DNA of 64,000 bases from the NCBI RefSeq assembly GCF_024213555.1, contig NZ_JANAVO010000001.1, positions 3,162,001 to 3,226,000 on the forward strand, given 5' to 3'. Positions within the stretch are counted from its first letter, which is position 1. Every line of letters starts with the position of its first letter. Source of the stretch: Allokutzneria sp. A3M-2-11 16. GTDB lineage: Bacteria > Actinomycetota > Actinomycetes > Mycobacteriales > Pseudonocardiaceae. The notes under the pieces are model-generated. The model had not been told where the DNA came from. It made no database searches and saw only the letters and a list, made by a program, of their open reading frames with translations. A program made the translations under genes and the position numbers. Of the stretch, positions 1-64,000 are shown in pieces.

Positions 1-748
1 CGGCGCTGGCGGTCTGCTCGCGCAGGTAGGTGACCAGGCGGTGCTCGGCGCGCCGTCGCGCCTTGTAGACCGACCACTCGCCGACCTCGTGGGCGCGCGC
101 CCAGTCGGCGACTGAGACCGCCTCCAATCGGGTCGCGCCGATCAACGCCGCCTCGTCCTCGGTCACGACCCCGTCCCGGACCGCGCGGGCGAGCACGACG
201 TCCGGATGCCCCCACGGAGTCCGCGGGGCCACGGATCCGAAGCCGAGTGGGGCGATCGGAGTCGGACCGGACAGGGCGTCGGTGAGCGCGTCATGCCCGG
301 CCCGGAACGCCGCCCACCGCAACCGGGTCATGATCCGCGGCACGGTCACGTCCACCGCGCCGAGCGCGGCCAGGAAACCGCCCAGGACTTCGGCGTAGAT
401 ATCGCTCGGGTCACCGGCGAAGCGGACCGTCAGACGAGCGGCGACCGCCAGCAACGCGGGCAACGCGACACCGACCGCTCCGACCGTCCACGCCGCACCC
501 CGCGAACGCGACCGGTGAACCAGCTCGGCCCACACCGCGTCTCGCACCGCCTGCGGACAGCGCCGCGCCAACAGCAAGTCGCGGACCTCATCCAGCGGCA
601 GCTCCCGCACCGGCAACCCCGGCACATCACCGCCGAACAACGACAACGGCTCCGGCCCCGACACCAGCACTGCGAATGCCGACCGCGCGATATCCAGCGC
701 ATTACCCGAGCCCGACGACCGGGACCGAGACAAAAAACGAGTAGACAC
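1..748 (-). CDS. Hypothetical protein with C-terminal helix-turn-helix, partial (3' end off window)
   Basis: Reading from a GTG at 748 back to position 1 gives 249 uninterrupted codons with high G/C third positions; the stop is outside the window. A GAGGAGC ribosome site sits just upstream and supports this start. The N-terminal two thirds are Leu/Ala/Val rich without a domain I recognise. The last ~50 residues (TRLEAVSVADWARAHEVG, followed by an RRRAEHRL stretch) resemble the helix-turn-helix of sigma-factor region 4 or a related DNA-binding tail. Two direct CCAGTGA copies (777-783 and 786-792) lie just upstream and could be an operator. Position at the edge of an integrated element, divergent from the modification operon, suggests a regulator of element functions, but that is inference. 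The frame on the opposite strand (206-877) is a shadow. Confidence 0.6.
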   Translation of the reverse strand, partial: MSTRFLSRSRSSGSGNALDIARSAFAVLVSGPEPLSLFGGDVPGLPVRELPLDEVRDLLLARRCPQAVRDAVWAELVHRSRSRGAAWTVGAVGVALPALLAVAARLTVRFAGDPSDIYAEVLGGFLAALGAVDVTVPRIMTRLRWAAFRAGHDALTDALSGPTPIAPLGFGSVAPRTPWGHPDVVLARAVRDGVVTEDEAALIGATRLEAVSVADWARAHEVGEWSVYKARRRAEHRLVTYLREQTASA

Positions 749-1196
749 CGAAAGCTCCTCACAGGAGTCGCGAAAACCAGTGACACCAGTGAGCAGAACT
801 CGCTACTACGAAACACACACGCGCCATCTAGAAACGTACTAGGGATCGACTACGAGGCACCCGACGGCGCGTCTTAGTAGCGGCGGAGACCCCGGCGCTC
901 GAACTCTGACAAAGCCCGATCGACGTGCTGAAACTGTAGGTCTCTAGTAGCTCCGCAGTCGGGCGAGCGTCTTTTGCCGAGATCGCAGAAAAAATCTTGC
1001 CGAAGTTCAGCGCACTCGGCGCGAGGCATGGCCCGAGCCCACGGCTTCCGTCGTTGCACGCGCTCCCGGAACTCGGGCTTCCAGTTCTTGATGAGGCTGA
1101 GCGAGATGTTACTGGGGCCGCGATGTCCAATAAGCGGCGTTGGCGCGGAGTTCAGGGGTGACCGTTCGTCCCCCGTTGCCGCAGGAGCGATTCGAG
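749..1196. other. 449-bp intergenic region between divergent genes, with possible gene remnant
   Basis: The spacer separates the regulator-like gene (minus) from the modification operon (plus) and presumably carries both promoters. On the minus strand from about 1140 to 874 one frame reads protein-like (for example SLSLIKNWKPEFRERVQRRK and later DLQFQHVDRALSEFERRG) and ends at a TAA at 874-876, but I find no convincing start codon or ribosome site. Third-position G+C is lower here than in neighbours. It may be a decayed gene fragment or may be fortuitous. No tRNA or clear terminator was seen. Confidence 0.35.
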
Positions 1197-2084
1197 ATGA
1201 ACGCACCGCCTCCCGCCGCCCCTGGCCGTTCCGAGCCGTATGACCGCCGCGCACTCCGCGTTCCCGGTCGGCCCCACGGCCGCCGCCGACTCCGTCCCCG
1301 CCGCCCCGCGAACACACCGCGACCCGTCGAGACCGTGTGGCTGACCACCGCATCGACCGGAACGGACGAGGTGTGGATGGCGACCGCGATCGCCCGCACC
1401 GTCACTACCTACACCCGCCCCGGCGACCACGTCCGTCTCCTCCAGCTTGCGTCCCGCGAACAGTCCGGACCCGCGCCGCGCGCGAACCGAGGCGACCGGG
1501 TGGACGGACTCGGACTGCTCGACCACGCCTGGACCGTCCTGCGGCTCGGCCGCCGAGTCCGAGTCCTCACGACGAGTCCGGACGCGACCGAGTCCGACTT
1601 CGCCAGATCGGACGCCGCGCCGTTCGCCGAGTTCGTCCTGGACCTGCGTGGTCCGGGTCTGCGGTCGGTCCAGGCCCCCGGTCGCGACGAGTCCGAGCCG
1701 GACCAGGTCTCCAATGACCGCGTCAGTTCGCGGTCACCGCGACGGCCGGGTCGCGACCGCGCCGAGCTGATCATCGCTGTCGTCGACCCCACGGTTCTGC
1801 CACGACTGGACATCGGTGGTTGGCGGGCGCTGCTCTCCCCACACAGCACGCTCGCCGTCATCACCCACGGTGACCACCGCGATGGTGTGCTGCGGGACGC
1901 GACCGGCCCGGTGGTGCGTGCCGCGCGCCACTGCGGGTTGGTGTGGCTGGACCACATCGTCCTGCCACACCAGCCGCTCCCGCCTGCTCCGGACGGCACA
2001 ACGGCGGGTTTCTCCGACCTGCTCACCTTCCGTCTGCCCGCCGGAGGCTCGGCGCGGTCGCGGCGGGAGACCTCCGATGCCTGA
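1197..2084 (+). CDS. Hypothetical protein, first gene of element modification operon
   Basis: 295 residues. The ATG at 1197 is chosen because AGGAG lies about 10 bases upstream; longer in-frame starts have no ribosome site. The first ~40 residues are Arg/Pro rich and probably disordered. The body alternates hydrophobic strands and acidic loops (VWLTTASTGTDEVW; LIIAVVDPTVLPRLDIGGW; STLAVITHGDH), which loosely suggests a Rossmann or degenerate methyltransferase-like fold, but no catalytic motif is visible and I do not recognise the family. Its last eight bases overlap the start of the methyltransferase-like gene, so the two are translationally coupled and probably act together. Function unknown. 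Confidence 0.7.
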   Translation: MNAPPPAAPGRSEPYDRRALRVPGRPHGRRRLRPRRPANTPRPVETVWLTTASTGTDEVWMATAIARTVTTYTRPGDHVRLLQLASREQSGPAPRANRGDRVDGLGLLDHAWTVLRLGRRVRVLTTSPDATESDFARSDAAPFAEFVLDLRGPGLRSVQAPGRDESEPDQVSNDRVSSRSPRRPGRDRAELIIAVVDPTVLPRLDIGGWRALLSPHSTLAVITHGDHRDGVLRDATGPVVRAARHCGLVWLDHIVLPHQPLPPAPDGTTAGFSDLLTFRLPAGGSARSRRETSDA

Positions 2085-2916
2085 GGCCCGTCGCACCGTC
2101 GCGTCCTGGTACAGCCGCAGCGTCTGGGCCACCGGCGAGTACGCGCCCCTGACCCAGCTCCGCCGCCGCGGCTACCACCCCGGCACCGCCGCCGACCTCG
2201 ACCGCGTTCCGCCCGCGCTGGCCGCGCGCGCCATCACCACGCTGACCGCGACCGGGGACCTCGTGCTCGATCCGGCCTGCGGCGCGGGCACCGTGCTCGT
2301 GGAAGCCGTGCGCGCCGGACGGCACACCGTCGGCCTCACCCCGAACCCTCGGTGGTGGACGTTGGCGCGCGCCAACGTCACCGCCGCACGGCGCGGCGGC
2401 GCGTGGCCCGACGCCTGCGTACTCGACGGTCACCCCAGCTTGCTGGCCACACCGCACGCGGCCGGTCTGCTCGGCCGCGTCGACCTCGTCCTCACCGCCC
2501 TGCGCCACACCGAGCCCGCCGACACGAAACAGGCCATCGCCGACCTCGGCGACGCGATCCACGCGAGCCGGCCGCTGCTTGGAGCCGGCGCTCACGTCGC
2601 GGTCGCGCTGCGCCCGCGACGCCACGCCGACAACGGTCCGCGAGAAGTACGCGCCCGCGTCCTGGGCACGGCGACGCGCGCCGGACTCGCGCTGGTGCGC
2701 CACTACATCGCCCTCACCGGACGCACCCGCGGCGCCCGACTGCTCGACCACCCCAGCCCCACCGTGGGCACCCTCGCCGACCGTGCCGCCCAGCACTGGG
2801 AACTGCTCGTCTTCCGTGCCCCCGAGGACCTCGCCCACGTCCTCGCCGCGCCGCCGCCGTCCTTCCTCGGCGCGCGAGCACCGCTGACCGGTCCGCGCAC
2901 GGGGAGGGCGGCATGA
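2077..2916 (+). CDS. SAM-dependent (DNA) methyltransferase-like protein
   Basis: 279 residues starting at ATG 2077, which overlaps the previous stop by 8 bases. Residues ~62-76 contain LVLDPACGAGTVLVEAV, a good SAM-binding motif I (DPxCGxGT) of the kind found in N6-adenine/N4-cytosine DNA methyltransferases and TRM11-like enzymes, followed by the GL.PN segment expected for motif II. At the place of the catalytic (D/N)PP(Y/F) motif the protein has VDLVLTALRHTEP, so the usual catalytic tetrapeptide is missing. It may be a divergent or inactive methyltransferase or act with its upstream partner. The stop overlaps the dcm start as ATGA. Being inside an integrated element with a second methyltransferase, a role in DNA modification is likely but the modified base cannot be told. 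Confidence 0.7.
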   Translation: MPEARRTVASWYSRSVWATGEYAPLTQLRRRGYHPGTAADLDRVPPALAARAITTLTATGDLVLDPACGAGTVLVEAVRAGRHTVGLTPNPRWWTLARANVTAARRGGAWPDACVLDGHPSLLATPHAAGLLGRVDLVLTALRHTEPADTKQAIADLGDAIHASRPLLGAGAHVAVALRPRRHADNGPREVRARVLGTATRAGLALVRHYIALTGRTRGARLLDHPSPTVGTLADRAAQHWELLVFRAPEDLAHVLAAPPPSFLGARAPLTGPRTGRAA

Positions 2917-4388
2917 ACGCCCGCGCCCGGGAGGTGGTGGTCGGATCGCTGTGCACGGGCTACGGCGGACTCGACCTCGGAGTGCTCGCCGCGCTCGGCG
3001 GCGGACGCATCGCCTGGTGTGCGGAGAACGACCCGCATGTGCGCCGTGTTCTCAACGCCCGCCTGCCCGGTGTCCCGAACCACGGCGACATCACCGCGAT
3101 CGACTGGAGCACGGTCGAGCCGGTCACGGTGCTCACCGCCGGTTTCCCCTGTCAGGACATCAGCTCCGCCGGCCGTGGCGCGGGCATCCGGAAAGGACAG
3201 CGCAGTGGCATCTGGAGAAACGTCGTCGACGGCGTTCGCGTCCTTCGACCCGCGCTCGTCGTTGTGGAGAACGTCGCGGCGCTGCGCTGGCGGTCAGGTG
3301 GTCTGGACGTCGTACTCGCGGACCTGGCCGCCATCGGGTATGACACGCACTGGCACAGCCTTCGAGCGTCCGATGTCGGCGCACCACACCGCCGCGAACG
3401 CGTCTTCCTTCTCGCCTACCCCGCCGGAACCACCCTGCGGCCTGTCGCCGACACCGAGGGCACGGGACTGGTCCAACCCGAGCTCCCTCGATTGGCCCGC
3501 GACGCGCTGGATCGTCGGGCGGCTACCCGACGCGGTGATCCGATTGCTGCCGACACCCCAGGCACGGGACTACCGCTCGCCGACCGACCCGTCGAAGCTC
3601 CGCGCTGGAGGACATCAGCTGAACCTGCCGGACGTGCTGCTGCCGACTCCGACCTCCAGCAACCCCAACGACGGCGAGGACGTGGCCCACTGGCTGCGGC
3701 GCCAGGCTCACCACAAGCAGCGCGGAATCAACGGCAACGGGGCGGGCGTGCCCCTGGGGATCGCGGTCCGGCTGCTGCCCGCCATCCCGACCACGGAGCC
3801 TTCGGGTTCGACGCCGCCGCTGTTTCCGACGCCACGGGCGACCGAGGGCACGAAGGGCTCGCCGCGTCAGCACGGCAGCTCCGGCGACCTCATGCTGTCC
3901 TCGGCGGTGATCCGGCTCCTGCCCACCCCGTGCGCGGGCCCGAACCGCAACAGCCGCACCGCGATCCTCACCCAACGCTCCGGCCCGGGACTGGAACAAG
4001 CGGTGGAGATCGTCCTCGGGACCACGCCACAGGAAGTGGAGAACTGGGCGACCGCGCCCCGGACATGGACAGCGGCACGGACTGGGGCGCCTACACCCCC
4101 GCCATCCGACGATGGGAAACGCGACTCGACCGCCCCGCGCCGTACCCGCTCGCGCCGAACACCCGCGGCCGACAACGCCTGAACCCCGCCTTCGTCGAAT
4201 GGCTCATGGGCCTCCCAGCGGGATGGGTCACCGACCCCGCGCTCGCGCTGTCCCGCGCGGCGCAGTTGCGCGCGCTCGGCAACGGAGTCGTCCCGCAGCA
4301 GGCGACCGCCGCCATCCAAGCGATGCTCGCCGACCTCGCCCGCCTCAGCGCCTCCAGCCAGTGCGCCGACGAGCGGAGGGCGGCATGA
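2913..4388 (+). CDS. dcm: DNA (cytosine-5) methyltransferase, with two compensating frame changes
   Basis: The open frame encodes 491 residues. The N-terminal part has motif I (GSLCTGYGGLDLGV, residues 11-24), motif IV with the catalytic Cys (GFPCQDISSAG, Cys80), motif VI (VVVENV, 117-121) and motif VIII (HRRERVF, 159-165). The C-terminal part has WGAYTPAIRRWE, FVEWLMGLPAGWV and motif X (RALGNGVVPQQ). Between about 3427 and 4060, however, the protein-like frame is the next one (+1): it reads LSPTPRARDW, LPDAVIRLLPTPQARDY, GINGNGAGVPLGIAVRLLP and similar LPTP-containing segments with G/C-rich third positions, while the formal frame reads Arg/Ala/Pro-rich filler. The LPTP-type insert is familiar from actinobacterial Dcm homologues. 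The gene therefore looks like one that went through two indels that cancel, or the assembly has two indel errors. Activity of the encoded protein is uncertain. ATGA overlaps link it to both neighbours. Confidence 0.85.
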   Translation: MNARAREVVVGSLCTGYGGLDLGVLAALGGGRIAWCAENDPHVRRVLNARLPGVPNHGDITAIDWSTVEPVTVLTAGFPCQDISSAGRGAGIRKGQRSGIWRNVVDGVRVLRPALVVVENVAALRWRSGGLDVVLADLAAIGYDTHWHSLRASDVGAPHRRERVFLLAYPAGTTLRPVADTEGTGLVQPELPRLARDALDRRAATRRGDPIAADTPGTGLPLADRPVEAPRWRTSAEPAGRAAADSDLQQPQRRRGRGPLAAAPGSPQAARNQRQRGGRAPGDRGPAAARHPDHGAFGFDAAAVSDATGDRGHEGLAASARQLRRPHAVLGGDPAPAHPVRGPEPQQPHRDPHPTLRPGTGTSGGDRPRDHATGSGELGDRAPDMDSGTDWGAYTPAIRRWETRLDRPAPYPLAPNTRGRQRLNPAFVEWLMGLPAGWVTDPALALSRAAQLRALGNGVVPQQATAAIQAMLADLARLSASSQCADERRAA

Positions 4389-5284
4389 CCGTCCCACCGC
4401 CTCGGTCGCAACCGGCGCTGCGGCTGCTGTCACTGGGCGCCGGGGTGCAGAGCACCACCGTGCTGCTGCTCGCGTGCCACCGCGAGATCGCGCTCTTCGA
4501 CTACGCGCTGTTCGCCGACACCGGCTGGGAGCCTCGCGCCGTCTACACCCACCTCACCCGGCTGGCCACATACGCGCAGGACGCCGGGATCCCCATCCGC
4601 GTCGTGCGCTCCGGCAACATCCGCACCGACGCCCTCGACCCCGCGCACCGCTTCGTCTCCATGCCGCTGCACGTGCTCAACCCCGACGGCACTCGCGGCC
4701 TGGCCCGACGCCAGTGCACCAACGAGTACAAGATCGCGCCACTGAAGAAAGCGGCTCGGCTTCTGCTCGGCTATCCACACCCACGCCGGGTTCCGGCCGG
4801 GGTTTTCGCCGAGCAGGCCATCGGGATCAGCACCGACGAGATCGGCCGCGCCAAAGACGCCGACGTCCGCTACCTCCGCAACGTCTTCCCGTTGCTCGAC
4901 CTCGGCTTCGACCGCGCCCGCTGCCAGGACTACCTGGCCGAGCACGGCTTCGCCGACACCGTGAAAAGCGCGTGCGTCGGCTGCCCCTTCCACGGCAACG
5001 CCGGATGGCGCTGGATACGCGACCACGACCCTGACGGCTGGGCCGAGGCCGTCGACTTCGACAAGGCCATCCGCCACGGCTACCCGCACGCCACCCAACA
5101 CGGACAACCCTTGCGCGGGCAGTACTTCCTACACCGCTCCTGCCGACCACTCGACGCGGTCGACCTCGATCCGCCGACCGCGCCCCCCTCCTCGGCGAGC
5201 ACGCTCGCCGAGGACGCGGACCCAGACGGCTGCTCACCGTGGTCCTGTCGTTCCGGCCCCGTCGCCCAGCCGGAGGCAGCATGA
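4385..5284 (+). CDS. PAPS reductase/PP-loop (adenine nucleotide alpha hydrolase) superfamily protein
   Basis: 299 residues, start ATG 4385 overlapping the dcm stop (ATGA). Residues 15-25 (LSLGAGVQSTT) are the nucleotide-binding PP-loop in the form seen in PAPS-reductase-like proteins, followed by ALFADTGWEP. RRQCTNEYKIAPLKK (Cys111) and SACVGCPFH (Cys197, Cys200) are the conserved cysteine segments of this family; in the DndC branch such cysteines hold an iron-sulfur cluster. The last ~45 residues are low-complexity and acidic. The family includes enzymes of DNA phosphorothioation (DndC), tRNA thiolation and, more distantly, QueC of 7-deazaguanine synthesis, so a base- or backbone-modification role beside Dcm and a DpdA homologue is likely. 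It overlaps the next gene by ATGA. The exact reaction is unknown. Confidence 0.8.
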   Translation: MTVPPPRSQPALRLLSLGAGVQSTTVLLLACHREIALFDYALFADTGWEPRAVYTHLTRLATYAQDAGIPIRVVRSGNIRTDALDPAHRFVSMPLHVLNPDGTRGLARRQCTNEYKIAPLKKAARLLLGYPHPRRVPAGVFAEQAIGISTDEIGRAKDADVRYLRNVFPLLDLGFDRARCQDYLAEHGFADTVKSACVGCPFHGNAGWRWIRDHDPDGWAEAVDFDKAIRHGYPHATQHGQPLRGQYFLHRSCRPLDAVDLDPPTAPPSSASTLAEDADPDGCSPWSCRSGPVAQPEAA

Positions 5285-6099
5285 GAACGCGATTCCTGCT
5301 GGGCTGCCACCAACCCGGCTGGCTGCGCACCGCCGGAGTACCGCTGTTCATCTCCGACACCCGCCTCCGCGACTACCGCAACCTGCCCCGCGCGATCGCC
5401 CCCTGGGCACTCGACAGCGGCGGGTTCACCCAACTCCAGCAACACGGCCGATGGACCATCCCCGCGGGCGACTACATCGCCCGCGTACGCCGGTACCGCG
5501 ACGAGATCGGCCAGCTGGACTGGGCAGCCCCGCAAGACTGGATGGCCGAACCGATCATCCGAACCGGCGGACGCCTTGGCACCCAACGGTTCGCCGGGAC
5601 CGGCCTCACCGTCGCCGAGCACCAACGACGCACCGTGCGCAACTTCGTCGAACTCCGCGACCGCGCGCCGGATCTGCCGTTCATTCCCGTGATCCAGGGC
5701 CACACCAAACGCGACTACCTGGCGTGCGTCGAGATGTACGAGCGCGCTGGGATCGACCTGGCCACCGAACGGCTCGTCGGCGTCGGCAGCGTGTGCCGCC
5801 GCCAAGCAACCACCGACGTGCACACCATCATCGAAGCACTCCACCAGAAGGGCCTCACCCGTCTACATGGCTACGGCGTCAAGACGAACGGCCTGCGCCG
5901 CTACGGCCACCTTCTCCACTCCGCTGACTCGATGGCCTGGTCCTACAGCGCACGCCGCGAGGGCCGCACCACATGCGGTTCCACCCGGCACAGCAGCTGC
6001 GCGAACTGCCTCACCTATGCGCTGCGCTGGCGTTCCCGCGTTCTCCAGCAGCTCGGCCCCGCCCAATCGGTGCCCAACGAGATTCGAAGTGCCGCATGA
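5281..6099 (+). CDS. DpdA-family (TGT-like) deazapurine DNA modification protein
   Basis: 272 residues, ATG 5281 overlapping the previous stop. It begins RFLLGCHQPGWL and carries ALDSGGFTQL (residues 43-52), matching the catalytic SGGF region of queuine tRNA-ribosyltransferases, then DWAAPQDWM, FIPVIQGHTKRDYL, GVGSVCRRQ, RLHGYGVKTNGL and HSADSMAWS in the order of the DpdA/TGT TIM barrel. Near the C terminus Cys232, Cys240 and Cys243 (CGSTRHSSCANC) suggest a zinc site. DpdA proteins exchange guanine in DNA for a 7-deazaguanine base in the dpd restriction-modification system and in some phages; members encoded alone in actinomycete elements are not characterised to my knowledge. No preQ0 synthesis genes lie in the window, so the substrate would come from the host or elsewhere in the element. 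The stop overlaps the next ATG (ATGA). Confidence 0.82.
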   Translation: MRTRFLLGCHQPGWLRTAGVPLFISDTRLRDYRNLPRAIAPWALDSGGFTQLQQHGRWTIPAGDYIARVRRYRDEIGQLDWAAPQDWMAEPIIRTGGRLGTQRFAGTGLTVAEHQRRTVRNFVELRDRAPDLPFIPVIQGHTKRDYLACVEMYERAGIDLATERLVGVGSVCRRQATTDVHTIIEALHQKGLTRLHGYGVKTNGLRRYGHLLHSADSMAWSYSARREGRTTCGSTRHSSCANCLTYALRWRSRVLQQLGPAQSVPNEIRSAA

Positions 6100-6416
6100 G
6101 CGAGTGCGTCGACGTCCCCAAGTTGGGGAGCTCCAGTGAGCGGCGATCGACGCTACGTTCCGGAAGCAGTCGATCAGACCCCGCTTCAGGTGCACGCACA
6201 GAAGCGACGGTCAGCGGAGCCTGGCAGCGTCATCCGGCGCCATTGACGGGACGTAGCTCCTGCGACGAGGACGACATCGAAGTACGTATCGACATCACAA
6301 CGGCGCCAAGCGCAGAAGCCGAGCAGCTACAGCTGGAGCAGCTGCGGGTGCTGCTGGAGGTAGCAGAATGGGTAGCCCGCAAGCAATCCAGGACTGGGCA
6401 GGACCTCGTCGAGTAG
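6096..6416 (+). CDS. Small hypothetical protein coupled to dpdA, upstream of integrase
   Basis: 106 residues from ATG 6096, which overlaps the DpdA stop as ATGA. The first ~60 residues are Ser/Arg rich; the C-terminal part (EVRIDITTAPSAEAEQLQLE, then QLRVLLEVAEWVA) is predicted helical and acidic, and its last bases run to within 48 bases of the integrase start. No known domain is recognised. Position immediately before a large serine recombinase is typical of recombination directionality factors or small accessory proteins, but there is no sequence proof. An upstream start at 5973 would lie wholly inside dpdA and is unlikely. Confidence 0.6.
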   Translation: MSECVDVPKLGSSSERRSTLRSGSSRSDPASGARTEATVSGAWQRHPAPLTGRSSCDEDDIEVRIDITTAPSAEAEQLQLEQLRVLLEVAEWVARKQSRTGQDLVE

Positions 6417-6463
6417 ACCGCGGGCACCCGCTCGCCGGTCCCACCGTCGTTACGGAGTCCTCG

Positions 6464-8308
6464 GTGATCCGGGTCGCCTTCGCCGGACGGACGTCGACCC
6501 ATGATCAGCAAGACCCCACGCTTTCAATTCCGAGACAGGTGCGGGTCTGCTCTGCGGTGTTGCCGGAGAACGCTGTGATCACCGCGCACTTCTACGACAT
6601 CGAGTCCGGACGTAAGGACTTGCTCGACCGCGGTGACGGCAACGCCCATGAGATGCTCCAAATCCCAGTTCCGCGTGACGGTGGCATCCAAGAACTGCTG
6701 GAGGAAGCCGCCTCGCCCAACCGTCGCTTCGACGTCGTGATCTGCGAGGACATCTCGCGCATCGGACGACGCAGCTACATCTCCTCCGAGATCGAACATC
6801 GCCTCGATCAACTCGGCGTTCGGCTGATCGCTTCAGACGAGCCGTTTCAGCTTGCCGAGACTGGACGGCGAGTTAAGACCTCCACCCAGGTCTTGACCAG
6901 AAGGCTCAAACAGGGCGTGGCCGAGTGGTACGTCATCGAAATGCTCGAAAAGAGCTGGGACGGCTTCGAGGTCCACGCCGAGCAGGGCTACAACATCGGT
7001 AAGCCCCCATACGGGCACGTAGCCCTCCAGATCCCGCACCCAGTCCCCGCCAAACGGGCCAAGGGGCTCAAGAAGACCCGCCTCAAAGCCCATCCGATCG
7101 AGGGTCCGGTCGTGACGAAAGCGTTCGGCTGGCGCGTCGTCGAAAGACTCGGGTACCAGCCCATCGCCGACCGCCTCAACCAAGACTTGGTGACCAACCC
7201 GCCGCCCGTCCCCGTAGATCCTGAACGGGCCGTGGGATTCTGGACCGCCTCCAGCGTCCGGGACATGCTGACCAACCCCAAACACACCGGCCACATGGTC
7301 TGGAACCGCAAGGCCCGCAAGGGAAAGGGCAAGAACCGGGCCAACCCGGTCAGCGAGTGGGTGTGGTCCGTCGAACCCGTCCACGAGCCCTTGATCGACC
7401 TGGAAACATTCGTTCTGGCTCAACAGGTTTCAGACCGACGCGAGCGCTCCCGCGCCGCAGCAGGCAAGAACCAGGCGCCCGCCACAAAACACGTCTACAG
7501 ATTGCGCAGCTTCATCTTCTGCACCTCGTGTGGACGCCGCATGTTCGGCAACACCAAACGCCACTGCTACTACGCGTGCGCTCCGAAGAAATCCTGGCTG
7601 CCGCAAGGCCACCCCACGATCCTGCGCGTCCGCGAGGACCACATCCTCGACAACCTCACAGGATTCCTCGCCGACCACGTCTTCGGTCCCTACCGCCGCA
7701 GCCTCCTCGCCGCCAACCTCCGAACCCTCAACGACCACGCACACCACGAGCGCGCTCAGCGGGCCGCAGCGCTCCGCCGAGCGATCACCGACATCGAGAC
7801 CAAACGCAAGCGCCTGATCCAGGCGCTCGAACAGAGCGAGGACGTCGACCAAACCCTGATCCGCGACATCAACGAACGCCGAATCGAACTCGGCAGCCAG
7901 CGCGACGACCTACAACGTCAGCTTGACCAACTCGAAGACCAGATCCACCACGCGCCCAACCCAGCCTTGCTCGACCACCTGCCGGTCAGCGCCGTTGACC
8001 TCGCGAACCTCCCCGACGAGCTGTCCCGCCGTCTCTTCGAGGCACTGCGCCTGGAGATCCACTACGACCACACGACGCGCACAGCGGTATGCCGCGTCAC
8101 CCTCACAGGCACGACCATCGAAACAGTCGCCCGCACTGCTGCCGAAGCAGTCGTGATCCCACTCCCCGACACCGTCAGCAGCAACGACAAGGAAGAAGGC
8201 GCCATGAACACAAAAAACCATCCCCGGGTAAGGGATGGTCTGTGTGGTGCCCCCGGCAGGATTCGAACCTGCGCTCCCGCCTCCGGAGGGCGGTGCTCTA
8301 TCCCCTGA
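6464..8308 (+). CDS. Large serine recombinase (site-specific integrase)
   Basis: 614 residues from GTG 6464, preferred because GGAG lies six bases upstream and the protein then begins VIRVAFAGRTSTHDQQ, the normal N-terminus with the catalytic Ser in RTST. The resolvase domain (about 1-150) includes FDVVICEDISRIGRR. The recombinase domain follows (WRVVERLGYQPIADRLN; SVRDMLTNPKHTGHMVWNRK), then a zinc ribbon (FIFCTSCGRRMFGN then CYYACAP) and a long coiled coil (~430-520) of the kind that controls integration direction. The last ~20 residues are translated from the antisense of the tRNA-Arg gene, so the C-terminus crosses the presumed attachment site and should change when the element excises. 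It presumably integrates the element at the tRNA-Arg gene. A terminator hairpin for the tRNA lies inside its 3' end on the other strand. Confidence 0.93.
   Translation: MIRVAFAGRTSTHDQQDPTLSIPRQVRVCSAVLPENAVITAHFYDIESGRKDLLDRGDGNAHEMLQIPVPRDGGIQELLEEAASPNRRFDVVICEDISRIGRRSYISSEIEHRLDQLGVRLIASDEPFQLAETGRRVKTSTQVLTRRLKQGVAEWYVIEMLEKSWDGFEVHAEQGYNIGKPPYGHVALQIPHPVPAKRAKGLKKTRLKAHPIEGPVVTKAFGWRVVERLGYQPIADRLNQDLVTNPPPVPVDPERAVGFWTASSVRDMLTNPKHTGHMVWNRKARKGKGKNRANPVSEWVWSVEPVHEPLIDLETFVLAQQVSDRRERSRAAAGKNQAPATKHVYRLRSFIFCTSCGRRMFGNTKRHCYYACAPKKSWLPQGHPTILRVREDHILDNLTGFLADHVFGPYRRSLLAANLRTLNDHAHHERAQRAAALRRAITDIETKRKRLIQALEQSEDVDQTLIRDINERRIELGSQRDDLQRQLDQLEDQIHHAPNPALLDHLPVSAVDLANLPDELSRRLFEALRLEIHYDHTTRTAVCRVTLTGTTIETVARTAAEAVVIPLPDTVSSNDKEEGAMNTKNHPRVRDGLCGAPGRIRTCAPASGGRCSIP
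8212..8239 (-). terminator. Rho-independent terminator of tRNA-Arg
   Basis: On the minus strand, ACCATCCC (8239-8232) pairs with GGGATGGT (8224-8217) around a short loop and is followed by six T (8217-8212). It lies just downstream of the tRNA-Arg 3' end and within the 3' coding end of the integrase on the opposite strand. Confidence 0.8.
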
Positions 8309-8319
8309 GCTACGGGGGC
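8245..8319 (-). tRNA. tRNA-Arg (anticodon CCG), element attachment locus
   Basis: The minus strand folds as a complete class I tRNA: acceptor stem GCCCCCG/CGGGGGC, D arm GCTC/GAGC, anticodon arm CCGCC-CTCCGGA-GGCGG with CCG in the loop, T arm CAGGT-TCGAATC-CTGCC (one imperfect pair), discriminator A and an encoded CCA. It reads the CGG codon. The mobile element abuts the 3' end, the classical side for integration at tRNA genes, so the att core should be within the 3' half (about 8245-8290) with a second copy at the left end of the element outside the window. Confidence 0.95.
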
Positions 8320-8404
8320 CCATCGCGTTAGCGACTGCTGAAGCTTAGCGCATGCGTCGACCGGGTTCGCGCGGGCACCCTCGGTGTGGCCCAGGGCACG
8401 ATTG

Positions 8405-8430
8405 CTCATATGCGCATCTCGCTATATGTT
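8405..8430 (+). promoter_or_regulatory. Candidate metal-regulator operator upstream of CDF gene
   Basis: The A/T-rich segment CATATGCGCATCTCGCTATATG has CATAT/ATATG ends in inverted orientation, resembling operators of ArsR/SmtB-type metal sensors. It sits 20 to 45 bases before the start of the metal exporter. The assignment rests on pattern and position only; no ArsR gene is adjacent. Confidence 0.35.
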
Positions 8431-8449
8431 CGAGGTGAGAGGAGGTCCC

Positions 8450-9373
8450 ATGGGACACGGACATGGGCACGGCATCGCGGCGAACAACCCTGAGAGCGCG
8501 TCGGCCAAACACCTCAACCGGCTCTACGCGGCGGTGGCTCTTGGAGCGTTCACGCTGGTCATGCAGGTTGTGGTGGGGCTGAGCACGTCATCGCTCGCCC
8601 TGTTGTCGGACTCCGCGCACGTGTTCACCGACGTCCTGGGGATCAGCCTCGCCGTGGTCGCGATCCTGGTGGCCCGCAAGGCGCGCAGCAACAAAGGGCG
8701 GACGTTCGGCATGTACCGCGCGGAGGTCCTGGCCGCGCTGGCGAACACCCTGCTGCTCTTCGGCGTGGCGATCGGGGTGCTGGTCGAAGCGGTCGACCGC
8801 CTGGGCGCGCCGCCGGAGGTGCCGGGGCTGCCGGTCACGATCGTCGCGCTGATCGGCCTGGCCGCGAACGTGATCGCGTTCTTCCTGCTCCGGTCCGGGG
8901 CGAAGGAGAGCATCAACGTCCGCGGCGCCTACCTCGAAGTGCTGGCCGACATGATCGGCTCGGTCGGGGTGCTGATCAGCGGCCTGGTCACGATGTTCTT
9001 CGGCTGGCGCTACGCGGACCCGCTGATCGGTGTCGCGATCGGCCTGTTCGTCCTGCCGAGGGCGTACGTGCTCGGCCGCAACGCGTTGCGCATCCTGTTC
9101 CAGCACGCGCCGGAGCGGGTGGACGTGGCCTCGGTGCAGGCGGACCTGCTCACCCTCACCGGTGTGGTCGAGGTGCACGACCTGCACGTGTGGACGCTGA
9201 CCTCCGGGATGGAGGTCGCGTCGGCACACCTGATCACCGAGCCCGGACGGGAGCACACCGAGGTTCTCCTTGCCGCACAACGGTTGCTGACCGAGAACTA
9301 CCACATCGAGCACGCCACGTTGCAGGTCGAGCCGGTCGACTGCGCCACCCCGTGCCGCGAACTAGCCTGGTGA
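8450..9373 (+). CDS. Cation diffusion facilitator (CDF) metal exporter
   Basis: 307 residues starting at ATG 8450 behind GAGAGGAGG. The N-terminus MGHGHGHG is a histidine metal-binding tail. About six membrane helices follow; helix II carries ALLSDSAHVFTDVLG and helix V has LEVLADMIGSVGVL, each with the His/Asp pair (HxxxD, DxxxD) that forms the transport site in CzcD/ZitB-type proteins. The cytoplasmic C-terminal domain (VVEVHDLHVWTLTSGMEVASAHL) is the ferredoxin-like CDF regulatory domain. It exports Zn2+ or a similar divalent ion in exchange for protons. It is the first chromosomal gene after the tRNA and overlaps the convergent gene by 12 bases. Confidence 0.93.
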   Translation: MGHGHGHGIAANNPESASAKHLNRLYAAVALGAFTLVMQVVVGLSTSSLALLSDSAHVFTDVLGISLAVVAILVARKARSNKGRTFGMYRAEVLAALANTLLLFGVAIGVLVEAVDRLGAPPEVPGLPVTIVALIGLAANVIAFFLLRSGAKESINVRGAYLEVLADMIGSVGVLISGLVTMFFGWRYADPLIGVAIGLFVLPRAYVLGRNALRILFQHAPERVDVASVQADLLTLTGVVEVHDLHVWTLTSGMEVASAHLITEPGREHTEVLLAAQRLLTENYHIEHATLQVEPVDCATPCRELAW

Positions 9374-9718
9374 GCTGACCGCGATCACGAAGGCGGCCCG
9401 CGCGGGCATGCCGAGCGCGCTCCACAGCTGACCGCCTCCCGGATCTGCAAGGCGCACAAGCGGTTCCTTCAGCGATTTCAGCACGTGCAGCGACCGGTCG
9501 AGCAACTCGTGCTCCCGCTCGATGTCCTCAGACCGCGCGGTCACCAGGTACCTGAGCTCGGCGTCGGCGCGGATCTCGAACAGGAACAGGTGCACGGTCG
9601 GTCTCGGGCGGGGTTCGGCCAGCCAGCTCGGGGTCGGCGGGTCGAAACGCACGAGAGTCCCGCGCGGCAGCTTTTCCCGCAGTGCCGCGCGGAGCGCCTC
9701 GTCCACTTCCACGATCAC
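9362..9718 (-). CDS. Pvc16/DUF4255-like protein (orphan contractile-injection-system cap family)
   Basis: 118 residues. MIVEVDEALRAALREKLPRG, a FDPPTPSWLAEP segment, PTVHLFLFEIRADAELR and LVTARSEDIEREHELL follow the order and spacing of the Pvc16 N-terminal domain found in tail-terminator/cap proteins of phage-like contractile injection systems. It is shorter than many members, and no sheath, tube or baseplate gene lies in the window. The neighbouring LuxR-type regulator is on the same strand 31 bases upstream, so the two may form a small operon. It could be a remnant or a regulator-linked orphan. Confidence 0.6.
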   Translation of the reverse strand: MIVEVDEALRAALREKLPRGTLVRFDPPTPSWLAEPRPRPTVHLFLFEIRADAELRYLVTARSEDIEREHELLDRSLHVLKSLKEPLVRLADPGGGQLWSALGMPARAAFVIAVSSPG

Positions 9719-9749
9719 CCGGGGACTCCGACCCCGGGCCGGCCGGTGA

Positions 9750-10388
9750 TCAAATCAGTCCCTCCCGCAAGGCGAACGCCACCGCGTGCGGGCGGTTGCG
9801 CAACTGAAAACGGCTGATGATGTCGTGCAGGATGCTCTTCACCGTCCGCTGCGAGTAGTTCAGCCGCTCGGAGATCTCCCGGGTGTCCAGCCCGTCGGCC
9901 ACCATCCGAAGGACCTCGGTCTCCCTCGGCGTCATCCCCGTGATCGCCCCGCCCCGCCGGGACCCCGGCCGGTGCAGCCGGGACACGCGTTGGATCAGCC
10001 TGCCGAGCAGCTCCGGCGGGAGGTTGCTCTCCCCGCTCGCCGCCGCCGTCACCAGGCGCAGCAGCGCCTCCGGTGTCGCCTCCGCCCGTCGGAGTACCCC
10101 GCAAACCCCGATCTCGATGGCGGTCAGCAACTCGGCGTCGTCGAACTCCGAGGCCACCAGCACCAGCTTGGTGAACCCCCGGTACCTCAGTTCCCGCAGC
10201 ACCTGCGAGCTGCGGGCGTCAGTGCGGTCGGTGACGACCATGGCCACCGCGTCCGGTCGCGCCTCGTCGACGCTGACGAACCGGACTTCCTGTCGTGGAC
10301 CCAGCGCGGCGGCCACACCCGCGCGGGAGATGCCGTCCGTCGCGTGCAGCAGCAGCGAGAGCCGTTCGGTCATCATCAAGGTGCTCAC
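9750..10388 (-). CDS. LuxR/NarL-type regulator with non-canonical receiver domain
   Basis: 212 residues from GTG 10388, chosen because AGGGGG precedes it by seven bases. The N-terminal ~125 residues have the length and helix/strand rhythm of a receiver (LVLVASEFDDAELLTAIEIG; GVCGVLRRAE), but the phosphoacceptor region reads AVAMVVTDRTD and the N-terminal acidic pair is absent (LLLHATDG), so phosphorylation by a kinase is unlikely. The C-terminal HTH (GMTPRETEVLRMVADGLDTR, then SQRTVKSILHDIISRFQLRN) is a normal GerE/LuxR DNA-binding domain. It probably controls the adjacent Pvc16-like gene or an injection-system locus elsewhere; that is inference. Confidence 0.8.
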   Translation of the reverse strand: MSTLMMTERLSLLLHATDGISRAGVAAALGPRQEVRFVSVDEARPDAVAMVVTDRTDARSSQVLRELRYRGFTKLVLVASEFDDAELLTAIEIGVCGVLRRAEATPEALLRLVTAAASGESNLPPELLGRLIQRVSRLHRPGSRRGGAITGMTPRETEVLRMVADGLDTREISERLNYSQRTVKSILHDIISRFQLRNRPHAVAFALREGLI

Positions 10389-10492
10389 TTCGATCCCCCT
10401 AGATCGACCCTGCCTTGGTTCGCAGCGCCTACATTGGCCGGGGGGATGTCCCGGGCGCATGGGACCGGGAGTCCCGTTTTTGCCTGAACGGG

Positions 10493-11131
10493 CTACAACC
10501 CGGCTTCCCGAGCGCGCATGATCGCCTGGGCCCGGTCGGCCACGTGCAGCTTGCTGAAGATGTTGGAGACGTGGTTGCGGACCGTCTTCGGGCTGAGCAC
10601 CAGCTGCCGGGCGATCGCCGGGTTGCTCTCGCCCTGCGCGATCAGCGACAGCACCTCCCGCTCCCGCGAGGTCAGCTCCGGGAACGCCTCGACCGGCTGG
10701 GCCGGTGTGCTGCCGAAGAACCCGAGCAGCCGAGCGGCCACCACCGGGCCGAAGATCGCCTCGCCCTGGCCGACCGCGCGGATCGCCCGGACGATCTCGT
10801 CCTCGCCCGCGCCTTTGAGCAGGTAGCCGCGGGCGCCGGAGCGCATCGCCGCGAACACCGACTGGTCGTCGTCGAACATGGTCAGCACCAGCACGCCGAT
10901 GTGCGGGCTGGTGTGGGTGATCCGCCTGGTCGCCTCGACCCCGTTGAAGTCGGGCATGTTCAGGTCCATCACCACCACGTCCGGTTGCAGCGACGCGGCC
11001 AGCGACACCGCGGCCGTGCCCGTCGCGGCCTCGCCGACCACCTCGATCTCCGGAACGGTCGACAGCATCGCGCACAACCCGTACCGGAACAGTGGATGGT
11101 CATCGACAACCAGGACGCGCATCTGCTCCAT
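10493..11131 (-). CDS. NarL/LuxR-family response regulator
   Basis: 212 residues (start ATG 11131; a second ATG at 11122 with GGAG three bases upstream is equally possible). The receiver has the acidic pocket VVDDHP, phosphoacceptor Asp in VVVMDLNMP, Thr in VLVLTMFDDD and Lys in YLLKGAG. The C-terminal HTH is LTSREREVLSLIAQGESN then SPKTVRNHVSNIFSKLHV. It starts two bases after the stop of the PDZ/GAF histidine kinase, so the two form a two-component system. Target genes are unknown. Confidence 0.93.
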   Translation of the reverse strand: MEQMRVLVVDDHPLFRYGLCAMLSTVPEIEVVGEAATGTAAVSLAASLQPDVVVMDLNMPDFNGVEATRRITHTSPHIGVLVLTMFDDDQSVFAAMRSGARGYLLKGAGEDEIVRAIRAVGQGEAIFGPVVAARLLGFFGSTPAQPVEAFPELTSREREVLSLIAQGESNPAIARQLVLSPKTVRNHVSNIFSKLHVADRAQAIMRAREAGL

Positions 11132-11133
11132 CC

Positions 11134-13422
11134 TCAGGCTCCCCCTTCTGGCAACGGCAGGCGGGCCAGCACGCGGGTGCCACGGCCGGCCTCGGACTCC
11201 ACGGTGCAACTTCCCCCGAGCTCCACGGCGCGCTCCCGCATCGAGTGCAGTCCCACGCCGTCGCGGTACCGGGCGGGCAGCCCCACCCCGTCGTCGGAGA
11301 TCTCCAGGCTGAGCCCGTCGTCCAGCCCGAGCCGGACCGCGCAGCGCTGCGCCTTCGAGTGCCGCGCGACGTTGGTCAGCGCCTCGCACACGATGCGGTA
11401 GGCCGCGACCTCCACGGCGGCGGGCAGCGCGGGCAGCTCGTCGGGCAGGTCCATCTCCACGCTCAACGGCCCGAGCCGCCCGGCCAGGGTGTTCGCGTGC
11501 TCCCGCACTGCGGTCACCAGGCCCAACTGGTCGAGCACCGGCGGGCGCAGCTCGTTGGCGACGCGGCGGATCTCGCCGATGGCGTTCTGCAGGTCGTCTT
11601 CGAGCCGGTGCAGCATGTCCTTGGCTGCGGGCGGGTTCGTCGTCAGCAGGCGCCGCGACGCCTGGAGCCCCAGCGTCGCCGCGGCGAGCGTGGGGCCGAC
11701 GCCGTCGTGCAGGTCGTGCAGCAACCGTCGTCGTTCCTCCTCGCGCGCCTGCACGATCTCCGCACGGCTGCGCGCGAGGTCGGTGGTCAGCCGCGCGGTG
11801 TGCACGATCGCTCCGGCATGTCGCGCGATGTCGGTCAGCACAGCCCGGTCCTTGCGGTTGAACCGCTCGCGCGGGCCTCGCGCCACCACCAGGTCACCGA
11901 GCACTTCTCCTTGGTAGCTCAAGGGAAGACGGGTCAACAGGCCCGCCGGTGTACCAAAGACCGCGACTTGCTCAGAACCTTCTCCGCGTCGTAGTTCGAT
12001 TGCTGCGTATGGAAGACGCAGCGCTTGCCCAACGGTTTCCACTACGGCTTGTACGGTCTCTTGTGGCGTCTTGGTGCTTTGAAGACGGTCAGAGAGCACG
12101 GAGACGACGCGGTACGGGTCCTGTCGCGCTCCGAAAAGCCGCTGGTTGATCATGGCGTGCACGCGGTCGCGCAGGGGCAGAGTTAGCGCGGCTGCCACAC
12201 CTGCGGCGATTGCCTGATTCCACAAGCCGTTCAGCCTCGGCAGCGTCGTGGACAGCATGCTGACGATTGCCGCGTAACCGACGGCTACGCACGCGGACAA
12301 GAAGGCATAGGCCAGCGAGCGGCTGACGACGACCTCGATGTTCAACGCGTGGTAGCGCAGCACCGCCGCGGCGAGCGCCAACGGAGCGGGCATGAAGACG
12401 ACGGGATACAGCTCGCGCGGCAGCGGCAGCGTGCCCCACACCATTTCCGGCGCTATCCAGAACAGCACGTAGAGCAGCGAAGCTCCGCCCAGCGTCGCCG
12501 CGAGCCAGCGCAACCGTTGCTTCGCGAGCGAGTCCTCGCAGGTCTGGTACCGGTAGACCAGCATCACGAAAACCAGCGCCGGGTAGACGAAGACCATCAG
12601 GCGCACCGGTGCACCGACAAGCCCCCAGCGCGCGAGCGCGGACGTGGCCCACGGCAGCCGTAGCGCGACATCGCCCAGGTAGAGCAGCAGCGGGCCGAGG
12701 TAGGCCAGCGCCACCCAGAGCTTGCGCCGCCGCGAAGCCAGCGCGGTCGGGAAGGACAGCGCGAAGTACAGGATCGAGCTCCAGAGCAGCGCGAACCCGA
12801 TCTGCGCGAGATACCAGCGCCAGAACTGCACGCCGGAGACCAGGTCCAGCGCCTCCAGCTTGAAGTAGCCGCTGCCCGAGGTGCAGAACAGGGAGGTCAT
12901 CGCGATCATCAGCGACGCGCGGGCCGCCGGGTCCCTCGGCCGGTTGGCGTAGATGAACAGCGCGACGCTGACGATGATCGAGATGAGCAGCACCATCGGC
13001 CACTGGCCGGCGAGCGCGGACACCACCGGGTAAGGCTCCAGCGTGACCAGGACCTCTGTCTCCACGCCGCCGCGCAGCACGACGTAGGTCAGCTGCTCAC
13101 CCACCTCGGCGTCGAGCGCGCCGGGCCGGACCTGATCGGCGAGCACCCGCCCGCCGATCCTGAGGATCTCGTCGCCCTGGTGCAGCCGCGCGCCGGGGCG
13201 GGTCTGCTGGACCACGACCTTGCCGTCAGCGAAGGCCAGGTCGCCGACGTTGATGACGGTGCCGTCCGACGGCGCGACGGCACGGGAGGAGAAGCAGAGC
13301 ACGCTGAGCACGAGCAGGACCAGGGAAGCCGCAACGAGCGGCACGGTCCTGTGCGGGAATTTCGACCAGAACGTGCTGTGCTGGGGTTTCTCCTGGTCCA
13401 CCCGAGCGTCTTGGTCGACCAC
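11134..13422 (-). CDS. Membrane sensor histidine kinase with PDZ-like and GAF domains
   Basis: 762 residues from GTG 13422 (GAGCGG upstream). One N-terminal membrane segment (~25-45) is followed by an extracytoplasmic PDZ-like domain (~55-120; PGARLHQGDEILRIGGRVL), then about eight membrane helices (~130-390), a GAF-like domain (~415-540) and a HisKA_3 dimerisation domain with the phosphorylated His in RRRLLHDLHDGVGP (about residue 568). The ATPase has CEALTNVARHSKA (N box) and ISDDGVGLP (G1). This layout belongs to the NarX/LiaS-like kinases of actinobacteria. It is immediately upstream of its NarL-type regulator. The PDZ domain hints that it senses a peptide or envelope protein end. A much longer minus-strand frame reading through neighbouring genes is not real. 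Confidence 0.9.
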   Translation of the reverse strand: MVDQDARVDQEKPQHSTFWSKFPHRTVPLVAASLVLLVLSVLCFSSRAVAPSDGTVINVGDLAFADGKVVVQQTRPGARLHQGDEILRIGGRVLADQVRPGALDAEVGEQLTYVVLRGGVETEVLVTLEPYPVVSALAGQWPMVLLISIIVSVALFIYANRPRDPAARASLMIAMTSLFCTSGSGYFKLEALDLVSGVQFWRWYLAQIGFALLWSSILYFALSFPTALASRRRKLWVALAYLGPLLLYLGDVALRLPWATSALARWGLVGAPVRLMVFVYPALVFVMLVYRYQTCEDSLAKQRLRWLAATLGGASLLYVLFWIAPEMVWGTLPLPRELYPVVFMPAPLALAAAVLRYHALNIEVVVSRSLAYAFLSACVAVGYAAIVSMLSTTLPRLNGLWNQAIAAGVAAALTLPLRDRVHAMINQRLFGARQDPYRVVSVLSDRLQSTKTPQETVQAVVETVGQALRLPYAAIELRRGEGSEQVAVFGTPAGLLTRLPLSYQGEVLGDLVVARGPRERFNRKDRAVLTDIARHAGAIVHTARLTTDLARSRAEIVQAREEERRRLLHDLHDGVGPTLAAATLGLQASRRLLTTNPPAAKDMLHRLEDDLQNAIGEIRRVANELRPPVLDQLGLVTAVREHANTLAGRLGPLSVEMDLPDELPALPAAVEVAAYRIVCEALTNVARHSKAQRCAVRLGLDDGLSLEISDDGVGLPARYRDGVGLHSMRERAVELGGSCTVESEAGRGTRVLARLPLPEGGA

Positions 13423-13490
13423 CCGCTCAGTGTGCCGGTGATGCCCCGCCCGGTCACGGGAGCAGGTGTCCCGATCGGGGCGGGACAAAG

Positions 13491-14933
13491 TCACGGCCTG
13501 CCCAGGAACTCCTCGCGGATCTCCTTGGGGCCGAACGGCCACGAGCCCTCGCGCCGGGCCCAGACCAGGAACGCGAGCACGCCGAGACCCACCCAACCGA
13601 GGGACAACATGAACTGGTTGATCCCGGTGCCGGGGATCTCCTGCTGCCCGGAGTGGAAGTAGACGAAGCCCCAGCCGAGCAGCGCGACGACGCACGGGAC
13701 CGGGTAGAGCCACTGGCGGTACGGCCGCGCCAGGTCCGGCTGCCGCCTGCGGAGCACGATCAGCGCGGCGATCTGGGCGATGGACTGCACGAGCACGAAC
13801 ACCGCGGTCAGCATGGCGATCACGGTGGCCAGGTCCAGCAGCGAGCCGACCGCGGTCACCACGCCCATCGCCAGCAGGCCGACGTGCGGGAAGTGCAGGC
13901 GCGGGTGCAGCTTGCCGAACCACGGCAGGAAGACCCCGTCCTTGGCCGCGTTGTACGGCACCCGGGAACCGCCGAGCAGACCGGCGAAGACCGACGCGAA
14001 CGCGGTGACCACCACGAGCGCGGTGAGGATCTGCGCGGCCGTCACACCCCAGTTGTGCTCGACGATGGTGGAGGCGATCGGGCCGGGCTTGGCGGCCTCC
14101 TCCCACGGCAGCACGCCGAGGATGCCGACCTGGAGCACGAAGTACAGCGACATCATCCCGACGATCGACAGCACGATGGAGCGCGGGATCGTCCGGCCCG
14201 GATCGCGGATCTCCGCGCCGAGGTAGGCACTGGTGTTGTAGCCGAGGTAGTCGTAGATGGCGATCATCAGGCCCGCTCCCAGGCCGAGCCAGAACGGCCC
14301 GCCGTCCAGGGAGAACGCGCCCGGGGTGAAGGCGAAGGCCAGCTCCGGGTGCCAGTTCGAGTAGGCCGAGACGATCACCGCGACCACCGACACCAGCATC
14401 ACGCCGAACAGCACCGTGGTCAGCCGGGTGATCTCGCCGATCCTGCGGTAGAGCAGCAGCACGACCAGGGCCACCACCCCGATGCCGACCGCGTGCCCGG
14501 CGAACGTGGTCACCCCGTCGGCGTCCACCAGGCCCGGGACCAGGTAGCCCAAATACGTGACGAGGCCGATCACGCCGGTGGACATGATCAACGGGATGAA
14601 CAGCATCGCGGTCCAGGTGAACAGGAACGGCATCAGCCGCCCGGTCCGGTACTGGAACGCCTCGCGCAGGTAGAGGTAGGTGCCCCCGGCGCCGGGCATG
14701 GCCGCGCCGAGCTCCGCCCAGACCAGGCCGTCGGCCAGCACGATGATCGCGCCGATCAGCCAGCCGAACATGGCCTGCGGCCCGTGCATCGCCGCGATCA
14801 TGCCGGGGATCGTGATGAACGGGCCGATCCCGCACATCTGGGTCATGTTGATCCCGGTGGCCTGGAGGAGGCCGATCCTGCGCTCGAACCCGGCTTCCGG
14901 AGATCCGGACGACGGTGGGGAGACACCTGCCAC
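13491..14933 (-). CDS. APC-family amino acid permease
   Basis: 480 residues from GTG 14933, which follows a perfect AGGAGG by six bases. The N-terminus ERRIGLLQATGINMTQMCGIG has the conserved G-x-G of APC helix I, and about 12 hydrophobic helices follow (for example LIGAIIVLADGLVWAELGAA, the helix II consensus). YNTSAYLGAEIRDPGRTIPR is the conserved loop of amino acid/polyamine antiporters. It imports an amino acid or amine, substrate unknown. It is divergent from the ROK regulator with ~90 bases between, containing the A/T-rich CTTCTTAACATATG stretch that may hold the shared promoter and operator. Confidence 0.9.
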   Translation of the reverse strand: MAGVSPPSSGSPEAGFERRIGLLQATGINMTQMCGIGPFITIPGMIAAMHGPQAMFGWLIGAIIVLADGLVWAELGAAMPGAGGTYLYLREAFQYRTGRLMPFLFTWTAMLFIPLIMSTGVIGLVTYLGYLVPGLVDADGVTTFAGHAVGIGVVALVVLLLYRRIGEITRLTTVLFGVMLVSVVAVIVSAYSNWHPELAFAFTPGAFSLDGGPFWLGLGAGLMIAIYDYLGYNTSAYLGAEIRDPGRTIPRSIVLSIVGMMSLYFVLQVGILGVLPWEEAAKPGPIASTIVEHNWGVTAAQILTALVVVTAFASVFAGLLGGSRVPYNAAKDGVFLPWFGKLHPRLHFPHVGLLAMGVVTAVGSLLDLATVIAMLTAVFVLVQSIAQIAALIVLRRRQPDLARPYRQWLYPVPCVVALLGWGFVYFHSGQQEIPGTGINQFMLSLGWVGLGVLAFLVWARREGSWPFGPKEIREEFLGRP

Positions 14934-15024
14934 GACGAACCTCCTGGGCCGATTTGGAAGACTTCTTAACATATGCTGGGAGGGAAGGGAATCCTCCGCT
15001 CGTGCAGCGCGCTGAATAGACTTT
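14934..15024. promoter_or_regulatory. Divergent promoter region between permease and ROK regulator
   Basis: Contains the permease ribosome site (AGGAGG complement, 14940-14945) and the only A/T-rich stretch nearby (14953-14975, with TTGGAAGACTTCTTAACATATG). The GAAGACTTC part is a short palindrome. It is a plausible ROK operator, on position only. Confidence 0.35.
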
Positions 15025-16248
15025 GTGGTTCTCGGACGAAGGCAGGTCGCCTTGACCCCACCCCTCGGCACCCCGTCGAGCATGCGCACGCTCAACCAGC
15101 GCGCCGTGCTGGAGCGGCTGCGGCACACCGGACCGGCAACCCGGCCCCGGATCGCTAAGGACACCGGGCTGTCCAAGCCCACCGTCGGCCAGGCCCTGCT
15201 CGGGCTCGAAGAGGCGGGACTGGTCCGCGCCGCCGGGCGGACCTCGGCGGGACCTGGCCGCTCCGCCGTGGTCTACGAAGCCGATCCCACCGCCGGTCAC
15301 GTGCTCGCGGTCGACATCGGCCGGGAACGGATCCGGTTGAGCGTGGTGGACCTCAGCGGGGCGCTGATCGCCCACCGGGACGAACGCAACCGCTGCCGCT
15401 CCGCCAGTTCCCTGGTGCGCACCGTGCGCAAGCTCGCGGAAGAGCTGCTGGAGAGCGCGGGTCGCACGCTGGACGACGTGGTCGCCAAGGTCGTCGGCAG
15501 CCCGGGGGTGGCCGACCGCGGCAACCGGGCCCTCCAGCACGCGCCGAACCTGCCGGGCTGGGGCCGCAGGGGACTGCTCGACGAGCTGGAGGCGGAGCTC
15601 GGCGCGGGCCTGATGGTGGAGAACGACGCCAACCTCGCGGCGCTGGGCGAACGGGAACAGGGCGCGGCGCGCGGCGCGAACTCCTTCGTGCTGATCACCG
15701 TCGGCACCGGTCTCGGCATGGGCATCGTGGTGGACGGCAAGCTCTTCCGCGGCGCGCACGGTGCGGCCGGGGAGATCGGCTACCTCCCGTACGGGCGCTT
15801 CGACGAGGCGATGCTGCTCTCCGGCGAGCTTTCCCCACCGCCGGGCGGAATGCTCGAACGCGTCTCCGCCGCGCGCTCGGTCGTCGAACTCGCCGCGGCC
15901 TTCGGCGTCGAGGAACCCGACAGCGCCCGCGAGGTCTTCGACGCGGCCCGCGCTGGCGATGGTCAGGCCCTGCGCGCGGTGGAACTGATCGCCGTGCGGC
16001 TGGCCTACGGCGTTGCGTCGGTGGCCGCGGTGATCGACCCGGAGCTGGTGGTGCTCGGCGGCGGGATTGGCCGCAACGGCGATCTGCTGCTCGAACCGCT
16101 CAACCGCGCGCTGCGCGGGTTCACCCCGCTCGCGCCGCGCATCGTCGAGGGGGAGCTGGGCGAGGACGCGGTGCTCTCCGGGGCCATCGCGGTCGGGCTG
16201 GCGGAAGCGCAGCGGTTGGTGTTCGACCGCCACCTCGGCGGGAGCTGA
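15025..16248 (+). CDS. ROK-family transcriptional regulator
   Basis: Up to 407 residues from GTG 15025; a TTG at 15052 preceded by AAGGCAGG is an equally good start. An N-terminal winged helix (RAVLERLRHTGPATRPRIAK, then SKPTVGQALLGLEEAGLV) is followed by the ROK domain: an ATP-binding start (LAVDIGRERIRLSVVDLSG), GSPGVAD, VENDANLAALGE, TVGTGLGMGIVVDGKL and GAAGEIGYLP. The zinc-binding CxCGxxGC segment that follows in sugar kinases is absent, as in several regulators. It is divergent from the APC permease and likely controls it in response to a small ligand. Its stop abuts the convergent MazG-like gene with no spacing. Confidence 0.88.
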   Translation: MVLGRRQVALTPPLGTPSSMRTLNQRAVLERLRHTGPATRPRIAKDTGLSKPTVGQALLGLEEAGLVRAAGRTSAGPGRSAVVYEADPTAGHVLAVDIGRERIRLSVVDLSGALIAHRDERNRCRSASSLVRTVRKLAEELLESAGRTLDDVVAKVVGSPGVADRGNRALQHAPNLPGWGRRGLLDELEAELGAGLMVENDANLAALGEREQGAARGANSFVLITVGTGLGMGIVVDGKLFRGAHGAAGEIGYLPYGRFDEAMLLSGELSPPPGGMLERVSAARSVVELAAAFGVEEPDSAREVFDAARAGDGQALRAVELIAVRLAYGVASVAAVIDPELVVLGGGIGRNGDLLLEPLNRALRGFTPLAPRIVEGELGEDAVLSGAIAVGLAEAQRLVFDRHLGGS

Positions 16249-16563
16249 TCAGGCGGGGAAGCGCAGCTCGTTGCGGTCCATCTTGGCGTGCGCCGCGGCG
16301 AGCAGGTCGATCCCGCTCGCGTCCGCCAGTTGCATCAGGTAGAGGAAGACGTCGGCGGCCTCGTCGGCCAGCCGCCGCTTCAGCTCGCCGTCCGCGAGAC
16401 CTTCGCTGATCTCGGCGTCGCTGAGCCACTGGAGTTCGGCGAGGACCTCGCCCGCCTCACCGGCCAGCGCCATCGCGAGGTTCTTCGGCGTGTGGAACGG
16501 CTCCCACTTCCTGGCGGCGGCGAAGGCGCGCAGGCGCGCGGAAAGGGCGGCGAGCTCGGACAT
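16249..16563 (-). CDS. MazG-like nucleotide pyrophosphohydrolase
   Basis: 104 residues from ATG 16563. PFHTPKNLAMALAGEAGEVL, then LQWLS and LADEAADVFLYLMQLAD give the paired ExxE and ExxD helices that bind Mg2+ in the MazG/dUTPase-like all-alpha pyrophosphatases (RS21-C6/dCTPase branch). It should hydrolyse non-canonical or surplus dNTPs to monophosphates in the cytoplasm. It is the expected length for single-domain members. It is convergent with the ROK regulator and upstream of nothing on its strand. Confidence 0.88.
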   Translation of the reverse strand: MSELAALSARLRAFAAARKWEPFHTPKNLAMALAGEAGEVLAELQWLSDAEISEGLADGELKRRLADEAADVFLYLMQLADASGIDLLAAAHAKMDRNELRFPA

Positions 16564-16609
16564 GGCAGTCACGGTAGACAGCCGCCGAACCCGCCGCCCC
16601 GCCCGGTTC

Positions 16610-17350
16610 CTACTCCCAGCGGAACCAGCGGGCCGCCGCCAGCCCGGCCAGCGCGGTGAAACCGAGCATCACCAGCAGGTGCAGCGGCTGCGGCCACGCG
16701 CCCGACCAGGCGTCCTTGATCGCCTGGCTGCCCGCACCGAGCGGACTGAACGAGGCGATCCCGCGCAGGAACTCCGGCATCACCGGGCCCGGCGTCCACA
16801 GTCCGGCGAGGAAGGCCACCGGGAAGAACAGCAGCGAACCGATCCCGGAGGCGAGGCGTCCGGTCCTGGCCAGCGCGGCGATCAGCAGGCCGATCGCGAA
16901 CACCGAGGTCGTCGCCAGCACCACGGCGATCGCGAAACCGAGCGCGTTCGCGGGCAACGGCAGGTCGAACGCGGTCGCGCCGACCACCAGCAGCAGGGCG
17001 ACCGAGACCAGCGCCATCAGCAGGTGCGACACCACCTGCGCGGTCAGCAGGAACCCCGGCCGGACCGGCGTGGTGGCCAGCCGACGCAGCACCCCCTTCT
17101 CCCGGTAGGAGGCGAGGATCGTCGGCAGCGAGCTCAGCGCCAGCATCGCCAGTGACGTCGCGATCAGCGCGGGCGCGTACACGTCGATGAAGCGCTCCCC
17201 GCCGAAATCCGGGCTGGGCGCTGCGAAGGACGGGATCGATCCGAAGATCACCAGCAGCAGTGGCGGCAACGCGATGCCGAAGAAGATCGTCATCGGCTCC
17301 CGCAGGAAGAGGCGGAGCTCGACCGAGGTGATGCGGGCCAGGCGGTTCAT
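16610..17350 (-). CDS. ABC-2 type transporter permease
   Basis: 246 residues from ATG 17350 (GGGAGAG six bases upstream). Six hydrophobic segments; the conserved ABC-2 loop SYREKGVLRRLATTPVRPGFLL and the C-terminal FFPVAFLAGLWTPG then FSPLGAGSQAIKDAW are characteristic of drug/lipid exporters of the DrrB/NatB type. It lies 18 bases after the ATPase gene and forms an exporter with it. Substrate unknown; such pairs often export antibiotics, lipids or peptides. Confidence 0.9.
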   Translation of the reverse strand: MNRLARITSVELRLFLREPMTIFFGIALPPLLLVIFGSIPSFAAPSPDFGGERFIDVYAPALIATSLAMLALSSLPTILASYREKGVLRRLATTPVRPGFLLTAQVVSHLLMALVSVALLLVVGATAFDLPLPANALGFAIAVVLATTSVFAIGLLIAALARTGRLASGIGSLLFFPVAFLAGLWTPGPVMPEFLRGIASFSPLGAGSQAIKDAWSGAWPQPLHLLVMLGFTALAGLAAARWFRWE

Positions 17351-17368
17351 CGTCATCTCTCCCGTTTC

Positions 17369-18277
17369 TCAGCCGGCCAGCTGGTGGCCGGTCAGCGCCA
17401 GGAAGGCGTCGTCGAGGGTGGTGTGCTCGGTGCGCAGGTCGGCCGCGGTGATCCCGGCCGCCCCGAGCGCCGCGGAGACCTGGGCGAGCAGGTCCCCCGT
17501 TCCGGTGACCTGCACCTGAGGTCCGGTCCTGCGCACGCCGGTCACGCAGGGGAGCGCGGTCAGCACCGCGGGGTCGAACGGTCCGGCGACCCGGAAGCGC
17601 AGCCGAGCCCCGCTGTCCACTCGCGCGATCAGCCCGGTCGGGCTGTCGGTGGCGACCACGCGTCCGGCGTCGATCAGCGAGAGCCGGTCGCAGAGGTACT
17701 CGGCCTCTTCCATGAAGTGCGTGACCAGCAGGACGGTGACGCCACGGTCCCGAATCCGCTGGATCACCTCCCAGGTGTCCCGGCGGGCCTGCGGGTCGAG
17801 CCCGGTGGTCAGCTCGTCGAGCACGGCGACCTCCGGGTTGCCGATCAGCGCGAGCGCGATGGACAACCGCTGCTTCTGCCCGCCGGAGAGCTTGCGGAAC
17901 GCGGTGCCGACCTTGTCCGCGATGCCGAGCTGGTCCACCAGCTCCCGCCAGTCGACGGGATCGGGGTAGAAGGAGCTGTAGAGCTCCAGGGCCTCGCGCA
18001 CCCGCATCCGTTCCGGCAGTTCGCTCTGCTGCAGCTGCACACCGACCCTGGTGCGGAGGCGGTCGCGGTCCCGGATCGGGTCCAGGCCCAGCACGGAGAT
18101 CGTGCCGCCGTCGGGCTTGCGCAGCCCGATCACGGACTCCACCGTGGTGGTCTTGCCCGCCCCGTTCGGGCCGAGGATGCCGAAGATCTCGCCTCGCTCG
18201 ACGCTGAACGACACGTCGTGGACGGCGACCTTGCCGGGATAGCGCTTGTGCAGGTTGGTGACCTCGATGACCGGCAT
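17369..18277 (-). CDS. ABC transporter ATP-binding protein (ABC-2 exporter)
   Basis: 302 residues. Walker A GILGPNGAGKTTTVESVIGL, Q loop VQLQQSELPERM, signature KLSGGQKQRLSIALAL, Walker B VAVLDELTTGLDPQ and switch His in LLVTHFMEEAE are all intact. The ~80-residue C-terminal extension (GARLRFRVAG.. to LTGHQLAG) with the final LDDAFLALTGH motif is typical of DrrA-like ATPases. It energises export through the downstream permease. The pair is divergent from the histidine kinase gene at 18475, so the kinase/regulator pair may control it, as is common for such neighbours. Confidence 0.93.
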   Translation of the reverse strand: MPVIEVTNLHKRYPGKVAVHDVSFSVERGEIFGILGPNGAGKTTTVESVIGLRKPDGGTISVLGLDPIRDRDRLRTRVGVQLQQSELPERMRVREALELYSSFYPDPVDWRELVDQLGIADKVGTAFRKLSGGQKQRLSIALALIGNPEVAVLDELTTGLDPQARRDTWEVIQRIRDRGVTVLLVTHFMEEAEYLCDRLSLIDAGRVVATDSPTGLIARVDSGARLRFRVAGPFDPAVLTALPCVTGVRRTGPQVQVTGTGDLLAQVSAALGAAGITAADLRTEHTTLDDAFLALTGHQLAG

Positions 18278-18474
18278 CTCGCCCGCCTTTCCGACTGTGG
18301 TGCGGTGACGGGGAAAACGCTATGGACGGCGGGCTCCGGCCAGAATCCGTCTGGCTCCCGAACGGGGGTGGGCCTAGCACCACCGCCATCGGGGAGCTCG
18401 GCGGAATGCGTTCGCGCGGGCCGGGGCCGCAGACTGTCCGCGTTGTCGTTCACCTCGGTCGTCAGGAGCAGGGC

Positions 18475-20478
18475 ATGGTGCGCAGGTACACCCTCGCGAT
18501 GGCGCGGGGCGTCGTCTTCGCGGGGCTCGCGGTGGTGGGGCTGCTCACGTGGGCGCTGGTGCTGCTCGCCCTCGTTCCGGTCTTCGTCGGCCTGGTCTTC
18601 ACGCACATGCACGTCGTCGAGTGGACGAGGCCCCTGCCGAGGCTCGTGCGCCGCCTCTGCGGACGATGGTCCACAGTGGACATACCAGATCCGTACCGCC
18701 CGGCACCGGAACCGGTGCAACCCGAGGAGGACGGGTGGTACCGCGACGGCGACATGTTGTACAAGCGCGGTTGGTGGCTGAACTACCAGCGCCGGTTCAC
18801 CTGGATCTCCGATGACCCCGCGACCTGGCGGGACCACCTGTGGATGCTGGTCAACGGGATCGTCGGCACCGTGCTCGGCCTGCTGCCCGCTGCGGCGTTC
18901 GGCTACGGCCTGCTCGGGTTCCTCGCGCCCTGGCAGCCGATCGGAATCACTTGGTACGCAGGCGTTTCCCTGAGCTTGGCGCCCGTGATCGGCCTACTGG
19001 TCATGACGTTCGGAGTGCTCTCCGCGCCGCACCTGCTGGTCGCACAGGGCCGGTGGAACCGCCTGCTGCTCGCGCAGCGCCGTCCGCGCGGCCCGAAGTC
19101 CAGGCCGCGTGTCTGGCTGGGGAACCGGCTGCGCACCATCGGCTACGGGGCAGCCGTCGCGGCGTTCGGTGCGCTGGGGCTGGTGCTGTTCCTCGCTCAC
19201 CTCCTCGTCTTCGTCGTCTCTCTGTTCACCGGGCTGCAGACTCTGGTGTGGCCACCCCTGGTCGAGGCGGGCCGCTCGCTGCCCAACCTCGCCCGCGCCC
19301 GGGTGAAGGACCTGCTCGGCGAGGAGATCCCGGACCCCTATCTGCCCGAGCCCGTCCTGCCTCGCCCCCGCCCGGACGGCAAGTACCAGGCCGGGCGCTC
19401 CCTGTACCGCACCGCGGGCCCGGTGATCCGGTACGAGCGGTGGAAATGGGTGATGTCCGACCGGGCCACCTGGCGGGACCTCGCCTGGATGGCGCTGAAC
19501 ACGGTGGTGAGTCTGCTGCCGTTCCTCCCCGCGGTGCTGGCGTGCATCGGCACGTTCGGCTGGGTGTTCCCGTGGTTCTGGGAGCCGCTGATCGCCTCCT
19601 TCCTCGGCGAGCCGGTGAAGTCCGGCTACGCCCTCGCCGATCTGCTGCTGCCGAAGGCCACCGTGCTCGGCCCGCTGCCCGGCGTCTTCGAGCCGGTGTT
19701 CGGCGTGCTGCTGACCGTGCTCGCGTTCGTCGTCACCCCGCGGCTGCTCCAGGCCTACGCGAAGTGGAACCGGCTACTGCTCGCGCCCACCCAGGCGGCC
19801 CTGCTCGCCAAGCGGGTCGAGGCACTGACCGAGTCCCGGGCCGAAGCCTCCGACGCCCAGGCCGCCGAGCTGCGCCGCATTGAGCGCGACCTGCACGACG
19901 GAGCCCAGGCCCGCCTGGTCGCGATGGGCCTGAAGCTCGGTGCGGCCGAGGCGTTGATCGAACGAGACCCCGCCGCGGCCAAGGCTTTGGTCGCCCAGGT
20001 CCGCGAGGCGTCCTCGGTGGCCCTGCGCGAACTCCGCGACCTCGTGCGCGGCATTCACCCACCGGTGCTGGCCGAACGCGGCCTCGTCGACGCGGTCCGT
20101 GCCCTGGCGCTGGACAGCGCGCTCGACGTGGAGGTCGCGGGTGTCCTGCGCGGGCGACCCGAGGCACCGGTGGAGTCCGCCGCGTACTTCGGCGTGTCCG
20201 AGGTGCTGGCCAACGCCGCCAAGCACGCCGAAGCCGCCCGCGTGTCGATCGAGCTGGACCACGACGGCGAACGGCTGCGAATCGTCGCCACCGACGACGG
20301 GCGCGGCGGCGCGGACCCGGGCCAGGGCAGCGGCCTGCGCGGCATCGAGCGCCGGTTCGCGACCTTCGACGGTACGTTCACCGTCGACAGCCCGGTGGGC
20401 GGGCCGACCAAGGTGATCATGGAGTTGCCGTGCGTGTTGTCCTCGCCGAAGACCTCTACCTCCTTCGAGACGGCCTGA
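18475..20478 (+). CDS. Sensor histidine kinase with duplicated membrane sensor domain
   Basis: 667 residues from ATG 18475 (AGGAGCAGGG upstream). After a first helix pair there are two similar modules: DPATWRDHLWMLVNGIVGTV (~120) and RATWRDLAWMALNTVVSLLP (~345), each followed by membrane helices and each preceded by a DPY(R/L)P-type linker, so the sensor is an internal duplication. The HisKA_3 box is ELRRIERDLHDGAQARLVAM (His ~475) and the ATPase has SEVLANAAKHAEA and TDDGRGGADPGQGSGLRGI. The 3' end overlaps its response regulator by 49 bases. Divergent ABC exporter genes suggest envelope-stress or drug sensing, as in related systems. Confidence 0.9.
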   Translation: MVRRYTLAMARGVVFAGLAVVGLLTWALVLLALVPVFVGLVFTHMHVVEWTRPLPRLVRRLCGRWSTVDIPDPYRPAPEPVQPEEDGWYRDGDMLYKRGWWLNYQRRFTWISDDPATWRDHLWMLVNGIVGTVLGLLPAAAFGYGLLGFLAPWQPIGITWYAGVSLSLAPVIGLLVMTFGVLSAPHLLVAQGRWNRLLLAQRRPRGPKSRPRVWLGNRLRTIGYGAAVAAFGALGLVLFLAHLLVFVVSLFTGLQTLVWPPLVEAGRSLPNLARARVKDLLGEEIPDPYLPEPVLPRPRPDGKYQAGRSLYRTAGPVIRYERWKWVMSDRATWRDLAWMALNTVVSLLPFLPAVLACIGTFGWVFPWFWEPLIASFLGEPVKSGYALADLLLPKATVLGPLPGVFEPVFGVLLTVLAFVVTPRLLQAYAKWNRLLLAPTQAALLAKRVEALTESRAEASDAQAAELRRIERDLHDGAQARLVAMGLKLGAAEALIERDPAAAKALVAQVREASSVALRELRDLVRGIHPPVLAERGLVDAVRALALDSALDVEVAGVLRGRPEAPVESAAYFGVSEVLANAAKHAEAARVSIELDHDGERLRIVATDDGRGGADPGQGSGLRGIERRFATFDGTFTVDSPVGGPTKVIMELPCVLSSPKTSTSFETA

Positions 20479-21104
20479 CGCACCTGTTGCAGGCGCACGG
20501 TTTCGAGATCGTGGCGGCGGTGGAGAGCGGCCCGGAGCTCCAGCACGCGCTCACCGAACACCGGCCGGACGTGGCCGTCGTCGACGTCCGGCTGCCACCG
20601 ACGTTCACCGACGAGGGCCTCCAGGCGGCGCTGTCCGCCCGCCGCGCGGTGCCCGGCCTGCCGGTGCTCGTGTTGTCCCAGCACGTGGAGCAGCTCTACG
20701 CCAGGGAGTTGCTCGCCGACGGCACGGGCGCCATCGGATACCTGTTGAAGGACAGGGTTTTCAACGCCGAGCAGTTCGTCGACGCCGTCCGCCGCGTCGC
20801 CGGTGGTGGCACGGTGATGGACCCCGAGGTCATCTCGAAGTTGCTGGCCAGCAACGCCCGCGACGAACCTCTCGGCAAGCTGACCGAGCGCGAGCGGGAG
20901 GTGCTGGAGCTGATGGCCGAGGGCCGGTCCAACGCCGCCATCGCGCAGCGGTTGTTCATCAGTGAGGGCGCCATCGGCAAGCACACCGCGAGCATCTTCA
21001 CCAAGCTCGGCCTGGCACCGTCCGATGACGACAACCGACGCGTCCTGGCGGTCCTCGCCTACCTGAACGGCACCGCGGCGCACCGCACCGGAGGAGACGC
21101 ATGA
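20430..21104 (+). CDS. NarL/LuxR-family response regulator
   Basis: 224 residues from GTG 20430, inside the end of the kinase gene. Receiver: VVLAEDLYLLRDGL, phosphoacceptor in VAVVDVRLPPTFTDEG, Ser in VLVLSQHVEQ and Lys in YLLKDRVF. HTH: LTEREREVLELMAEGRSNAA then SEGAIGKHTASIFTKLGL. The PPTFTDEG extension after the Asp is shared with its paralogue at 23257. Its stop overlaps the SDR start as ATGA, so regulator and SDR are translationally coupled. Confidence 0.93.
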   Translation: MRVVLAEDLYLLRDGLTHLLQAHGFEIVAAVESGPELQHALTEHRPDVAVVDVRLPPTFTDEGLQAALSARRAVPGLPVLVLSQHVEQLYARELLADGTGAIGYLLKDRVFNAEQFVDAVRRVAGGGTVMDPEVISKLLASNARDEPLGKLTEREREVLELMAEGRSNAAIAQRLFISEGAIGKHTASIFTKLGLAPSDDDNRRVLAVLAYLNGTAAHRTGGDA

Positions 21105-21868
21105 TCAACCCGCGACCGGTCGCCCTGGTCACCGGAGCGAGCCGGGGCATCGGCGCGGCCATCGCCCGCGACCTCGGCTCCCGCGGGCACCACGTGGTGG
21201 TCAACTACCGGAGCAACGCGGAGGCGGCCGAAGCCACCGTGCGCGCCATCGTCGACGCCGGTGGCACCGCCCAGGCGATCGCGGCCGACGTCCGGGACGC
21301 CGATCAGGTCAAGGTGCTGGTGGAGACCGTGCTCAGCGCCACCGGCCGGATCGACGCGCTGGTGTGCAACGCCAATGTCCAACCGCCATTCGCAGACCTC
21401 CAATCGTTGCCGTGGCAGGTGTTCCTGGACAAGGTGGGCGGCGAACTGGCCTGTGCCTTCCACATCACCCAGCAGGTGCTCCCCGCCATGCGAGACCGCG
21501 GACGCGGTCGGATCGTGTACATCTCCAGCAGTGTCACCGGAAAAGCCGCGCCCGCCCTACTCGCGCACGGAACCGCCAAGACCGCGCTGGAGGCGTTGAT
21601 GCGTAACGTCGCTGCAGACGCGGGACGAGCGGGCATCACGGTGAACGCGGTCGCGCCCGCGGCCGTCGACACCGAGGCCACCACCGCCGTGCTGTCCCCG
21701 GCCTACCGCGAACACCTCGCGAGCAGGTCGGTGCTCGGTCGCGTGATGGAGCCGGACGACATCGCCCGCGTCGTCGGGCTCGTCCTCGATGACGGCTTCG
21801 CCGCGGTGACCGGCCAGATCATCCGCGTGGACGCCGGGTTCGAAGTGCTCGCGCCCTCAGCGGTCTAG
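21101..21868 (+). CDS. SDR-family oxidoreductase with His in place of catalytic Tyr
   Basis: 255 residues. TGASRGIGAAIARDL (11-25) is the NAD(P)-binding TGxxxGxG motif, VCNANVQPP replaces the usual NNAG, and IVYISSSVTG supplies the catalytic Ser (142-144). At the catalytic position the sequence is LLAHGTAKTALEAL: His156 and Lys160 stand as HxxxK where YxxxK is expected. The rest (GITVNAVAPAAVDTEATT; VTGQIIRVDAG) is FabG-like. It may use another substrate chemistry or have lost activity. ATGA overlap with the response regulator gene is unusual for a metabolic enzyme and implies co-expression with the sensory system. Confidence 0.88.
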   Translation: MINPRPVALVTGASRGIGAAIARDLGSRGHHVVVNYRSNAEAAEATVRAIVDAGGTAQAIAADVRDADQVKVLVETVLSATGRIDALVCNANVQPPFADLQSLPWQVFLDKVGGELACAFHITQQVLPAMRDRGRGRIVYISSSVTGKAAPALLAHGTAKTALEALMRNVAADAGRAGITVNAVAPAAVDTEATTAVLSPAYREHLASRSVLGRVMEPDDIARVVGLVLDDGFAAVTGQIIRVDAGFEVLAPSAV

Positions 21869-22048
21869 CGTTCGAACCTCCACGGACCATGGAGTTCTCC
21901 CTGCTGCGAGCGGGGATCATCGTCGCGGTGGCGTAGGTGGTGCTCGACCGCCTCGAAGGCTCGCGGTCGAGGTGCCGGGCACGGTGGTGCCGAACATGGC
22001 CTCACTGTTGGGGAAGCAGTGGAACCCGGGCTCGGTTAGCCTCGCCCT

Positions 22049-23266
22049 GTGGGGGCTGATTCGGCGTGGCGGAGGGCGAAGCCCGAGGGGGTTCGCGCCT
22101 GGGGAGCAGTGACCCTCGGTGTCCTGTTCGGACTGCCGATGGCCTTGGTAGACCTCGGATTCCTGCTGTGGGCCGGCCTCGTGTCCTCGCCGGGACTCGT
22201 GTGGCCGGTCCTTCGACGCTCGTCCCGCCCGATGGTTCTTGTCCAGGCATGTGCGCTGGTGCGGATGGAACGCCGACGCCTCGTGCGGTGGTGCGGCGCC
22301 GAACCCGGCAGGGACAACGATGGGCGTCGCGCCCTGCGGTACCTCGCCGCGCGTGCCCCGATCGGCCTGCTCGGAGGCCTCGTCGTCTTTGTCGGATTCT
22401 GGTACGGCGTCAGTTTTCTTGCCGTGTACCTCTACGTTCCGCCGGGGTCCCTGCTGGAAGGCACACGGGGGTGGGCCATCCAGGCCGACCCGACCGATTC
22501 CCACAATGAGTTCTACATGGTCGCGTTGACGGTGCTGGGCCTGATCGGCCTGTACGTCACGGCGCTGTTCACCTTCGCTCAGGCCGCCGTCGAACGCTGG
22601 TTGCTGCGCAGCCTGCTCGGTCCGAGCGCGGTCGAGGTGCTGGAGCGCAGGGTCACCCAGCTCTCGGTGAGCCGGGCCGAGATGGTGACAGCGATCAACG
22701 ACGAGCGCCGCCGGATCGAGCGGGACCTGCACGACGGCATCCAGCAGCGACTCGTCGCGCTGGGCATGCTGCTGGGCAGGGCCCGCAGGGGGACGGACCC
22801 GGACATGGCGCAGGAGTTGCTCCGCCAGGCGCACGAGGAGTCGCAGCAGGCGTTGACCGACCTGCGCGAGGTGGCGTGGCGGGTGTACCCGAGCGCCCTC
22901 GACGATCTGGGACTCGCCGAGGTGCTCGCGGCACTGGTCGAACGCTCCGAGGTCCCCGTGCGGTTGCACTACCGGTTGGAGGAACGCCTCGCTTCGCCGG
23001 TCGAGGCGGTCGTGTACTTCGTCGTGTTCGAGGCGGTGACCAATGCGGTGAAGCATTCGGGTGCCTCCTGCGTTGAGGTCCACATTGGACGGATCGGGGA
23101 CGAGATCGTGGTCATCGTCGGCGACGACGGACGGGGTGGTGCCGATCCGGCCGGGCACGGGCTGAGCGGCCTCGCCGGCCGGGTCGCCGCGCTGGACGGA
23201 GAGTTCGTGCTGAGCAGTCCCGCCGGGGGACCGACGGAGATCCGGGTGATGCTGCCGTGCGGGTGA
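22049..23266 (+). CDS. Sensor histidine kinase (NarL-type partner)
   Basis: 405 residues from GTG 22049. A TAGCCT hexamer 14-9 bases before the GTG and no ribosome site suggest a leaderless transcript. Four membrane helices in the first ~190 residues flank a short extracytoplasmic loop (YVPPGSLLEGTRGWAIQADP). HisKA_3 box: ERRRIERDLHDGIQQRLVAL. ATPase: FEAVTNAVKHSGA, GDDGRGGADPAGHGLSGLAG. It is closely related to the C-terminal half of the kinase at 18475 but has an unrelated membrane part. It overlaps its regulator by 10 bases. Confidence 0.9.
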   Translation: MGADSAWRRAKPEGVRAWGAVTLGVLFGLPMALVDLGFLLWAGLVSSPGLVWPVLRRSSRPMVLVQACALVRMERRRLVRWCGAEPGRDNDGRRALRYLAARAPIGLLGGLVVFVGFWYGVSFLAVYLYVPPGSLLEGTRGWAIQADPTDSHNEFYMVALTVLGLIGLYVTALFTFAQAAVERWLLRSLLGPSAVEVLERRVTQLSVSRAEMVTAINDERRRIERDLHDGIQQRLVALGMLLGRARRGTDPDMAQELLRQAHEESQQALTDLREVAWRVYPSALDDLGLAEVLAALVERSEVPVRLHYRLEERLASPVEAVVYFVVFEAVTNAVKHSGASCVEVHIGRIGDEIVVIVGDDGRGGADPAGHGLSGLAGRVAALDGEFVLSSPAGGPTEIRVMLPCG

Positions 23267-23901
23267 TCCTCGCCGAGGACTCGGCGTTGTTGCGGGAAGG
23301 ACTGGTCCGGCTGCTGGCCGAGGAGGGCCACGAGGTGCTGGCCGCGGTCGGTGACGCTGCCGAGCTTCTGGCCTACGTGCGGCGGCAACAGCCGGATGTC
23401 GTCGTGGTGGACGTCCGGATGCCACCGACGCACACGGACGAGGGACTGCGCGCCGCACTGGAGATCCGGCGCACCTGGCCCGAAGTGGGTGTTCTGGTGT
23501 TGTCGCAGTACGTGGAGAAGCGGTACGCCACCGAGCTGCTCAGCACCGACTCCGAGGGGGTCGGGTACCTGCTCAAGGACCGGGTGGTCCAGGTGGGCGA
23601 GTTCCTCGACGCACTGCAGCGGGTCGCGGAAGGCGGGGCCGCCTTCGATCCGGAGGTGGTCCGGCAGTTGCTGTCCCGGACCACCCACGTCGATCCGTTG
23701 GCGCGGTTGACGAGTCGGGAACGCGATGTGCTCGGCAGGATGGCCCAGGGACACACCAACAGCACCATCGCCGAACAACTGCACGTGTCCCGGAGTGCCG
23801 TGGAGAAGCACGTCAACGCGATCTTCGAGAAGCTCGACCTGTCGCACACGACCGGCTACAGCCGCCGAGTGCTCGCTGTCCTGCGCTACCTCGGCTCCTG
23901 A
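23257..23901 (+). CDS. NarL/LuxR-family response regulator (paralogue of 20430 gene)
   Basis: 214 residues from GTG 23257. Receiver motifs: VILAEDSALLREGL, VVVVDVRMPPTHTDEG, VLVLSQYVEKRYA, YLLKDRVVQ. HTH: LTSRERDVLGRMAQGHTNST then SRSAVEKHVNAIFEKLDL. It matches the regulator at 20430 almost throughout, including the PPT.TDEG segment, so the two kinase/regulator pairs probably come from a tandem duplication with divergence of the sensor. Its 3' end overlaps the convergent DedA gene by 16 bases. Confidence 0.92.
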   Translation: MRVILAEDSALLREGLVRLLAEEGHEVLAAVGDAAELLAYVRRQQPDVVVVDVRMPPTHTDEGLRAALEIRRTWPEVGVLVLSQYVEKRYATELLSTDSEGVGYLLKDRVVQVGEFLDALQRVAEGGAAFDPEVVRQLLSRTTHVDPLARLTSRERDVLGRMAQGHTNSTIAEQLHVSRSAVEKHVNAIFEKLDLSHTTGYSRRVLAVLRYLGS

Positions 23902-24551
23902 ACCCGTCGGCGTTTCGCCACCCTGGTCACCACGAACCAGATCACCGCCAGGACGACGGCCGCGGCCACCCCCTTCGACAGCACACCCGCGTACTGCTCG
24001 ACCAACCCCCAGTTCTCGCCGAGGGTGTACCCGGCCAGCACGAACGCGGTGTTCCACACCAGGCTGCCGAGGGTGGTGAAGAACAGGAACGTCGGGATCC
24101 GCATCCGTTCGACACCCGCGGGTACCGAGATGAAGCTGCGGAAGATCGGGATCATCCGGCCGAAGAACACCGCCTTCACCCCGTGCCGGGCGAACCACGC
24201 CTCGGTCCGGTCGATGTCCGCGACCTTCACGAGCGGTAGCTTCGCGGCGATCGCCCGGGTGCGCTCCCGGCCGAGCAGGGCCCCGACCGCGTAGAGGATC
24301 ATCGCGCCGACCACCGATCCGAGCGTGGTCCACAGGATCGCGCCCACCAGGCTGAGGCTTCCCTTGCTCGCCGTGAAGCCCGCGAGCGGGAGGATCACCT
24401 CGCTGGGCAGGGGCGGGAACAGGTTCTCCAGGGCGATGGCGAGCCCCGCGCCGGGCCCTCCCAACGCCTCCATGAGCCCGATGGCCCAGCCGGTGATGCC
24501 GCCGGGTTCGGTGCCGGTTGCCAGATTCATGACTTCGTCGATCACGTCCAC
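23886..24551 (-). CDS. DedA-family membrane protein
   Basis: 221 residues from GTG 24551 (ATG 24530 is an alternative). ENLFPPLPSEVILPLAGF, GAILWTTLGSVVGAMILY and FFGRMIPIFRSFISVPAGV are the diagnostic DedA segments, with the E..P and the R..P..R..ISxPAG re-entrant motifs. Four to five membrane helices. DedA proteins act as lipid-carrier (undecaprenyl phosphate/phospholipid) flippases or affect proton-motive force and drug resistance. A basic tail (AKRRRVQEPR) ends the protein. Its end overlaps the convergent response regulator. Confidence 0.92.
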   Translation of the reverse strand: MDVIDEVMNLATGTEPGGITGWAIGLMEALGGPGAGLAIALENLFPPLPSEVILPLAGFTASKGSLSLVGAILWTTLGSVVGAMILYAVGALLGRERTRAIAAKLPLVKVADIDRTEAWFARHGVKAVFFGRMIPIFRSFISVPAGVERMRIPTFLFFTTLGSLVWNTAFVLAGYTLGENWGLVEQYAGVLSKGVAAAVVLAVIWFVVTRVAKRRRVQEPR

Positions 24552-24777
24552 GACGCTAGGAATCCGGCGTCGGCAAGTCGCTGAGGAAGACCAGCCAAAC
24601 CTGGGCTGAAAACCACAGCAGAACATTGAAGAAAACCTCAGTGCGCCCAGTCCGCGCCCCGCCCCAGACTGGCGAGGCCACGACAGACGAGCTGTGCACG
24701 GATCACACAGCCGGTTCTGGGTACCGGGCGAGAAACCAGGACACTGATGTCGGCCGAAGCTGGGAGGGGGTTGATCA

Positions 24778-26100
24778 ATGGGCAAGCGGAACCGGGAAAA
24801 ACGGGCCGCCAAGGCAAAGCAGCGGGCGCAGGCGCACGGCGGCCCGACCCGGTCGCGGCACGACGTGCGCGGCGATGTGTTCGACGAGGAGTTGTACGCG
24901 GAGGCGCAACGGCACTCGTTGCTCGCGGCTGTGCGTGCTGCGGCCCACGCACACGTTCAGATGGGGCCGGATGTGACGGCGGACCGGATGGAGACGCTGA
25001 GCGCCGCGGTTCAGGAAATGGGTGTCCGCAAGGCGTTTCTCCACCTGGATCAGATGTTGCTGACCGAAGTTCGCGAGATGTGGAAACGAGGTTGGCTGCC
25101 GGTCGACGTGTTCCAGCTCGTCCGGCGACGGGTGGGTCGGGAAGCCGCTTCGCTGGCGGTGGACGTCATCGCCGCGGAATGCGCGTGCTACGCCCCCGCC
25201 ACCGTGCATCCGCGGTGGCGGGATCAGCTGACGGAGATCGGCGCCACGGTGTGGTGGGACCGGGCGGAACCGCTGCTGAGCCAGTGGGCACGGCGACACG
25301 GCCACGAACAGACGGCAACGCTCGTGGCTGTCGTCGCCGTCATCGGCGACCTCGCCTTCGCCGGGACGACCACGCCGATCCTGCCGTCGCCGGGCAACGC
25401 GCAGGACAGCCCCGACAGGCGCGCGGGCGTCGACGAGAAGGTGCTCGCGCGGGTGCGTGGGCTGCTCGCCAAGGCCGAGTCCACCGACTATCCCGATGAG
25501 GCCGAGGCACTGTCCGCCAAGGCACAGGAGTTGATGAACCGGCACGCGTTGGACCGGGCTTCGGCTGAGGCCACGGAACGCGCGTCTCCTGTGGTGAACG
25601 CACGGCGGATCTGGTTGGAGAGTCCGTACCTGGCGGAGAAGGCGCACCTGGTCTCGGCGGTGGCCGGCGCCAACCGGTGCCGGTCGGTGCTCGCCGAGAA
25701 GCCGGGATTCCTCACGCTGGTCGGCGACGAGCTGGACCTGGACTCGGCCGAACTGTTGGCGACCTCGCTGTTGGTGCAGGCCAGCAGGGCGATGCTGGCC
25801 GAGCGAAAGGGGACGGGACAGGCCAATACTCGCGCGTTCCGGCAGTCCTTCCTGATCTCCTACGCGGTGCGCATCGGCGAACGACTGCACGCGGTCACCG
25901 ACCTGGACGAGTCGGTTTCCCAAGCACTCGTCCCCGTGTTCGCCGACCGCGAGCGGGCCGTCGCCGACACGATGGACGCCCTGTTCCCGCAGATGCGAGC
26001 GCGTTCCTTCACCGCGCGCGACCAGTCCGGCTGGGTAGCCGGACACGCCGCCGCAGACCGTGCCCGCCTTACCCTGGAACGCGAGGCACTACTCCGTTGA
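24778..26100 (+). CDS. DUF2786 domain-containing protein
   Basis: 440 residues from ATG 24778 behind GGGAGGGGG. The N-terminus is a lysine/arginine-rich tail (GKRNREKRAAKAKQRAQA) that could bind nucleic acid. The middle region is helical. At ~222-265, VDEKVLARVRGLLAKAESTD then DEAEALSAKAQELMNRHAL is the DUF2786 helical domain. The C-terminal half (IWLESPYLAEKAHLVSAVAG; LVGDELDLDSAELLATSLLV) is the region commonly paired with DUF2786 in actinobacteria. Function is unknown; DUF2786 also occurs in phage and mobile-element proteins. Single gene with ~225 bases of upstream sequence. Confidence 0.85.
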   Translation: MGKRNREKRAAKAKQRAQAHGGPTRSRHDVRGDVFDEELYAEAQRHSLLAAVRAAAHAHVQMGPDVTADRMETLSAAVQEMGVRKAFLHLDQMLLTEVREMWKRGWLPVDVFQLVRRRVGREAASLAVDVIAAECACYAPATVHPRWRDQLTEIGATVWWDRAEPLLSQWARRHGHEQTATLVAVVAVIGDLAFAGTTTPILPSPGNAQDSPDRRAGVDEKVLARVRGLLAKAESTDYPDEAEALSAKAQELMNRHALDRASAEATERASPVVNARRIWLESPYLAEKAHLVSAVAGANRCRSVLAEKPGFLTLVGDELDLDSAELLATSLLVQASRAMLAERKGTGQANTRAFRQSFLISYAVRIGERLHAVTDLDESVSQALVPVFADRERAVADTMDALFPQMRARSFTARDQSGWVAGHAAADRARLTLEREALLR

Positions 26101-26237
26101 ACACAGGAACCCCAGCCGCTCGGCTGACACAGATAGTTCCCAGCACGCGGCCTGCCGGGCTGGCGACACGAACGTGTGCTGGTCAACAACCCACCGAGCC
26201 ACGCCGGGTCGGTAGGAGCTCGCACCGCAGGGGGTGT

Positions 26238-26306
26238 GGGGGACTCGGTCCCCCAACATGGCGACGGCCGACCCGGCGAGGTGCGGAGCACCGAGCAGGG
26301 TCGGCC
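26238..26306 (-). terminator. Hairpins downstream of tRNA (UAG)
   Basis: GGCCGACCC (26266-26274) pairs with GGGTCGGCC (26298-26306) and, further away, GGGGGAC (26238-26244) with GTCCCCC (26248-26254). Both lie within 80 bases of the tRNA 3' end; neither has a T run. They may terminate or help process the transcript. Confidence 0.4.
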
Positions 26307-26314
26307 AGAGGCCG

Positions 26315-26388
26315 TGGGGCCGGTGGGACTCGAACCCACACTGGCACGGACCTAAACCGTGTGCCTCTGCCAATTGGGCTACGGCCCC
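26315..26388 (-). tRNA. tRNA with UAG anticodon (nominally Leu) but class I short variable loop
   Basis: The minus strand folds with acceptor GGGGCCG/CGGCCCC, anticodon arm CACGG-TTTAGGT-CCGTG (anticodon TAG) and T arm GTGGG-TTCGAGT-CCCAC, all perfectly paired, discriminator A, no encoded CCA. The D stem is GCCC against AGGC with one mismatch. The variable loop is only five bases (CCAGT), whereas tRNA-Leu in bacteria is class II with a long variable arm. The anticodon would read the very rare CUA codon. It may be a noncanonical tRNA-Leu, be charged with another amino acid, or be a regulatory tRNA. Confidence 0.85.
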
Positions 26389-26535
26389 TGCGGGACACAG
26401 CGTATCGGCCCTGCCGCGGGCGCTCTCGGGCAGCGTCGGAACGTCGTTTCCCCACTTTCGGCGTGCCGGTGTCCGGGCCTGGCGCGGCGCTGACTACCGT
26501 GTTGGGCCGGAGTGTGTCGTGAGCGAGGAGGAGCC

Positions 26536-26757
26536 GTGGCCCGCGACCCGGACACCATTGAGCGCGAGATCGAGCAGGCGCGAGACGCGCTCGCCACCAC
26601 GTTGGACCAGCTGAGTGTGCGTGCGCACCCGAAGCGTTTCGTGGAGAGCGGTTCGGACGCCGTGCGTCACAAGCTGGACAACCCCAAGATCAAGCTTCCG
26701 CTGATCGGGCTGGGTGTGCTTGTGGTGCTGACCCTCGTGCGCAAGCTGTTCCGCTAG
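26536..26757 (+). CDS. DUF3618 domain-containing membrane protein
   Basis: 73 residues from GTG 26536 behind GAGGAGGAGCC. RDPDTIEREIEQARDALATT is the DUF3618 signature helix, followed by LDQLSVRAHPKRFVE and one C-terminal membrane helix (LPLIGLGVLVVLTLV). A common small actinobacterial membrane-anchored protein of unknown function. It is convergent with the TetR gene, six bases apart. Confidence 0.85.
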   Translation: MARDPDTIEREIEQARDALATTLDQLSVRAHPKRFVESGSDAVRHKLDNPKIKLPLIGLGVLVVLTLVRKLFR

Positions 26758-26762
26758 GCGGT

Positions 26763-27371
26763 TCAGCGCAGCAGGGGCATCAGGGCCTCGTCGACGAGCC
26801 GGTCGATGTAGGTCGGATCAGCGGGCTCACCGATCAGCATCAGCCGGTGGGTGAGCGCCGCACCGGCCAGTTCGACGACGATGCCGTGCGGGGCGTCGGC
26901 GCGGATCTCACCGCGCGCGGTGCCCGCCTCCAGGATCCTGCGCAGGATTCTCCGCTGTGAGCTGAGGAAACCCGCGCGGAACGCCTCGGCCAGCTCGGGC
27001 TCGTGCGGCAGCTCGCCGACCAGGGCCTGGGCCGCCTTGCCGATCGGTCCGGTCAGCAGGGTCGCGTAGGTGGACAGGAACTCGCGGAGGTCGTCGGCGA
27101 CCGTTCCGGTGTCCGGCTGGGGAATGCTGCGGCTGACCAGCTCATGGCAGGTGTCGATGACCAGTTCGAGTTTGGACTCCCAGCGGCGGTAGATGGTGGC
27201 CTTGCCCGCCCGGGCCCGTGCGGCGACGGCGTCCATGGTGAGCGCCCGGTAGCCGACCTCGGCCATGACCTCGAGCGTCGCCTTGCGCAGCGCGTTGTCC
27301 CGGCTGGCGTCACGGGGCCTGCCCCGCTGGACCGTTCTGGGCTGTTCCGCCTGGGGCGCTGTGGCCACCAT
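26763..27371 (-). CDS. TetR-family transcriptional regulator
   Basis: 202 residues from ATG 27371 (AGGGGAGGC immediately upstream). The N-terminal HTH has RGRPRDASRDNALRKATLEV, MAEVGYRALTMDAVAARARA then GKATIYRRWESKLELV, the standard TetR recognition helix. The ligand-binding part resembles the TetR_C_11-type domain (LREFLSTYATLLTGPIGKAA). No adjacent transporter or enzyme is divergent from it, so its target is not evident. Confidence 0.9.
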   Translation of the reverse strand: MVATAPQAEQPRTVQRGRPRDASRDNALRKATLEVMAEVGYRALTMDAVAARARAGKATIYRRWESKLELVIDTCHELVSRSIPQPDTGTVADDLREFLSTYATLLTGPIGKAAQALVGELPHEPELAEAFRAGFLSSQRRILRRILEAGTARGEIRADAPHGIVVELAGAALTHRLMLIGEPADPTYIDRLVDEALMPLLR

Positions 27372-27429
27372 GCCTCCCCTGCGACCGGTGCGGCCCGTGT
27401 GCCCGCTCGCCAATCCTAAGTCGCCGGTG

Positions 27430-27747
27430 TCAGCCCGCGGCGCTCGTGGACTCCTCCGGTTCGGTCTCCGGTGCCTCGTCCTGCTCGGGGACGGCGTAGC
27501 TGGTGGTCATCCCGTGGCGCGCGTGCAGGTACGCGGTGGTGAAGGCGAAGGCGTCGCCGTCGAGCAGGTGCACGACCGTGCGCTGCTTCTTGCCGGTGAC
27601 GATTTTCTCGACGATCTGGTCCGCGCTGTCCCGCGCCGCGATCAGGCCGGGGGCGTGCGCGGTCGTGCTCTCTTCGCCCGCGTCGACCGTGATGGTCCAG
27701 TCGTCACCATCGGGAACGTAGTTGATCGTGATCGGTGTGCTGTCCAT
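27430..27747 (-). CDS. Hypothetical protein (small, cytosolic)
   Basis: 105 residues from ATG 27747, GGGAGGCG upstream. ITINYVPDGDDWTITVDAGE, HAPGLIAARDSADQIVEKIV and RTVVHLLDGDAFAFTTAYLH suggest a small alpha/beta fold; the end is acidic and disordered. It resembles short actinobacterial proteins of the kind that regulate or bind partners, but I do not recognise a family. Confidence 0.7.
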   Translation of the reverse strand: MDSTPITINYVPDGDDWTITVDAGEESTTAHAPGLIAARDSADQIVEKIVTGKKQRTVVHLLDGDAFAFTTAYLHARHGMTTSYAVPEQDEAPETEPEESTSAAG

Positions 27748-27892
27748 GTGACGCCTCCCCATGGGCTCGCTCCCATGGTGAGAGACGGTCGGCCGGTCCG
27801 CATGACGAAGGGTCACTCGGATGGCCGCAGGTAACGAATTCGGTTGGTAAAGGGACATTCCAGATGACTGAGGGCTGATGAGGAGGGGCAGC

Positions 27893-28249
27893 GTGCGATT
27901 TCTCGGCGGTGTGCTGGTCGCGTGCGCGCTTGTCCTGGCGGTTCCGGGCAGCGCCGTGGCAGCGGCCGAGCCCGGCCCGGACTGCGGTCTTGTGGTCGTG
28001 CTCGGCCTGAGCCCGGCCGACTGCCAGGCCGCGTCGCCCTCGATCCCCACGGCGAAGACGGCGGAGCCCACGTCCGCGGCCCTGGAGCCCTACCTCGCGG
28101 GTGAGGACGAGGTGTCCGGCGGCGCCTCGCTGGCCGCGCCGCCGGTGAGTTCCACCCGTGGTGAGCCGGCGCCCGCACTCGCCATCGGCCTCGCCCTGCT
28201 GGCTCTCGCCGGGGTCGGCGCGGTGGCGGTGCGGATCGTCCGGGACTGA
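27893..28249 (+). CDS. Small secreted/membrane-anchored hypothetical protein
   Basis: 118 residues from GTG 27893 (an ATG at 27878 is also possible). A signal peptide (VRFLGGVLVACALVLAVPGS, cleavage near AVAAAEP) is followed by a ~75-residue Ala/Pro/Ser-rich extracytoplasmic part with two cysteines (DCGLVV, ADCQAA) and a C-terminal membrane helix (ALAIGLALLALAGVGAVAV). The stop is two bases from that of the convergent MFS gene. Function unknown. Confidence 0.65.
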   Translation: MRFLGGVLVACALVLAVPGSAVAAAEPGPDCGLVVVLGLSPADCQAASPSIPTAKTAEPTSAALEPYLAGEDEVSGGASLAAPPVSSTRGEPAPALAIGLALLALAGVGAVAVRIVRD

Positions 28250-28251
28250 GG

Positions 28252-29481
28252 TCAGGCGGGTTGCAGCCGGTGTGACCGGTCGAGCAGGTGGACCGCGAGC
28301 GTGCACGCCGCCCCGGCCAGCACCAGCGCCAGCCAGGGCAGGTAGGGCGCTCCGACCTGCTCGGCGATGTCCAGCGCCGCACCGGTGAGCAGGTTGCCCA
28401 CGGTGATGCCGATGCCGGAGATCGTGTTGTACAGGCCGTAGTGCGTCGCGACCTGCCGGTTGTCCGCCAGCGAGACGATGGTGTCCATCTCGAACGGGTA
28501 GCCGACCATCGTGCCCGCCGTCAGGACCGCCGCGGCCAGCAGTGCGGGAACGAGCGCGACGGGGGAGCCGTCGAGGCCGAGCAGTGACGCGCCGAGCAGG
28601 ACGGCGAAGGCCGAGGTCATCAGCCCGATGCCGAGCACGAGGCACCGGCCGGGCGGCAGGTTTCGCTTGCACCACGCGGTGATCCGGACCTGCCCGACGA
28701 TCGCCACGACCGCGGAGATCGCGAAGAGCGCGCCAACGCCGACGGTGCCGCCGAGCTCGGTCCCGGTCACCTTCCGCACGTGCAGCGGCAGCAGCAGGTA
28801 CACCTGGAACGACAGCACGTACGAGCCGATCATCGCCGCCGAGAACACCAGGAACGGCCGGTTCTTGAGCACCGTCCGCCAGGACGAGACGCGGTCCGCG
28901 CTCGCCGCCTCGTGCGTGGGCAGCGCCCGGACCTGCGCGATCGTCAGTCCCAGGAACACCGCGGCCGCGACCAGGCAGGTGAGCCGGAAGTCGAGGCCGG
29001 TCAGCGCCAGTCCGACCAGCGGCCCGACCAGGATGCCCGCCTGGTAGAAGACGTTGAACAGCGCGAACGCCTCGATCCGGCGTTCACCCGCGTCGGCGGC
29101 GAGGTAGGCGCGGACCGCCGGGTTGAACAGCGCCCCGGCGAAACCGGTCGCGAACGAGGCGATGATCAGCGCGGGGAGCGAGTCCACCAGCCCGAGCAGC
29201 GCGAAGCCCCCGGTCCGCAGCGTGCACCCGGCGACGATCAGCGGCTTGTAGCCGAACCGGTCGGCCAGCGCCCCGCCGAGCAGGAACATGCCCTGCTGCG
29301 AGAGGTTGCGGACGCCGAGGACGAGCCCGACCAGCCAGCCCGCGAGCCCGAGCGTGCCGGACAGGTGCGCGGCCAGGTACGGCATCAGCATGTAGAACGC
29401 GACGTTGATGGTGAACTGGTTGACCACCAGCATCCGTGCCGGGCGGTTGAAGGATCGGTACTGCGCAAGGGTTTCCCGCAT
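28252..29481 (-). CDS. MFS transporter
   Basis: 409 residues from ATG 29481, overlapping the upstream PLP-enzyme stop (ATGA). Twelve hydrophobic segments; the motif A-like loop GGALADRFGYKPL after helix II marks the major facilitator superfamily, drug-exporter type. The second half includes GTMVGYPFEMDTIVSLADNR, YGLYNTISGIGITVGNLLTG. Overlap with a cysteine-synthase-like enzyme gene suggests export of its product or import of its substrate; staphyloferrin-B-type loci pair SbnA with an MFS exporter in the same way, but here no siderophore synthetase is seen. Confidence 0.9.
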   Translation of the reverse strand: MRETLAQYRSFNRPARMLVVNQFTINVAFYMLMPYLAAHLSGTLGLAGWLVGLVLGVRNLSQQGMFLLGGALADRFGYKPLIVAGCTLRTGGFALLGLVDSLPALIIASFATGFAGALFNPAVRAYLAADAGERRIEAFALFNVFYQAGILVGPLVGLALTGLDFRLTCLVAAAVFLGLTIAQVRALPTHEAASADRVSSWRTVLKNRPFLVFSAAMIGSYVLSFQVYLLLPLHVRKVTGTELGGTVGVGALFAISAVVAIVGQVRITAWCKRNLPPGRCLVLGIGLMTSAFAVLLGASLLGLDGSPVALVPALLAAAVLTAGTMVGYPFEMDTIVSLADNRQVATHYGLYNTISGIGITVGNLLTGAALDIAEQVGAPYLPWLALVLAGAACTLAVHLLDRSHRLQPA

Positions 29482-30533
29482 CACGCACCCGCCGGGGCGG
29501 TCACGTCGGCGCAGCGGGTCCAACGGTGGATCTCGCGCTCGGTGGGGCTGGCGACCTCGTCGGGATTCGCTGCCACGGATGCGCCGAGCAGGTCGTGCTT
29601 CGCGCAGTACTCGTCGTTGAACACGGTGTCGTAATACCGTTGCGGCCCATCGGGAAACACTGCGGCGATGCGGGTGTCGGGTCCGGAGGTGTGAGCGAGC
29701 CAGCCTGCGACCAGGGCCACCGCGCCGACGCTCCACCCGCCGCTGGCGAAGCTGGTGGCGGCGAGTTCGCGGCACTTCCCGACGGCCTCGGCGGGCGCGA
29801 CCCAGTGCACCTCGTCGAAGTGCTCGTAGGCCACGTTGCGCGGGTAGATGCTGGAGCCGAGCCCGCGCATCAGCCGCGGCCGCGCGGGCTGGCCGAAGAT
29901 CGTCGAGCCGATCGTGTCCACGCCGACGAGGCGCAGGCGCGGGAAGTGCTTGCGCAGTTCGCGGGACACGCCCGCGGAGTGACCGCCGGTGCCGACCGAG
30001 CACACCAGTGCGTCCACCCGGCCGAGTTGCGCGATCAGCTCGTGCGCCAGCGATGCGTAGGCGTCGACGTTGTCGGGGTTGTTGTACTGGTCGGGGCAGT
30101 ACGAACCGGGGTATCGGGCGAGCAGTTCGCCTACGCGCTGCCTGCGCGCCTCCTGCCAGCCGCCGGTGGGGTGCGGCTGCCGGACCAGTTCCACCCGTGC
30201 GCCGTAGGCGGCGAGCAGGCGGTGCATGATCGGCTCCAGCCCGGGGTCGGTGACCAGGGTGACCGGGTGGTCGAAGGCGATCCCGGCCAGCGCGAGACCG
30301 AGGCCGAGGGTGCCGCTGGTGGACTCGACGATCATGCAGCCGGGCGCGAGGTCGCCGCGCTCCCTGGCTTTGGTGATCATGTGCAGCGCTGGGCGGTCCT
30401 TCATGCCGCCGGGGTTGCTGCCCTCCAGCTTCGCCCAGAAACCGCGGCCGGTGGACGGTTCGTCGATCCACAGCACGGGGGTGTTGCCCACGACGGTGGT
30501 CAGGTCGGGGCGGGATTGCGTGACGGTGTCCAT
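29481..30533 (-). CDS. PLP-dependent cysteine-synthase-family enzyme
   Basis: 350 residues from ATG 30533. [11 protein letters not shown] opens the fold-type II domain; [20 protein letters not shown] holds the PLP lysine (about residue 45). The phosphate-binding loop is GTGGHSAG and substrate loop is [13 protein letters not shown]. The lysine region lacks the Ser found in NPGGSxKDR of typical CysK/CBS enzymes and resembles the PLP enzymes that make 2,3-diaminopropionate precursors (SbnA type) or other beta-substituted alanines. It forms an ATGA-coupled pair with the MFS transporter. The true donor and acceptor cannot be told. Confidence 0.88.
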
Positions 30534-30599
30534 GTGCGTTGTCCCTCAAGGGATTTCGGCCGCGCGAGAACCGCTCGGCACGGCTGAGTGCGAACGTGG

Positions 30600-30638
30600 C
30601 AGTGGGCCGTCCCCGCGCGAGGCGGGGCGGTGGCACTG
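30600..30638 (-). terminator. Imperfect hairpin after His-rich protein gene
   Basis: CAGTG..CC..CCCCGC then GCGA then GGCGGGG..GG..CACTG folds with a G/C-rich core, directly after the stop of the minus-strand gene and between the two minus-strand units. No T run. Confidence 0.4.
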
Positions 30639-31022
30639 TCAGTTCCGCGCCACGCAGATGGTCAGCAGCAATGAGCGTCCACTGTGGACACTCCAGCCGG
30701 AGGCGCTGCTTCGCCTTCTCCGCAGCGGCAACGGCGGCAGCACGAGCCCGAGCGTGGGCAGGATCACGGCGACGTCCGCCAGTGGCGCGGGTTCACCCTT
30801 CGTGCGCGGCACGGCGGTGCACAGCACGTCGTCCGCGGAGTGGGCGTGCGGCTCGCACGGCGGCAGGTTGTGCGAGTGCCCGTGCGAGACGTGCGTGACC
30901 GCCACCGAGGCGTCCGATTGACCGGAGCAGCAGACGGACAGGTGCAGGGTCACGTAGACGGCGAGGAGCACGAAGGCCACGACGCGGCTTCGGTCACGCA
31001 GTGTGGCCGTCTCGTCTCGCAC
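30639..31022 (-). CDS. Small membrane protein with His/Cys-rich segment
   Basis: 127 residues from GTG 31022; TACCCT six bases before it suggests a leaderless transcript. A membrane helix (RVVAFVLLAVYVTLHLSVCC) is followed by VSHGHSHNLPPCEPHAHS, with six His and nearby Cys residues that look like a metal-binding stretch, then a second hydrophobic segment (LADVAVILPTLGLVLPPLPL) and a basic tail. No known family is recognised. Metal binding or metal-linked sensing is inference. The gene is divergent from gamma-glutamyltransferase. Confidence 0.6.
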   Translation of the reverse strand: MRDETATLRDRSRVVAFVLLAVYVTLHLSVCCSGQSDASVAVTHVSHGHSHNLPPCEPHAHSADDVLCTAVPRTKGEPAPLADVAVILPTLGLVLPPLPLRRRRSSASGWSVHSGRSLLLTICVARN

Positions 31023-31092
31023 GGGATCAGGGTACCCACTTCGTGATCTCGTGGGGATGCCATCTGCCGGGACCTGCGTGTAGGAAGGTGCG

Positions 31093-32967
31093 ATGACAAC
31101 TCCGAGAACTGCGCGGAGCCGGCGCGGCCTGGCTGTCCTCGCCCTGGTCCCGGTGCTGGCAGGCGTGGTCTCGCCGGTGTCCGCGATCGCGGCGCCGGAC
31201 GAGCGAGTGGGATGGCCGGGCGCCGCCAAACGCGCCACCTCGACCGGCTACGGCGGTGGCGTCGCCACCGTCGACCACGATGCGACCAAGGCGGGGATCG
31301 AGGTCCTCGCCCGGGGCGGCACGGCGGTGGACGCCGCCGTCGCCGCGGCAGCCGCCCTCGGTGTCACCGAGGCGTACTCGGCGGGCATCGGCGGCGGAGG
31401 TTTCTTCGTCTACTACGACGCGAAGTCCAAGCAGGTGCACACGATCGACGGTCGCGAGACCGCGCCCGCCGCGATGCGCCCGGACTCCTTCGTCGACCCC
31501 AAGACCGGCAAGGTGCTGCCCTTCGACCAGGCCGTCACCTCCGGCCTGTCCGTCGGCGTGCCGGGTACCCCGGCGACCTGGGAGAGCGCGCTGCGCAAGT
31601 GGGGGCGGTTCGACCTCCGGCGGAACCTGCGCCCCGCCGTCGAGATCGCTCGCAAGGGCTTCGTCGTCGACGAGGAGTTCCGCGGCCAGACCGCGCTGAA
31701 CGAGAAGCGCTTCCGGGACTTCCCCGCCACCGCCGAGCTGTACCTGCCGGGCGGGAAGCTGCCCGAGGTCGGCGCGGTGCTGCGCAACCCGGACCTGGCC
31801 GACACCTACGAGCAGCTGGGACGCAAGGGCGTCGACTGGCTCTACAAGGGCGAGCTCGGGCGCGACGTGGCCCGGACCGCGGAGAAGCCGCCGGTGGACC
31901 CGGCCGCCGGGCGGACCGTGCCCGCCGGGCTGATGAAGCCCGCAGACCTCGCCGCCTACCGGGTGGCCGAGCGCAAGCCGACCAAGATCGGCTACCGCGG
32001 GCTGGACGTCTACGGCATGGCCCCGCCGTCCTCCGGTGGCACCACCATGGGCGAGGCGCTGAACATCCTGGAGAACTACCGGCTCTCCGGCAAGACGCCC
32101 AAGGACGAGACCGAGGCGCTGCACCTCTACCTCGAAGCCTCGCGGCTGGCCTACGCCGACCGCAACAAGTGGGTCGGCGATCCGTCCTTTGTGGACGTTC
32201 CGGTGGCCGGGCTGCTCTCCGACGAGTTCGCCAAGCAGCGGGCGTGCACCATCAAGCCGGACAGGACGATGGGCCACCCCGCGATCGCCGGTGACCCGAC
32301 CAAGATCGTCCCGGGTCAGCCGTGCGCCACGCCGATGCCCGCGGCCCCGATGACCTACGAGGGGCCGTCGACGACGCACCTGGTGACCGCCGACCGGTGG
32401 GGCAACGTCGTGTCGTACACGCTGACCATCGAGCAGACCGGCGGTAGCGGGATCACCGTGCCGAAGCGCGGTTTCCTGCTCAACAACGAGCTGACCGACT
32501 TCGACATCGCCCCGCCCGCCGCGGGCGCACCGCTCCCGGCGAACGCGCCCGCCGCGGGCAAGCGGCCGCGCAGCAGCATGTCGCCGACGATCGTGCTCTC
32601 CAACGGCAAGCCGCTGCTCGCGGTCGGCTCGCCCGGCGGGTCCACGATCATCACCACGGTGCTGCAGACGCTGGTGAACCGGCTCGATCTCGGGAAGTCG
32701 TTGCCGGAGGCCGTTCTCGCGCCGCGGATCTCGCAGCGCAACGCGGCCAAGACCGAGGCTGAGCGCGGCTTCATGGACGGCCCGCTGCGCTCGGTCCTGG
32801 AACGCAAGGGGCACGAGTTCACCTTGGCACCCAGCACGTTCGCGCCGAACCCGGAGATCGGCACCGTCGCCGCGCTGGAGTTCCTCGGCAACGGCCGCAT
32901 CCAGTTCGCCGCCGAGCCGAACCGCCGCGGCGGGGGAAGCGCGCTCGCGTTGATCCCCGTTCGCTAG
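31093..32967 (+). CDS. ggt: Gamma-glutamyltransferase (secreted)
   Basis: 624 residues from ATG 31093. A signal peptide (to about residue 34, VSAIAAPD) is followed by the large subunit (GGGVATVDHDATKAGIEVLA; EAYSAGIGGGGFF; TIDGRETAP binds the substrate) and the small subunit beginning at the autocleavage site GPSTTHLVTAD, with catalytic Thr about residue 427. PRSSMSPTIVL and GSPGGSTIITTVLQ complete the active site. The enzyme cleaves gamma-glutamyl bonds of glutathione-like compounds or polyglutamate outside the membrane. Single gene followed by a strong terminator. Confidence 0.96.
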   Translation: MTTPRTARSRRGLAVLALVPVLAGVVSPVSAIAAPDERVGWPGAAKRATSTGYGGGVATVDHDATKAGIEVLARGGTAVDAAVAAAAALGVTEAYSAGIGGGGFFVYYDAKSKQVHTIDGRETAPAAMRPDSFVDPKTGKVLPFDQAVTSGLSVGVPGTPATWESALRKWGRFDLRRNLRPAVEIARKGFVVDEEFRGQTALNEKRFRDFPATAELYLPGGKLPEVGAVLRNPDLADTYEQLGRKGVDWLYKGELGRDVARTAEKPPVDPAAGRTVPAGLMKPADLAAYRVAERKPTKIGYRGLDVYGMAPPSSGGTTMGEALNILENYRLSGKTPKDETEALHLYLEASRLAYADRNKWVGDPSFVDVPVAGLLSDEFAKQRACTIKPDRTMGHPAIAGDPTKIVPGQPCATPMPAAPMTYEGPSTTHLVTADRWGNVVSYTLTIEQTGGSGITVPKRGFLLNNELTDFDIAPPAAGAPLPANAPAAGKRPRSSMSPTIVLSNGKPLLAVGSPGGSTIITTVLQTLVNRLDLGKSLPEAVLAPRISQRNAAKTEAERGFMDGPLRSVLERKGHEFTLAPSTFAPNPEIGTVAALEFLGNGRIQFAAEPNRRGGGSALALIPVR

Positions 32968-32976
32968 TACGACCCC

Positions 32977-33012
32977 GACGGCCCCCCGGACGACCGATTC
33001 CGGGGGGCCGTC
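32977..33012 (+). terminator. Strong hairpin terminator after ggt
   Basis: A perfect 13-bp stem GACGGCCCCCCGG/CCGGGGGGCCGTC with a ten-base loop lies nine bases after the ggt stop. No T run, as is common in actinomycetes. Confidence 0.85.
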
Positions 33013-33098
33013 GTGCTCCGCAAGGGGGAACCCTGAAAACACCCCCAGATCGCTTTCCCGCTGGTCCACGCGGGGTTTTCCGGGGTTACCTTCGGAGC

Positions 33099-33668
33099 AT
33101 GGAATCGTTCTGCTCCTTCGACGAGGTGCACCGCAGGCCGCGGTTCGCGCTCGCGCCGGGAGCCCAGCCGTGGGCGGGCGGGGGTTCGGGTGGCACCGTG
33201 CTGCCGGTCTGCCGGACCGTGGCCAGCACCGGCAACGTCGCGGTCGGTGTCACCGCGGTGTGGGCCTCCCCGCAGGGCTGCCACCTGGAGGTGAGCGTCA
33301 CCGCCAGGGCTGACGGCCTCGCGGGCGCGGAGTGGGACCGGATCCGAGCGGGCCTCACCGGCTCGGCCAAGCCTCCGCGCTTCGCCGTCCGGTTCGCCGA
33401 CGACACGCTCGCCGTCGAGCACGGTGGCGGTTGGCCCACCTACCGGCACAGCGACGGCGCGTGGCGGTTGGAGCCGTCGTTCAGCGTCACCTGGGCCGAT
33501 GCGACAGCCAGCGACGATTCGGTCCGCGCGTACGCGATGCTGTGGTTGTGGCCGTTGCCGCCGGAGCAGCCCTTCGAGTTCCTGGTCGAGTGGTTCTCCG
33601 CCGGGGTCGAACCCACGGGGATCACCCTCGACGGTGCCGAGATCGCCGCCGCTCTGCGCATTGACTAG
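33099..33668 (+). CDS. Hypothetical protein
   Basis: 189 residues from ATG 33099. Strand-rich sequence (NVAVGVTAVWASPQGCHLEV; RFAVRFADDTLAVEHGGGWP; AYAMLWLWPLPPEQPFEFLV) ending with VEPTGITLDGAEIAAAL. It has the character of a family of actinobacterial proteins of unknown role of this size. No signal peptide or membrane helix. Alone between terminator-like elements. Confidence 0.75.
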   Translation: MESFCSFDEVHRRPRFALAPGAQPWAGGGSGGTVLPVCRTVASTGNVAVGVTAVWASPQGCHLEVSVTARADGLAGAEWDRIRAGLTGSAKPPRFAVRFADDTLAVEHGGGWPTYRHSDGAWRLEPSFSVTWADATASDDSVRAYAMLWLWPLPPEQPFEFLVEWFSAGVEPTGITLDGAEIAAALRID

Positions 33669-33963
33669 CTCAACCTCCGCCGCACGGTGGTCGGGGCGTC
33701 TTCAAGTCCTACGAACCCCCGCGCCAGACGTCTCTAACCACAGCAAACCCCCAGGGCATCGAACGTGAATGTCGCGATTGGTGCGTTGGGCGCACTGAAT
33801 GAGTCATTGAGGTACTTGAGCGCCCTCAATGACTCATTCAGCACGTAAGGGGGGTGGGGAGGGCGGGGGGGGGGTGGGGGCGGTTAGTGGTTGGTGGGGC
33901 GGGGGTTGGGGGTACTTGAAGACCGGCGAACGTGGCGGGCCGAGGCGTGAGAACGTGAAAGGC
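33669..33963. repeat. Repeat-rich intergenic region: inverted repeats, 18-bp palindrome and G tract
   Basis: Three elements share this spacer. GTCTTCAAGT (33698-33707) and ACTTGAAGAC (33914-33923) are inverted arms with flanking G/C-rich sequence similar to the arms at 59039 and 59157. CTGAATGAGTCATTGAGG (33795-33812) and CCTCAATGACTCATTCAG (33824-33841) form a perfect 18-bp hairpin. From 33848 to 33912 the plus strand is a nearly pure G/T tract with at least six runs of four or more G. The region separates two plus-strand genes and may terminate the first and regulate the second. Confidence 0.75.
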
Positions 33964-34686
33964 ATGAGCGCACGCGTCGCATTGGTCACCGGGGCAGGCG
34001 GAGGGCTGGGCCGCGCGATCGCGTTGCGGCTGGCCGAAGACGGGTTCGCGATCGCGGTCCTGGACATCGCGCACGCCGAGGACACCGTCGAACTGATCGA
34101 GCGAGCCGGTGGCACCGCGACGCCGTACCCGGTGGACCTGCGGGACGCCACGGCCGTCGAGGACGCCTTCGACGCGGTCGGCGAACTCGATGTGCTGGTG
34201 AACAACGCCGCCGTCTACCCAACGCGCCCGTTCGTCGAGGTCCCGCTCGCGGAGTACGACGAGGTCCACGCGATCAACCAGCGTTCTTACTGGCTCGCCG
34301 CGCAACTCGCCGTCCAAAGGATGCCCGCACGAGGCGGCAGCATCGTCAACATCGCTTCCATGACGATGCACGGCGGCTGGGCCGAGCTGACCGCCTACGT
34401 CGCCACCAAGGGAGCCGCCGCCGCGCTCACCAAGGCGCTCGCCAGAGAACTCGGGCCGCGCGAGATCCGCGTCAACTGCGTGTCCCCGGGCGCTTTCCCG
34501 ACCGACGCGGAGGCGATCCACCCGAATCCCGCCGAGTACAACGACTTCGTCCTTCAGCACCAAGCACTTCAGCGGCGCGGCACACCCGAGGAGCTGGCCG
34601 CGGTGGTGTCCTTCCTCGTCGGGCCGGACGCGTCGTTCGTGACCGGGCAGACGATCGAGGTCAACGGTGGCTGGGTGATGACCTGA
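33964..34686 (+). CDS. SDR-family oxidoreductase
   Basis: 240 residues from ATG 33964 (AAAGG upstream). TGAGGGLGRAIALRLAED is the cofactor loop, VLDIA suggests NAD preference, VLVNNAAVYPTRP holds the NNA motif, and the catalytic set is IVNIASMTMHGG (Ser) with LTAYVATKGAAA (YxxxK). EIRVNCVSPGAFPTDAEA and VTGQTIEVNGGWV complete a classical SDR. Substrate unknown. The gene follows the G-rich repeat region and its end overlaps the convergent kinase gene by 26 bases. Confidence 0.92.
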   Translation: MSARVALVTGAGGGLGRAIALRLAEDGFAIAVLDIAHAEDTVELIERAGGTATPYPVDLRDATAVEDAFDAVGELDVLVNNAAVYPTRPFVEVPLAEYDEVHAINQRSYWLAAQLAVQRMPARGGSIVNIASMTMHGGWAELTAYVATKGAAAALTKALARELGPREIRVNCVSPGAFPTDAEAIHPNPAEYNDFVLQHQALQRRGTPEELAAVVSFLVGPDASFVTGQTIEVNGGWVMT

Positions 34687-35851
34687 GCGGCAGCGTCACC
34701 CGCACGTGCAAGCCGCCCTTCGCCCTGGCCTCGGCCAGCACCGTCCCGCCGTGCGCCTGCGCGATCGAGGAGACGATCGACAGGCCGAGGCCCGCGCCGC
34801 CGTCCGCGGAGCCGGTGCGTTCGGTGCCGCGGCGGAACGGTTCGAACAGCAGCGGGACGGTGCCGGGGGCGATCACCTGGCCGGTGTTGACCACTTGGAG
34901 TCCGCTGCGGGAGTTGGTGCGCACCCAGATCTGGCCGCCGTCGACGTTGTGCCGCACCGCGTTGCCGACGAGGTTGGTCACCAGTTGCGTCAGCAGGACG
35001 AGATCTCCCAGTACCAGCAAGGGTTCCGCGTTCACCTCGACCTCGATGGAGCGGGCGGCCGCGGCGGCGGAGTGCTGTTCGACGACGTCGGCGACGACGC
35101 GGTGCAGCTCCACCGGAACGCGGTTCTCGATGCCGCGGTCGCTGCGCGCGAGCAGCAGCAGCCCGTCGATGAGCCGTTCACTGCGGCGGTTGGCCTCCAG
35201 CATCTGTTCGCTCACCTCGGCGAGCTGCGCTTCGCTGGGGTTCTTGAGCCCGATCTGGATCGCCGCGCGCTGGATGGCCAGCGGCGTGCGCAGCTCGTGC
35301 GAGGCGTTGGCGATGAACCGCCGCTGGCTGTCGAAGGCGTGCTGCAACCGGTCGAGCATGGTGTCGAAGGTGCCTGCCAGCTCGGTCAGCTCGTCGCGCG
35401 GCCCGGCCAGCGCGATCCGCTCGTGCAGGTTCGCCGAGGACAGCCGCTGCGCGGTCGCGGTGATCTGGTGCAGTGGCCGCAGCACCCGCCCGGAGATCCA
35501 CCAGCCCGCCACGACGGACAGCGCCGCGATGAGGATCAACGCCAGCGCGGAGTAGATCAGCAGCGACGACAGGGTGGTGTCGACGGTGACTGCGGTGAAG
35601 TCCCTGGTCAGCGCGTCCATCCGCTGCGCGACGGCGATTCCCGGACTCGTCGGCAGGGGAGTGGCCGGTATCGCGCCCGACGACAGCAGCTCGGGCACGT
35701 CGGACTTCGAGATCGCGAGCGACACCCGGCCCGAGATCGTCTGCGACATCAGCAGGTAGACGACGGTGACCAGGACCGTGCCGGAGGCGAGGAACAGCCC
35801 GCTGTAGAGCGCGGTGAGCTTGGTGCGCACGGTCGGCCGCAGGAAGTCCAC
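34661..35851 (-). CDS. HAMP sensor histidine kinase (EnvZ/BaeS type)
   Basis: 396 residues from GTG 35851 (GAGG upstream). Two membrane helices (~10-30 and ~115-140) flank a periplasmic sensor of ~85 residues; HAMP follows (SGRVLRPLHQITATAQRLSS). H box: RRFIANASHELRTPLAIQRA. ATPase: N box VTNLVGNAVRHN, G1 NTGQVIAPG (shortened), GGAGLGLSIVSSIAQAHGG. It is next to its OmpR-type regulator with nine bases between, and divergent from a lipoprotein/MacAB-like operon that it probably controls. Confidence 0.93.
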   Translation of the reverse strand: MDFLRPTVRTKLTALYSGLFLASGTVLVTVVYLLMSQTISGRVSLAISKSDVPELLSSGAIPATPLPTSPGIAVAQRMDALTRDFTAVTVDTTLSSLLIYSALALILIAALSVVAGWWISGRVLRPLHQITATAQRLSSANLHERIALAGPRDELTELAGTFDTMLDRLQHAFDSQRRFIANASHELRTPLAIQRAAIQIGLKNPSEAQLAEVSEQMLEANRRSERLIDGLLLLARSDRGIENRVPVELHRVVADVVEQHSAAAAARSIEVEVNAEPLLVLGDLVLLTQLVTNLVGNAVRHNVDGGQIWVRTNSRSGLQVVNTGQVIAPGTVPLLFEPFRRGTERTGSADGGAGLGLSIVSSIAQAHGGTVLAEARAKGGLHVRVTLPLRSSPSHR

Positions 35852-35859
35852 GAGGTGCC

Positions 35860-36513
35860 TCAGATCCGGTAGCCGGCGCCGGGAACGGTCTCGATCACCG
35901 GCGGCTCGCCCAGTTTGGCGCGCAGCTTCGACATCGCCACCCGGACCGCGTTGGTGAAGGGGTCGGCGTGCTCGTCCCACGCCTGCCTGAGCAGCTGCTC
36001 CGAGCTGACCACCGTGCCCTGCGCGCGCAACAGGACCTCCAGCACGGCGAACTCCTTCGGCGTCAGGTCGATCCGCCTGCCATCCCTGGTGACGCGGCGC
36101 CGCGCGGCGTCCAGCTCGACGCCCTTCGCGCTGAGCACCGGCGGCAACGCGGGCGCCGCGCGGCGGGCCAGCGCGCGCACCCGCGCGACCAGCTCCGGGT
36201 ACTCGAACGGCTTGGTGAGGTAGTCGTCGGCGCCCAGTTCCAGTCCGTCGACGCGGTCGTCCAGCGAGCCCGCCGCGGTCAGCATCAGCACCTTGGTCCG
36301 GCTCGCCGAGCGCGCGAGGTCGCTGCAGATGTCGTCTCCGTGCATCCCGGGCAGATCGCGGTCGAGCACCACGACGTCGTAGTCGTGCACGGCGAGCCGT
36401 TCGTGCGCGGTGAGCCCGTCGTAGGCGACGTCCACGGCCATCGCCTCGGACCGCAGTCCGGCCGCGACCAGGTCGGCGAGGACCTTCTCGTCCTCGGCCA
36501 CCAACACCCTCAT
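35860..36513 (-). CDS. OmpR/PhoB-family response regulator
   Basis: 217 residues from ATG 36513, GGAGGGCCGG upstream. Receiver: VLVAEDEKVLADLV, VVVLDRDLPGMHGDD, VLMLTAAGSLDDRVDGLELG, DYLTKPFEYPELVARV. Winged-helix output: IDLTPKEFAVLEVLLRAQGT, FTNAVRVAMSKLRAKLGEPP, TVPGAGYRI. Divergent from the lipoprotein operon; 11-bp spaced direct repeats in the spacer are candidate binding sites. Confidence 0.95.
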   Translation of the reverse strand: MRVLVAEDEKVLADLVAAGLRSEAMAVDVAYDGLTAHERLAVHDYDVVVLDRDLPGMHGDDICSDLARSASRTKVLMLTAAGSLDDRVDGLELGADDYLTKPFEYPELVARVRALARRAAPALPPVLSAKGVELDAARRRVTRDGRRIDLTPKEFAVLEVLLRAQGTVVSSEQLLRQAWDEHADPFTNAVRVAMSKLRAKLGEPPVIETVPGAGYRI

Positions 36514-36563
36514 CCGGCCCTCCACCAGCTCGGTTATACCCGCCCACCCTGCCGGTACCGGTG

Positions 36564-36602
36564 TTTCCGGAACATTTCCGGCCGACGAAAACCTTCCGAA
36601 AC
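36564..36602. promoter_or_regulatory. Candidate OmpR-type operator (direct repeats)
   Basis: TTTCCGG occurs at 36564 and 36575, exactly 11 bases apart, with a third related copy CTTCCGA at 36593. Direct repeats one helical turn apart are the usual site for OmpR-family regulators. They lie between the divergent regulator and lipoprotein genes. Confidence 0.45.
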
Positions 36603-36673
36603 ACCCCACCACGTAGACCTGCTCCCCATACCGCCGAATTCGGCGAAGTCAGCTAATCGAGGAGCGGAACACG

Positions 36674-37213
36674 ATGAGAACGCTTCGACTCGCGGGTGTC
36701 AGCGCGGTCCTGATGTCGGCACTGCTGCTGGCCGGCTGCTCCGGTCAGCCCGACAACAAGGTCGCCTCCCTCGGCGGGGACAAGGACAAGGCCGCGGCGC
36801 AGAACGACGCCGACGTGCCCAAGGACCCGAAGGAACTGGCGCTGAAGTTCGCGAAGTGCATGCGGGACAACGGGATCGACATGCCGGATCCGACCTTCGA
36901 AGGGGGAGGGGCCGCGATCACCCTCGGCGGCGACGCGGACATGGAGAAGTTCAAGAAGGCCAACAAGGCGTGCGAGAAGTACTCGGGCGCCAAGGACTTC
37001 AACCCCAACGACCCGAAGGTCAAGGAAGAGCAGCTGAAGTGGGCGAAGTGCATGCGGGAGCAGGGGATCGACATGCCCGACCCCGGGGCTGACGGCTCGA
37101 CCAGGGCGATCCCCATGGACAAGGACCCGAAGAAGATGGACGAGGCGTTCAAGAAGTGCAGCCCCGACGGCAAGGGCGGCGTCGTCTCGCTTCGCCCCGG
37201 TGGTGACAAGTGA
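36674..37213 (+). CDS. Lipoprotein with duplicated AKCMRxxGIDMPDP motif
   Basis: 179 residues from ATG 36674. Signal peptide with lipobox LLAGC (Cys22). The mature part holds two copies of a segment reading K(F/W)AKCMR(D/E)(N/Q)GIDMPDP (about residues 55-72 and 118-135), each followed by a further Cys-containing KxxxxCxxY or FKKCSP stretch, so four or more cysteines could pair or bind a ligand. This type of lipoprotein regularly precedes MacA/MacB-like exporters in actinomycetes. First gene of the operon; its stop overlaps the next GTG (GTGA). Confidence 0.85.
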
Positions 37214-38289
37214 CCGGGAAGAGCATGCGGGCCGCGGTCGTAGTCGGCGCGGCGGCGGTTCTCGCCGCGGGCGGGATCACCGCGGCGGCCCTGTTCAGCG
37301 GCGGGGGCCCGGCGGCGGCCAACGACAACAAGAACAAGCCCGGTGCCACCTCGGAGATCGAGAAGACCACCTTGGTGCAGCAGGAGAAGGTAGACGGCAA
37401 GCTCGGCTTCGGCGGCACCTACGACGTGTCGGCGGGTGGCTCCGGCGGCGGCATCTACACGTCGCTGCCCAAGGAGGGACAGGTCGTCAAGCAGGGTCAG
37501 CAGCTCTACTCGGTCAACGACCGCACGGTGCCGCTGTGGCGGGGCGACGTCCCGTTGTGGCGCAAGATCGCTTCCGGGATGGACAAGGGCTCCGACATCA
37601 AGCTCGTCGAGCAGAACCTGCGCGATCTCGGGTTCTTCAAGCAGACCCCCGACGAGAAGTTCAACGACGCCACCGCCGCCGCGATCAAGAAGTGGCAGAA
37701 GGCGCTCGGCGCCGAGCAGACCGGCGCGATCGAGGTCGGCGACGTGGTGATCATGCCGAGCGATATCCGGGTGACCAAGGTGGACGGCGCGCTCGGCGGT
37801 CCCGCGCAGGGCAAGCTCGGCACGGCCAGCAGCACCGACCGCGTCGTCACGGTGGACATGCCGGTGACCAAGCAGTCGGTGGCGAAGACCGGCGCCAAGG
37901 TCGAGGTCGCCCTGCCGGGCGGCAAGCGCGCCCCCGGCCGGATCACCTCGGTCGGCACGGTGGCCACCAAGGCCGAGGACGACAAGGGTTTCGGCGGTTC
38001 GCCGCCCACGGTCAAGGTCGAGGTCGTGCTCGACGACCCGTCGTCGGTCGGCACCCTCGACGGCGCGCCGGTCTCGGTCTACTTCACCAGCGAGAGCAAG
38101 GAGAACGTGCTCGCGGTGCCGTTGAACGCGCTGCTGCGGCTGTCCGAGGGCGGGTACGGCGTCGAGCTGGTGCAGCCGGACGGCAGCACGAAGCTGGTCG
38201 GCGTGGAGCTGGGCCTGTTCGGCAACGGCAAGGTCGAGGTGACCGGCGCGGAGATCCGCGAGGGCGCCAAGGTGAAGGTCGCGGCATGA
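37210..38289 (+). CDS. Membrane-fusion (HlyD/MacA-like) protein with peptidoglycan-binding domain
   Basis: 359 residues from GTG 37210. An N-terminal membrane anchor ([20 protein letters not shown]) is followed by a lipoyl-like strand region ([20 protein letters not shown]), a peptidoglycan-binding module ([15 protein letters not shown], then [17 protein letters not shown], about 140-175), and adaptor beta-barrel regions ([33 protein letters not shown]). It bridges the MacB-like transporter to the cell wall in a Gram-positive envelope, a role known for such actinobacterial proteins only by analogy. Overlaps both neighbours (GTGA, ATGA). Confidence 0.88.
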
Positions 38290-38987
38290 CCAACCCCACC
38301 CTCGCCACCGTGATCGAGATGGAGCGGGTCTCGCGGAACTACGCCGGGGACGTGCGCGCGCTGCGCGAGGCGTCGCTGCGGATCGTGGAGGGCGAACTGC
38401 TCGCGGTGGTCGGCCCGTCCGGCTCCGGCAAGTCCACGATGCTGCAGCTGATGGGCACGCTGGACCGGCCGTCCGAGGGCGTGGTGCGGCTGCTCGGCCA
38501 CGACGTCGCGAGCCTGTCGGACCGGCAGCTCTCCGCGGTGCGGGCGAACTGGATCGGCTTCGTGTTCCAGCAGTTCTTCCTCACCCCGCACCTGACCGCC
38601 GCGCAGAACGTGGAGACCGGCCTGCTCTACCACGGGATCGGCCGGGCGGAGCGGCGGCGCAGGTCGCTGGAGGCGCTGGAGCGCGTCGGGCTCGGGCACC
38701 GCGTCGGGCACCGGCCCGCCGAGCTCTCCGGTGGCGAGAAGCAGCGGGTGGCCGTCGCCAGGGCGCTCGTGGCGCGGCCGGTCATCCTGCTCGCCGATGA
38801 GCCGACCGGCGCGCTGGACTCGCGCTCCGGCGCGGGGGTGCTGGCCCTGTTGCACGAGCTCAACGCGGACGGCACGACGATCGCGGTGATCACCCACGAC
38901 CACGAGATCGCCCGCTCGTTGCCGCGCAGGGTGGAACTGCTCGACGGGATGATCAAGCACGACACCGCTCGACGGGAGGCGGCATGA
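38286..38987 (+). CDS. ABC transporter ATP-binding protein (MacB/LolD type)
   Basis: 233 residues. Walker [22 protein letters not shown] loop [19 protein letters not shown], signature [17 protein letters not shown], Walker [14 protein letters not shown] and switch His [12 protein letters not shown] are intact and match the MacB/LolD/FtsE branch. It pairs with the permease that overlaps its stop (ATGA). The complex is a mechanotransmission-type exporter or envelope remodeller. Confidence 0.95.
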
Positions 38988-40222
38988 CCACGCTCATCGA
39001 CCGGCCCGCGAGCGCCGCTCCCGAACCCCGACCGCTGCCGAAGTCCGCGCGGGTGGGCCTGGCGGACCTGGTCCGCGCGGGGCTCGCGGGCGTGGTGGGC
39101 AGGCCGACGCGGGCCGTGCTCTCCGCGCTGGGCATCGCGATCGGCGTTGCCGCGATGGTGGCGGTGCTCGGGATCAGCGCGGCCAGCCAGGCGGAGCTGA
39201 AGGCGCAGCTGGACAAGCTCGGCACGAACCTGCTCCAGGTGACGGCGGGCAAGACGTTCTTCGGCGAGGACACCCGGCTGCCCAGGGAGGTGGTGGAGAT
39301 GGTGGCCCGGATCGGCAGCGTGCGCCTGGCGAGCGGAACCGGAACGGTGCCCAACGTCAACGTCTTCCGCACCGACCTCAGCGACGCGCGGGAGACCGGC
39401 GGCATCTCCGTCCTCGCGGCGAAGCTGAACCTGCCGGAGACCGTCGGCGCGTCTGTCCGAAGTGGAACGTGGCTCAACGAAGCCATCGCCAAGTACCCCG
39501 GGGTTGTGTTGGGGCACAAGGCGGCCGAGCACCTGGGCATCGACAAGCCGGGCGCGCAGGTGTGGCTGGGCGCGCAGTGGTTCACCGTCGTCGGCATCCT
39601 CGACCCGGTGCAGCTGGCCCCGGAGCTGGACCGCGCCGCGCTGGTCGGCTGGGAGGTCGCGGAGCGGAAGCTGCGCTTCGACGGGCACCCCAGCACCGTC
39701 TACGAGCGCTCTGACGACGACAGCGTCGAGCAGGTCCGCGAGGTGCTGCCAGGGACGGTGAACCCCAAGAGCCCCAACGAGGTCAGCGTCAGCAGGCCCT
39801 CGGACGCGTTGCAGGCGCAGATCACCGCGCAGAACACCTTCGCCACGATGTTCCTCGGCCTGGGCGCGGTCGCGCTGCTGGTCGGCGGGGTCGGGGTGGC
39901 GAACACCATGGTCGTCTCGGTGCTGGAACGGCGTTCGGAGATCGGGTTGCGGCGCGCGCTCGGGGCCGGCCGCCGCCAGATCAGGGCGCAGTTCCTCACC
40001 GAGGCGGTGCTGCTGTCCGGGCTGGGCGGGCTCTTCGGGGTCCTGCTCGGGCTGGGCATCAGCATCGCGTGGTCGGTCAACAGCGGTTGGCCGATCACGG
40101 TGCCCGTCATGGCGATCGGGGCCGGGGTGGGGGCCTCGGTGCTGATCGGTTCGCTGGCGGGCTGGTTCCCGGCGGGCAAGGCGGCGAAGCTCTCGCCGAC
40201 CGAGGCGTTGGCGACCGCCTGA
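38984..40222 (+). CDS. MacB-like ABC permease
   Basis: 412 residues. One N-terminal helix ([20 protein letters not shown]), a large extracytoplasmic MacB_PCD domain (~75-275), and three C-terminal helices ([60 protein letters not shown]) with the FtsX motif [20 protein letters not shown] and the PTEAL ending. Substrate unknown. Last gene of the operon, followed by a 13-bp terminator hairpin. Confidence 0.95.
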
Positions 40223-40235
40223 GGCACGGGCGCGG

Positions 40236-40272
40236 GCGGAGGCCGGGGGGATCAGGGCTCCCCGGCCTCCGC
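40236..40272. terminator. Bidirectional terminator between macB-like and C39-like genes
   Basis: GCGGAGGCCGGGG (40236-40248) pairs perfectly with CCCCGGCCTCCGC (40260-40272); TTTCCT follows on the plus strand. It separates convergent genes. Confidence 0.85.
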
Positions 40273-40276
40273 TTTC

Positions 40277-40918
40277 CTATGCCGCGTAACCCTTTCCGCC
40301 GATCCAGGTGCCCAGGTTGTGCGTGCTGATCCAGTACGCCCTCGGCACGTTCGCCCAGCCGCCGCCACCGGCACCCTCACCGGCCGGGTCGGCGATCAGC
40401 GCCTCGGCCCCGCCCGCGCGGTAGCCGACCACGGCGACGTAGTGGTAGATGGTGCCGCCCGGGTAGCCCGGCGGGCGCCAGCCGCTGACCACGTTGGCGA
40501 CCATCGGGTAGTTGTTGTCGATGTTGAGGACCAGGTCCCGGCGGAGCAGGTCCCGCTGCGCCTGCGACGGCGGGTCGGCCATGTTCTTCGCCTCGAACCA
40601 GGTGGTGCCGAGGAAGTGGTTGAGCGCGTTGCGCACCAGTCCGATGTGGTCGGTGCCGCCGGTGTGCGTGCCCATGAAGTTCGCCAACGTTTGCTGGCTG
40701 GGCGGGGAGATCCGGGTGCTCAACGCGATCCGGGCGGCGCCGGGGCCGCACCAGTACCCGGTCTGCTGGCGCTCCCAGGTGTAGTTGAGGACCTTGTTGT
40801 CGGCCTTGGCGACGACGCCGACGGATGCGGCGTCCGGGGCGGCGGAGGCGGAGCCGCCCGTGACGAGGGTCATGGTCGACGCGCCGACGAGCAGCAGGGT
40901 GGCCAGTCTCTTGATCAT
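40277..40918 (-). CDS. Secreted C39-like (papain-fold) protein, copy 1
   Basis: 213 residues from ATG 40918 (GGAGAAACC upstream). Signal peptide to about residue 27 (TGGSASAAPDA). The mature protein has QQTGYWCGPGAARIALSTR with Cys57 as candidate nucleophile, THTGGTDHIGLVRNALNHFL, GGTIYHYVAVVGYR with the candidate catalytic His, and EALIADPAG with the Asp. These follow the C39/papain-like order. It may be a secreted peptidase or a bacteriocin-like or wall-associated hydrolase. It is about 70% like the adjacent copy at 41002, a tandem duplication. Confidence 0.85.
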   Translation of the reverse strand: MIKRLATLLLVGASTMTLVTGGSASAAPDAASVGVVAKADNKVLNYTWERQQTGYWCGPGAARIALSTRISPPSQQTLANFMGTHTGGTDHIGLVRNALNHFLGTTWFEAKNMADPPSQAQRDLLRRDLVLNIDNNYPMVANVVSGWRPPGYPGGTIYHYVAVVGYRAGGAEALIADPAGEGAGGGGWANVPRAYWISTHNLGTWIGGKGYAA

Positions 40919-40962
40919 GGTTTCTCCAATGCAGGGTTAGGAGAACGAGGGGACGCACAAAT

Positions 40963-40993
40963 CCCTCCACAGTGGACAAACCACTGTGGAGGG
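40963..40993 (-). terminator. Hairpin between tandem C39-like genes
   Basis: CCCTCCACAGTGG and CCACTGTGGAGGG form a perfect 13-bp stem with the loop ACAAA, eight bases after the stop of copy 2 and upstream of copy 1. It should terminate or attenuate copy 2 transcription. Confidence 0.85.
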
Positions 40994-41001
40994 ACGGGAA
41001 C

Positions 41002-41661
41002 CTAGGCGGTGTAGCCCTTACCGCCGATCCAGGTGCCCAGGTTGTGCGTGCTGATCCAGTAGGTGCGCGGCACGTTGCCCCAGCCGCCGCCACCGTGGCC
41101 CGCCGCAGCGGGGTCGGCGATCAGGGCCTCGGCCCCGCCGCCGCGGTAGCCCATGACCGCGACGTAGTGGTAGATGGTGCCGCCGGGGTAGCCGGGCGGG
41201 CGCCAGCCGCTGATCACGTTCGCGACGATCGGGAAGTTGTTGTTGATGTTGAGAACGAGGTCGCGCGAGAGCAGGTTGCGCTGGGCCTGCGTCGGCGGGT
41301 CGTACATGTTCTTGACCTCGAACCAGCTGGTCCCGATGTAGTAGTTCAGCGCGTTGCGCACCAGTCCGACGTGGTCGGTGCCGCCGGTGTGGGTGCCCAT
41401 GAAGCTCGCCAGCTGCCCCTGGGTCGGCGGTGTGCGCCGGGAGCTGATGGCGATCTGGGCGGAGCCGGGGCCGCACCAGTAGCCGGTCTGCTGGCCGTAC
41501 CAGCTGAAGTTCAGGACCTTGCTGGACAGGGCGTTGACCGAGCCGATGGAGGCCTCGGCCTTGCTGGCGGGGATCGCGGGGGCGGCGGAAACGGTGCCGC
41601 CGGAGACGAGGGCCATGGTCGCCGATGCGACGACCAACAGGGTGGCCAATCGTGTGATCAT
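41002..41661 (-). CDS. Secreted C39-like (papain-fold) protein, copy 2
   Basis: 219 residues from ATG 41661 (GGAGAG upstream). Signal peptide to about residue 27 (SGGTVSAAPAI). Same order of motifs as copy 1: QQTGYWCGPGSAQIAISSRR, THTGGTDHVGLVRNALNYYI, GGTIYHYVAVMGYR, EALIADPAA, and the identical YWISTHNLGTWIGGKGY end. Most differences lie in the pro-region after the signal peptide and in surface loops, so specificity may differ. The hairpin between the genes means each copy probably has its own promoter. Confidence 0.85.
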   Translation of the reverse strand: MITRLATLLVVASATMALVSGGTVSAAPAIPASKAEASIGSVNALSSKVLNFSWYGQQTGYWCGPGSAQIAISSRRTPPTQGQLASFMGTHTGGTDHVGLVRNALNYYIGTSWFEVKNMYDPPTQAQRNLLSRDLVLNINNNFPIVANVISGWRPPGYPGGTIYHYVAVMGYRGGGAEALIADPAAAGHGGGGWGNVPRTYWISTHNLGTWIGGKGYTA

Positions 41662-41700
41662 GTTGCTCTCCGTGGGGCAGTTGGGTGATCCGAACACGGA

Positions 41701-41718
41701 GTGTGAGTGGCCTCACAC
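41701..41718. promoter_or_regulatory. Inverted repeat GTGTGAG-N4-CTCACAC
   Basis: A 7-bp perfect dyad 40 bases upstream of the copy-2 C39-like gene and ~200 bases before the divergent DUF5937-like regulator. Position suits an operator; the regulator that binds is unknown. Confidence 0.35.
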
Positions 41719-41921
41719 GTGAATCAGGTTCGCCCCTGCCGCCCGGTCCCGCGCCCCCCTTCAAGGCTGATCGAAGTACGCGCGGGTAATTCAGGTCTGA
41801 TTTGCTCCGTTCGGCGCAAGCGCCCGGTCGCGCATCGAGGTCTTGTTCGCTTCTGTTGACTCAGTCGAACGGCGTGTGACTCTCTTCAGATTCCAGTTCG
41901 CCGGGGAGAACGGGAGTCACC

Positions 41922-42962
41922 ATGCTGCGCATCTACTTCACCGCGGAGGACTTGGGCCGGACGCGCGTCGCCGCCGCGCCGGACCCGCTGTGGGAGACGG
42001 TGCTCAGCGTGCAGCGCCTGCTCGCACGGGACGGCGACGTGGTGTTCGACGGCTGGCGGCACCAGGTCCGCTCCGCCTTCACCCAGCCGAGCCTGCTCGA
42101 CCAGCTGCGGTTGTTGCTCCCACTGCTGCCGCCGCGCGGCTACTTCCCGGACTTCCTCACGCCCACCAACGGCGCGCAGGGGCTGCGCGCGGGCATCGAG
42201 GCGATCCTCAGCACGCCCAAGCAGCGCCTGCGCGCCGAGCTCGACCTGCTGGACAACCGTTATCAGCTGCCGTCCTGGGTCGGGGCGCTCGCGGAGGGTG
42301 ACCGGGAGGTGCTGCGCAGGCTCACCTCGGCGATCGTCACCTACCACGAGGTCGCGCTCGCGCCGTACCAGTCGAGGTTGCAGGCGTGCGTCGACTCCGA
42401 CCGCGCGGTGCGCGCCCGCACCGTGCTGGACGCGGGCGCCGAGGGGCTGCTGTCCGGGCTGAGGCCGTTGATGCGCTGGTCGTACCCCGTGCTCGAAGTC
42501 GAGTACCCGGTGGACCAGGAGCTGCACCTGGACGGCCGGGGACTCCTCCTGCTGCCGTCGTTCTTCTGCTACCAGTACCCGGTTTCGCTGATGGACCCGA
42601 CGCTGACGCCGGTGCTGGTCTACCCGGTGGAGCGCGATGTCAAGTGGATCGGCGACACATCCCGGAAGGCGCGCAGCGACACCGAACGCGCACTGGCGGC
42701 CCTGCTCGGCAGCACGCGCGCCGGGGTGCTCGACGCGGTCGCCGCCGGGCACACCACGAGCGAGCTCGCGCGGCGGATGAACATCTCGCCCGCTTCGGCC
42801 AGCCAACACGCGACCGTGCTGCGCAACGCCGGTCTGGTGACGAGCCGCCGCTACGGCAGCGCGGTGTTGCACACGCTCACGCCGCTCGGTGCTTCGCTGC
42901 TGCGCAATCCTCCTGAGCGCACAACGGCTTCGGAGCCCGCGCGCGCTTACGGCACCCGGTAG
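41922..42962 (+). CDS. ArsR/winged-helix regulator with DUF5937-like N-terminal domain
   Basis: 346 residues from ATG 41922. The first ~240 residues start MLRIYFTAEDLGRTRVAAAP and contain DPLWETVLSVQRLL and PPRGYFPDFLTPTNG, the pattern of the DUF5937 domain that precedes an ArsR-like helix-turn-helix in actinobacterial regulators. The C-terminal wHTH reads LGSTRAGVLDAVAAGHTTSE, SPASASQHATVLRNAGLVTS, GSAVLHTLTPLGASLL. Ligand unknown. Its end overlaps the convergent gene by 16 bases. Confidence 0.85.
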   Translation: MLRIYFTAEDLGRTRVAAAPDPLWETVLSVQRLLARDGDVVFDGWRHQVRSAFTQPSLLDQLRLLLPLLPPRGYFPDFLTPTNGAQGLRAGIEAILSTPKQRLRAELDLLDNRYQLPSWVGALAEGDREVLRRLTSAIVTYHEVALAPYQSRLQACVDSDRAVRARTVLDAGAEGLLSGLRPLMRWSYPVLEVEYPVDQELHLDGRGLLLLPSFFCYQYPVSLMDPTLTPVLVYPVERDVKWIGDTSRKARSDTERALAALLGSTRAGVLDAVAAGHTTSELARRMNISPASASQHATVLRNAGLVTSRRYGSAVLHTLTPLGASLLRNPPERTTASEPARAYGTR

Positions 42963-43975
42963 CGCAGCTTCGCGATCCGCCCGCGTTCACCGGAAGCCCA
43001 GCACGCGCCGTCCGGCGTGCAGTCGACGGTGTCGAAGCTGCCCTCGTCGAGCCGGGTCCAGGTCCGCCCGCCGTCCCGGCTGACGTCGCTGCCGGTCGGC
43101 CCGACCGCGAGCACCGACGACGTCCGGACGGCGATCCCGGACCGGTACCCGCCGAGCTGGTTCGGGCCGGTCTGCCAGGTCCGGCCGCCGTCGGAGGTCA
43201 GCGCGACGGTGCTCGCTCCGGTGGCGTTGGCGAAGTCGCCGCCGACCGCGATGCCGTGCCGCTTCCCGGTGAAGGCCATCCCGAAGATCCCCGCGCTCTC
43301 GCTCGCCGCGACGGGGGATTCGCTGACCTGCCAGGTGCGTCCGCGGTCGGCGGTGTGGAAGACCCGCGACCTCTCCCCGCCGCCGGTGGCGAACCACGCG
43401 TCCCGGCGGCCGGAGGAGACCAGGCACTGACCGCTCGCCGCGAACGCGGCTTCCTTGGCGAGCGCGGGCGGCATCCCCTTGTCCGGCAACACCGTCCAGC
43501 TCCTGCCACTGTCCGAAGTGGACAGAATTCGGAACTTCCCGCCCACCGGGTCGCTCAGCGCGATGCCGTTGCGCGAGTCGAAGAACGTGAGGCAGTCGTA
43601 GAACGCCTTGGGTTCGGCGTTCTGGAAGGCCAGCTGCCAGCTCCGCCCGCCGTCCGAGGTCCGGTACACCCGCGAGTCCGCGCCCTCGCCGATCGAGAGC
43701 ACCACCGCGCGCTGGTCGTCGAACGCGTGGATGTCGCGGAACTGGAGCGTCGTGGCGCCGGGCGGGTCGACCCGCTGCCACGCTCGTCCTCCGTCGACGG
43801 TGCGCAGCACGACGCCACCACTGCCGCCCGCCCACGCGACCTGGTCGCTCACCGCGGACAGGCCGCGGAAACGCGCTTCGGTGTTCGTCGGCGTCAGCTG
43901 CCACGGTGATTCCGCCGCGACCGCGGGGAGCGGGGCCAGCACGAGCAGGGCGACACTCAGGGGCAACCACCTCAT
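42947..43975 (-). CDS. Secreted YCF48/BNR-repeat beta-propeller protein
   Basis: 342 residues from ATG 43975. Signal peptide (LPLSVALLVLAPLPAVAAES). At least six repeats with the T(D/S)DGGR(T/S)W Asp-box or close variants (RTVDGGRAWQ, RTSDGGRSWQ, STSDSGRSWT, HTADRGRTWQ, LTSDGGRTWQ, VSRDGGRTWT) predict a six- or seven-bladed propeller. Related proteins are photosystem-II assembly factor-like or sialidase-like; a binding or sensing role outside the cell is likely. Active-site residues of sialidases are not evident. Confidence 0.85.
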   Translation of the reverse strand: MRWLPLSVALLVLAPLPAVAAESPWQLTPTNTEARFRGLSAVSDQVAWAGGSGGVVLRTVDGGRAWQRVDPPGATTLQFRDIHAFDDQRAVVLSIGEGADSRVYRTSDGGRSWQLAFQNAEPKAFYDCLTFFDSRNGIALSDPVGGKFRILSTSDSGRSWTVLPDKGMPPALAKEAAFAASGQCLVSSGRRDAWFATGGGERSRVFHTADRGRTWQVSESPVAASESAGIFGMAFTGKRHGIAVGGDFANATGASTVALTSDGGRTWQTGPNQLGGYRSGIAVRTSSVLAVGPTGSDVSRDGGRTWTRLDEGSFDTVDCTPDGACWASGERGRIAKLRYRVP

Positions 43976-44031
43976 GCGGTCGCAAGGTAGTGGCCGTCAG
44001 CCGTGGTTCATAGAGCTGGAAGGAGCAGCGC

Positions 44032-44604
44032 GTGTTGTTCCCCCAACGGTTCCTCGACGCGCTCGCCGATGGGCGAGCAGACCTCGCCTTCCGCAGGTGG
44101 ACCAAGCCGTCGGCGCGGGCCGGAGGTCGTCAGCGCACAGCTGTTGGCGTCGTCGAGTTCGTCTCGGTCGAGGTCATCGCGCCTTCCTCGATCGACTTCG
44201 AGGCCGCGCGTCGAGCCGGGTACGCCTCGCGCGCGGCCCTGCTCGCCGAGCTGGAGCGGCGCTCCGGCGAGGTGTACCGGATCCAGGTCCGGCTCGTGGG
44301 CGCCGACCCGCGTTTGGCGTTGCGCGACCAGAAACCGACTCCGGCGGAACTGGGCGACATCCGTGACCGCCTCGCCCGTTTCGACTCGGCGAGCACGCAC
44401 GGCGCGTGGGCGCTCGCCGTGCTGCGACTGATCGCGGAGTGCCCGGGGGAACCCGCCGCCCGCCTCGCCGAACGGCGTGGGCGGGAGACCCGACTGTTCA
44501 AAGTGGACGTTCGCAAGCTGAAAGAGCTGGGGCTGACCGAAAGCCTCGCCGTGGGTTACCGGTTGTCGCCCCGGGGTGAGGCCGTGCTGGCAGCTCTGGG
44601 CTGA
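44032..44604 (+). CDS. Hypothetical protein with ASCH-like N-terminus
   Basis: 190 residues from GTG 44032. The start (PQRFLDALADGRADLAFRRW, then TKPSARAGGRQRTAVGVVEF) resembles the ASCH/PUA-like fold that binds RNA; the middle is helical (LGDIRDRLARFDSASTHGAW) and the end reads like a winged helix (LKELGLTESLAVGYRLSPRG). RNA or DNA binding is an inference. It stands alone before metG, 77 bases apart. Confidence 0.75.
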   Translation: MLFPQRFLDALADGRADLAFRRWTKPSARAGGRQRTAVGVVEFVSVEVIAPSSIDFEAARRAGYASRAALLAELERRSGEVYRIQVRLVGADPRLALRDQKPTPAELGDIRDRLARFDSASTHGAWALAVLRLIAECPGEPAARLAERRGRETRLFKVDVRKLKELGLTESLAVGYRLSPRGEAVLAALG

Positions 44605-44681
44605 CCTGCGGAAAACGCGGTACCGCCTGCCACTAAACTGGGTGACGACCCGCTCTTGCTCAACCAAATGCTGGGGAGACC

Positions 44682-46241
44682 ATGTCCGGCGCGTCCTTCA
44701 TCTCCACGACGATTCCCTACGTCAACGCGAGCCCGCACCTCGGCCACGCGCTGGAGTGGGTCCAGACGGACGCGTTCGCCCGGCACATGGCCATGCGCGG
44801 CCAGGACGTCTACGTGCTCAGCGGCTCCGACGAGAACGCGCTGAAGAACGTGCTCGCCGCGGAGAAGGCCGGTGTCTCGACCAAGGACCTGGTCGCGAGC
44901 AACGTGGTCTTCTTCGAGGAGCTGATGAGGCGTCTGGAGGTCGGCCTCACCCGGTTCATCCGGACCAGCGTCGACCAGGACCACATCGACGGCGCCGTGG
45001 AGATCTGGCGCCGGATGGCCGCCAGCGGCGACATCTACACCAAGGACTACTCGGGCCTGTACTGCGTGGGCTGCGAGCAGTTCTACGGTGAGGGCGAACT
45101 GGTCGACGGCAAGTGCCCGGAGCACCGCACGGTGCCCGAGCTGGTCAGCGAGACCAACTACTTCTTCAAGCTCTCCCGCTATGGCGACCGGCTGCTCCAA
45201 GCCCTGGAGTCCGGCGAGATCAAGGTCGTCCCGGAGACCCGCCGCAACGAGGTGACCAGCTTCGTCCGCGCCGGCCTCGAAGACATCAGCATCTCCCGCT
45301 CGATGGCCCGCGCGCGCGGCTGGGGCATCCCGGTGCCCGGCGACGACAGCCAGGTCATGTACGTCTGGATCGACGCGCTGACCAACTACACCAACGCTCT
45401 GGGCTGGTTCCGCGACGACGAGAACTACCGCAAGTACTGGGTCGAGGCCGATGACCGCGTGCACGTGCTCGGCAAGGGCGTCTCCCGGTTCCACGCGGTG
45501 TACTGGCCCGCGATGCTGATGTCCGCGGGGCTGCCGCTGCCCACCGAGATCGTGGTTCACGGCTACATCACCGTGGACGGCGAGAAGATCGGCAAGTCCC
45601 TCGGCAACGCCGTCGACCCGGTGGCCCTGATCGAGCGCTTCGGTGTCAGTGCGATCCGCTACTACCTGTTGGCCGACTTCTCGCCCTTCGGCGATGGCGA
45701 CTTCAGCGTGAAGCCGCTGATCGCGCGGTACAACAACGACTTGGCCAACGGCCTCGGCAACCTCGTCAGCCGCGTGACCAGCATGACCCAGCGCTACCGC
45801 GAGGGCATCGTCCCCGCGTCCGGCCCTGTGTCCGCTCCCGAGGAGTCCCTGGCCGCCCAGGTCGAGGTGAGTGCGCGGGAGTCGCTGGAGGCGATGGTCC
45901 GCTACGACCACCGCGAGGCCCTGACCAAGGTGTGGGACCTCGTCCGGCGCACCAACGCCTACGTGGACGAGCGCGCCCCGTGGCACCTGGCGAAGGAGGG
46001 CACCCCGGAGTCGGAGGCCCTGCTGAACACCACGCTGCACCACCTGGTCGGCGCGGTCCGGCAGCTCGGCGGCTTGATCCAGCCGTACCTCCCGGTGCCC
46101 AGCGCGGCGATCCTGGAGGCCCTCGGCGAGAAGGCGGAGAGCGTCCCCGCCGCCGACGCGTGGCTGTCCGACCTGGCGGGCCGCGCGATCAGCAAGCCCC
46201 CGGCGCTGTTCCCCCGCCTGGAGCTGCCCGAAGCGGAGTGA
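44682..46241 (+). CDS. metG: Methionyl-tRNA synthetase
   Basis: 519 residues from ATG 44682. Class I aminoacyl-tRNA synthetase that charges tRNA-Met. HIGH motif is HLGH (19-22) in NASPHLGHALEWVQTD; KMSKS is EKIGKSLGN. A Cys-containing insertion (YCVGCEQFYG then GKCPEHR) is the connective-peptide zinc knuckle. Anticodon-binding helical domain starts around 370 (YNNDLANGLGNLVSRVTSMT). Ends without the C-terminal dimerisation domain, as in many actinobacteria. A second metG elsewhere is possible because this looks like the short form. Terminator follows. Confidence 0.96.
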   Translation: MSGASFISTTIPYVNASPHLGHALEWVQTDAFARHMAMRGQDVYVLSGSDENALKNVLAAEKAGVSTKDLVASNVVFFEELMRRLEVGLTRFIRTSVDQDHIDGAVEIWRRMAASGDIYTKDYSGLYCVGCEQFYGEGELVDGKCPEHRTVPELVSETNYFFKLSRYGDRLLQALESGEIKVVPETRRNEVTSFVRAGLEDISISRSMARARGWGIPVPGDDSQVMYVWIDALTNYTNALGWFRDDENYRKYWVEADDRVHVLGKGVSRFHAVYWPAMLMSAGLPLPTEIVVHGYITVDGEKIGKSLGNAVDPVALIERFGVSAIRYYLLADFSPFGDGDFSVKPLIARYNNDLANGLGNLVSRVTSMTQRYREGIVPASGPVSAPEESLAAQVEVSARESLEAMVRYDHREALTKVWDLVRRTNAYVDERAPWHLAKEGTPESEALLNTTLHHLVGAVRQLGGLIQPYLPVPSAAILEALGEKAESVPAADAWLSDLAGRAISKPPALFPRLELPEAE

Positions 46242-46250
46242 CCAGCGAAA

Positions 46251-46295
46251 ACCGCCCCTGCGAACGTTCCGGTCGAACGTTCACAGGGGCGGTTG
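46251..46295. terminator. Bidirectional terminator after metG
   Basis: AACCGCCCCTG (46251-46261) and CAGGGGCGGTT (46285-46295) form an 11-bp stem; two GAACGTTC palindromes lie in the loop. It separates metG from the convergent amyloid-motif gene. Confidence 0.85.
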
Positions 46296-46298
46296 TGG

Positions 46299-46670
46299 TC
46301 AGAGGCTGACGTTGCCGCCGACGGTGCCGATCTGGACCACCTTGCCGCTGCCGCCGACGTTCCCGCTGACGCTGTTGGCCACGCTCCCGTTGTCCGCGTG
46401 GATCTCCACGTTGGCCCGCTCGTACCGCTCCCGCAGCTTCTGGCCGAACTCCGGGTCCGCCTGCTCGGCCCGCTCCAGCTCCCGGCCCAGCTCCTCGACG
46501 CGCGCCCCGTCCTCCGGCGCTTCGATCGCGGCCTCCAACACCGCCTGGGCTTCGGGGCTGAACTGCTCCTTCACCCACCGGCAGAGCCCGCCGAACGCGG
46601 CCGTCGTGGCCCGCGTCGCCAGCACAGCCGCCATCGTCATGATCATCGGTTCCGGCACGTCGTCCCCCAT
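46299..46670 (-). CDS. Small protein with C-terminal RHIM-like amyloid signalling motif
   Basis: 123 residues from ATG 46670. A hydrophobic/helical N-terminal part (MIMTMAAVLATRATTAAFGG; VKEQFSPEAQAVLEAAIEAP) is followed by a charged helix and a C-terminal tail NSVSGNVGGSGKVVQIGTVG (99-118) then GNVSL. VQIG at 112-115 matches the (V/I)Qx(G) core of RHIM/PP-like amyloid motifs that occur at the ends of effector and receptor proteins in bacterial NLR-type immune pairs. The upstream region may be the effector or membrane-acting domain. An HNH nuclease gene is 45 bases upstream on the same strand. No NLR receptor is in the window, so the partner is unknown. Confidence 0.7.
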   Translation of the reverse strand: MGDDVPEPMIMTMAAVLATRATTAAFGGLCRWVKEQFSPEAQAVLEAAIEAPEDGARVEELGRELERAEQADPEFGQKLRERYERANVEIHADNGSVANSVSGNVGGSGKVVQIGTVGGNVSL

Positions 46671-46715
46671 GCGCAGATCGTGGGCAGTCGCTGACTCACC
46701 GTAGCAGCGCCGTGC

Positions 46716-47684
46716 TCAGATGCCCCGAACCTTGTTGTACCGCCAGAGCAAGGCGTTCTTGCTCGGATGGTGGGACGGGTGGGGGAGACGGAGCCGCTTG
46801 CCGTGGAGTCCTTGCAGGCCGTGCACAAGCATCGGTTCCGTGGACCGGTCGGCTAGGACATCTTCCCTGACCTCCATCACGAAGTTGTCTGGGTGAATTC
46901 GAATGATTCCACTGTCATACGCGCCGTGGTGGAGTTTGCAGAGTGCCAGGCCGTTCCACACTTCTGGATGCCCGTCCGGCTCGCTGTCCGGGATGATGTG
47001 GGCTGCCTCGATGAGCCCCTTGTATCCCAGTCCGCACATCGCGCAGCGGTGCTTGTAGGCGTGGCGAACTCGTGTACTGAACAGAGGTTGGTGAAGGCGA
47101 AGATTGGTGAGTCGCTTCTGTATTCTCTTCTGAGTCGTGGTGGTGATCGGTCCTGTGTTCTCCGGTTTCTGCTCTTCGCTTACGGCGATCACGAATTGAA
47201 GTTTTTCGGGCTCGTCGCCAATGATCCAGATAGGGTACTTCGGCAGGTAGAACGCGTCGGCGGCGCCTAGGAACCAGATGAGCGGAAGATCGCGTGCATA
47301 GGCGTTGCGAAGGCCAACGTTATCTGGGTGAGTGGGGTCCTCGCCGCGGTAATTGTATCGTTGGAGCCCATCATCGCCCAGGGAATCTTCGTATGGCGGC
47401 TTCTTCCCGGCTGGGGTGTAGACGGTGCGCATAGAAAGAGCAGTGTCATAACCCGCTGGCTTGCGGATGCCAGCCTGGCGATCCATCAGCGGTAGCCGTT
47501 CGCCATTGAACTCGAAGTCTTCTAGTTGCCTTTGCTTGACCCATCCGTCTTCGGTCTTGGGAAGGTCAGTCAGCCAGGCCATCGCGACATCACGCATCTT
47601 GCGGTCTTCGTCTGGATCGATCAGCACCGTGCGTGCCACGCGTCCCCCTCGGTTTGCCAGTCCCGCAAACGGATCGAGAGACAT
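46716..47684 (-). CDS. HNH endonuclease (restriction-like)
   Basis: 322 residues from ATG 47684. The C-terminal nuclease has CAMCGLGYKGLIEAAHIIPD, HPEVWNGLALCKLHHGAYD, SGIIRIHP: zinc-binding CxxC with a second cysteine/histidine set and the AAHI/LC..HH core of the ββα-metal HNH fold. The N-terminal ~150 residues (MRDVAMAWLTDLP; LPLIWFLGAADAFYLPKYPI) recall the recognition domains of McrA-like or type IV restriction enzymes, but this is not certain. Third-position G+C between 47080 and 47450 is visibly lower than in neighbours, suggesting acquisition. It is likely a defence gene. Confidence 0.88.
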   Translation of the reverse strand: MSLDPFAGLANRGGRVARTVLIDPDEDRKMRDVAMAWLTDLPKTEDGWVKQRQLEDFEFNGERLPLMDRQAGIRKPAGYDTALSMRTVYTPAGKKPPYEDSLGDDGLQRYNYRGEDPTHPDNVGLRNAYARDLPLIWFLGAADAFYLPKYPIWIIGDEPEKLQFVIAVSEEQKPENTGPITTTTQKRIQKRLTNLRLHQPLFSTRVRHAYKHRCAMCGLGYKGLIEAAHIIPDSEPDGHPEVWNGLALCKLHHGAYDSGIIRIHPDNFVMEVREDVLADRSTEPMLVHGLQGLHGKRLRLPHPSHHPSKNALLWRYNKVRGI

Positions 47685-47732
47685 CTAGCAGAGACGAGCG
47701 CTCACGTGGGTGGGCTTGGTTGACTCCCACCC

Positions 47733-48683
47733 ATGCGGATCGTCTTGGACACCGACCCCGGGATCGACGACGCGCTCGCGATCCTCTACCTGGCCGCACA
47801 GCCGGATGTGGAACTCGTCGGCGTGGGCACGGTGCACGGCAACGTCCCGGCCGACACGGCTGCGGAGAACGCCCTGCGCGTGCTCGAACTCGTGGGTTGG
47901 GGCGACGTCCCGGTTGCCATCGGCGCAAGGATGCCGATGGCGCAGCCGCTGCGGACCTACGAGTACGTGCACGGCGACGACGGCCTGGGCAACGTCGCGG
48001 GGCCGAAGCCGCAGGGAAAACCGACCGCGGAGTCGGCGGTCGAACAGCTCGTCCGGCTCGCGCGGCAGTACCCGGGGGAGCTGGTCCTGCTCGCGCTGGG
48101 GCCGCTGACCAACGTCGCGGTCGCGCTGCTCGTCGAGCCGGAGCTGCCGAAGCTGCTGCGCAAGGTGGTCGTGATGGGCGGCGCGGTGTGGGCGCCGGGC
48201 AACGCGACGGCGCACGCCGAGGCCAACATCTACAACGACCCGGAAGCCGCTGATCTTGTTCTGGGGGCGGGGTTCGACCTCACGCTGGTGGGCCTGGAAG
48301 CGACGGCGCACGCCATCGCCAACGCCACCTGGTTGGATGAACTGGCCGGGCACGACAGCCCGCGCGCCCGGTTCGCCAGCGGTGTTCTCGGCCACTACGT
48401 GGGCTTCTACCAGCCGCTCGTCGGGGTCCGGCAGTGCACGCTCTACGACCCGCTGGCCGCGGCGATCCTGCTCGATCCGGAGCTGGCCGGCTACCGCGAG
48501 CTGCCGGTGCACGTGGAGCTGCGGGGCACCCACACCAGGGGAACCACCATCGCCGACCTGCGCGGTTACCAGGACACGGTGGCCGAGCGGCCCGCGGTGA
48601 AGATCGCGGCGGAGCTGGACGAGGCCGAGTTCCTCGATCGGATGCTGCGAGCCCTGCGAGCGGAGACCGCCGGCGCACCTTGA
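47733..48683 (+). CDS. Nucleoside hydrolase
   Basis: 316 residues from ATG 47733. RIVLDTDPGIDDALAILYLA is the N-terminal Ca2+-binding DTDxGxDD motif; GPLTNVAVAL and VVMGGAVWAPGNATAHAEAN are conserved loops (Asn contacts ribose) and YDPLAAAIL supplies the last aspartate. It cleaves the N-glycosidic bond of ribonucleosides for salvage. Length fits the family. Divergent from the HNH gene with 48 bases between. Confidence 0.95.
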   Translation: MRIVLDTDPGIDDALAILYLAAQPDVELVGVGTVHGNVPADTAAENALRVLELVGWGDVPVAIGARMPMAQPLRTYEYVHGDDGLGNVAGPKPQGKPTAESAVEQLVRLARQYPGELVLLALGPLTNVAVALLVEPELPKLLRKVVVMGGAVWAPGNATAHAEANIYNDPEAADLVLGAGFDLTLVGLEATAHAIANATWLDELAGHDSPRARFASGVLGHYVGFYQPLVGVRQCTLYDPLAAAILLDPELAGYRELPVHVELRGTHTRGTTIADLRGYQDTVAERPAVKIAAELDEAEFLDRMLRALRAETAGAP

Positions 48684-48740
48684 TCGGCAACGGCGGCTGT
48701 CTGCTTCCACTGTCGGCCGGGCACGCTACGATAATTGCAG

Positions 48741-48791
48741 GAACAGCTGCCCAGACAAGCGGAGCCGCCCACGGGTGAGGCCCGCTTGTCC
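48741..48791 (+). promoter_or_regulatory. Leader hairpin and promoter of DUF3073 gene
   Basis: A TACGAT -10-like hexamer (48727-48732) is followed by a leader with the stem GACAAGCGG/CCGCTTGTC (48753-48761 and 48783-48791). The hairpin lies 20 bases before the start codon and could attenuate or stabilise the mRNA. Confidence 0.45.
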
Positions 48792-48811
48792 TTGTATAGG
48801 GAGGTCGAGCT

Positions 48812-48991
48812 ATGGGGCGCGGCCGGGCCAAGGCAAAGCAGGCGAAGGTGGCACGGGAGCTCAAGTACAGCTCTCACCCAACTGACCTGCAAGCGCTGCA
48901 GAACGAGTTGTCGAGTGGGGGGTCAGTGGCCGATCGCAGGCCGGACGACCGACTTGAACTCGACGACCGGTACGACAACTACCGCGGGTGA
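48812..48991 (+). CDS. DUF3073 small protein
   Basis: 59 residues from ATG 48812 (GAGG upstream). MGRGRAKAKQAKVARELKYS then ELDDRYDNYRG match the DUF3073 family: a basic N-terminal nucleic-acid-like segment and an acidic tail. The family is confined to actinobacteria and has no assigned function. Single gene with its own leader hairpin and a perfect terminator. Confidence 0.93.
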   Translation: MGRGRAKAKQAKVARELKYSSHPTDLQALQNELSSGGSVADRRPDDRLELDDRYDNYRG

Positions 48992-48999
48992 ACAGCTGA

Positions 49000-49044
49000 A
49001 CTGAGCCGCCCGGCCACGTGCACCCGTGACCTGGGCGGCTCAGT
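49000..49044. terminator. Bidirectional terminator after DUF3073 gene
   Basis: ACTGAGCCGCCC (49000-49011) pairs perfectly with GGGCGGCTCAGT (49033-49044). It ends both the DUF3073 gene and the convergent five-gene operon. Confidence 0.85.
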
Positions 49045-49292
49045 CACGCCCGGCGCTCGACGAAGCCGGACAGGCTCGCGATGGATTCCAGCGCATCCAG
49101 GTTCAGGTCCTCGGCGGCGACGTCGACGCCGAACCGCTCACGCACGGAGTCGAGCAGTCGTGCGCCCGCGAGCGAGCTGAGCCCGACCTCCGGACCGAAC
49201 AGCCGCGTGTCCCCGGGCAGCGCGGCGACCACCGACTCGTCCTGGCCGACCGCATCGGCGATGAGCCGCCGGACGACAGCGTCGGTGCTCAT
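49044..49292 (-). CDS. Acyl carrier protein
   Basis: 82 residues from ATG 49292 (GGAGGCGGC immediately upstream). TRLFGPEVGLSSLAGARLLD holds the phosphopantetheine Ser within LSSL, where most carriers have DSL, and RFGVDVAAEDLNLDALESIA is helix III. As last gene of the operon with an FkbH-type phosphatase it probably carries the acyl (for example glyceryl) group made by the FkbH protein. The gene starts inside the stop of a 13-codon mini-ORF that itself overlaps the FkbH stop. Confidence 0.85.
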   Translation of the reverse strand: MSTDAVVRRLIADAVGQDESVVAALPGDTRLFGPEVGLSSLAGARLLDSVRERFGVDVAAEDLNLDALESIASLSGFVERRA

Positions 49293-49330
49293 GCCGCCTC
49301 CGCGGAGAAAAGTACGTCGGCGGTGCTCAT
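49289..49330 (-). CDS. 13-codon mini-ORF coupling fkbH-like and ACP genes
   Basis: ATG 49330 overlaps the FkbH stop (ATGA), the frame encodes MSTADVLFSAEAA and its stop overlaps the ACP start (ATGA). It fits a re-initiation bridge over the 34-base gap. The first bases ATGAGCACCG repeat those of the ACP gene, so it may also be a duplicated, abandoned start. Confidence 0.45.
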   Translation of the reverse strand: MSTADVLFSAEAA

Positions 49331-50373
49331 GAATCCCCTTCAATGATCGTCAACCAGGTCGGCGCGTCCGGGAGCGGTGCGCCCGCCGGGGCACCGAGCA
49401 CGGCAAGGTCGGGCTCGGGCTGCTCCACCACGCGCATCCCGCACTGGCGGAACAGCACCCGGAGTTCGAGGTTCGCGCTGGTCGGCCGCATGAGCACCTC
49501 GACGCCCGTGCCGGAGCGCGCCATCAGCCAGCGCAGGAAAGCCAGCGCCACACCGCGCCCGGCCACCCGGCACGACAGCGCCAGGAGCCGCACGCGCCAC
49601 ATCGTGTCCCGCCGTTCCACCAACGCGGCGCCGATCATGCCGTAGTCGCCGAACCGGTCGGTTAACCGCGCGATCGGCACGAACCACCGCGGCGAAGCCA
49701 GCATCGACCGCAGTTCCTCCGCGGACGGAACTTCGCCGGTCGAGTTGAGCCGATGGGTCCGCGCGGCCAGCTCCAGCAAGCGGTCCAGGTCCTCGGCGCG
49801 GGCCTCGCGCACCGCCAGCCGCATGTCGCAGTCGCGCAGGAAGTCCTCGCGGGAGCCGGTGAACGTCGCCGCCGCGGCCTTGCGATCTTCGTCCTCGCGG
49901 TAGCGCCGGACTCGCGCTTTGCTGTCGGCGGTCAGCACCGCGGGCAGCAGCGGCGGCTCGTTCAGCCGCGCTGCCAGGTCCTCGGGGGACAGGACCAGCA
50001 CTTCGGGAGCGCGCGCCGCCACCTCCGCGCGTTCGAAGGCGGTGTCGTCCACGAACGCGAGGGTGTTCAGGCCGATGCCCAGTTCGTCGGCGATCCGGCG
50101 CAGCGCCTCGCTCTTGTCACCCCAGCCCAGCTGCGGCGCGACGAACCGCTCCGCCAGCTCGGGCGAGGACGTGAGCAGCGGCAGCAGCGACGGGTCCGTT
50201 CGACTGGCGACGCTGCTCAGGATGCCCCGCCCAGCAAGCACGTCGATCGCCCGCAGCACCTCCGGCCGCGGCCTCGGCAGGCTCCGTTCGGCGCCCTCGA
50301 TCGCGACCTCGTCCCACACCGTGCCGTCGAGGTCCCAGACGACGCACTTGACCGTCCGGTCCCCTGAAGTCAT
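49327..50373 (-). CDS. FkbH-like HAD-IIIC phosphatase/acyltransferase
   Basis: 348 residues from ATG 50373. The HAD domain has CVVWDLDGTVWDE (Asp14, Asp16), SVASRTDP and FVDDTAFERAEVAARAPEV. A GNAT-like C-terminal domain (~200-340; FGDYGMIGAALVERRDTMWR; LLALSCRVAGRGVALAFLRW) follows as in FkbH family proteins, which convert 1,3-bisphosphoglycerate to glyceryl-S-ACP for extender units. With a dedicated ACP next to it, the same reaction is likely here. Overlaps the GNAT gene (ATGA) and the mini-ORF. Confidence 0.88.
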   Translation of the reverse strand: MTSGDRTVKCVVWDLDGTVWDEVAIEGAERSLPRPRPEVLRAIDVLAGRGILSSVASRTDPSLLPLLTSSPELAERFVAPQLGWGDKSEALRRIADELGIGLNTLAFVDDTAFERAEVAARAPEVLVLSPEDLAARLNEPPLLPAVLTADSKARVRRYREDEDRKAAAATFTGSREDFLRDCDMRLAVREARAEDLDRLLELAARTHRLNSTGEVPSAEELRSMLASPRWFVPIARLTDRFGDYGMIGAALVERRDTMWRVRLLALSCRVAGRGVALAFLRWLMARSGTGVEVLMRPTSANLELRVLFRQCGMRVVEQPEPDLAVLGAPAGAPLPDAPTWLTIIEGDS

Positions 50374-50837
50374 TTCCTCATGTCCAGGCGCATCGACAGG
50401 TGCGTCGACTCGAAGCCGAACTTCCGGTACAGCGTGCGCATACCGGTGTTGCCGACGTGCACCTTGCCCGTGACCTCGGTCAGGTCGTTGCGCCTGGCGA
50501 AGGCCAGCCCCTCGTCCAGCAGCAGCTCAGCGACCTCGGTCCGCTCCGGCAGCTCCGCGACCGCGAGCGAGCGGAAGTTGGCGTAGCGGTCACCGGTGAG
50601 GAAGTTGGTGTTCAGCGCCATCCACAGCCAGCCGACCGGCGCCTCGTCCCCGCGGGCGGCGACGAACATGCCCTCCGGCTGCTTCTTCAGCGCGTTGGCC
50701 AGCTTCTTGCGGTGCGTCGCCGGATCGTCCACCGCGTCGGCGCCGAAGGAGATCTTCGCGATCTCCACCTCGAAGTCCGCGATCGCGTCCAGGTCCCGCT
50801 CCTCGGCCCGGCGCACGGTGTAGCCGGAGGCACTCAT
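50370..50837 (-). CDS. GNAT-family acetyltransferase
   Basis: 155 residues from ATG 50837, overlapping the bpsA-like stop. YTVRRAEERDLDAIADFEVE; PVGWLWMALNTNFLTGDRYA; YANFRSLAVAELPERTEVAE; VGNTGMRTLYRKFGFEST are the usual GNAT strands, acetyl-CoA loop and final helix. In this operon it may acylate an amine made by the SpeD/BpsA-like enzymes. It is not a recognisable SpeG. Confidence 0.88.
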   Translation of the reverse strand: MSASGYTVRRAEERDLDAIADFEVEIAKISFGADAVDDPATHRKKLANALKKQPEGMFVAARGDEAPVGWLWMALNTNFLTGDRYANFRSLAVAELPERTEVAELLLDEGLAFARRNDLTEVTGKVHVGNTGMRTLYRKFGFESTHLSMRLDMRK

Positions 50838-52012
50838 TCCGCGACCAGCTGGAGCGGGCGGAACGGACCACCACCGCACTTGGGACAGCCAGCCGCGCGA
50901 AGGTCGGCGACGGAGTTCCACTGCGCGCCGACGCCGACGGGGAACCGCTCGGAGCAGGAGACGCACTCGTACTCGCGCTGCCGGGAACGCTTCTCCCTGG
51001 TGTAGAGCGGGCCCTCGTAACTGCCCTCGACCAGCGACGCGGTCGTCGCCGTGGTCAGCAGGTGCTGGAGGAAGCCGGTCCCGCCGAGGATGCCGGAACC
51101 CTCGTACTCGTTGAAGTTGCGGATCATGCCGTGGGTGACCAGACCGAGGTCGAGCACCTCGCGCTGGACGTCCAGCATCTCCTCGGTTCCCTTGGCGCCG
51201 AAGGAGAACAGCACGTTGCGCGCGGCTCCGGGCTTGAGGCCCTCGACGACGCGGGAGAGGAACAGCTTCGCGCCCTCGGCGGTGTAGGGCGGGTCGGTCA
51301 TGCCCGCGTCGAACCGGCCGCGCAGGTCCTCCGGCAGCGGGTCGCGCAGGTCGTGCTGGACCAGGTCGACGTCGATGCCGAGGGTGTCGGCGGTGTCGGC
51401 GATGTACTCCAGGATGTCCGCTGACAGGTCGACCACGGTGACGTTGCTGGCCAGCGGCACGTCCAGGACGTCGCTGACCACGCCGATGGCGATCGAGACC
51501 AGGTCGTCGTCGCCGACGAGCAGCACCGAGCCGCCCGGCAGCACCCCCGCCCTGATCAGCGCGAGCACCCGGCGGATCTTGGTCTCGGCGGTGCACAGCG
51601 ACTGGTCCAGCGCGACGTTCACGCCGGGCGCGGCCGCCATGATCCGCTTCATCCGCTCGACGGCCTCGTTGAGCACCGCCGGGATGGCGATCTCCAGGCC
51701 GCCGCAGCGGTAGCAGTCCGGGTTGAGGTTGAGCTCGACGCCCAGCTCGGTGGTCAGCGCGTGCCCGCGCGGGGTGAGCCGGGACGGCCGCTCCTCGCCG
51801 AGCAGGCCGCGGCTGCGCAGCTCGTTGCCGACGGCGGCGACGATCGGCAGCGGCAGGCCGGTGCGGCGGCTGATGGCCCTGGTCGGTGCGGGCGCGAGCT
51901 GGCGGAAGGCCTGCAGGATGGCGCGGACGCCCATCTCGCCTTCCTGGAGCCGCACGGCGTCGGCGACCTCGGCGAGCAGGGCGAGGTCGGGGTTCGGGGA
52001 CTCGGCGCTCAT
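50834..52012 (-). CDS. Bis-aminopropyl spermidine synthase (BpsA)-family protein
   Basis: 392 residues from ATG 52012 (no strong ribosome site; an upstream in-frame start is possible). An N-terminal winged-helix region (ISRRTGLPLPIVAAVGNELR; RLTPRGHAL) is followed by a zinc-type NPDCYRCGGLEI motif, then the aminopropyltransferase core: VLLVGDDDLVSIAIGV, TVVDLSADILEYI, AGMTDPPYTAEGAKLF. A C-terminal zinc ribbon (EYECVSCSERFPVG ... GCPKCGGG) ends the protein. Archaeal and thermophile BpsA transfers aminopropyl groups from decarboxylated SAM to make branched polyamines. Co-location with a SpeD homologue fits a decarboxylated-SAM or amine-dependent pathway, but product unknown. Confidence 0.88.
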   Translation of the reverse strand: MSAESPNPDLALLAEVADAVRLQEGEMGVRAILQAFRQLAPAPTRAISRRTGLPLPIVAAVGNELRSRGLLGEERPSRLTPRGHALTTELGVELNLNPDCYRCGGLEIAIPAVLNEAVERMKRIMAAAPGVNVALDQSLCTAETKIRRVLALIRAGVLPGGSVLLVGDDDLVSIAIGVVSDVLDVPLASNVTVVDLSADILEYIADTADTLGIDVDLVQHDLRDPLPEDLRGRFDAGMTDPPYTAEGAKLFLSRVVEGLKPGAARNVLFSFGAKGTEEMLDVQREVLDLGLVTHGMIRNFNEYEGSGILGGTGFLQHLLTTATTASLVEGSYEGPLYTREKRSRQREYECVSCSERFPVGVGAQWNSVADLRAAGCPKCGGGPFRPLQLVAE

Positions 52013-52103
52013 GAGGCGAACCGCGGGCAGATCGGCACGATGGTGTTCAGCATGGTCCGGCGAGCTTAGCAACCGGGTAGCTCACCAGCGGGTATGCCCG
52101 TCC

Positions 52104-52469
52104 TCACTTGGTGGCCCGGAGCAGGCGGGAGACGTTGGTGCGCACCGGGGACAGCCCGTCCTCGATGGTGGCGATCATGCGCTCGGCGTTGATCCGGCCG
52201 TAGGCGAGCAGATCGATGTTGGCCAGGTTGAACTCCGGCCAGGTGTGGATGCTCAGGTGCGACTGCGAGAGCACCAGCACCGCGGTCACCGCGCCGTTGG
52301 GGAACACGTGCCGGGACTCACCGAGGACCTTCGCGTTGCCCGCCAGCGCCGCGTCGGTGAGCAGCCGCAGCAGCGCGGGTTCGTCCGTCAGGATCGCCGG
52401 GTCCGCGACCCACGCGTCCACCGCGTAGGAACACAGCTCGTCCACCTCGACCTCGCCGTCACCTGCCAT
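52104..52469 (-). CDS. SpeD-like (S-adenosylmethionine decarboxylase fold) protein
   Basis: 121 residues from ATG 52469. LSQSHLSIHTWPEFN (68-81) is the pyruvoyl-processing region of SpeD, with Ser70 as the pyruvoyl precursor and His75. Compared with the Thermotoga enzyme the residue before the cleavage Ser is Gln instead of Glu, and the catalytic Cys position (20 residues after the Ser) is Tyr90. SpeD-fold decarboxylases that use ornithine or arginine are known, so a changed substrate is possible, or processing may be lost. First gene of the operon; 117 bases separate it from a divergent response regulator with a TACGAT -10-like site. Confidence 0.88.
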   Translation of the reverse strand: MAGDGEVEVDELCSYAVDAWVADPAILTDEPALLRLLTDAALAGNAKVLGESRHVFPNGAVTAVLVLSQSHLSIHTWPEFNLANIDLLAYGRINAERMIATIEDGLSPVRTNVSRLLRATK

Positions 52470-52586
52470 GGCGCGAGAGTAGTTGGTAACCGACCGGAGG
52501 ACTTCCCGGAGCCGTCGGGCACCCCCGTACGATCGACGCGATCTGTCGCTCGTCCTCGGGCGGGCGACGAGTCCGAGGGAGGCCGG

Positions 52587-53795
52587 GTGTCGAAACCAGT
52601 TCGGCTGGGCGAGCGGGACATCCGGGTCCTGCTGGTCGAGGACGATGACGGCGACGCCTTCCTGGTCGAAGAGCACCTGTCATTGCACGGCAGCCACATC
52701 CGCCTCACCAGGGTGCGCACCCTCGCCGAGGCCGAGGCCAAGATCGTCGGCAGACGGGTCGACTGCGTGCTGCTCGACCTGCAACTGCCGGACGCCACCG
52801 GGCTCGACGGCCTGCGCAGGCTGCGGTCGGTCAGGAACGCGGGCGGCGTCGCGTTCATCGTGCTGACCGGGCACGACGACCAGCAGCAGGGCGTGGCCGC
52901 CGTCGCGACGGGAGCGCAGGACTACCTGATCAAGGGCGATGTGGACGGCAGGCTGCTCGCCAGGGCCATCCGCTACGCCATCGAGCGGTTGCGCGCGGAG
53001 GAGACGCAGCGCCAGCTCGACGAGGAACGGTTGCGCGGTGAGGAGAACGCGCGGCTGGAGCGCGGTCTGCTGCCGTCGCCGCTGCTGCGCGACCCGCACA
53101 CGACCTTCGTCGCCCGGTACCGCGCGGGCGGGGCCACGATGCTCGTCGGCGGTGACTTCTACGACGCGGTGCAGACCGAGGACGGCACGGTGCACGTCGT
53201 CATCGGCGACGTCTGCGGGCACGGTCCGGACGAGGCCGCGGTCGGCGTGTGCCTGCGGATCGCCTGGCGCGCTCTGGTGCTCTCGGGTCAGCCGACCGAG
53301 GTGATTCTCCGTACGCTGCAACAGGTTCTGCTCGCCGAGCGGTTGCGGCGCGGGGTCTTCGCGACCATCGCGACGATCTCGGTCAGCCCCGACCAGCAGA
53401 CCGCGACGATGCACCTGGCCGGGCACCCGGAACCGCTGCTGATCAGCGAGGGCCGGGCCGTCGCGGTGCCGAGGGACGAGGCGGGGATGCCGCTGGGCAT
53501 CGACCCGCAGGCGAGCTGGCTGCCGATGACCCTCGACCTGCCGCCGGACTGGGCGCTGGTGCTCTACACCGACGGGCTGATCGAGGGCCGCGTCGGCGAC
53601 GGGCCCGAACGCCTTGGCGTGGAAGGACTGCACGAGCTGATCGAGTCGCGGATCGGGCAGGACGCGCGCTGGCGCTCGTCCCCGCACACGCTGCTCGACC
53701 ACCTCATCGAGCGGACCGAGGCCATGCACGGCCAGCGGCTCACCGACGACGTGGCCGTGCTGCTGCTGACCTCGAACTACCGGCGGCCGCGGTGA
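52587..53795 (+). CDS. Response regulator with PP2C (RsbU-type) phosphatase output
   Basis: 402 residues from GTG 52587 (GAGGGAGGCC upstream). Receiver: VLLVEDDDGDAFLVEEHL, VLLDLQLPDATGLDGL, FIVLTGHDDQQQGVAAVATG, DYLIKGDVDG. A helical linker (~135-160) leads to a SpoIIE/PP2C domain: FVARYRAGGATMLVGGDFYD, VIGDVCGHGPDEAAVG, LAGHPEPLLISEGRAV, VLYTDGLIEGR, DDVAVLLL, with the metal-binding Asp residues present. It dephosphorylates an anti-anti-sigma factor or similar protein under control of the kinase next door, whose GTG overlaps its stop. Confidence 0.93.
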   Translation: MSKPVRLGERDIRVLLVEDDDGDAFLVEEHLSLHGSHIRLTRVRTLAEAEAKIVGRRVDCVLLDLQLPDATGLDGLRRLRSVRNAGGVAFIVLTGHDDQQQGVAAVATGAQDYLIKGDVDGRLLARAIRYAIERLRAEETQRQLDEERLRGEENARLERGLLPSPLLRDPHTTFVARYRAGGATMLVGGDFYDAVQTEDGTVHVVIGDVCGHGPDEAAVGVCLRIAWRALVLSGQPTEVILRTLQQVLLAERLRRGVFATIATISVSPDQQTATMHLAGHPEPLLISEGRAVAVPRDEAGMPLGIDPQASWLPMTLDLPPDWALVLYTDGLIEGRVGDGPERLGVEGLHELIESRIGQDARWRSSPHTLLDHLIERTEAMHGQRLTDDVAVLLLTSNYRRPR

Positions 53796-55324
53796 CCCGC
53801 TCCCTCGGCCGCTGGCTGCTGGCCGCAGGAGCGTTCCTGTTGGCGTTCGCGGTGACCGCGATCCTGCTGGGCGCCTACGCGATCACCGAGCTGACCGATG
53901 CCCGGCGCACGGGCACCACCTACGTCGACCCCGCGGCCCGGCTGGCGCAGAGGATGACCACCGCGTTCCTCGACCAGGAAACGGGCGTGCGGGGTTACGT
54001 GCTGACCGGCCGCGCGGACTTCCTGGAGCCCTACCGGACCGGCGTGCGCGACGCCACCGAGGTGCGCGCGCGGCTCACCGAGCTGACCAAGAACGGCGGC
54101 CAGCTCGAACGGTCCAACCTCGACGCGATCGATGTGGCGAACCAGGCGTGGGTGAGCGGCTACATCGAGCCGACCCTGGAGATCGTCCGCACCCGCGGAG
54201 CCTCCGGGAACACCGGCAACTCCGCCCGCGGCAAGATCCTGTTCGACGCGGTCCGGGCCGCGCTCGACCGGCAGACCGAGCACTACGACATCCTGCGCGG
54301 GGACTCGCAGCGGCGGGTCGACAACGCGGGGGCGACGCTGATCACGCTTTGCGTGACGGTCGCCGTGCTGCTGGTGCTGGCGATCATCGCGTTGTTCCTC
54401 GGCACCCGGCGGGTGGTGCTGAAGCCGCTGGCCGACCTGCGCGCCGAGGCCCGGCGGGTGGCCGGTGGCGACTTCGACCACCAGCTCGCCGTGCACGGCC
54501 CCCGCGAGATCCTCGACCTCGGGCACGACGTCGACGAGATGCGCGGCCACATCCTCCGCGAGCTGGACGCGCTGCAGAGCGCCCACCGCGCGCTCGACGC
54601 GCAGGCCCGCGAGCTCCAGCGCTCCAACGCGGAACTGGAGCAGTTCGCCTACGTCGCCTCGCACGACCTCCAGGAGCCGCTGCGCAAGGTCGCCGGGTTC
54701 TGCCAGCTGCTGTCGACCAGGTACCGCGGTCAGCTCGACGAGCGGGCGGACCAGTACGTCGACTTCGCGGTGGACGGCGCCAAGCGGATGCAGGTGCTGA
54801 TCAACGACCTGCTGGCGTTCTCCCGGGTCGGCCGGACCAGTGGCGAGGCGCGCGCGGTGGACAGCGCGGAGCTGGTCGCGCAGGCCCAGCGGAACCTGGC
54901 CGCCGCCATCGAGGACAGCGGCGCGGAGGTCGTCGCCGAGGACCTGCCGACGGTGTGCGGCGAGGCGTCGCTGCTGACCACGGTGTTCCAGAACCTGATC
55001 AGCAACGCGATCAAGTTCCGCGGCGAGCAGCCGCCGCGGCTGCGCATCGACGTGCGGCCGGTCGACGGGATGTGGGAGTTCTCCTGCTCCGACAACGGGA
55101 TCGGCATCGAGCCGCAGTACGCCGAGCGGATCTTCGTGATCTTCCAGCGGTTGCACCCGAAGGAGGCGTACGCGGGTACTGGCATCGGCCTCGCCCTGTG
55201 CCGCAAGATCATCGAGCACCACGGTGGCACCATCCGGCTGGACACCGAGCACCAGGGCGGGTCGCGCTTCGTCTTCACCCTGCCCGCCGCCCCCGACGCG
55301 ACAACCGAAGGTGGCCATGACTGA
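53792..55324 (+). CDS. CHASE3-HAMP sensor histidine kinase
   Basis: 510 residues from GTG 53792 (GTGA overlap). Membrane helix ~8-30, CHASE3 sensor ~35-180 ([29 protein letters not shown]), second helix ~190-215, HAMP ([20 protein letters not shown]), coiled coil, H box [20 protein letters not shown], and ATPase ([55 protein letters not shown]). It resembles phytochrome-like and Hpk-type kinases that use Rcp1 regulators. It sits between the two response regulator genes and probably phosphorylates both. Confidence 0.93.
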
Positions 55325-55760
55325 CCAGACCTCGCTCCCCCCGTTTGACGTGCTGCTGGTCGAGGACGATCCGGGCGACGTGCTGATGACCCAGGAAGCC
55401 TTCGAGCTGCACAAGATCCGCAACAACCTGCACGTGGTCTCCGACGGCGTCCAGGCACTGGCCTTCCTGCGCCGGGAGGGCGCCTACGCGAACGCCCCGC
55501 GCCCCGGGCTGGTCCTGCTCGACCTGAACCTGCCGAAGAAGGACGGCCGCGAGGTCCTCGCCGAGATCAAGGCCGACGAGTCGCTGCGCACGATCCCGGT
55601 GGTGGTGCTGACCACGTCCGAGGCGGAGGAGGACATCCTGCGCAGCTACGACCTGCACGCCAACGCCTACGTCACCAAACCGGTCGACTTCCACCGGTTC
55701 GTGGAGATCGTCCAGCGCATCGACGACTTCTTCGTCACCGTGGTCAAGCTCCCGCGCTGA
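55317..55760 (+). CDS. Single-domain response regulator (Rcp1-type)
   Basis: 147 residues from ATG 55317, overlapping the kinase stop by 8 bases. [80 protein letters not shown]: a complete receiver with no output domain. Rcp1-like proteins act as phosphate shuttles or sinks for CHASE3/phytochrome kinases. It may compete with the PP2C regulator for phosphate. Confidence 0.95.
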
Positions 55761-55775
55761 ACCTAGATTGGCGCC

Positions 55776-56219
55776 ATGGCAGCGGACCAGGTCGTCTCCC
55801 GAAGCGTCGTCATCAACGCCCCGCCGGAGCGCGTCTTCGAGGTGCTGGCCAACCCGTACGAGCACGCCAACTTCGACGGGTCCGGCAGCGTGCGCGGGCA
55901 GGTGCACGGACCAGGACGGCTTGCGCTTGGCACGAAGTTCGGCATGCGGATGCGCGTCCTGCTGCCCTACCGGATCGAGAACGAGGTCGTGGAGTTCGAG
56001 CCGGACCGGCTGATCGCCTGGCAGCACACCGGGCGCCACCGCTGGCGCTACCGGCTGGAGCCCGCCGAGGGCGGCACGCTGGTCACCGAGAGCTTCGACT
56101 GGGGCACCGCGCGCTCACCGAAAGCGCTGGAGCTGCTGGGGTACCCCAAGCGCAACGCGAAGTCGATCGAGCAGACCCTGGCGCGGCTGAAGACGCTCAT
56201 CGAGCAGCGCGCGGGCTGA
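55776..56219 (+). CDS. SRPBCC-family protein
   Basis: 147 residues from ATG 55776. VVSRSVVINAPPERVFEVLA is the opening strand/helix of the START/Bet v1-like (polyketide cyclase/dehydrase) fold; IENEVVEFEPDRLIAWQHTG and LEPAEGGTLVTESFDWGTA are the following strands. Binds a hydrophobic ligand; the substrate is unknown. Downstream of the kinase operon by 15 bases and possibly co-transcribed. Confidence 0.88.
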   Translation: MAADQVVSRSVVINAPPERVFEVLANPYEHANFDGSGSVRGQVHGPGRLALGTKFGMRMRVLLPYRIENEVVEFEPDRLIAWQHTGRHRWRYRLEPAEGGTLVTESFDWGTARSPKALELLGYPKRNAKSIEQTLARLKTLIEQRAG

Positions 56220-56312
56220 TCGGTTCCGGCTGATCTGTTCTGTGATGCCGCCGTGCTCTCCATGATCCCGGCCGCGCGGATCATGGGTCACTCCGCGTTG
56301 ACAGGGGTGGCC

Positions 56313-56873
56313 ATGAACTGGCGAATACGGGGCGTCGTCGCCCTGCTCGTGCTCTTGATGACGACCGCGTGCGGTGCGGACGGAACGGTGAAGCTGGCAC
56401 CGCCGTTCCTGCCGATCGCCTTCGGCATCAACAGCAAGGGCGATGTGACCGTCTCCTACGACAAGTCCTTCGTGACACCGCTCGGTCGGCTCACCTTCGG
56501 CGCGGACCTGCCCGTGGTGGACGAGGCCGAGGGGCATCTGCTGGTGATCCAGCAACGGGTGGCTAACCGGGACGTCCGCGACCTCTACACGCTGCGCGTC
56601 GAGGGCAACCTCGCCGCCTGCCTGACCGGGCGGTTCCACCTCGGCGTCTCCGGGAACACCATCACCCTGGTGCTGCTGACCCAGGTGAGCCGGTTCTGGC
56701 TGGTCGCGGCCACCGACAACCCGCGCTCCGCGTGCCCGCCGGAGCCCGGCATCACCCGCGCCCTGCCGACGACGCGGCCCCGGCCGACGACCACCACGTC
56801 CCGGCCGACCACCACCTCCAGGCCGCCCGTCACCACGACGAGCAGGTGGCCCTTCGTGACCACGACCCGCTAG
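56313..56873 (+). CDS. Lipoprotein with Thr/Pro-rich C-terminal tail
   Basis: 186 residues from ATG 56313; the upstream in-frame ATG at 56253 would spoil the signal peptide. Signal peptide with TTAC lipobox (Cys ~22). The folded part (FLPIAFGINSKGDVTVSYDK; LGRLTFGADLPVV; LLVIQQRVANRDVRDLYTLR) is strand-rich, and the last ~40 residues are a TTRPRPTTTT-type linker as in wall-associated proteins. Function unknown. The gene nearly meets the convergent one at 56875. Confidence 0.75.
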   Translation: MNWRIRGVVALLVLLMTTACGADGTVKLAPPFLPIAFGINSKGDVTVSYDKSFVTPLGRLTFGADLPVVDEAEGHLLVIQQRVANRDVRDLYTLRVEGNLAACLTGRFHLGVSGNTITLVLLTQVSRFWLVAATDNPRSACPPEPGITRALPTTRPRPTTTTSRPTTTSRPPVTTTSRWPFVTTTR

Positions 56874-56874
56874 G

Positions 56875-57210
56875 TCACCAGCGGCGGGACCGCGCCGTCC
56901 GCGTCGACCTGTTCCGCGACAGCGACGGCTGTCCGGACCGGTGCGCGACCGGTCGTTCACTTCGGGGCAGCGAGTCGAGGTCCCGCACCACGCGGATCCG
57001 GGTGGTCTCCGGCGCCAGTTCCCAGGCGCGGAGATCGCTCGGATACGGGTGGAAACCGTGGCACAGCAACGTGTCGCGGAGCGCCCACATCGGCGGCGCG
57101 ACGTCGGGGTCGTGCTCGATCCGGAACTCCAGCTGCTCGCCCACCCGCATCACCCAATGGGTCTCGGTCTTGCGGTGCAACCGCGCAGTCTCGGCGTCAG
57201 TGGTGATCAT
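56875..57210 (-). CDS. Hypothetical protein
   Basis: 111 residues from ATG 57210 (GGAGGCCCAG upstream). HWVMRVGEQLEFRIEHDPDV, PPMWALRDTLLCHGFHPYPS and LRAWELAPETTRIRVVRDLD suggest a small alpha/beta protein; the last ~30 residues are Arg/Ser rich and low complexity, perhaps an out-of-frame or unselected extension. No family recognised. Confidence 0.6.
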   Translation of the reverse strand: MITTDAETARLHRKTETHWVMRVGEQLEFRIEHDPDVAPPMWALRDTLLCHGFHPYPSDLRAWELAPETTRIRVVRDLDSLPRSERPVAHRSGQPSLSRNRSTRTARSRRW

Positions 57211-57277
57211 CTGGGCCTCCGGTTCCGGCTTCCTCGACACAGCGAAGCCCTCCGGTACCTACCCAGTCGGGTGACGA

Positions 57278-57853
57278 TTAATCGCCCGCGAGTGGAAAAC
57301 CGCTGTGGGCGCGTTCACCAGCGGGTTCGGCAGCGGGTTCGGCGTAGACCCGGTTGATGCTCGTGCCGAGCTTGCCGATGTCGGCCCCGTACACGTGGAT
57401 CGACACCGCGAGGCTGTCGCCGTCGTTGCGCACCCGGTGCACGTCGCGGTCGGGCGGTACCAGCCAGCACACCTCGCCAGGCGCGTTGTGGCTCGTCGAG
57501 CGCTGGTGCGGTACCCCGGCCTCGTCCAGCTCGTAGCAGATCTCCTCTTCCCTGCCGCGCAGGACGCCGACCACGCACCAGCACACGTGGTCGTGCACGG
57601 GCGTCTGCTGGCCCGGCAGCCACACCAGCGACACGACGGAGAACCGGGACAGCGGGTCGACGTGCACGACGTGCTGGCGGTAGCCGTCCGGGGCGGGCTC
57701 CATGTGCTCCGGCCCGAGCACGCCTCCAGATCCGAGCAGGTCCCGCAGTGCGTCGGCGACCTCCGCCGCCCGTGCTCCTGGGCGGGATTCGGCCGCTACC
57801 AACAGTTCCAGGTCAAGGACGAACTCGCGCATGCGCTCGGTCAGCATCGTCAT
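57278..57853 (-). CDS. Cysteine dioxygenase-family protein
   Basis: 191 residues from ATG 57853. The cupin metal site is TPVHDHVCWCVVGVLRGREE (His87, His89) with the third His in DRDVHRVRN; YELDEAGVPHQRS and SIHVYGADIGKLGTSINRVY follow as in bacterial CDO-like thiol dioxygenases. The enzyme adds O2 to cysteine or another thiol (3-mercaptopropionate type possible), making a sulfinate. Divergent from LysR with 123 bases between, so LysR is its probable regulator. Confidence 0.9.
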   Translation of the reverse strand: MTMLTERMREFVLDLELLVAAESRPGARAAEVADALRDLLGSGGVLGPEHMEPAPDGYRQHVVHVDPLSRFSVVSLVWLPGQQTPVHDHVCWCVVGVLRGREEEICYELDEAGVPHQRSTSHNAPGEVCWLVPPDRDVHRVRNDGDSLAVSIHVYGADIGKLGTSINRVYAEPAAEPAGERAHSGFPLAGD

Positions 57854-57976
57854 CACCCTCCGCGTCCGATCGTGCTGGCGTCCGGACGGGTGGTCCAATC
57901 ACCGTTGCGCAGGGCTTGCCCAAGCTCCGCTTATGCGAGCCCGCCACGACCGCGTCAGGCGTGGTACTGCTGGGAA

Positions 57977-58876
57977 ATGCTCGAGCTACGCCACCTCCGG
58001 ATGCTGCGGGAGATCGCACGCACCGGTTCGTACTCGGCCGCCGCGGTGAACCTCGGCTACACGCAGCCCGCGATCAGCCAGCAGGTCAAGGCCCTGGAAC
58101 GGGTCTACGGCACCCCGCTGCTGGTCCGGCTGGGCAGACGGATGCGCTTCACCGAGGCGGGCGCGGAGCTGGTGCGCTCCGCCCAGGTCATCCTCGCCGG
58201 GGTCGCCGCGGCCGAGCAGCGGGTCGACGCCATCGCCGGGCGCCGCTCGGGCCGGGTGCGCCTGGTGGTGTTCCCCAGCGGCAGCGCGACCCTGGTGCCG
58301 CCCGCCGCCGCCCAGGTCCGCCGGGACCACCCGGGCATCCGGATGTCCCTGGCCGAGGCGGAGCCGCCCGAGTCGATCGAGCTCGTCCGTTCCGGCGAAT
58401 GCGATCTCGCGCTGACCTTCGCCTTCCTCGACGAGCCCGACGCCGCGGGCCTGCTGCGCGTCCGGCTGTTCACCGATCCGCTGGTGGCGCTGCTGCCCTC
58501 CGGGCACCGCCTCGCCGAGGCCGAGTCGGTGTCGCTGACCGACCTCGCCGAGGAGCAGTGGATCGCCGGGTGCGCCGTCTGCCGCGGTCACCTGGTGCGC
58601 ATCTGCCAGGCGGCGGGCTTCGAGCCGGAGATCACCTTCGCCACCGACGACAACCTCGCGGTGCAGGCGTTGGTGGCCGCCGATCTCGGCGTCGCCGTCG
58701 TCCCGGAGCTGATGTTGACCGCCGCGTGGCGCCCGGACATCGTCGCGCGCCCGGTGCACCCCGCGATGTGCCGCGAGGTGTTCCTGTACACCTGGCCGGA
58801 CCTGATGCGCGTGCCGACCGTGCGGACCACCGTGGCCGCCCTCCGCCGCGTAGCCCGCACCGTAGGCGCCCGCTGA
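57977..58876 (+). CDS. LysR-family transcriptional regulator
   Basis: 299 residues from ATG 57977. The winged HTH is MLELRHLRMLREIARTGSYS, AAAVNLGYTQPAISQQVKAL, TPLLVRLGRRMRFTEAGAEL; the effector domain (VRLVVFPSGSATLVPPAAAQ; VALLPSGHRLA; FATDDNLAVQALVAADLGVA) is of the LysR_substrate type. Divergent from the cysteine dioxygenase gene and likely controls it, perhaps in response to a sulfur compound. Confidence 0.95.
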   Translation: MLELRHLRMLREIARTGSYSAAAVNLGYTQPAISQQVKALERVYGTPLLVRLGRRMRFTEAGAELVRSAQVILAGVAAAEQRVDAIAGRRSGRVRLVVFPSGSATLVPPAAAQVRRDHPGIRMSLAEAEPPESIELVRSGECDLALTFAFLDEPDAAGLLRVRLFTDPLVALLPSGHRLAEAESVSLTDLAEEQWIAGCAVCRGHLVRICQAAGFEPEITFATDDNLAVQALVAADLGVAVVPELMLTAAWRPDIVARPVHPAMCREVFLYTWPDLMRVPTVRTTVAALRRVARTVGAR

Positions 58877-58985
58877 CATCCCTACGCCGCAACGTCCCTG
58901 ACACTGCAACGCCCCTGACATCGCAACACCCCTTGCACCGCAACGTCCCCTGACGTCGCAACGCCCCCTTGCGCCGCAACACTTC
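58874..58985. repeat. Tandem array of ~17-18-bp degenerate repeats with GCAAC core
   Basis: GCAAC recurs at 58889, 58906, 58923, 58940, 58958 and 58976, with spacings of 17, 17, 17, 18 and 18 bases; each unit resembles CTGACxxCGCAACGCCC. The array starts at the LysR stop. It may be a protein-binding array or replication-slippage product. Confidence 0.8.
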
Positions 58986-59038
58986 TCAACCGTTGCGCAC
59001 AACGTGTCGGCACCGATCAACCGTGCCGAGGTCGGGGT

Positions 59039-59157
59039 GTCTTCAAGTACCACCAACCCCACCTCCCACCGTCTTCAACCGCCCCCAACCTCGTGCGCCC
59101 GCCGGGGTTGGGGGCGGTTTGAGACCTCTGCGGGGTGGGTTGGTGGTACTTGAAGAC
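59039..59157. repeat. Large double inverted repeat (cruciform-like), convergent intergenic region
   Basis: Outer arms GTCTTCAAGTACCACCAACCC (59039-59059) and its exact complement (59137-59157) are 21 bp. Inner arms GTCTTCAACCGCCCCCAACC (59071-59090) and GGTTGGGGGCGGTTTGAGAC (59106-59125) match in 18 of 20. The outer-arm ends also occur at 33698 and 33914. With the tandem array this fills the 318-base spacer between convergent lysR and the next gene, where no protein gene is seen. It may terminate both genes. Confidence 0.85.
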
Positions 59158-59194
59158 CGGCCAACTCGGTCTCAGGTTGGGATGGGATGGGGCG

Positions 59195-59524
59195 TCAGAG
59201 GTTTTCGACCAGTTTCACCGCCTCCGCCAGGTCCATGCCGGGGTAGGCGCGTCGTACCTCGCGAACGGCGCGAATCTGCCCCGCTCCGTCGCGGATCTCG
59301 CGGAAGCGGGACAGGTCTGAAGTCTCCAGGATGTGGTCGACCGACGTGTGCTCCGCGACGAACTCGGCCCGCCGCCGCTTTCTGTCCACAGTGGACACAT
59401 AAGCGGAGAAGACCACCGAGGCGAGCGCGGCGAACGTCGCGGCCAGCGGGTAGTCCAGCACGAGCAGTGCCAGGACCACCGCCACCAATCCGATATTGAT
59501 CATCCACAGTAGACGCGTCGACAT
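59195..59524 (-). CDS. Membrane protein with ribosomal L7/L12 C-terminal-like motif
   Basis: 109 residues from ATG 59524. Two N-terminal membrane helices (LLWMINIGLVAVVLALLVLD; LAATFAALASVVFSAYVSTV), a basic stretch, and a C-terminal segment (IRAVREVRRAYPGMDLAEAV then KLVENL) that resembles the end of the L7/L12 C-terminal domain (a [20 protein letters not shown]-like pattern). Such membrane-anchored domains are found in actinobacteria; function unknown. Downstream of the NarL-type regulator by seven bases and likely in its operon. Confidence 0.75.
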   Translation of the reverse strand: MSTRLLWMINIGLVAVVLALLVLDYPLAATFAALASVVFSAYVSTVDRKRRRAEFVAEHTSVDHILETSDLSRFREIRDGAGQIRAVREVRRAYPGMDLAEAVKLVENL

Positions 59525-59531
59525 AGCGGCA

Positions 59532-60191
59532 TCATCCTTCGCGCTGGGCGGCCCGCACCAGGCCGGACTCATAGGCAATGATCACCAGTTGCGCCCGGTC
59601 GCGCGCGTGCAGCTTGGCCAGCAGTCGGCCGATGTGCGTCTTCACGGTGGCCATGCTCAGGTACAGCCGCTGGGTGATCTCGGCGTTGGACAGTCCCCGC
59701 GCGATCAGGGTCAGCACGTCCAGTTCGCGGTCGGTCACCCCGGAGAGCGAGTGCGTCGGCGGCTGGTCCGGGCGCCCGGCGAACTCCGCGACCAGCCTGC
59801 GCATCACGCTCGGCGTGATCAGCGCGTCGCCCGCGGCGACCACCTTGACCGCGGCGAGCAGGTCGGCCGGTGGGGTGTCCTTGAGCAGGAACCCGCTCGC
59901 TCCCGCCCGCAGCGCCGCGTAGACGTACTCGTCCAGGTCGAACGTGGTGAGGATGAGGACCCTCGTGCTGCCGGACACGCGCCTGGTGGCCTCGATGCCG
60001 TCCAGTTCCGGCATCCGCACGTCCATCAGCACCACGTCGGGCCGCTCCCGCCCGACGAGTTCCACCGCCTCGGCCCCGGTGGCCGCCTCGCCGACCACGA
60101 CCAGCCCGGGATCGCTCTCCACCAGCACCCGGAAACTGCCGCGCACCAACGCCTGGTCGTCGGCGATCAGCACCCGGGTCGGTTCGCTCAC
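59532..60191 (-). CDS. NarL/LuxR-family response regulator
   Basis: 219 residues from GTG 60191 overlapping the kinase stop (GTGA). VLIADDQALVRGSFRVLVES, VVLMDVRMPELDGIEATRRV, VLILTTFDLDEYVYAALRAG, FLLKDTPP; HTH VTDRELDVLTLIARGLSN then SMATVKTHIGRLLAKLHA. A standard two-component regulator of the type paired with DesK/LiaS kinases. Confidence 0.94.
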   Translation of the reverse strand: MSEPTRVLIADDQALVRGSFRVLVESDPGLVVVGEAATGAEAVELVGRERPDVVLMDVRMPELDGIEATRRVSGSTRVLILTTFDLDEYVYAALRAGASGFLLKDTPPADLLAAVKVVAAGDALITPSVMRRLVAEFAGRPDQPPTHSLSGVTDRELDVLTLIARGLSNAEITQRLYLSMATVKTHIGRLLAKLHARDRAQLVIIAYESGLVRAAQREG

Positions 60192-61306
60192 GTCGTCTCC
60201 CCGCGTCGGTAGGGCAGCAGCGCGCGCACCGCGAAGCCGCCTTCCGGACGGGGCCCGGCAGCGAACGTCCCGCCGTGGGCCGCCACCCGCTCGCGCATGC
60301 CGGTCAGCCCGTTGCCCGGTGGTGGGTCGCCCGCCACCCGGTCACCCTCGTTCACCACCTCCACCCGCGCGTGGTCGTCGCACAGTTCCACCACCACCCG
60401 GCACGCCCGGTCCCCGGCGTGCTTGGCCACGTTGGTCAGCGCCTCCTGCACGATCCGGTACACCGCCAGGCCCACCCCGGCCGGTGGGCCGCCCGGCCCG
60501 CGGACGTCGAGTACGGCCCGCGTCCCGGACCGGCCGACCAGCCCGGGAAGGCCCGAGATGCCTGGCGCCGGGGCGAGGTCCGCCGCGCCGCCCTCGCGCA
60601 GCACCCCCAGCACCCTGCGCATCTCCGCCAGCGCGTCCCTGCTCGTCTCCTCGATCACCCGCATGGCCTTCCGTGCCTCCTCCGGTCTCGTGTCGGTGAC
60701 GTGGTTGGCCACTCCCGCCTTGATCGCGATCAGGCTCATGCTGTGCGCGACCACGTCGTGCAGCTCGCGGGCGATGCGCAGGCGCTCCTCCGTGATCGCC
60801 TGCACCACCGACTGCTCCGCCGAGCGCGCGTCGTGCTCCCGCCGTTCCCTGGCGATCCGGCCGAGTGCCCAGCCCGCTCCGGCCACCGCCCACGCGACGG
60901 TCACCGGTTCGTGTGCCCTCGCGCCGAGGAGCACGAGGTTGCACACGAGCGGGACGGCGAGCACCAAACCCAAGGCGGCCAAGGACTTCCGCCGAGTCAC
61001 CGTGTTCGCGACCGTGTACAGCACGGGACCGAGAACCAGGGCGGGGAGCCAACCGACACCGAGGCTAGCCGCGGGCACCGACAAGATCAGTCCGGTGGCC
61101 ACCGCGGCCGCCGGGACCGGCCGCCGGAGGGCGAGCGGGAGTCCGGAGAGGACGGCGACCGGAACCGTCAGCCACGGCGTGATCCCCGCCCCCCACACCC
61201 CGGCGAGCAGGTTGGCGAGGGCGCCCGCTCCGATCGCCACCGCCGCGACCACGTCCAGGGCCAGCAGCTGGCAGGGGCCGAGGCGTCTGCTCAACGGGAT
61301 GCGCAC
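60188..61306 (-). CDS. Sensor histidine kinase (HisKA_3)
   Basis: 372 residues from ATG 61306. Six membrane helices in the first ~150 residues (LLALDVVAAVAIGAGALANL; WLTVPVAVLSGLPLAL; LGLVLAVPLVCNLVLL). H box EERLRIARELHDVVAHSMSL, ATPase IVQEALTNVAKHAGDRACRV and GNGLTGMRERVAAHGGTF. The usual G1 (D-x-G-x-G) is replaced by EVVNEGDRVAGDPPPGNG, common in this subfamily. Stop overlaps the regulator GTG. Divergent from the serine hydrolase, 99 bases away. Confidence 0.92.
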   Translation of the reverse strand: MRIPLSRRLGPCQLLALDVVAAVAIGAGALANLLAGVWGAGITPWLTVPVAVLSGLPLALRRPVPAAAVATGLILSVPAASLGVGWLPALVLGPVLYTVANTVTRRKSLAALGLVLAVPLVCNLVLLGARAHEPVTVAWAVAGAGWALGRIARERREHDARSAEQSVVQAITEERLRIARELHDVVAHSMSLIAIKAGVANHVTDTRPEEARKAMRVIEETSRDALAEMRRVLGVLREGGAADLAPAPGISGLPGLVGRSGTRAVLDVRGPGGPPAGVGLAVYRIVQEALTNVAKHAGDRACRVVVELCDDHARVEVVNEGDRVAGDPPPGNGLTGMRERVAAHGGTFAAGPRPEGGFAVRALLPYRRGETT

Positions 61307-61405
61307 CAGGCGAAGCTAACCCGGACCGGCCGGGCTGAGGTCATGCCACGGTATGACCTACCCGGGTCCGATCCGCCGCCGCGCCCCGCTCGCCAAGGTG
61401 GAGCC

Positions 61406-62551
61406 ATGAGAAGAGCACTCCTGCTGGTGATCGCCCTGGCGATCGCCGTCGTCCTGCCCAGCCAGGCGAACGCCTTGCCGGACAAGGGATATGACCGTGA
61501 ACAGTTCCAACGCGACCTGGACATCCGCCACCGCGCGGGCGTCATCGGCGTGCACGGGCGCATCATCACCGGATCGGGGCCCGACATCCTGGCGTCGAGC
61601 GGGTTCGCCGACCTGAGCACGCGGCGCCCGGTGGACCCGCGCGGCCATTACCGAATTGCCAGCAACACCAAGACATTCGTGGCCGCGGCCGTCCTCCAGC
61701 TCGTCGGTGACGGGTGGCTCGGCCTCGACGACAGCCTGGAACGGCACCTGCCCGGAGTGGTGCCAGGTGCGTCGGCGATCACGCTGCGCCAGCTGCTCCA
61801 GCACACCAGCGGCATCGCCAACTACCACCGCGGTCTGCCCTCGGGGCCGGATGTCTTCGAGCGCGACCGGTACCGCCATTACCCGCCTGAGGAACTGGTG
61901 CGGCTCGCGGTCGGTCTCGGTCCGAACTTCCCACCAGGAACGAGGTGGTCCTACTCCAACACCGGGTACACCCTCATCGGGATGGTCATCGACAAGGTGA
62001 CCGGCCGATCATGGCGTGACCACGTCCGTGAGCGCATCATCAACCCCTTGCGGCTCAAGGAAACCAGCATTCCCGACCGCTACCCGCGACTGCCGAGGCC
62101 GCACGCCAAGGGGTACGTGCAGTGGGTGCCCGGCGGCCCGCTGACCGACGCGACCGACCACAGCCCGAGCACGAGCAACTCGGCGGGGGAGATCATCAGC
62201 ACCAGCAAGGACCTGAGCACGTTCGTCCGGGCGTTGCTGCGGGGCGACGTGCTCCGGCCCGATCTGCTCGCGGAGATGAAGCGGACCGTGCCTTCCGGGG
62301 CCGCGGAGTTCGGGGACTACGGCCTCGGCATCGCGCGGGTGGCGCTGTCGTGCGGTGGGGAGTACTGGTCCCACGGAGGGAACGGCGCGGGCTACATCAG
62401 CCGTGAGGCGTTCGCTCCGGACGGCTCGCACGGTGTGGCGATGGGCTTCAGCGGAGCCACGGGCCGAACGATGGAGGAGATGATGGCGCACGGACCCGCG
62501 GTGCGAGCCCATCTGGACCGCGTCATGTGCGGATTGCGAAAAAACAACTGA
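61406..62551 (+). CDS. Secreted serine hydrolase (class C beta-lactamase/DD-peptidase family)
   Basis: 381 residues from ATG 61406 (AAGGTGGAGCC upstream). Signal peptide to about residue 24. Catalytic set: RIASNTKTFVAAAV (SxxK), WSYSNTGYTLIG (YxN), WSHGGNGAG (HxG). TSGIANYHRGLPS and STSKDLSTFVRALL are further family segments. Probably a D-alanyl-D-alanine carboxypeptidase-like or esterase enzyme of the cell envelope; it does not look like a dedicated antibiotic-resistance enzyme. Divergent kinase suggests regulation by that system. Confidence 0.92.
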   Translation: MRRALLLVIALAIAVVLPSQANALPDKGYDREQFQRDLDIRHRAGVIGVHGRIITGSGPDILASSGFADLSTRRPVDPRGHYRIASNTKTFVAAAVLQLVGDGWLGLDDSLERHLPGVVPGASAITLRQLLQHTSGIANYHRGLPSGPDVFERDRYRHYPPEELVRLAVGLGPNFPPGTRWSYSNTGYTLIGMVIDKVTGRSWRDHVRERIINPLRLKETSIPDRYPRLPRPHAKGYVQWVPGGPLTDATDHSPSTSNSAGEIISTSKDLSTFVRALLRGDVLRPDLLAEMKRTVPSGAAEFGDYGLGIARVALSCGGEYWSHGGNGAGYISREAFAPDGSHGVAMGFSGATGRTMEEMMAHGPAVRAHLDRVMCGLRKNN

Positions 62552-62641
62552 AAATTCTTGCCTGCGCTTCGGATGATCTGCTCCCGGCGGTTACGATGAG
62601 CTTTTCCGGCGATAGTCGTGACCGGCAGGCAGGAGAGCGAC

Positions 62642-63529
62642 ATGGGTGCGCCGCGTGCGCCGTTTCGGTTCGGCGTTGTTCTGGTGTCCGAGGCGTGTTC
62701 GCGGGCGGAGTGGATGGCCAAGTGCCGCCGCGCGGAAGAACTCGGTTACGACGTCGTCTCCGCCTGTGAGCACGTGAACCTTCCATCACCGTTTCCGTCG
62801 GTGATCCTCGCGGCGGAAGCGACGGAGCGGCCGAGGATCGGTATCTATGTGCTGAACACCAGTTTCCACAATCCCACCCTGCTCGCCCGGGACGTGGTCA
62901 CGGTGGACCAGTTCGTGGAAGGCCGCCTCGAACTCGGGCTGGGAACCGGGTACGTCGAATGGGAATTCCAGAAGGCGGGCATTCCCTTCGGCACCCCGGG
63001 CAGCCGGGTGGACCGGCTAGAGACGACGATCGGCGAGCTGCAACGCCTCCTCGCCGACCCGGAGCACCCGAAGACGGTGCAGCGCCCGTACCCTCCGATG
63101 CTGGTCGGAGGGCATGGGAACCGCGTACTGCGGCTGGCGGCGCGGAACGCGGAGATCGTCAGCTTCGTCGGTGCGCAGTACCGCGCCGAGTACGGGCGGA
63201 TGGTCATCGCGACGGCTCAGGAAATGGTGGAGCGGTCCGAGTTCGCTCGTGCCGCAGCCGGGGCTCGGGCCGATGAGATCGAATACAACATCCTTTCCAA
63301 GGCGACCGTGATCACCAAGGATCGGAGGGCGGCGCTCGATCAGGTCCGTCGTTTCGCCCCGCACCTGGACGACGAACAGATCCTCGCAGCTCCGACATTG
63401 TCGATCGGCACCCCCGAACAGATCGCGGAACAGCTCCGGGAGAACCGCGAGGTGTACGGGATCAACTACGTCACGGTGATGGAACCCGCCATGGAAGCAT
63501 TCGGCAGGGTGATCGAAGTCATGCGCTAG
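62642..63529 (+). CDS. F420-type LLM-class oxidoreductase
   Basis: 295 residues from ATG 62642 (AGGCAGGAGAGCGAC upstream). FRFGVVLVSEACSRAEWMAK, CRRAEELGYDVVSACEHVNL, LARDVVTVDQFVEGRLELGL, GTGYVEWEFQKAGIPFGTPG and PPMLVGGHGNRVLRLAARNA are the TIM-barrel motifs of the luciferase-like monooxygenase family, actinobacterial F420-dependent branch. Substrate unknown; many act on hydrazides, ketones or cofactor-linked intermediates. Terminator follows. Confidence 0.9.
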   Translation: MGAPRAPFRFGVVLVSEACSRAEWMAKCRRAEELGYDVVSACEHVNLPSPFPSVILAAEATERPRIGIYVLNTSFHNPTLLARDVVTVDQFVEGRLELGLGTGYVEWEFQKAGIPFGTPGSRVDRLETTIGELQRLLADPEHPKTVQRPYPPMLVGGHGNRVLRLAARNAEIVSFVGAQYRAEYGRMVIATAQEMVERSEFARAAAGARADEIEYNILSKATVITKDRRAALDQVRRFAPHLDDEQILAAPTLSIGTPEQIAEQLRENREVYGINYVTVMEPAMEAFGRVIEVMR

Positions 63530-63543
63530 GCGGTCGTGCGAGT

Positions 63544-63575
63544 GGCCCGGCCGAAAATGGTCGGGCCGTTTTCGT
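63544..63575 (+). terminator. Terminator after LLM oxidoreductase gene
   Basis: GGCCCGGCC (63544-63552) pairs with GGTCGGGCC (63559-63567, one G-T pair) around GAAAAT and is followed by GTTTTCGTT. Confidence 0.8.
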
Positions 63576-63725
63576 TCGGTCCGAGAAAAGAAACAAGCGC
63601 CACGTCGAGGACGCGGCGCCGGTGGCGTTCGCTCGCCTTTCCGGCCGGGACCGGCCATCCGGTTCGGACGGCCGGCCCCAGCTTCGCTGATCGTCGTGCG
63701 AGCGGTGTTCTCAGGGAGGTGGGGT

Positions 63726-64000
63726 CTACAGGACGTGCACCTCGGGGACGTACAGGATCCACTTGCCGCCGGCCTCGCGGAACGCCTTCTCCTTCGCCAT
63801 GATCTCCTCGGCGTGGTTCCAGGCGAACAGCAGCGCGTAGGCCGGGTAGGGGTTGCTGAACGCCTCGGGGCTGCGCACCGGGATGTGCGTGCCCGGGGTG
63901 AGGCGGTTCTGCTTCTGCGGCGTGGTGTCGCAGACGAAGGACACCAGCTCGGAACTCAGCCCGCACAGGTTCGCCACGGTCGCGCTCTTGGCGGTGGCGC
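63726..64000 (-). CDS. C-terminal part of sugar-type C-methyltransferase, partial (5' end off window)
   Basis: The last ~91 residues of a minus-strand protein end at TAG 63728-63726. ATAKSATVANLCGLSSELVS, VCDTTPQKQNRLTPGTHIPV, NPYPAYALLFAWNHAEEIMA then KWILYVPEVHVL match the C-terminal domain of C-methyltransferases of the NovU/TylCIII/EvaC type, which methylate C-3 of TDP-keto-deoxysugars, usually in natural-product clusters. The beginning lies beyond position 64000, so a secondary-metabolite or deoxysugar cluster may lie to the right. Confidence 0.85.
   Translation of the reverse strand, partial: ATAKSATVANLCGLSSELVSFVCDTTPQKQNRLTPGTHIPVRSPEAFSNPYPAYALLFAWNHAEEIMAKEKAFREAGGKWILYVPEVHVL

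Follow-up and report, generated by a model that had tools for sequence, protein, structure and literature searches.

The DNA analysed, called the window here, is a 64,000-nt stretch of an Allokutzneria genome. The following features were assigned in it, each with the evidence used.

52104-52469, minus strand: SpeD-like pyruvoyl decarboxylase of the class 1b AdoMetDC family (PF02675; alignment; PDB matches 1tlu, 1vr7 and 2iii)
50834-52012, minus strand: BpsA-like aminopropyltransferase (PF01861, 134 bits; match to Tk-BpsA, 5xnc, at 5.8e-29; alignment and residue map)
50370-50837, minus strand: GNAT N-acyltransferase (PF00583; alignment; AlphaFold2 model and Foldseek; fusions in other loci)
49327-50373, minus strand: FkbH-like glyceryl transferase/phosphatase with a HAD and a GNAT-like domain (TIGR01686, 195 bits; alignments; model)
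49044-49292, minus strand: stand-alone acyl carrier protein, ACP (PF00550, 32 bits; pantetheine-site Ser in GLSSL)
49000-49011 and 49033-49044, no strand assigned: 12-nt perfect inverted repeat ending at the ACP stop, a possible terminator

The operon is real. A sequence-only reading of this DNA had described five closely spaced or ATGA-overlapping genes on one strand, and all five were found there, with ATGA overlaps between the BpsA-like and GNAT genes and between the GNAT and FkbH genes, and gaps of 34 nt between FkbH and ACP and 91 nt between the SpeD-like and BpsA-like genes. The single terminator that it had also described is plausible: the inverted repeat at 49000-49044 is perfect, but it has no T-run and the intrinsic-terminator scan gave no entry there. 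No riboswitch or other known RNA was detected in positions 44000-60000 at gathering thresholds. The cluster is well supported, and the product discussed below is a predicted one.

Eighteen loci carrying this type of BpsA were found, and the full five-gene set was present in 16 of them, distributed over four actinomycete families. Consistent membership among relatives, the lack of which had been named beforehand as grounds for abandoning the sequence-only reading, was therefore observed. Of 121 genomes in a sample of the order, only 18 had any FkbH match (4 of these 18 being cluster carriers), and a chance neighbourhood is ruled out by the recurrence of the set. SpeD, BpsA and GNAT accompanied FkbH at every locus with an intact FkbH (16/16). 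The SpeD gene was always kept, although its strand and position varied, with three different orientations among the loci, and dN/dS was below 0.6 for every gene in nine locus pairs. The distribution is sparse, this BpsA type being present in 4 of 298 order genomes and in 9 of 295 in the g78 sample.

Two loci had reduced content. The Streptomyces-like locus G827 retained SpeD-BpsA-GNAT with a decayed FkbH and no ACP, and G428 carried SpeD-BpsA only; the acyl part is therefore not obligatory. By tblastn, 11 of the 18 loci have a phosphopantetheinyl transferase (PPTase) gene about 1.1 kb or less from SpeD, and PF01648 was confirmed in both PPTases scanned. Such a gene was found near the cluster in the Streptomyces-like loci and in G1028, the one Streptomyces-like exception being G827. 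BpsA and GNAT occupied one open frame in all nine Streptomyces-like loci examined and in G1028, and both Pfam domains were confirmed in one protein for L083; the window GNAT is a separate protein (Acetyltransf_1, 33 bits). Because of this fusion, the nearby PPTase and the joint loss of FkbH, ACP and PPTase in G827, the cluster seems to consist of two linked modules, one for aminopropyl transfer with N-acyl transfer and one supplying a glyceryl-ACP donor. The cluster has NRPS-like genes next to it in G737 and ketosynthase-like genes in G827 (both by eye), and given these neighbours the cluster could feed larger pathways in those two genomes.

The window SpeD scored 79.3 bits for AdoMet_dc against a Pfam cut-off of 25, and 71.9 bits for TIGR03330, just below the equivalog cut-off of 75.65. 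Ser70 and His75, the pyruvoyl Ser and the processing His, were invariant in a 12-row alignment whose register was set by the 1tlu/1vr7 alignment; the domain and both residues are shared with class 1b AdoMetDC and with its neofunctionalised ornithine and arginine decarboxylase relatives. The cluster enzymes differ from class 1b AdoMetDC at two positions. The equivalent of T. maritima Cys83, the catalytic Cys and proton donor of AdoMetDC, is Tyr90 in the window and Tyr in 15 of the 18 cluster loci, window included, while Cys is kept in three (two in g28, and G1028) that have the same cluster partners. The residue before Ser70 is Gln in the window, and Gln or Ala instead of Glu in 16 of 18. Outside the clusters, 61 SpeD matches were found in the order sample, and all 26 that were fetched keep ES and FTCG. 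Production of decarboxylated SAM (dcSAM) by the cluster enzyme is uncertain, since the catalytic Cys is replaced in most loci. Canonical SpeD and SpeE genes sit elsewhere in the host genome, on another contig, and housekeeping spermidine synthesis was for this reason judged an unlikely role for the cluster.

The BpsA-like protein consists of a winged-helix-like N-terminus, a BpsA_C catalytic domain with GDDD and a four-Cys zinc-ribbon-like C-terminus. Compared with BpsA of Thermococcus kodakarensis (5xnc), with which it shares BpsA_C, the equivalents of Asp158-160 (D168-170) did not vary across an alignment of 12 of the 18 loci, and those of Asp225 and Tyr290 were conserved; Tyr316 fell outside the alignment. 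The roles of Asp158-160, Asp225 and Tyr290 are given in PMC12979288. In contrast to the Thermococcus enzyme, the window has Ala273 in place of Glu259, a position at which all 12 aligned sequences lack Glu, the zinc-ribbon-like part stands where the acidic, aminopropyl-carrying C-terminal tail would be, and the gene either shares a cluster with a GNAT gene or is fused to it.

The CoA P-loop motif of GNATs, (Q/R)xxGx(G/A), was used as the test motif for the acyltransferase. Its fourth-position Gly is E, D or A in all 17 GNATs compared (G1028 placed by eye). Motif B retains its Asn and Tyr. An AlphaFold2 model (pLDDT 88) matched the polyamine acetyltransferase DpA at Foldseek ranks 2, 7 and 8, which is weak evidence because GNAT folds are all alike, and the best PDB sequence match of the GNAT profile was likewise a polyamine acetyltransferase (E 4e-4). 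The cluster GNAT shares the fold of DpA (8a9n/8a9o) but only about 20% identity, lacks the P-loop Gly and is genetically linked to an ACP. Divergence of the P-loop may point to a donor other than CoA, although by itself it is no proof of ACP use.

The window FkbH exceeded the TIGR01686 cut-off of 146.65 bits. HAD motifs and the SCR Cys were invariant in 16/16 cluster FkbHs and three controls, a comparison from which the decayed G827 copy was left out and in which a fourth control locus was unparsed. The cluster FkbHs carry DLDGT rather than DLDNT, and the four of the order sample scored 151-202 bits, against 234-362 for all other FkbHs above the cut-off there; judged by sequence, they form a divergent DLDGT subfamily. 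The structure model was weak in the HAD part (mean pLDDT 75, pTM 0.60) and was used for domain recognition only. The window ACP scored 31.5 bits for PP-binding, and the carrier Ser was present in 16/16 cluster ACPs, three of them read by eye. FkbH and a stand-alone ACP make glyceryl-ACP and form the core of the tetronate and methoxymalonyl-ACP operons, according to PMC7489565. The HAD motifs, the SCR Cys and the adjacent stand-alone ACP are shared with those pairs, whereas the cluster FkbH is divergent, its partners are aminopropyl- and N-acyltransferases, and none of the six flanking window genes scanned encodes a FabH-like condensing enzyme, ketosynthase, dehydratase, hydroxyacyl dehydrogenase or O-methyltransferase. 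The two g28 loci, alone among the clusters, have an F420_oxidored gene after that for the ACP.

The five recurring genes look like a small, undescribed pathway. We tentatively propose, at a probability somewhat below even, that an aminopropylated amine is capped by the GNAT with FkbH-derived glycerate carried on the ACP. The SpeD-like enzyme would provide an amine donor, most likely dcSAM or else another amine, and the BpsA-like enzyme would transfer the aminopropyl group to a polyamine-like acceptor, after which the GNAT would N-acylate the product. An Sfp-type PPTase, encoded in cis in some lineages and presumably in trans in Allokutzneria, would yield holo-ACP, FkbH is predicted to load it with glyceryl from 1,3-bisphosphoglycerate, and the ACP, in place of CoA, would serve the GNAT as acyl donor. 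The expected product would be a glyceroyl amide of the aminopropylated amine, with glycerate as the probable capping acid. A more specific form of this proposal, which we consider somewhat unlikely, would be a new class of natural-product pathway that itself contains no NRPS or PKS modules. In it, a pyruvoyl decarboxylase with changed specificity would act with the zinc-ribbon BpsA to build the aminopropylated amine, and an ACP-using GNAT would add FkbH-derived glycerate. Its products would be glyceroyl-polyamines, and in Streptomyces-like genomes a single bifunctional enzyme would carry out both aminopropyl and acyl transfer. The sequence-only reading had suggested a new route to an acylated or glycerylated polyamine-like compound. 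This is supported in part: the gene set, its membership and most FkbH and BpsA active-site residues agree with it, but BpsA Glu259 and the acidic tail, the SpeD Cys and the GNAT CoA-loop Gly deviate, and the product class is still a prediction.

The deviations in SpeD suggest that it could be a neofunctionalised enzyme that decarboxylates another amino acid to give the acceptor amine, dcSAM being supplied by the canonical SpeD and the remaining steps being as proposed. The retention of ES and FTCG outside the clusters and the canonical SpeD and SpeE of the host agree with this, as do SpeD homologues working as ornithine or arginine decarboxylases, one from Actinomycetota, described in PMC10407285. 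We regard it as unlikely, as the three Cys-keeping cluster SpeDs have the same partners and a PLP decarboxylase-like gene beside the host SpeE (by eye) would make an ornithine decarboxylase redundant. The GNAT might instead be an ordinary acetyl-CoA-dependent polyamine acetyltransferase, with glyceryl-ACP used by an unlinked enzyme and the operon making an acetylated polyamine and a glyceryl donor. Its motif B residues, its closest solved relative by profile and the persistence of SpeD-BpsA-GNAT in G827 without intact FkbH or ACP speak for this explanation; the loss of the P-loop Gly in 17/17, the lack of ACP and PPTase alongside the decayed FkbH in G827 and the absence of a ketosynthase among the six flanking window genes scanned speak against it, and we find it quite unlikely.

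That the polyamine genes serve homeostasis, making a branched polyamine whose subsequent acylation allows it to be stored or detoxified, nothing being secreted, would need only SpeD, BpsA and GNAT, and G428 has SpeD-BpsA alone. It is improbable, because the rare, patchy distribution is unlike a housekeeping role and FkbH and ACP would be left without one. Glyceryl-ACP destined for tetronate-, methoxymalonyl-ACP-type or other polyketide or peptide chemistry, with the polyamine genes as incidental neighbours, would fit the FkbH-ACP core of both known operons and the genes adjoining the G737 and G827 clusters, yet FkbH is decayed in G827. This explanation is already weakened, and very improbable, given the constant company of SpeD, BpsA and GNAT, the divergent FkbHs and the lack of the accompanying enzymes among the six flanking window genes scanned.

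We know of no pathway that combines polyamine enzymes, FkbH and carrier proteins. A literature search, mostly of papers outside subscription, found neither FkbH together with spermidine or polyamine nor "bis-aminopropyl spermidine synthase" with Streptomyces. The aminopropylated microcin C of Bacillus subtilis is a peptide-nucleotide product, and to our knowledge no FkbH or ACP is associated with it. Going by the title of a work cited in PMC13381572, its formation is dcSAM-dependent, and dcSAM use in a natural product would be common to both systems. If the proposal of glycerate capping is true, dcSAM-derived aminopropyl units and glyceryl-ACP would join in a modular, five-gene amide-forming route whose size makes in vitro reconstitution feasible, the GNAT would exemplify acyl transfer from an ACP, and the SpeD subfamily without the catalytic Cys would have directly testable chemistry. 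The BpsA-GNAT fusion, the neighbouring PPTase, the combined G827 losses and the separate SpeD-SpeE locus go beyond the sequence-only reading.

Further candidates were rejected as cluster relatives. Cohnella sp. REN36 (L033) has only a BpsA homologue; tblastn located none of its four usual partners within about 10 kb. Plasmid relatives were limited to a single record with a 54% partial match that resembles a widespread paralogue rather than the cluster. The host encodes one more BpsA_C protein (L002), which resembles a protein common in actinomycetes; none of the other four cluster genes was detected in the short flanking stretches retrieved for it.

The sequence-only reading had described a five-gene operon transcribed from one strand. 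All five genes were found where it placed them, on the minus strand, and the family of each was confirmed by Pfam or NCBIfam:

The five-gene cluster in the window
52104-52469, minus strand, SpeD-like, Pfam or NCBIfam family match
50834-52012, minus strand, BpsA-like, Pfam or NCBIfam family match
50370-50837, minus strand, GNAT, Pfam or NCBIfam family match
49327-50373, minus strand, FkbH, Pfam or NCBIfam family match
49044-49292, minus strand, ACP, Pfam or NCBIfam family match

The genes had been said to overlap by ATGA or to lie close together; ATGA is present at two junctions, and the other gaps measure 34 nt (FkbH-ACP) and 91 nt (SpeD-BpsA). The single terminator proposed for them is plausible: the ACP stop marks the end of a perfect 12-nt inverted repeat, which lacks a T-run and was not listed by the terminator scan. 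Between FkbH and ACP, a 13-codon ORF at 49289-49330 (MSTADVLFSAEAA, by eye) overlaps both genes by ATGA and begins ATGAGCACC, as does ACP; its appearance suggests either a small duplication or a peptide that couples translation. The ACP start directly overlaps the FkbH stop in Allokutzneria sp. NRRL B-24872 (Pseudonocardiaceae), the closest named relative found (BpsA identity 93%); on this match the host is probably an Allokutzneria as well.

Full-length, strongly matching proteins were counted as cluster-type BpsA in samples that overlap one another. These were detected in 4/298 genomes of the order, 6/394 of the class, 4/396 of the phylum, 2/2 of family f9, 9/295 of genus g78 (probably Streptomyces, judged by eye from chaplin-like neighbors and genome size) and 1/159 of the family of G1028, and the gene is present in all three genomes of the host genus. 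The 18 distinct loci comprise 11 from g78, three from Allokutzneria, two from genus g28, one from genus g340 (G1028) and one from family f23 (G428), and 16 of them hold the complete five-gene set. The exceptions are the g78 locus G827, in which FkbH is decayed and no ACP was found, and G428, which has just SpeD and BpsA, its contig ending 1.5 kb past BpsA. For every cluster gene dN/dS was below 0.6 in nine locus pairs, and in three g78 pairs SpeD had zero amino-acid changes at dS 0.09, 0.26 and 0.39. Across 16 loci, the five genes agree closely in their pairwise protein distances (r 0.90 to 0.99, a figure inflated by shared ancestry).

In Allokutzneria and g28, SpeD is upstream of the other genes and shares their strand; it is divergent in g78, and convergent and downstream in G1028. 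That it is retained despite these changes of strand and position argues for a functional tie. BpsA and GNAT occupy a single open frame in 9/9 g78 loci examined for it and in G1028, with both domains found in one protein by Pfam; frame length and register likewise indicate the fusion in the remaining two g78 loci. By tblastn, 10 of the 11 g78 loci, and G1028 too, have a phosphopantetheinyl transferase gene no more than ~1.1 kb from SpeD, and PF01648 was confirmed in both loci scanned; the sole g78 locus without one nearby is G827, with its decayed FkbH and missing ACP. A search of the window and fetched flanks with a single g78 transferase detected no such gene near the Allokutzneria and g28 clusters, and unless a distant relative escaped this search, a transferase encoded elsewhere must therefore serve them.

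The BpsA-like protein was compared with Tk-BpsA, the branched-chain polyamine synthase of Thermococcus kodakarensis, with residue roles taken from the excerpted text of PMC12979288. Residues are conserved at the Asp158-160, Asp225 and Tyr290 positions, the Glu259 position is Ala273 in the window and Ala, Gly, Met or Val across the 12 loci aligned, and the same 12 all keep four zinc-ribbon-like Cys. Unlike Tk-BpsA, the cluster protein has no acidic tail. The HAD motifs and SCR Cys are invariant in 16/16 cluster FkbHs and are common to three PKS-type controls; in the order sample, the four cluster FkbHs scored 151-202 bits and the other above-cut-off FkbHs 234-362 bits. By these scores, the cluster FkbHs are a divergent subfamily. 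The carrier Ser is present in 16/16 ACPs. GNAT retains motif B, and its P-loop Gly is substituted in 17/17 (register from alignment with the polyamine N-acetyltransferase 8a9o, DpA; G1028 placed by eye). SpeD retains the processing Ser and His, and the equivalent of Cys83 (T. maritima numbering) is Tyr in 15 of 18 loci and Cys in three; in contrast, ES and FTCG occur in all 26 non-cluster SpeDs fetched, out of 61 matches in the order sample. SpeD and GNAT thus each differ at a single functional site from the textbook members of their families.

The 8.8 Mb host genome also carries a canonical SpeD (C2:61204-61524) adjoining SpeE, with a PLP decarboxylase-like gene (by eye) beside them; this set of adjacent genes (G000:C2:60491-61587; L038, L040) is probably the housekeeping polyamine locus. 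A second BpsA_C protein of ~540 aa is found at G000:C11:2992674-2993555 (L002, L037). Its relatives are common in actinomycetes and make up most of the 77/394 class genomes matching at E < 1e-30.

The cluster pattern fits two coupled modules. SpeD and BpsA-GNAT would produce, then acylate, an aminopropylated amine, and FkbH with ACP (and the transferase) would supply a small acyl group in activated form. FkbH enzymes are reported to load glyceryl in the portions consulted of PMC7489565 and PMC8949500. An ACP-dependent acyl donor would predict the loss of the CoA-loop Gly seen in every cluster GNAT, which is not proof of it. SpeD is the main uncertainty, and the Cys to Tyr change may mean a different substrate, by analogy with other SpeD relatives reported to have another substrate (PMC10407285, in part). 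A literature search found no paper in which FkbH is mentioned together with spermidine or polyamine. The enzyme families are already known, the pathway combining them appears undescribed, and on a bold reading a new natural-product class is possible.

Six flanking window genes were scanned (response regulator/SpoIIE phosphatase, histidine kinase, response regulator, Polyketide_cyc2-domain protein, nucleoside hydrolase and HNH protein); none encodes a PKS or NRPS enzyme, and their recurrence is limited to Allokutzneria among the 15 loci compared. Against a stand-alone pathway stand the NRPS-like genes adjoining the cluster in the genome G737, which lie with an MFS-like transporter gene (both by eye) on the phosphopantetheinyl transferase side (L093:11-6431), and the ketosynthase-like genes that follow the decayed FkbH in G827. 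The latter, together with acyl-CoA-ligase-, thioesterase-, methyltransferase- and aminotransferase-like genes (L088:9878-18001, by eye), look like an unrelated gene cluster.

Three of the six flanking window genes (52587-55757) are divergent from the operon: those for the response regulator/SpoIIE phosphatase, the histidine kinase, of CHASE3 type, and the other response regulator. Several g78 clusters (L083-L094) lie beside genes for chaplin-like, rodlin-like secreted and tyrosinase-like proteins, with a chaplin-like gene often close behind ACP (all by eye). Directly behind ACP in both g28 clusters is an F420_oxidored-related gene (L034:10684-11322, L035:12197-12877; Pfam for L034), which may act on a carrier-bound acyl group.
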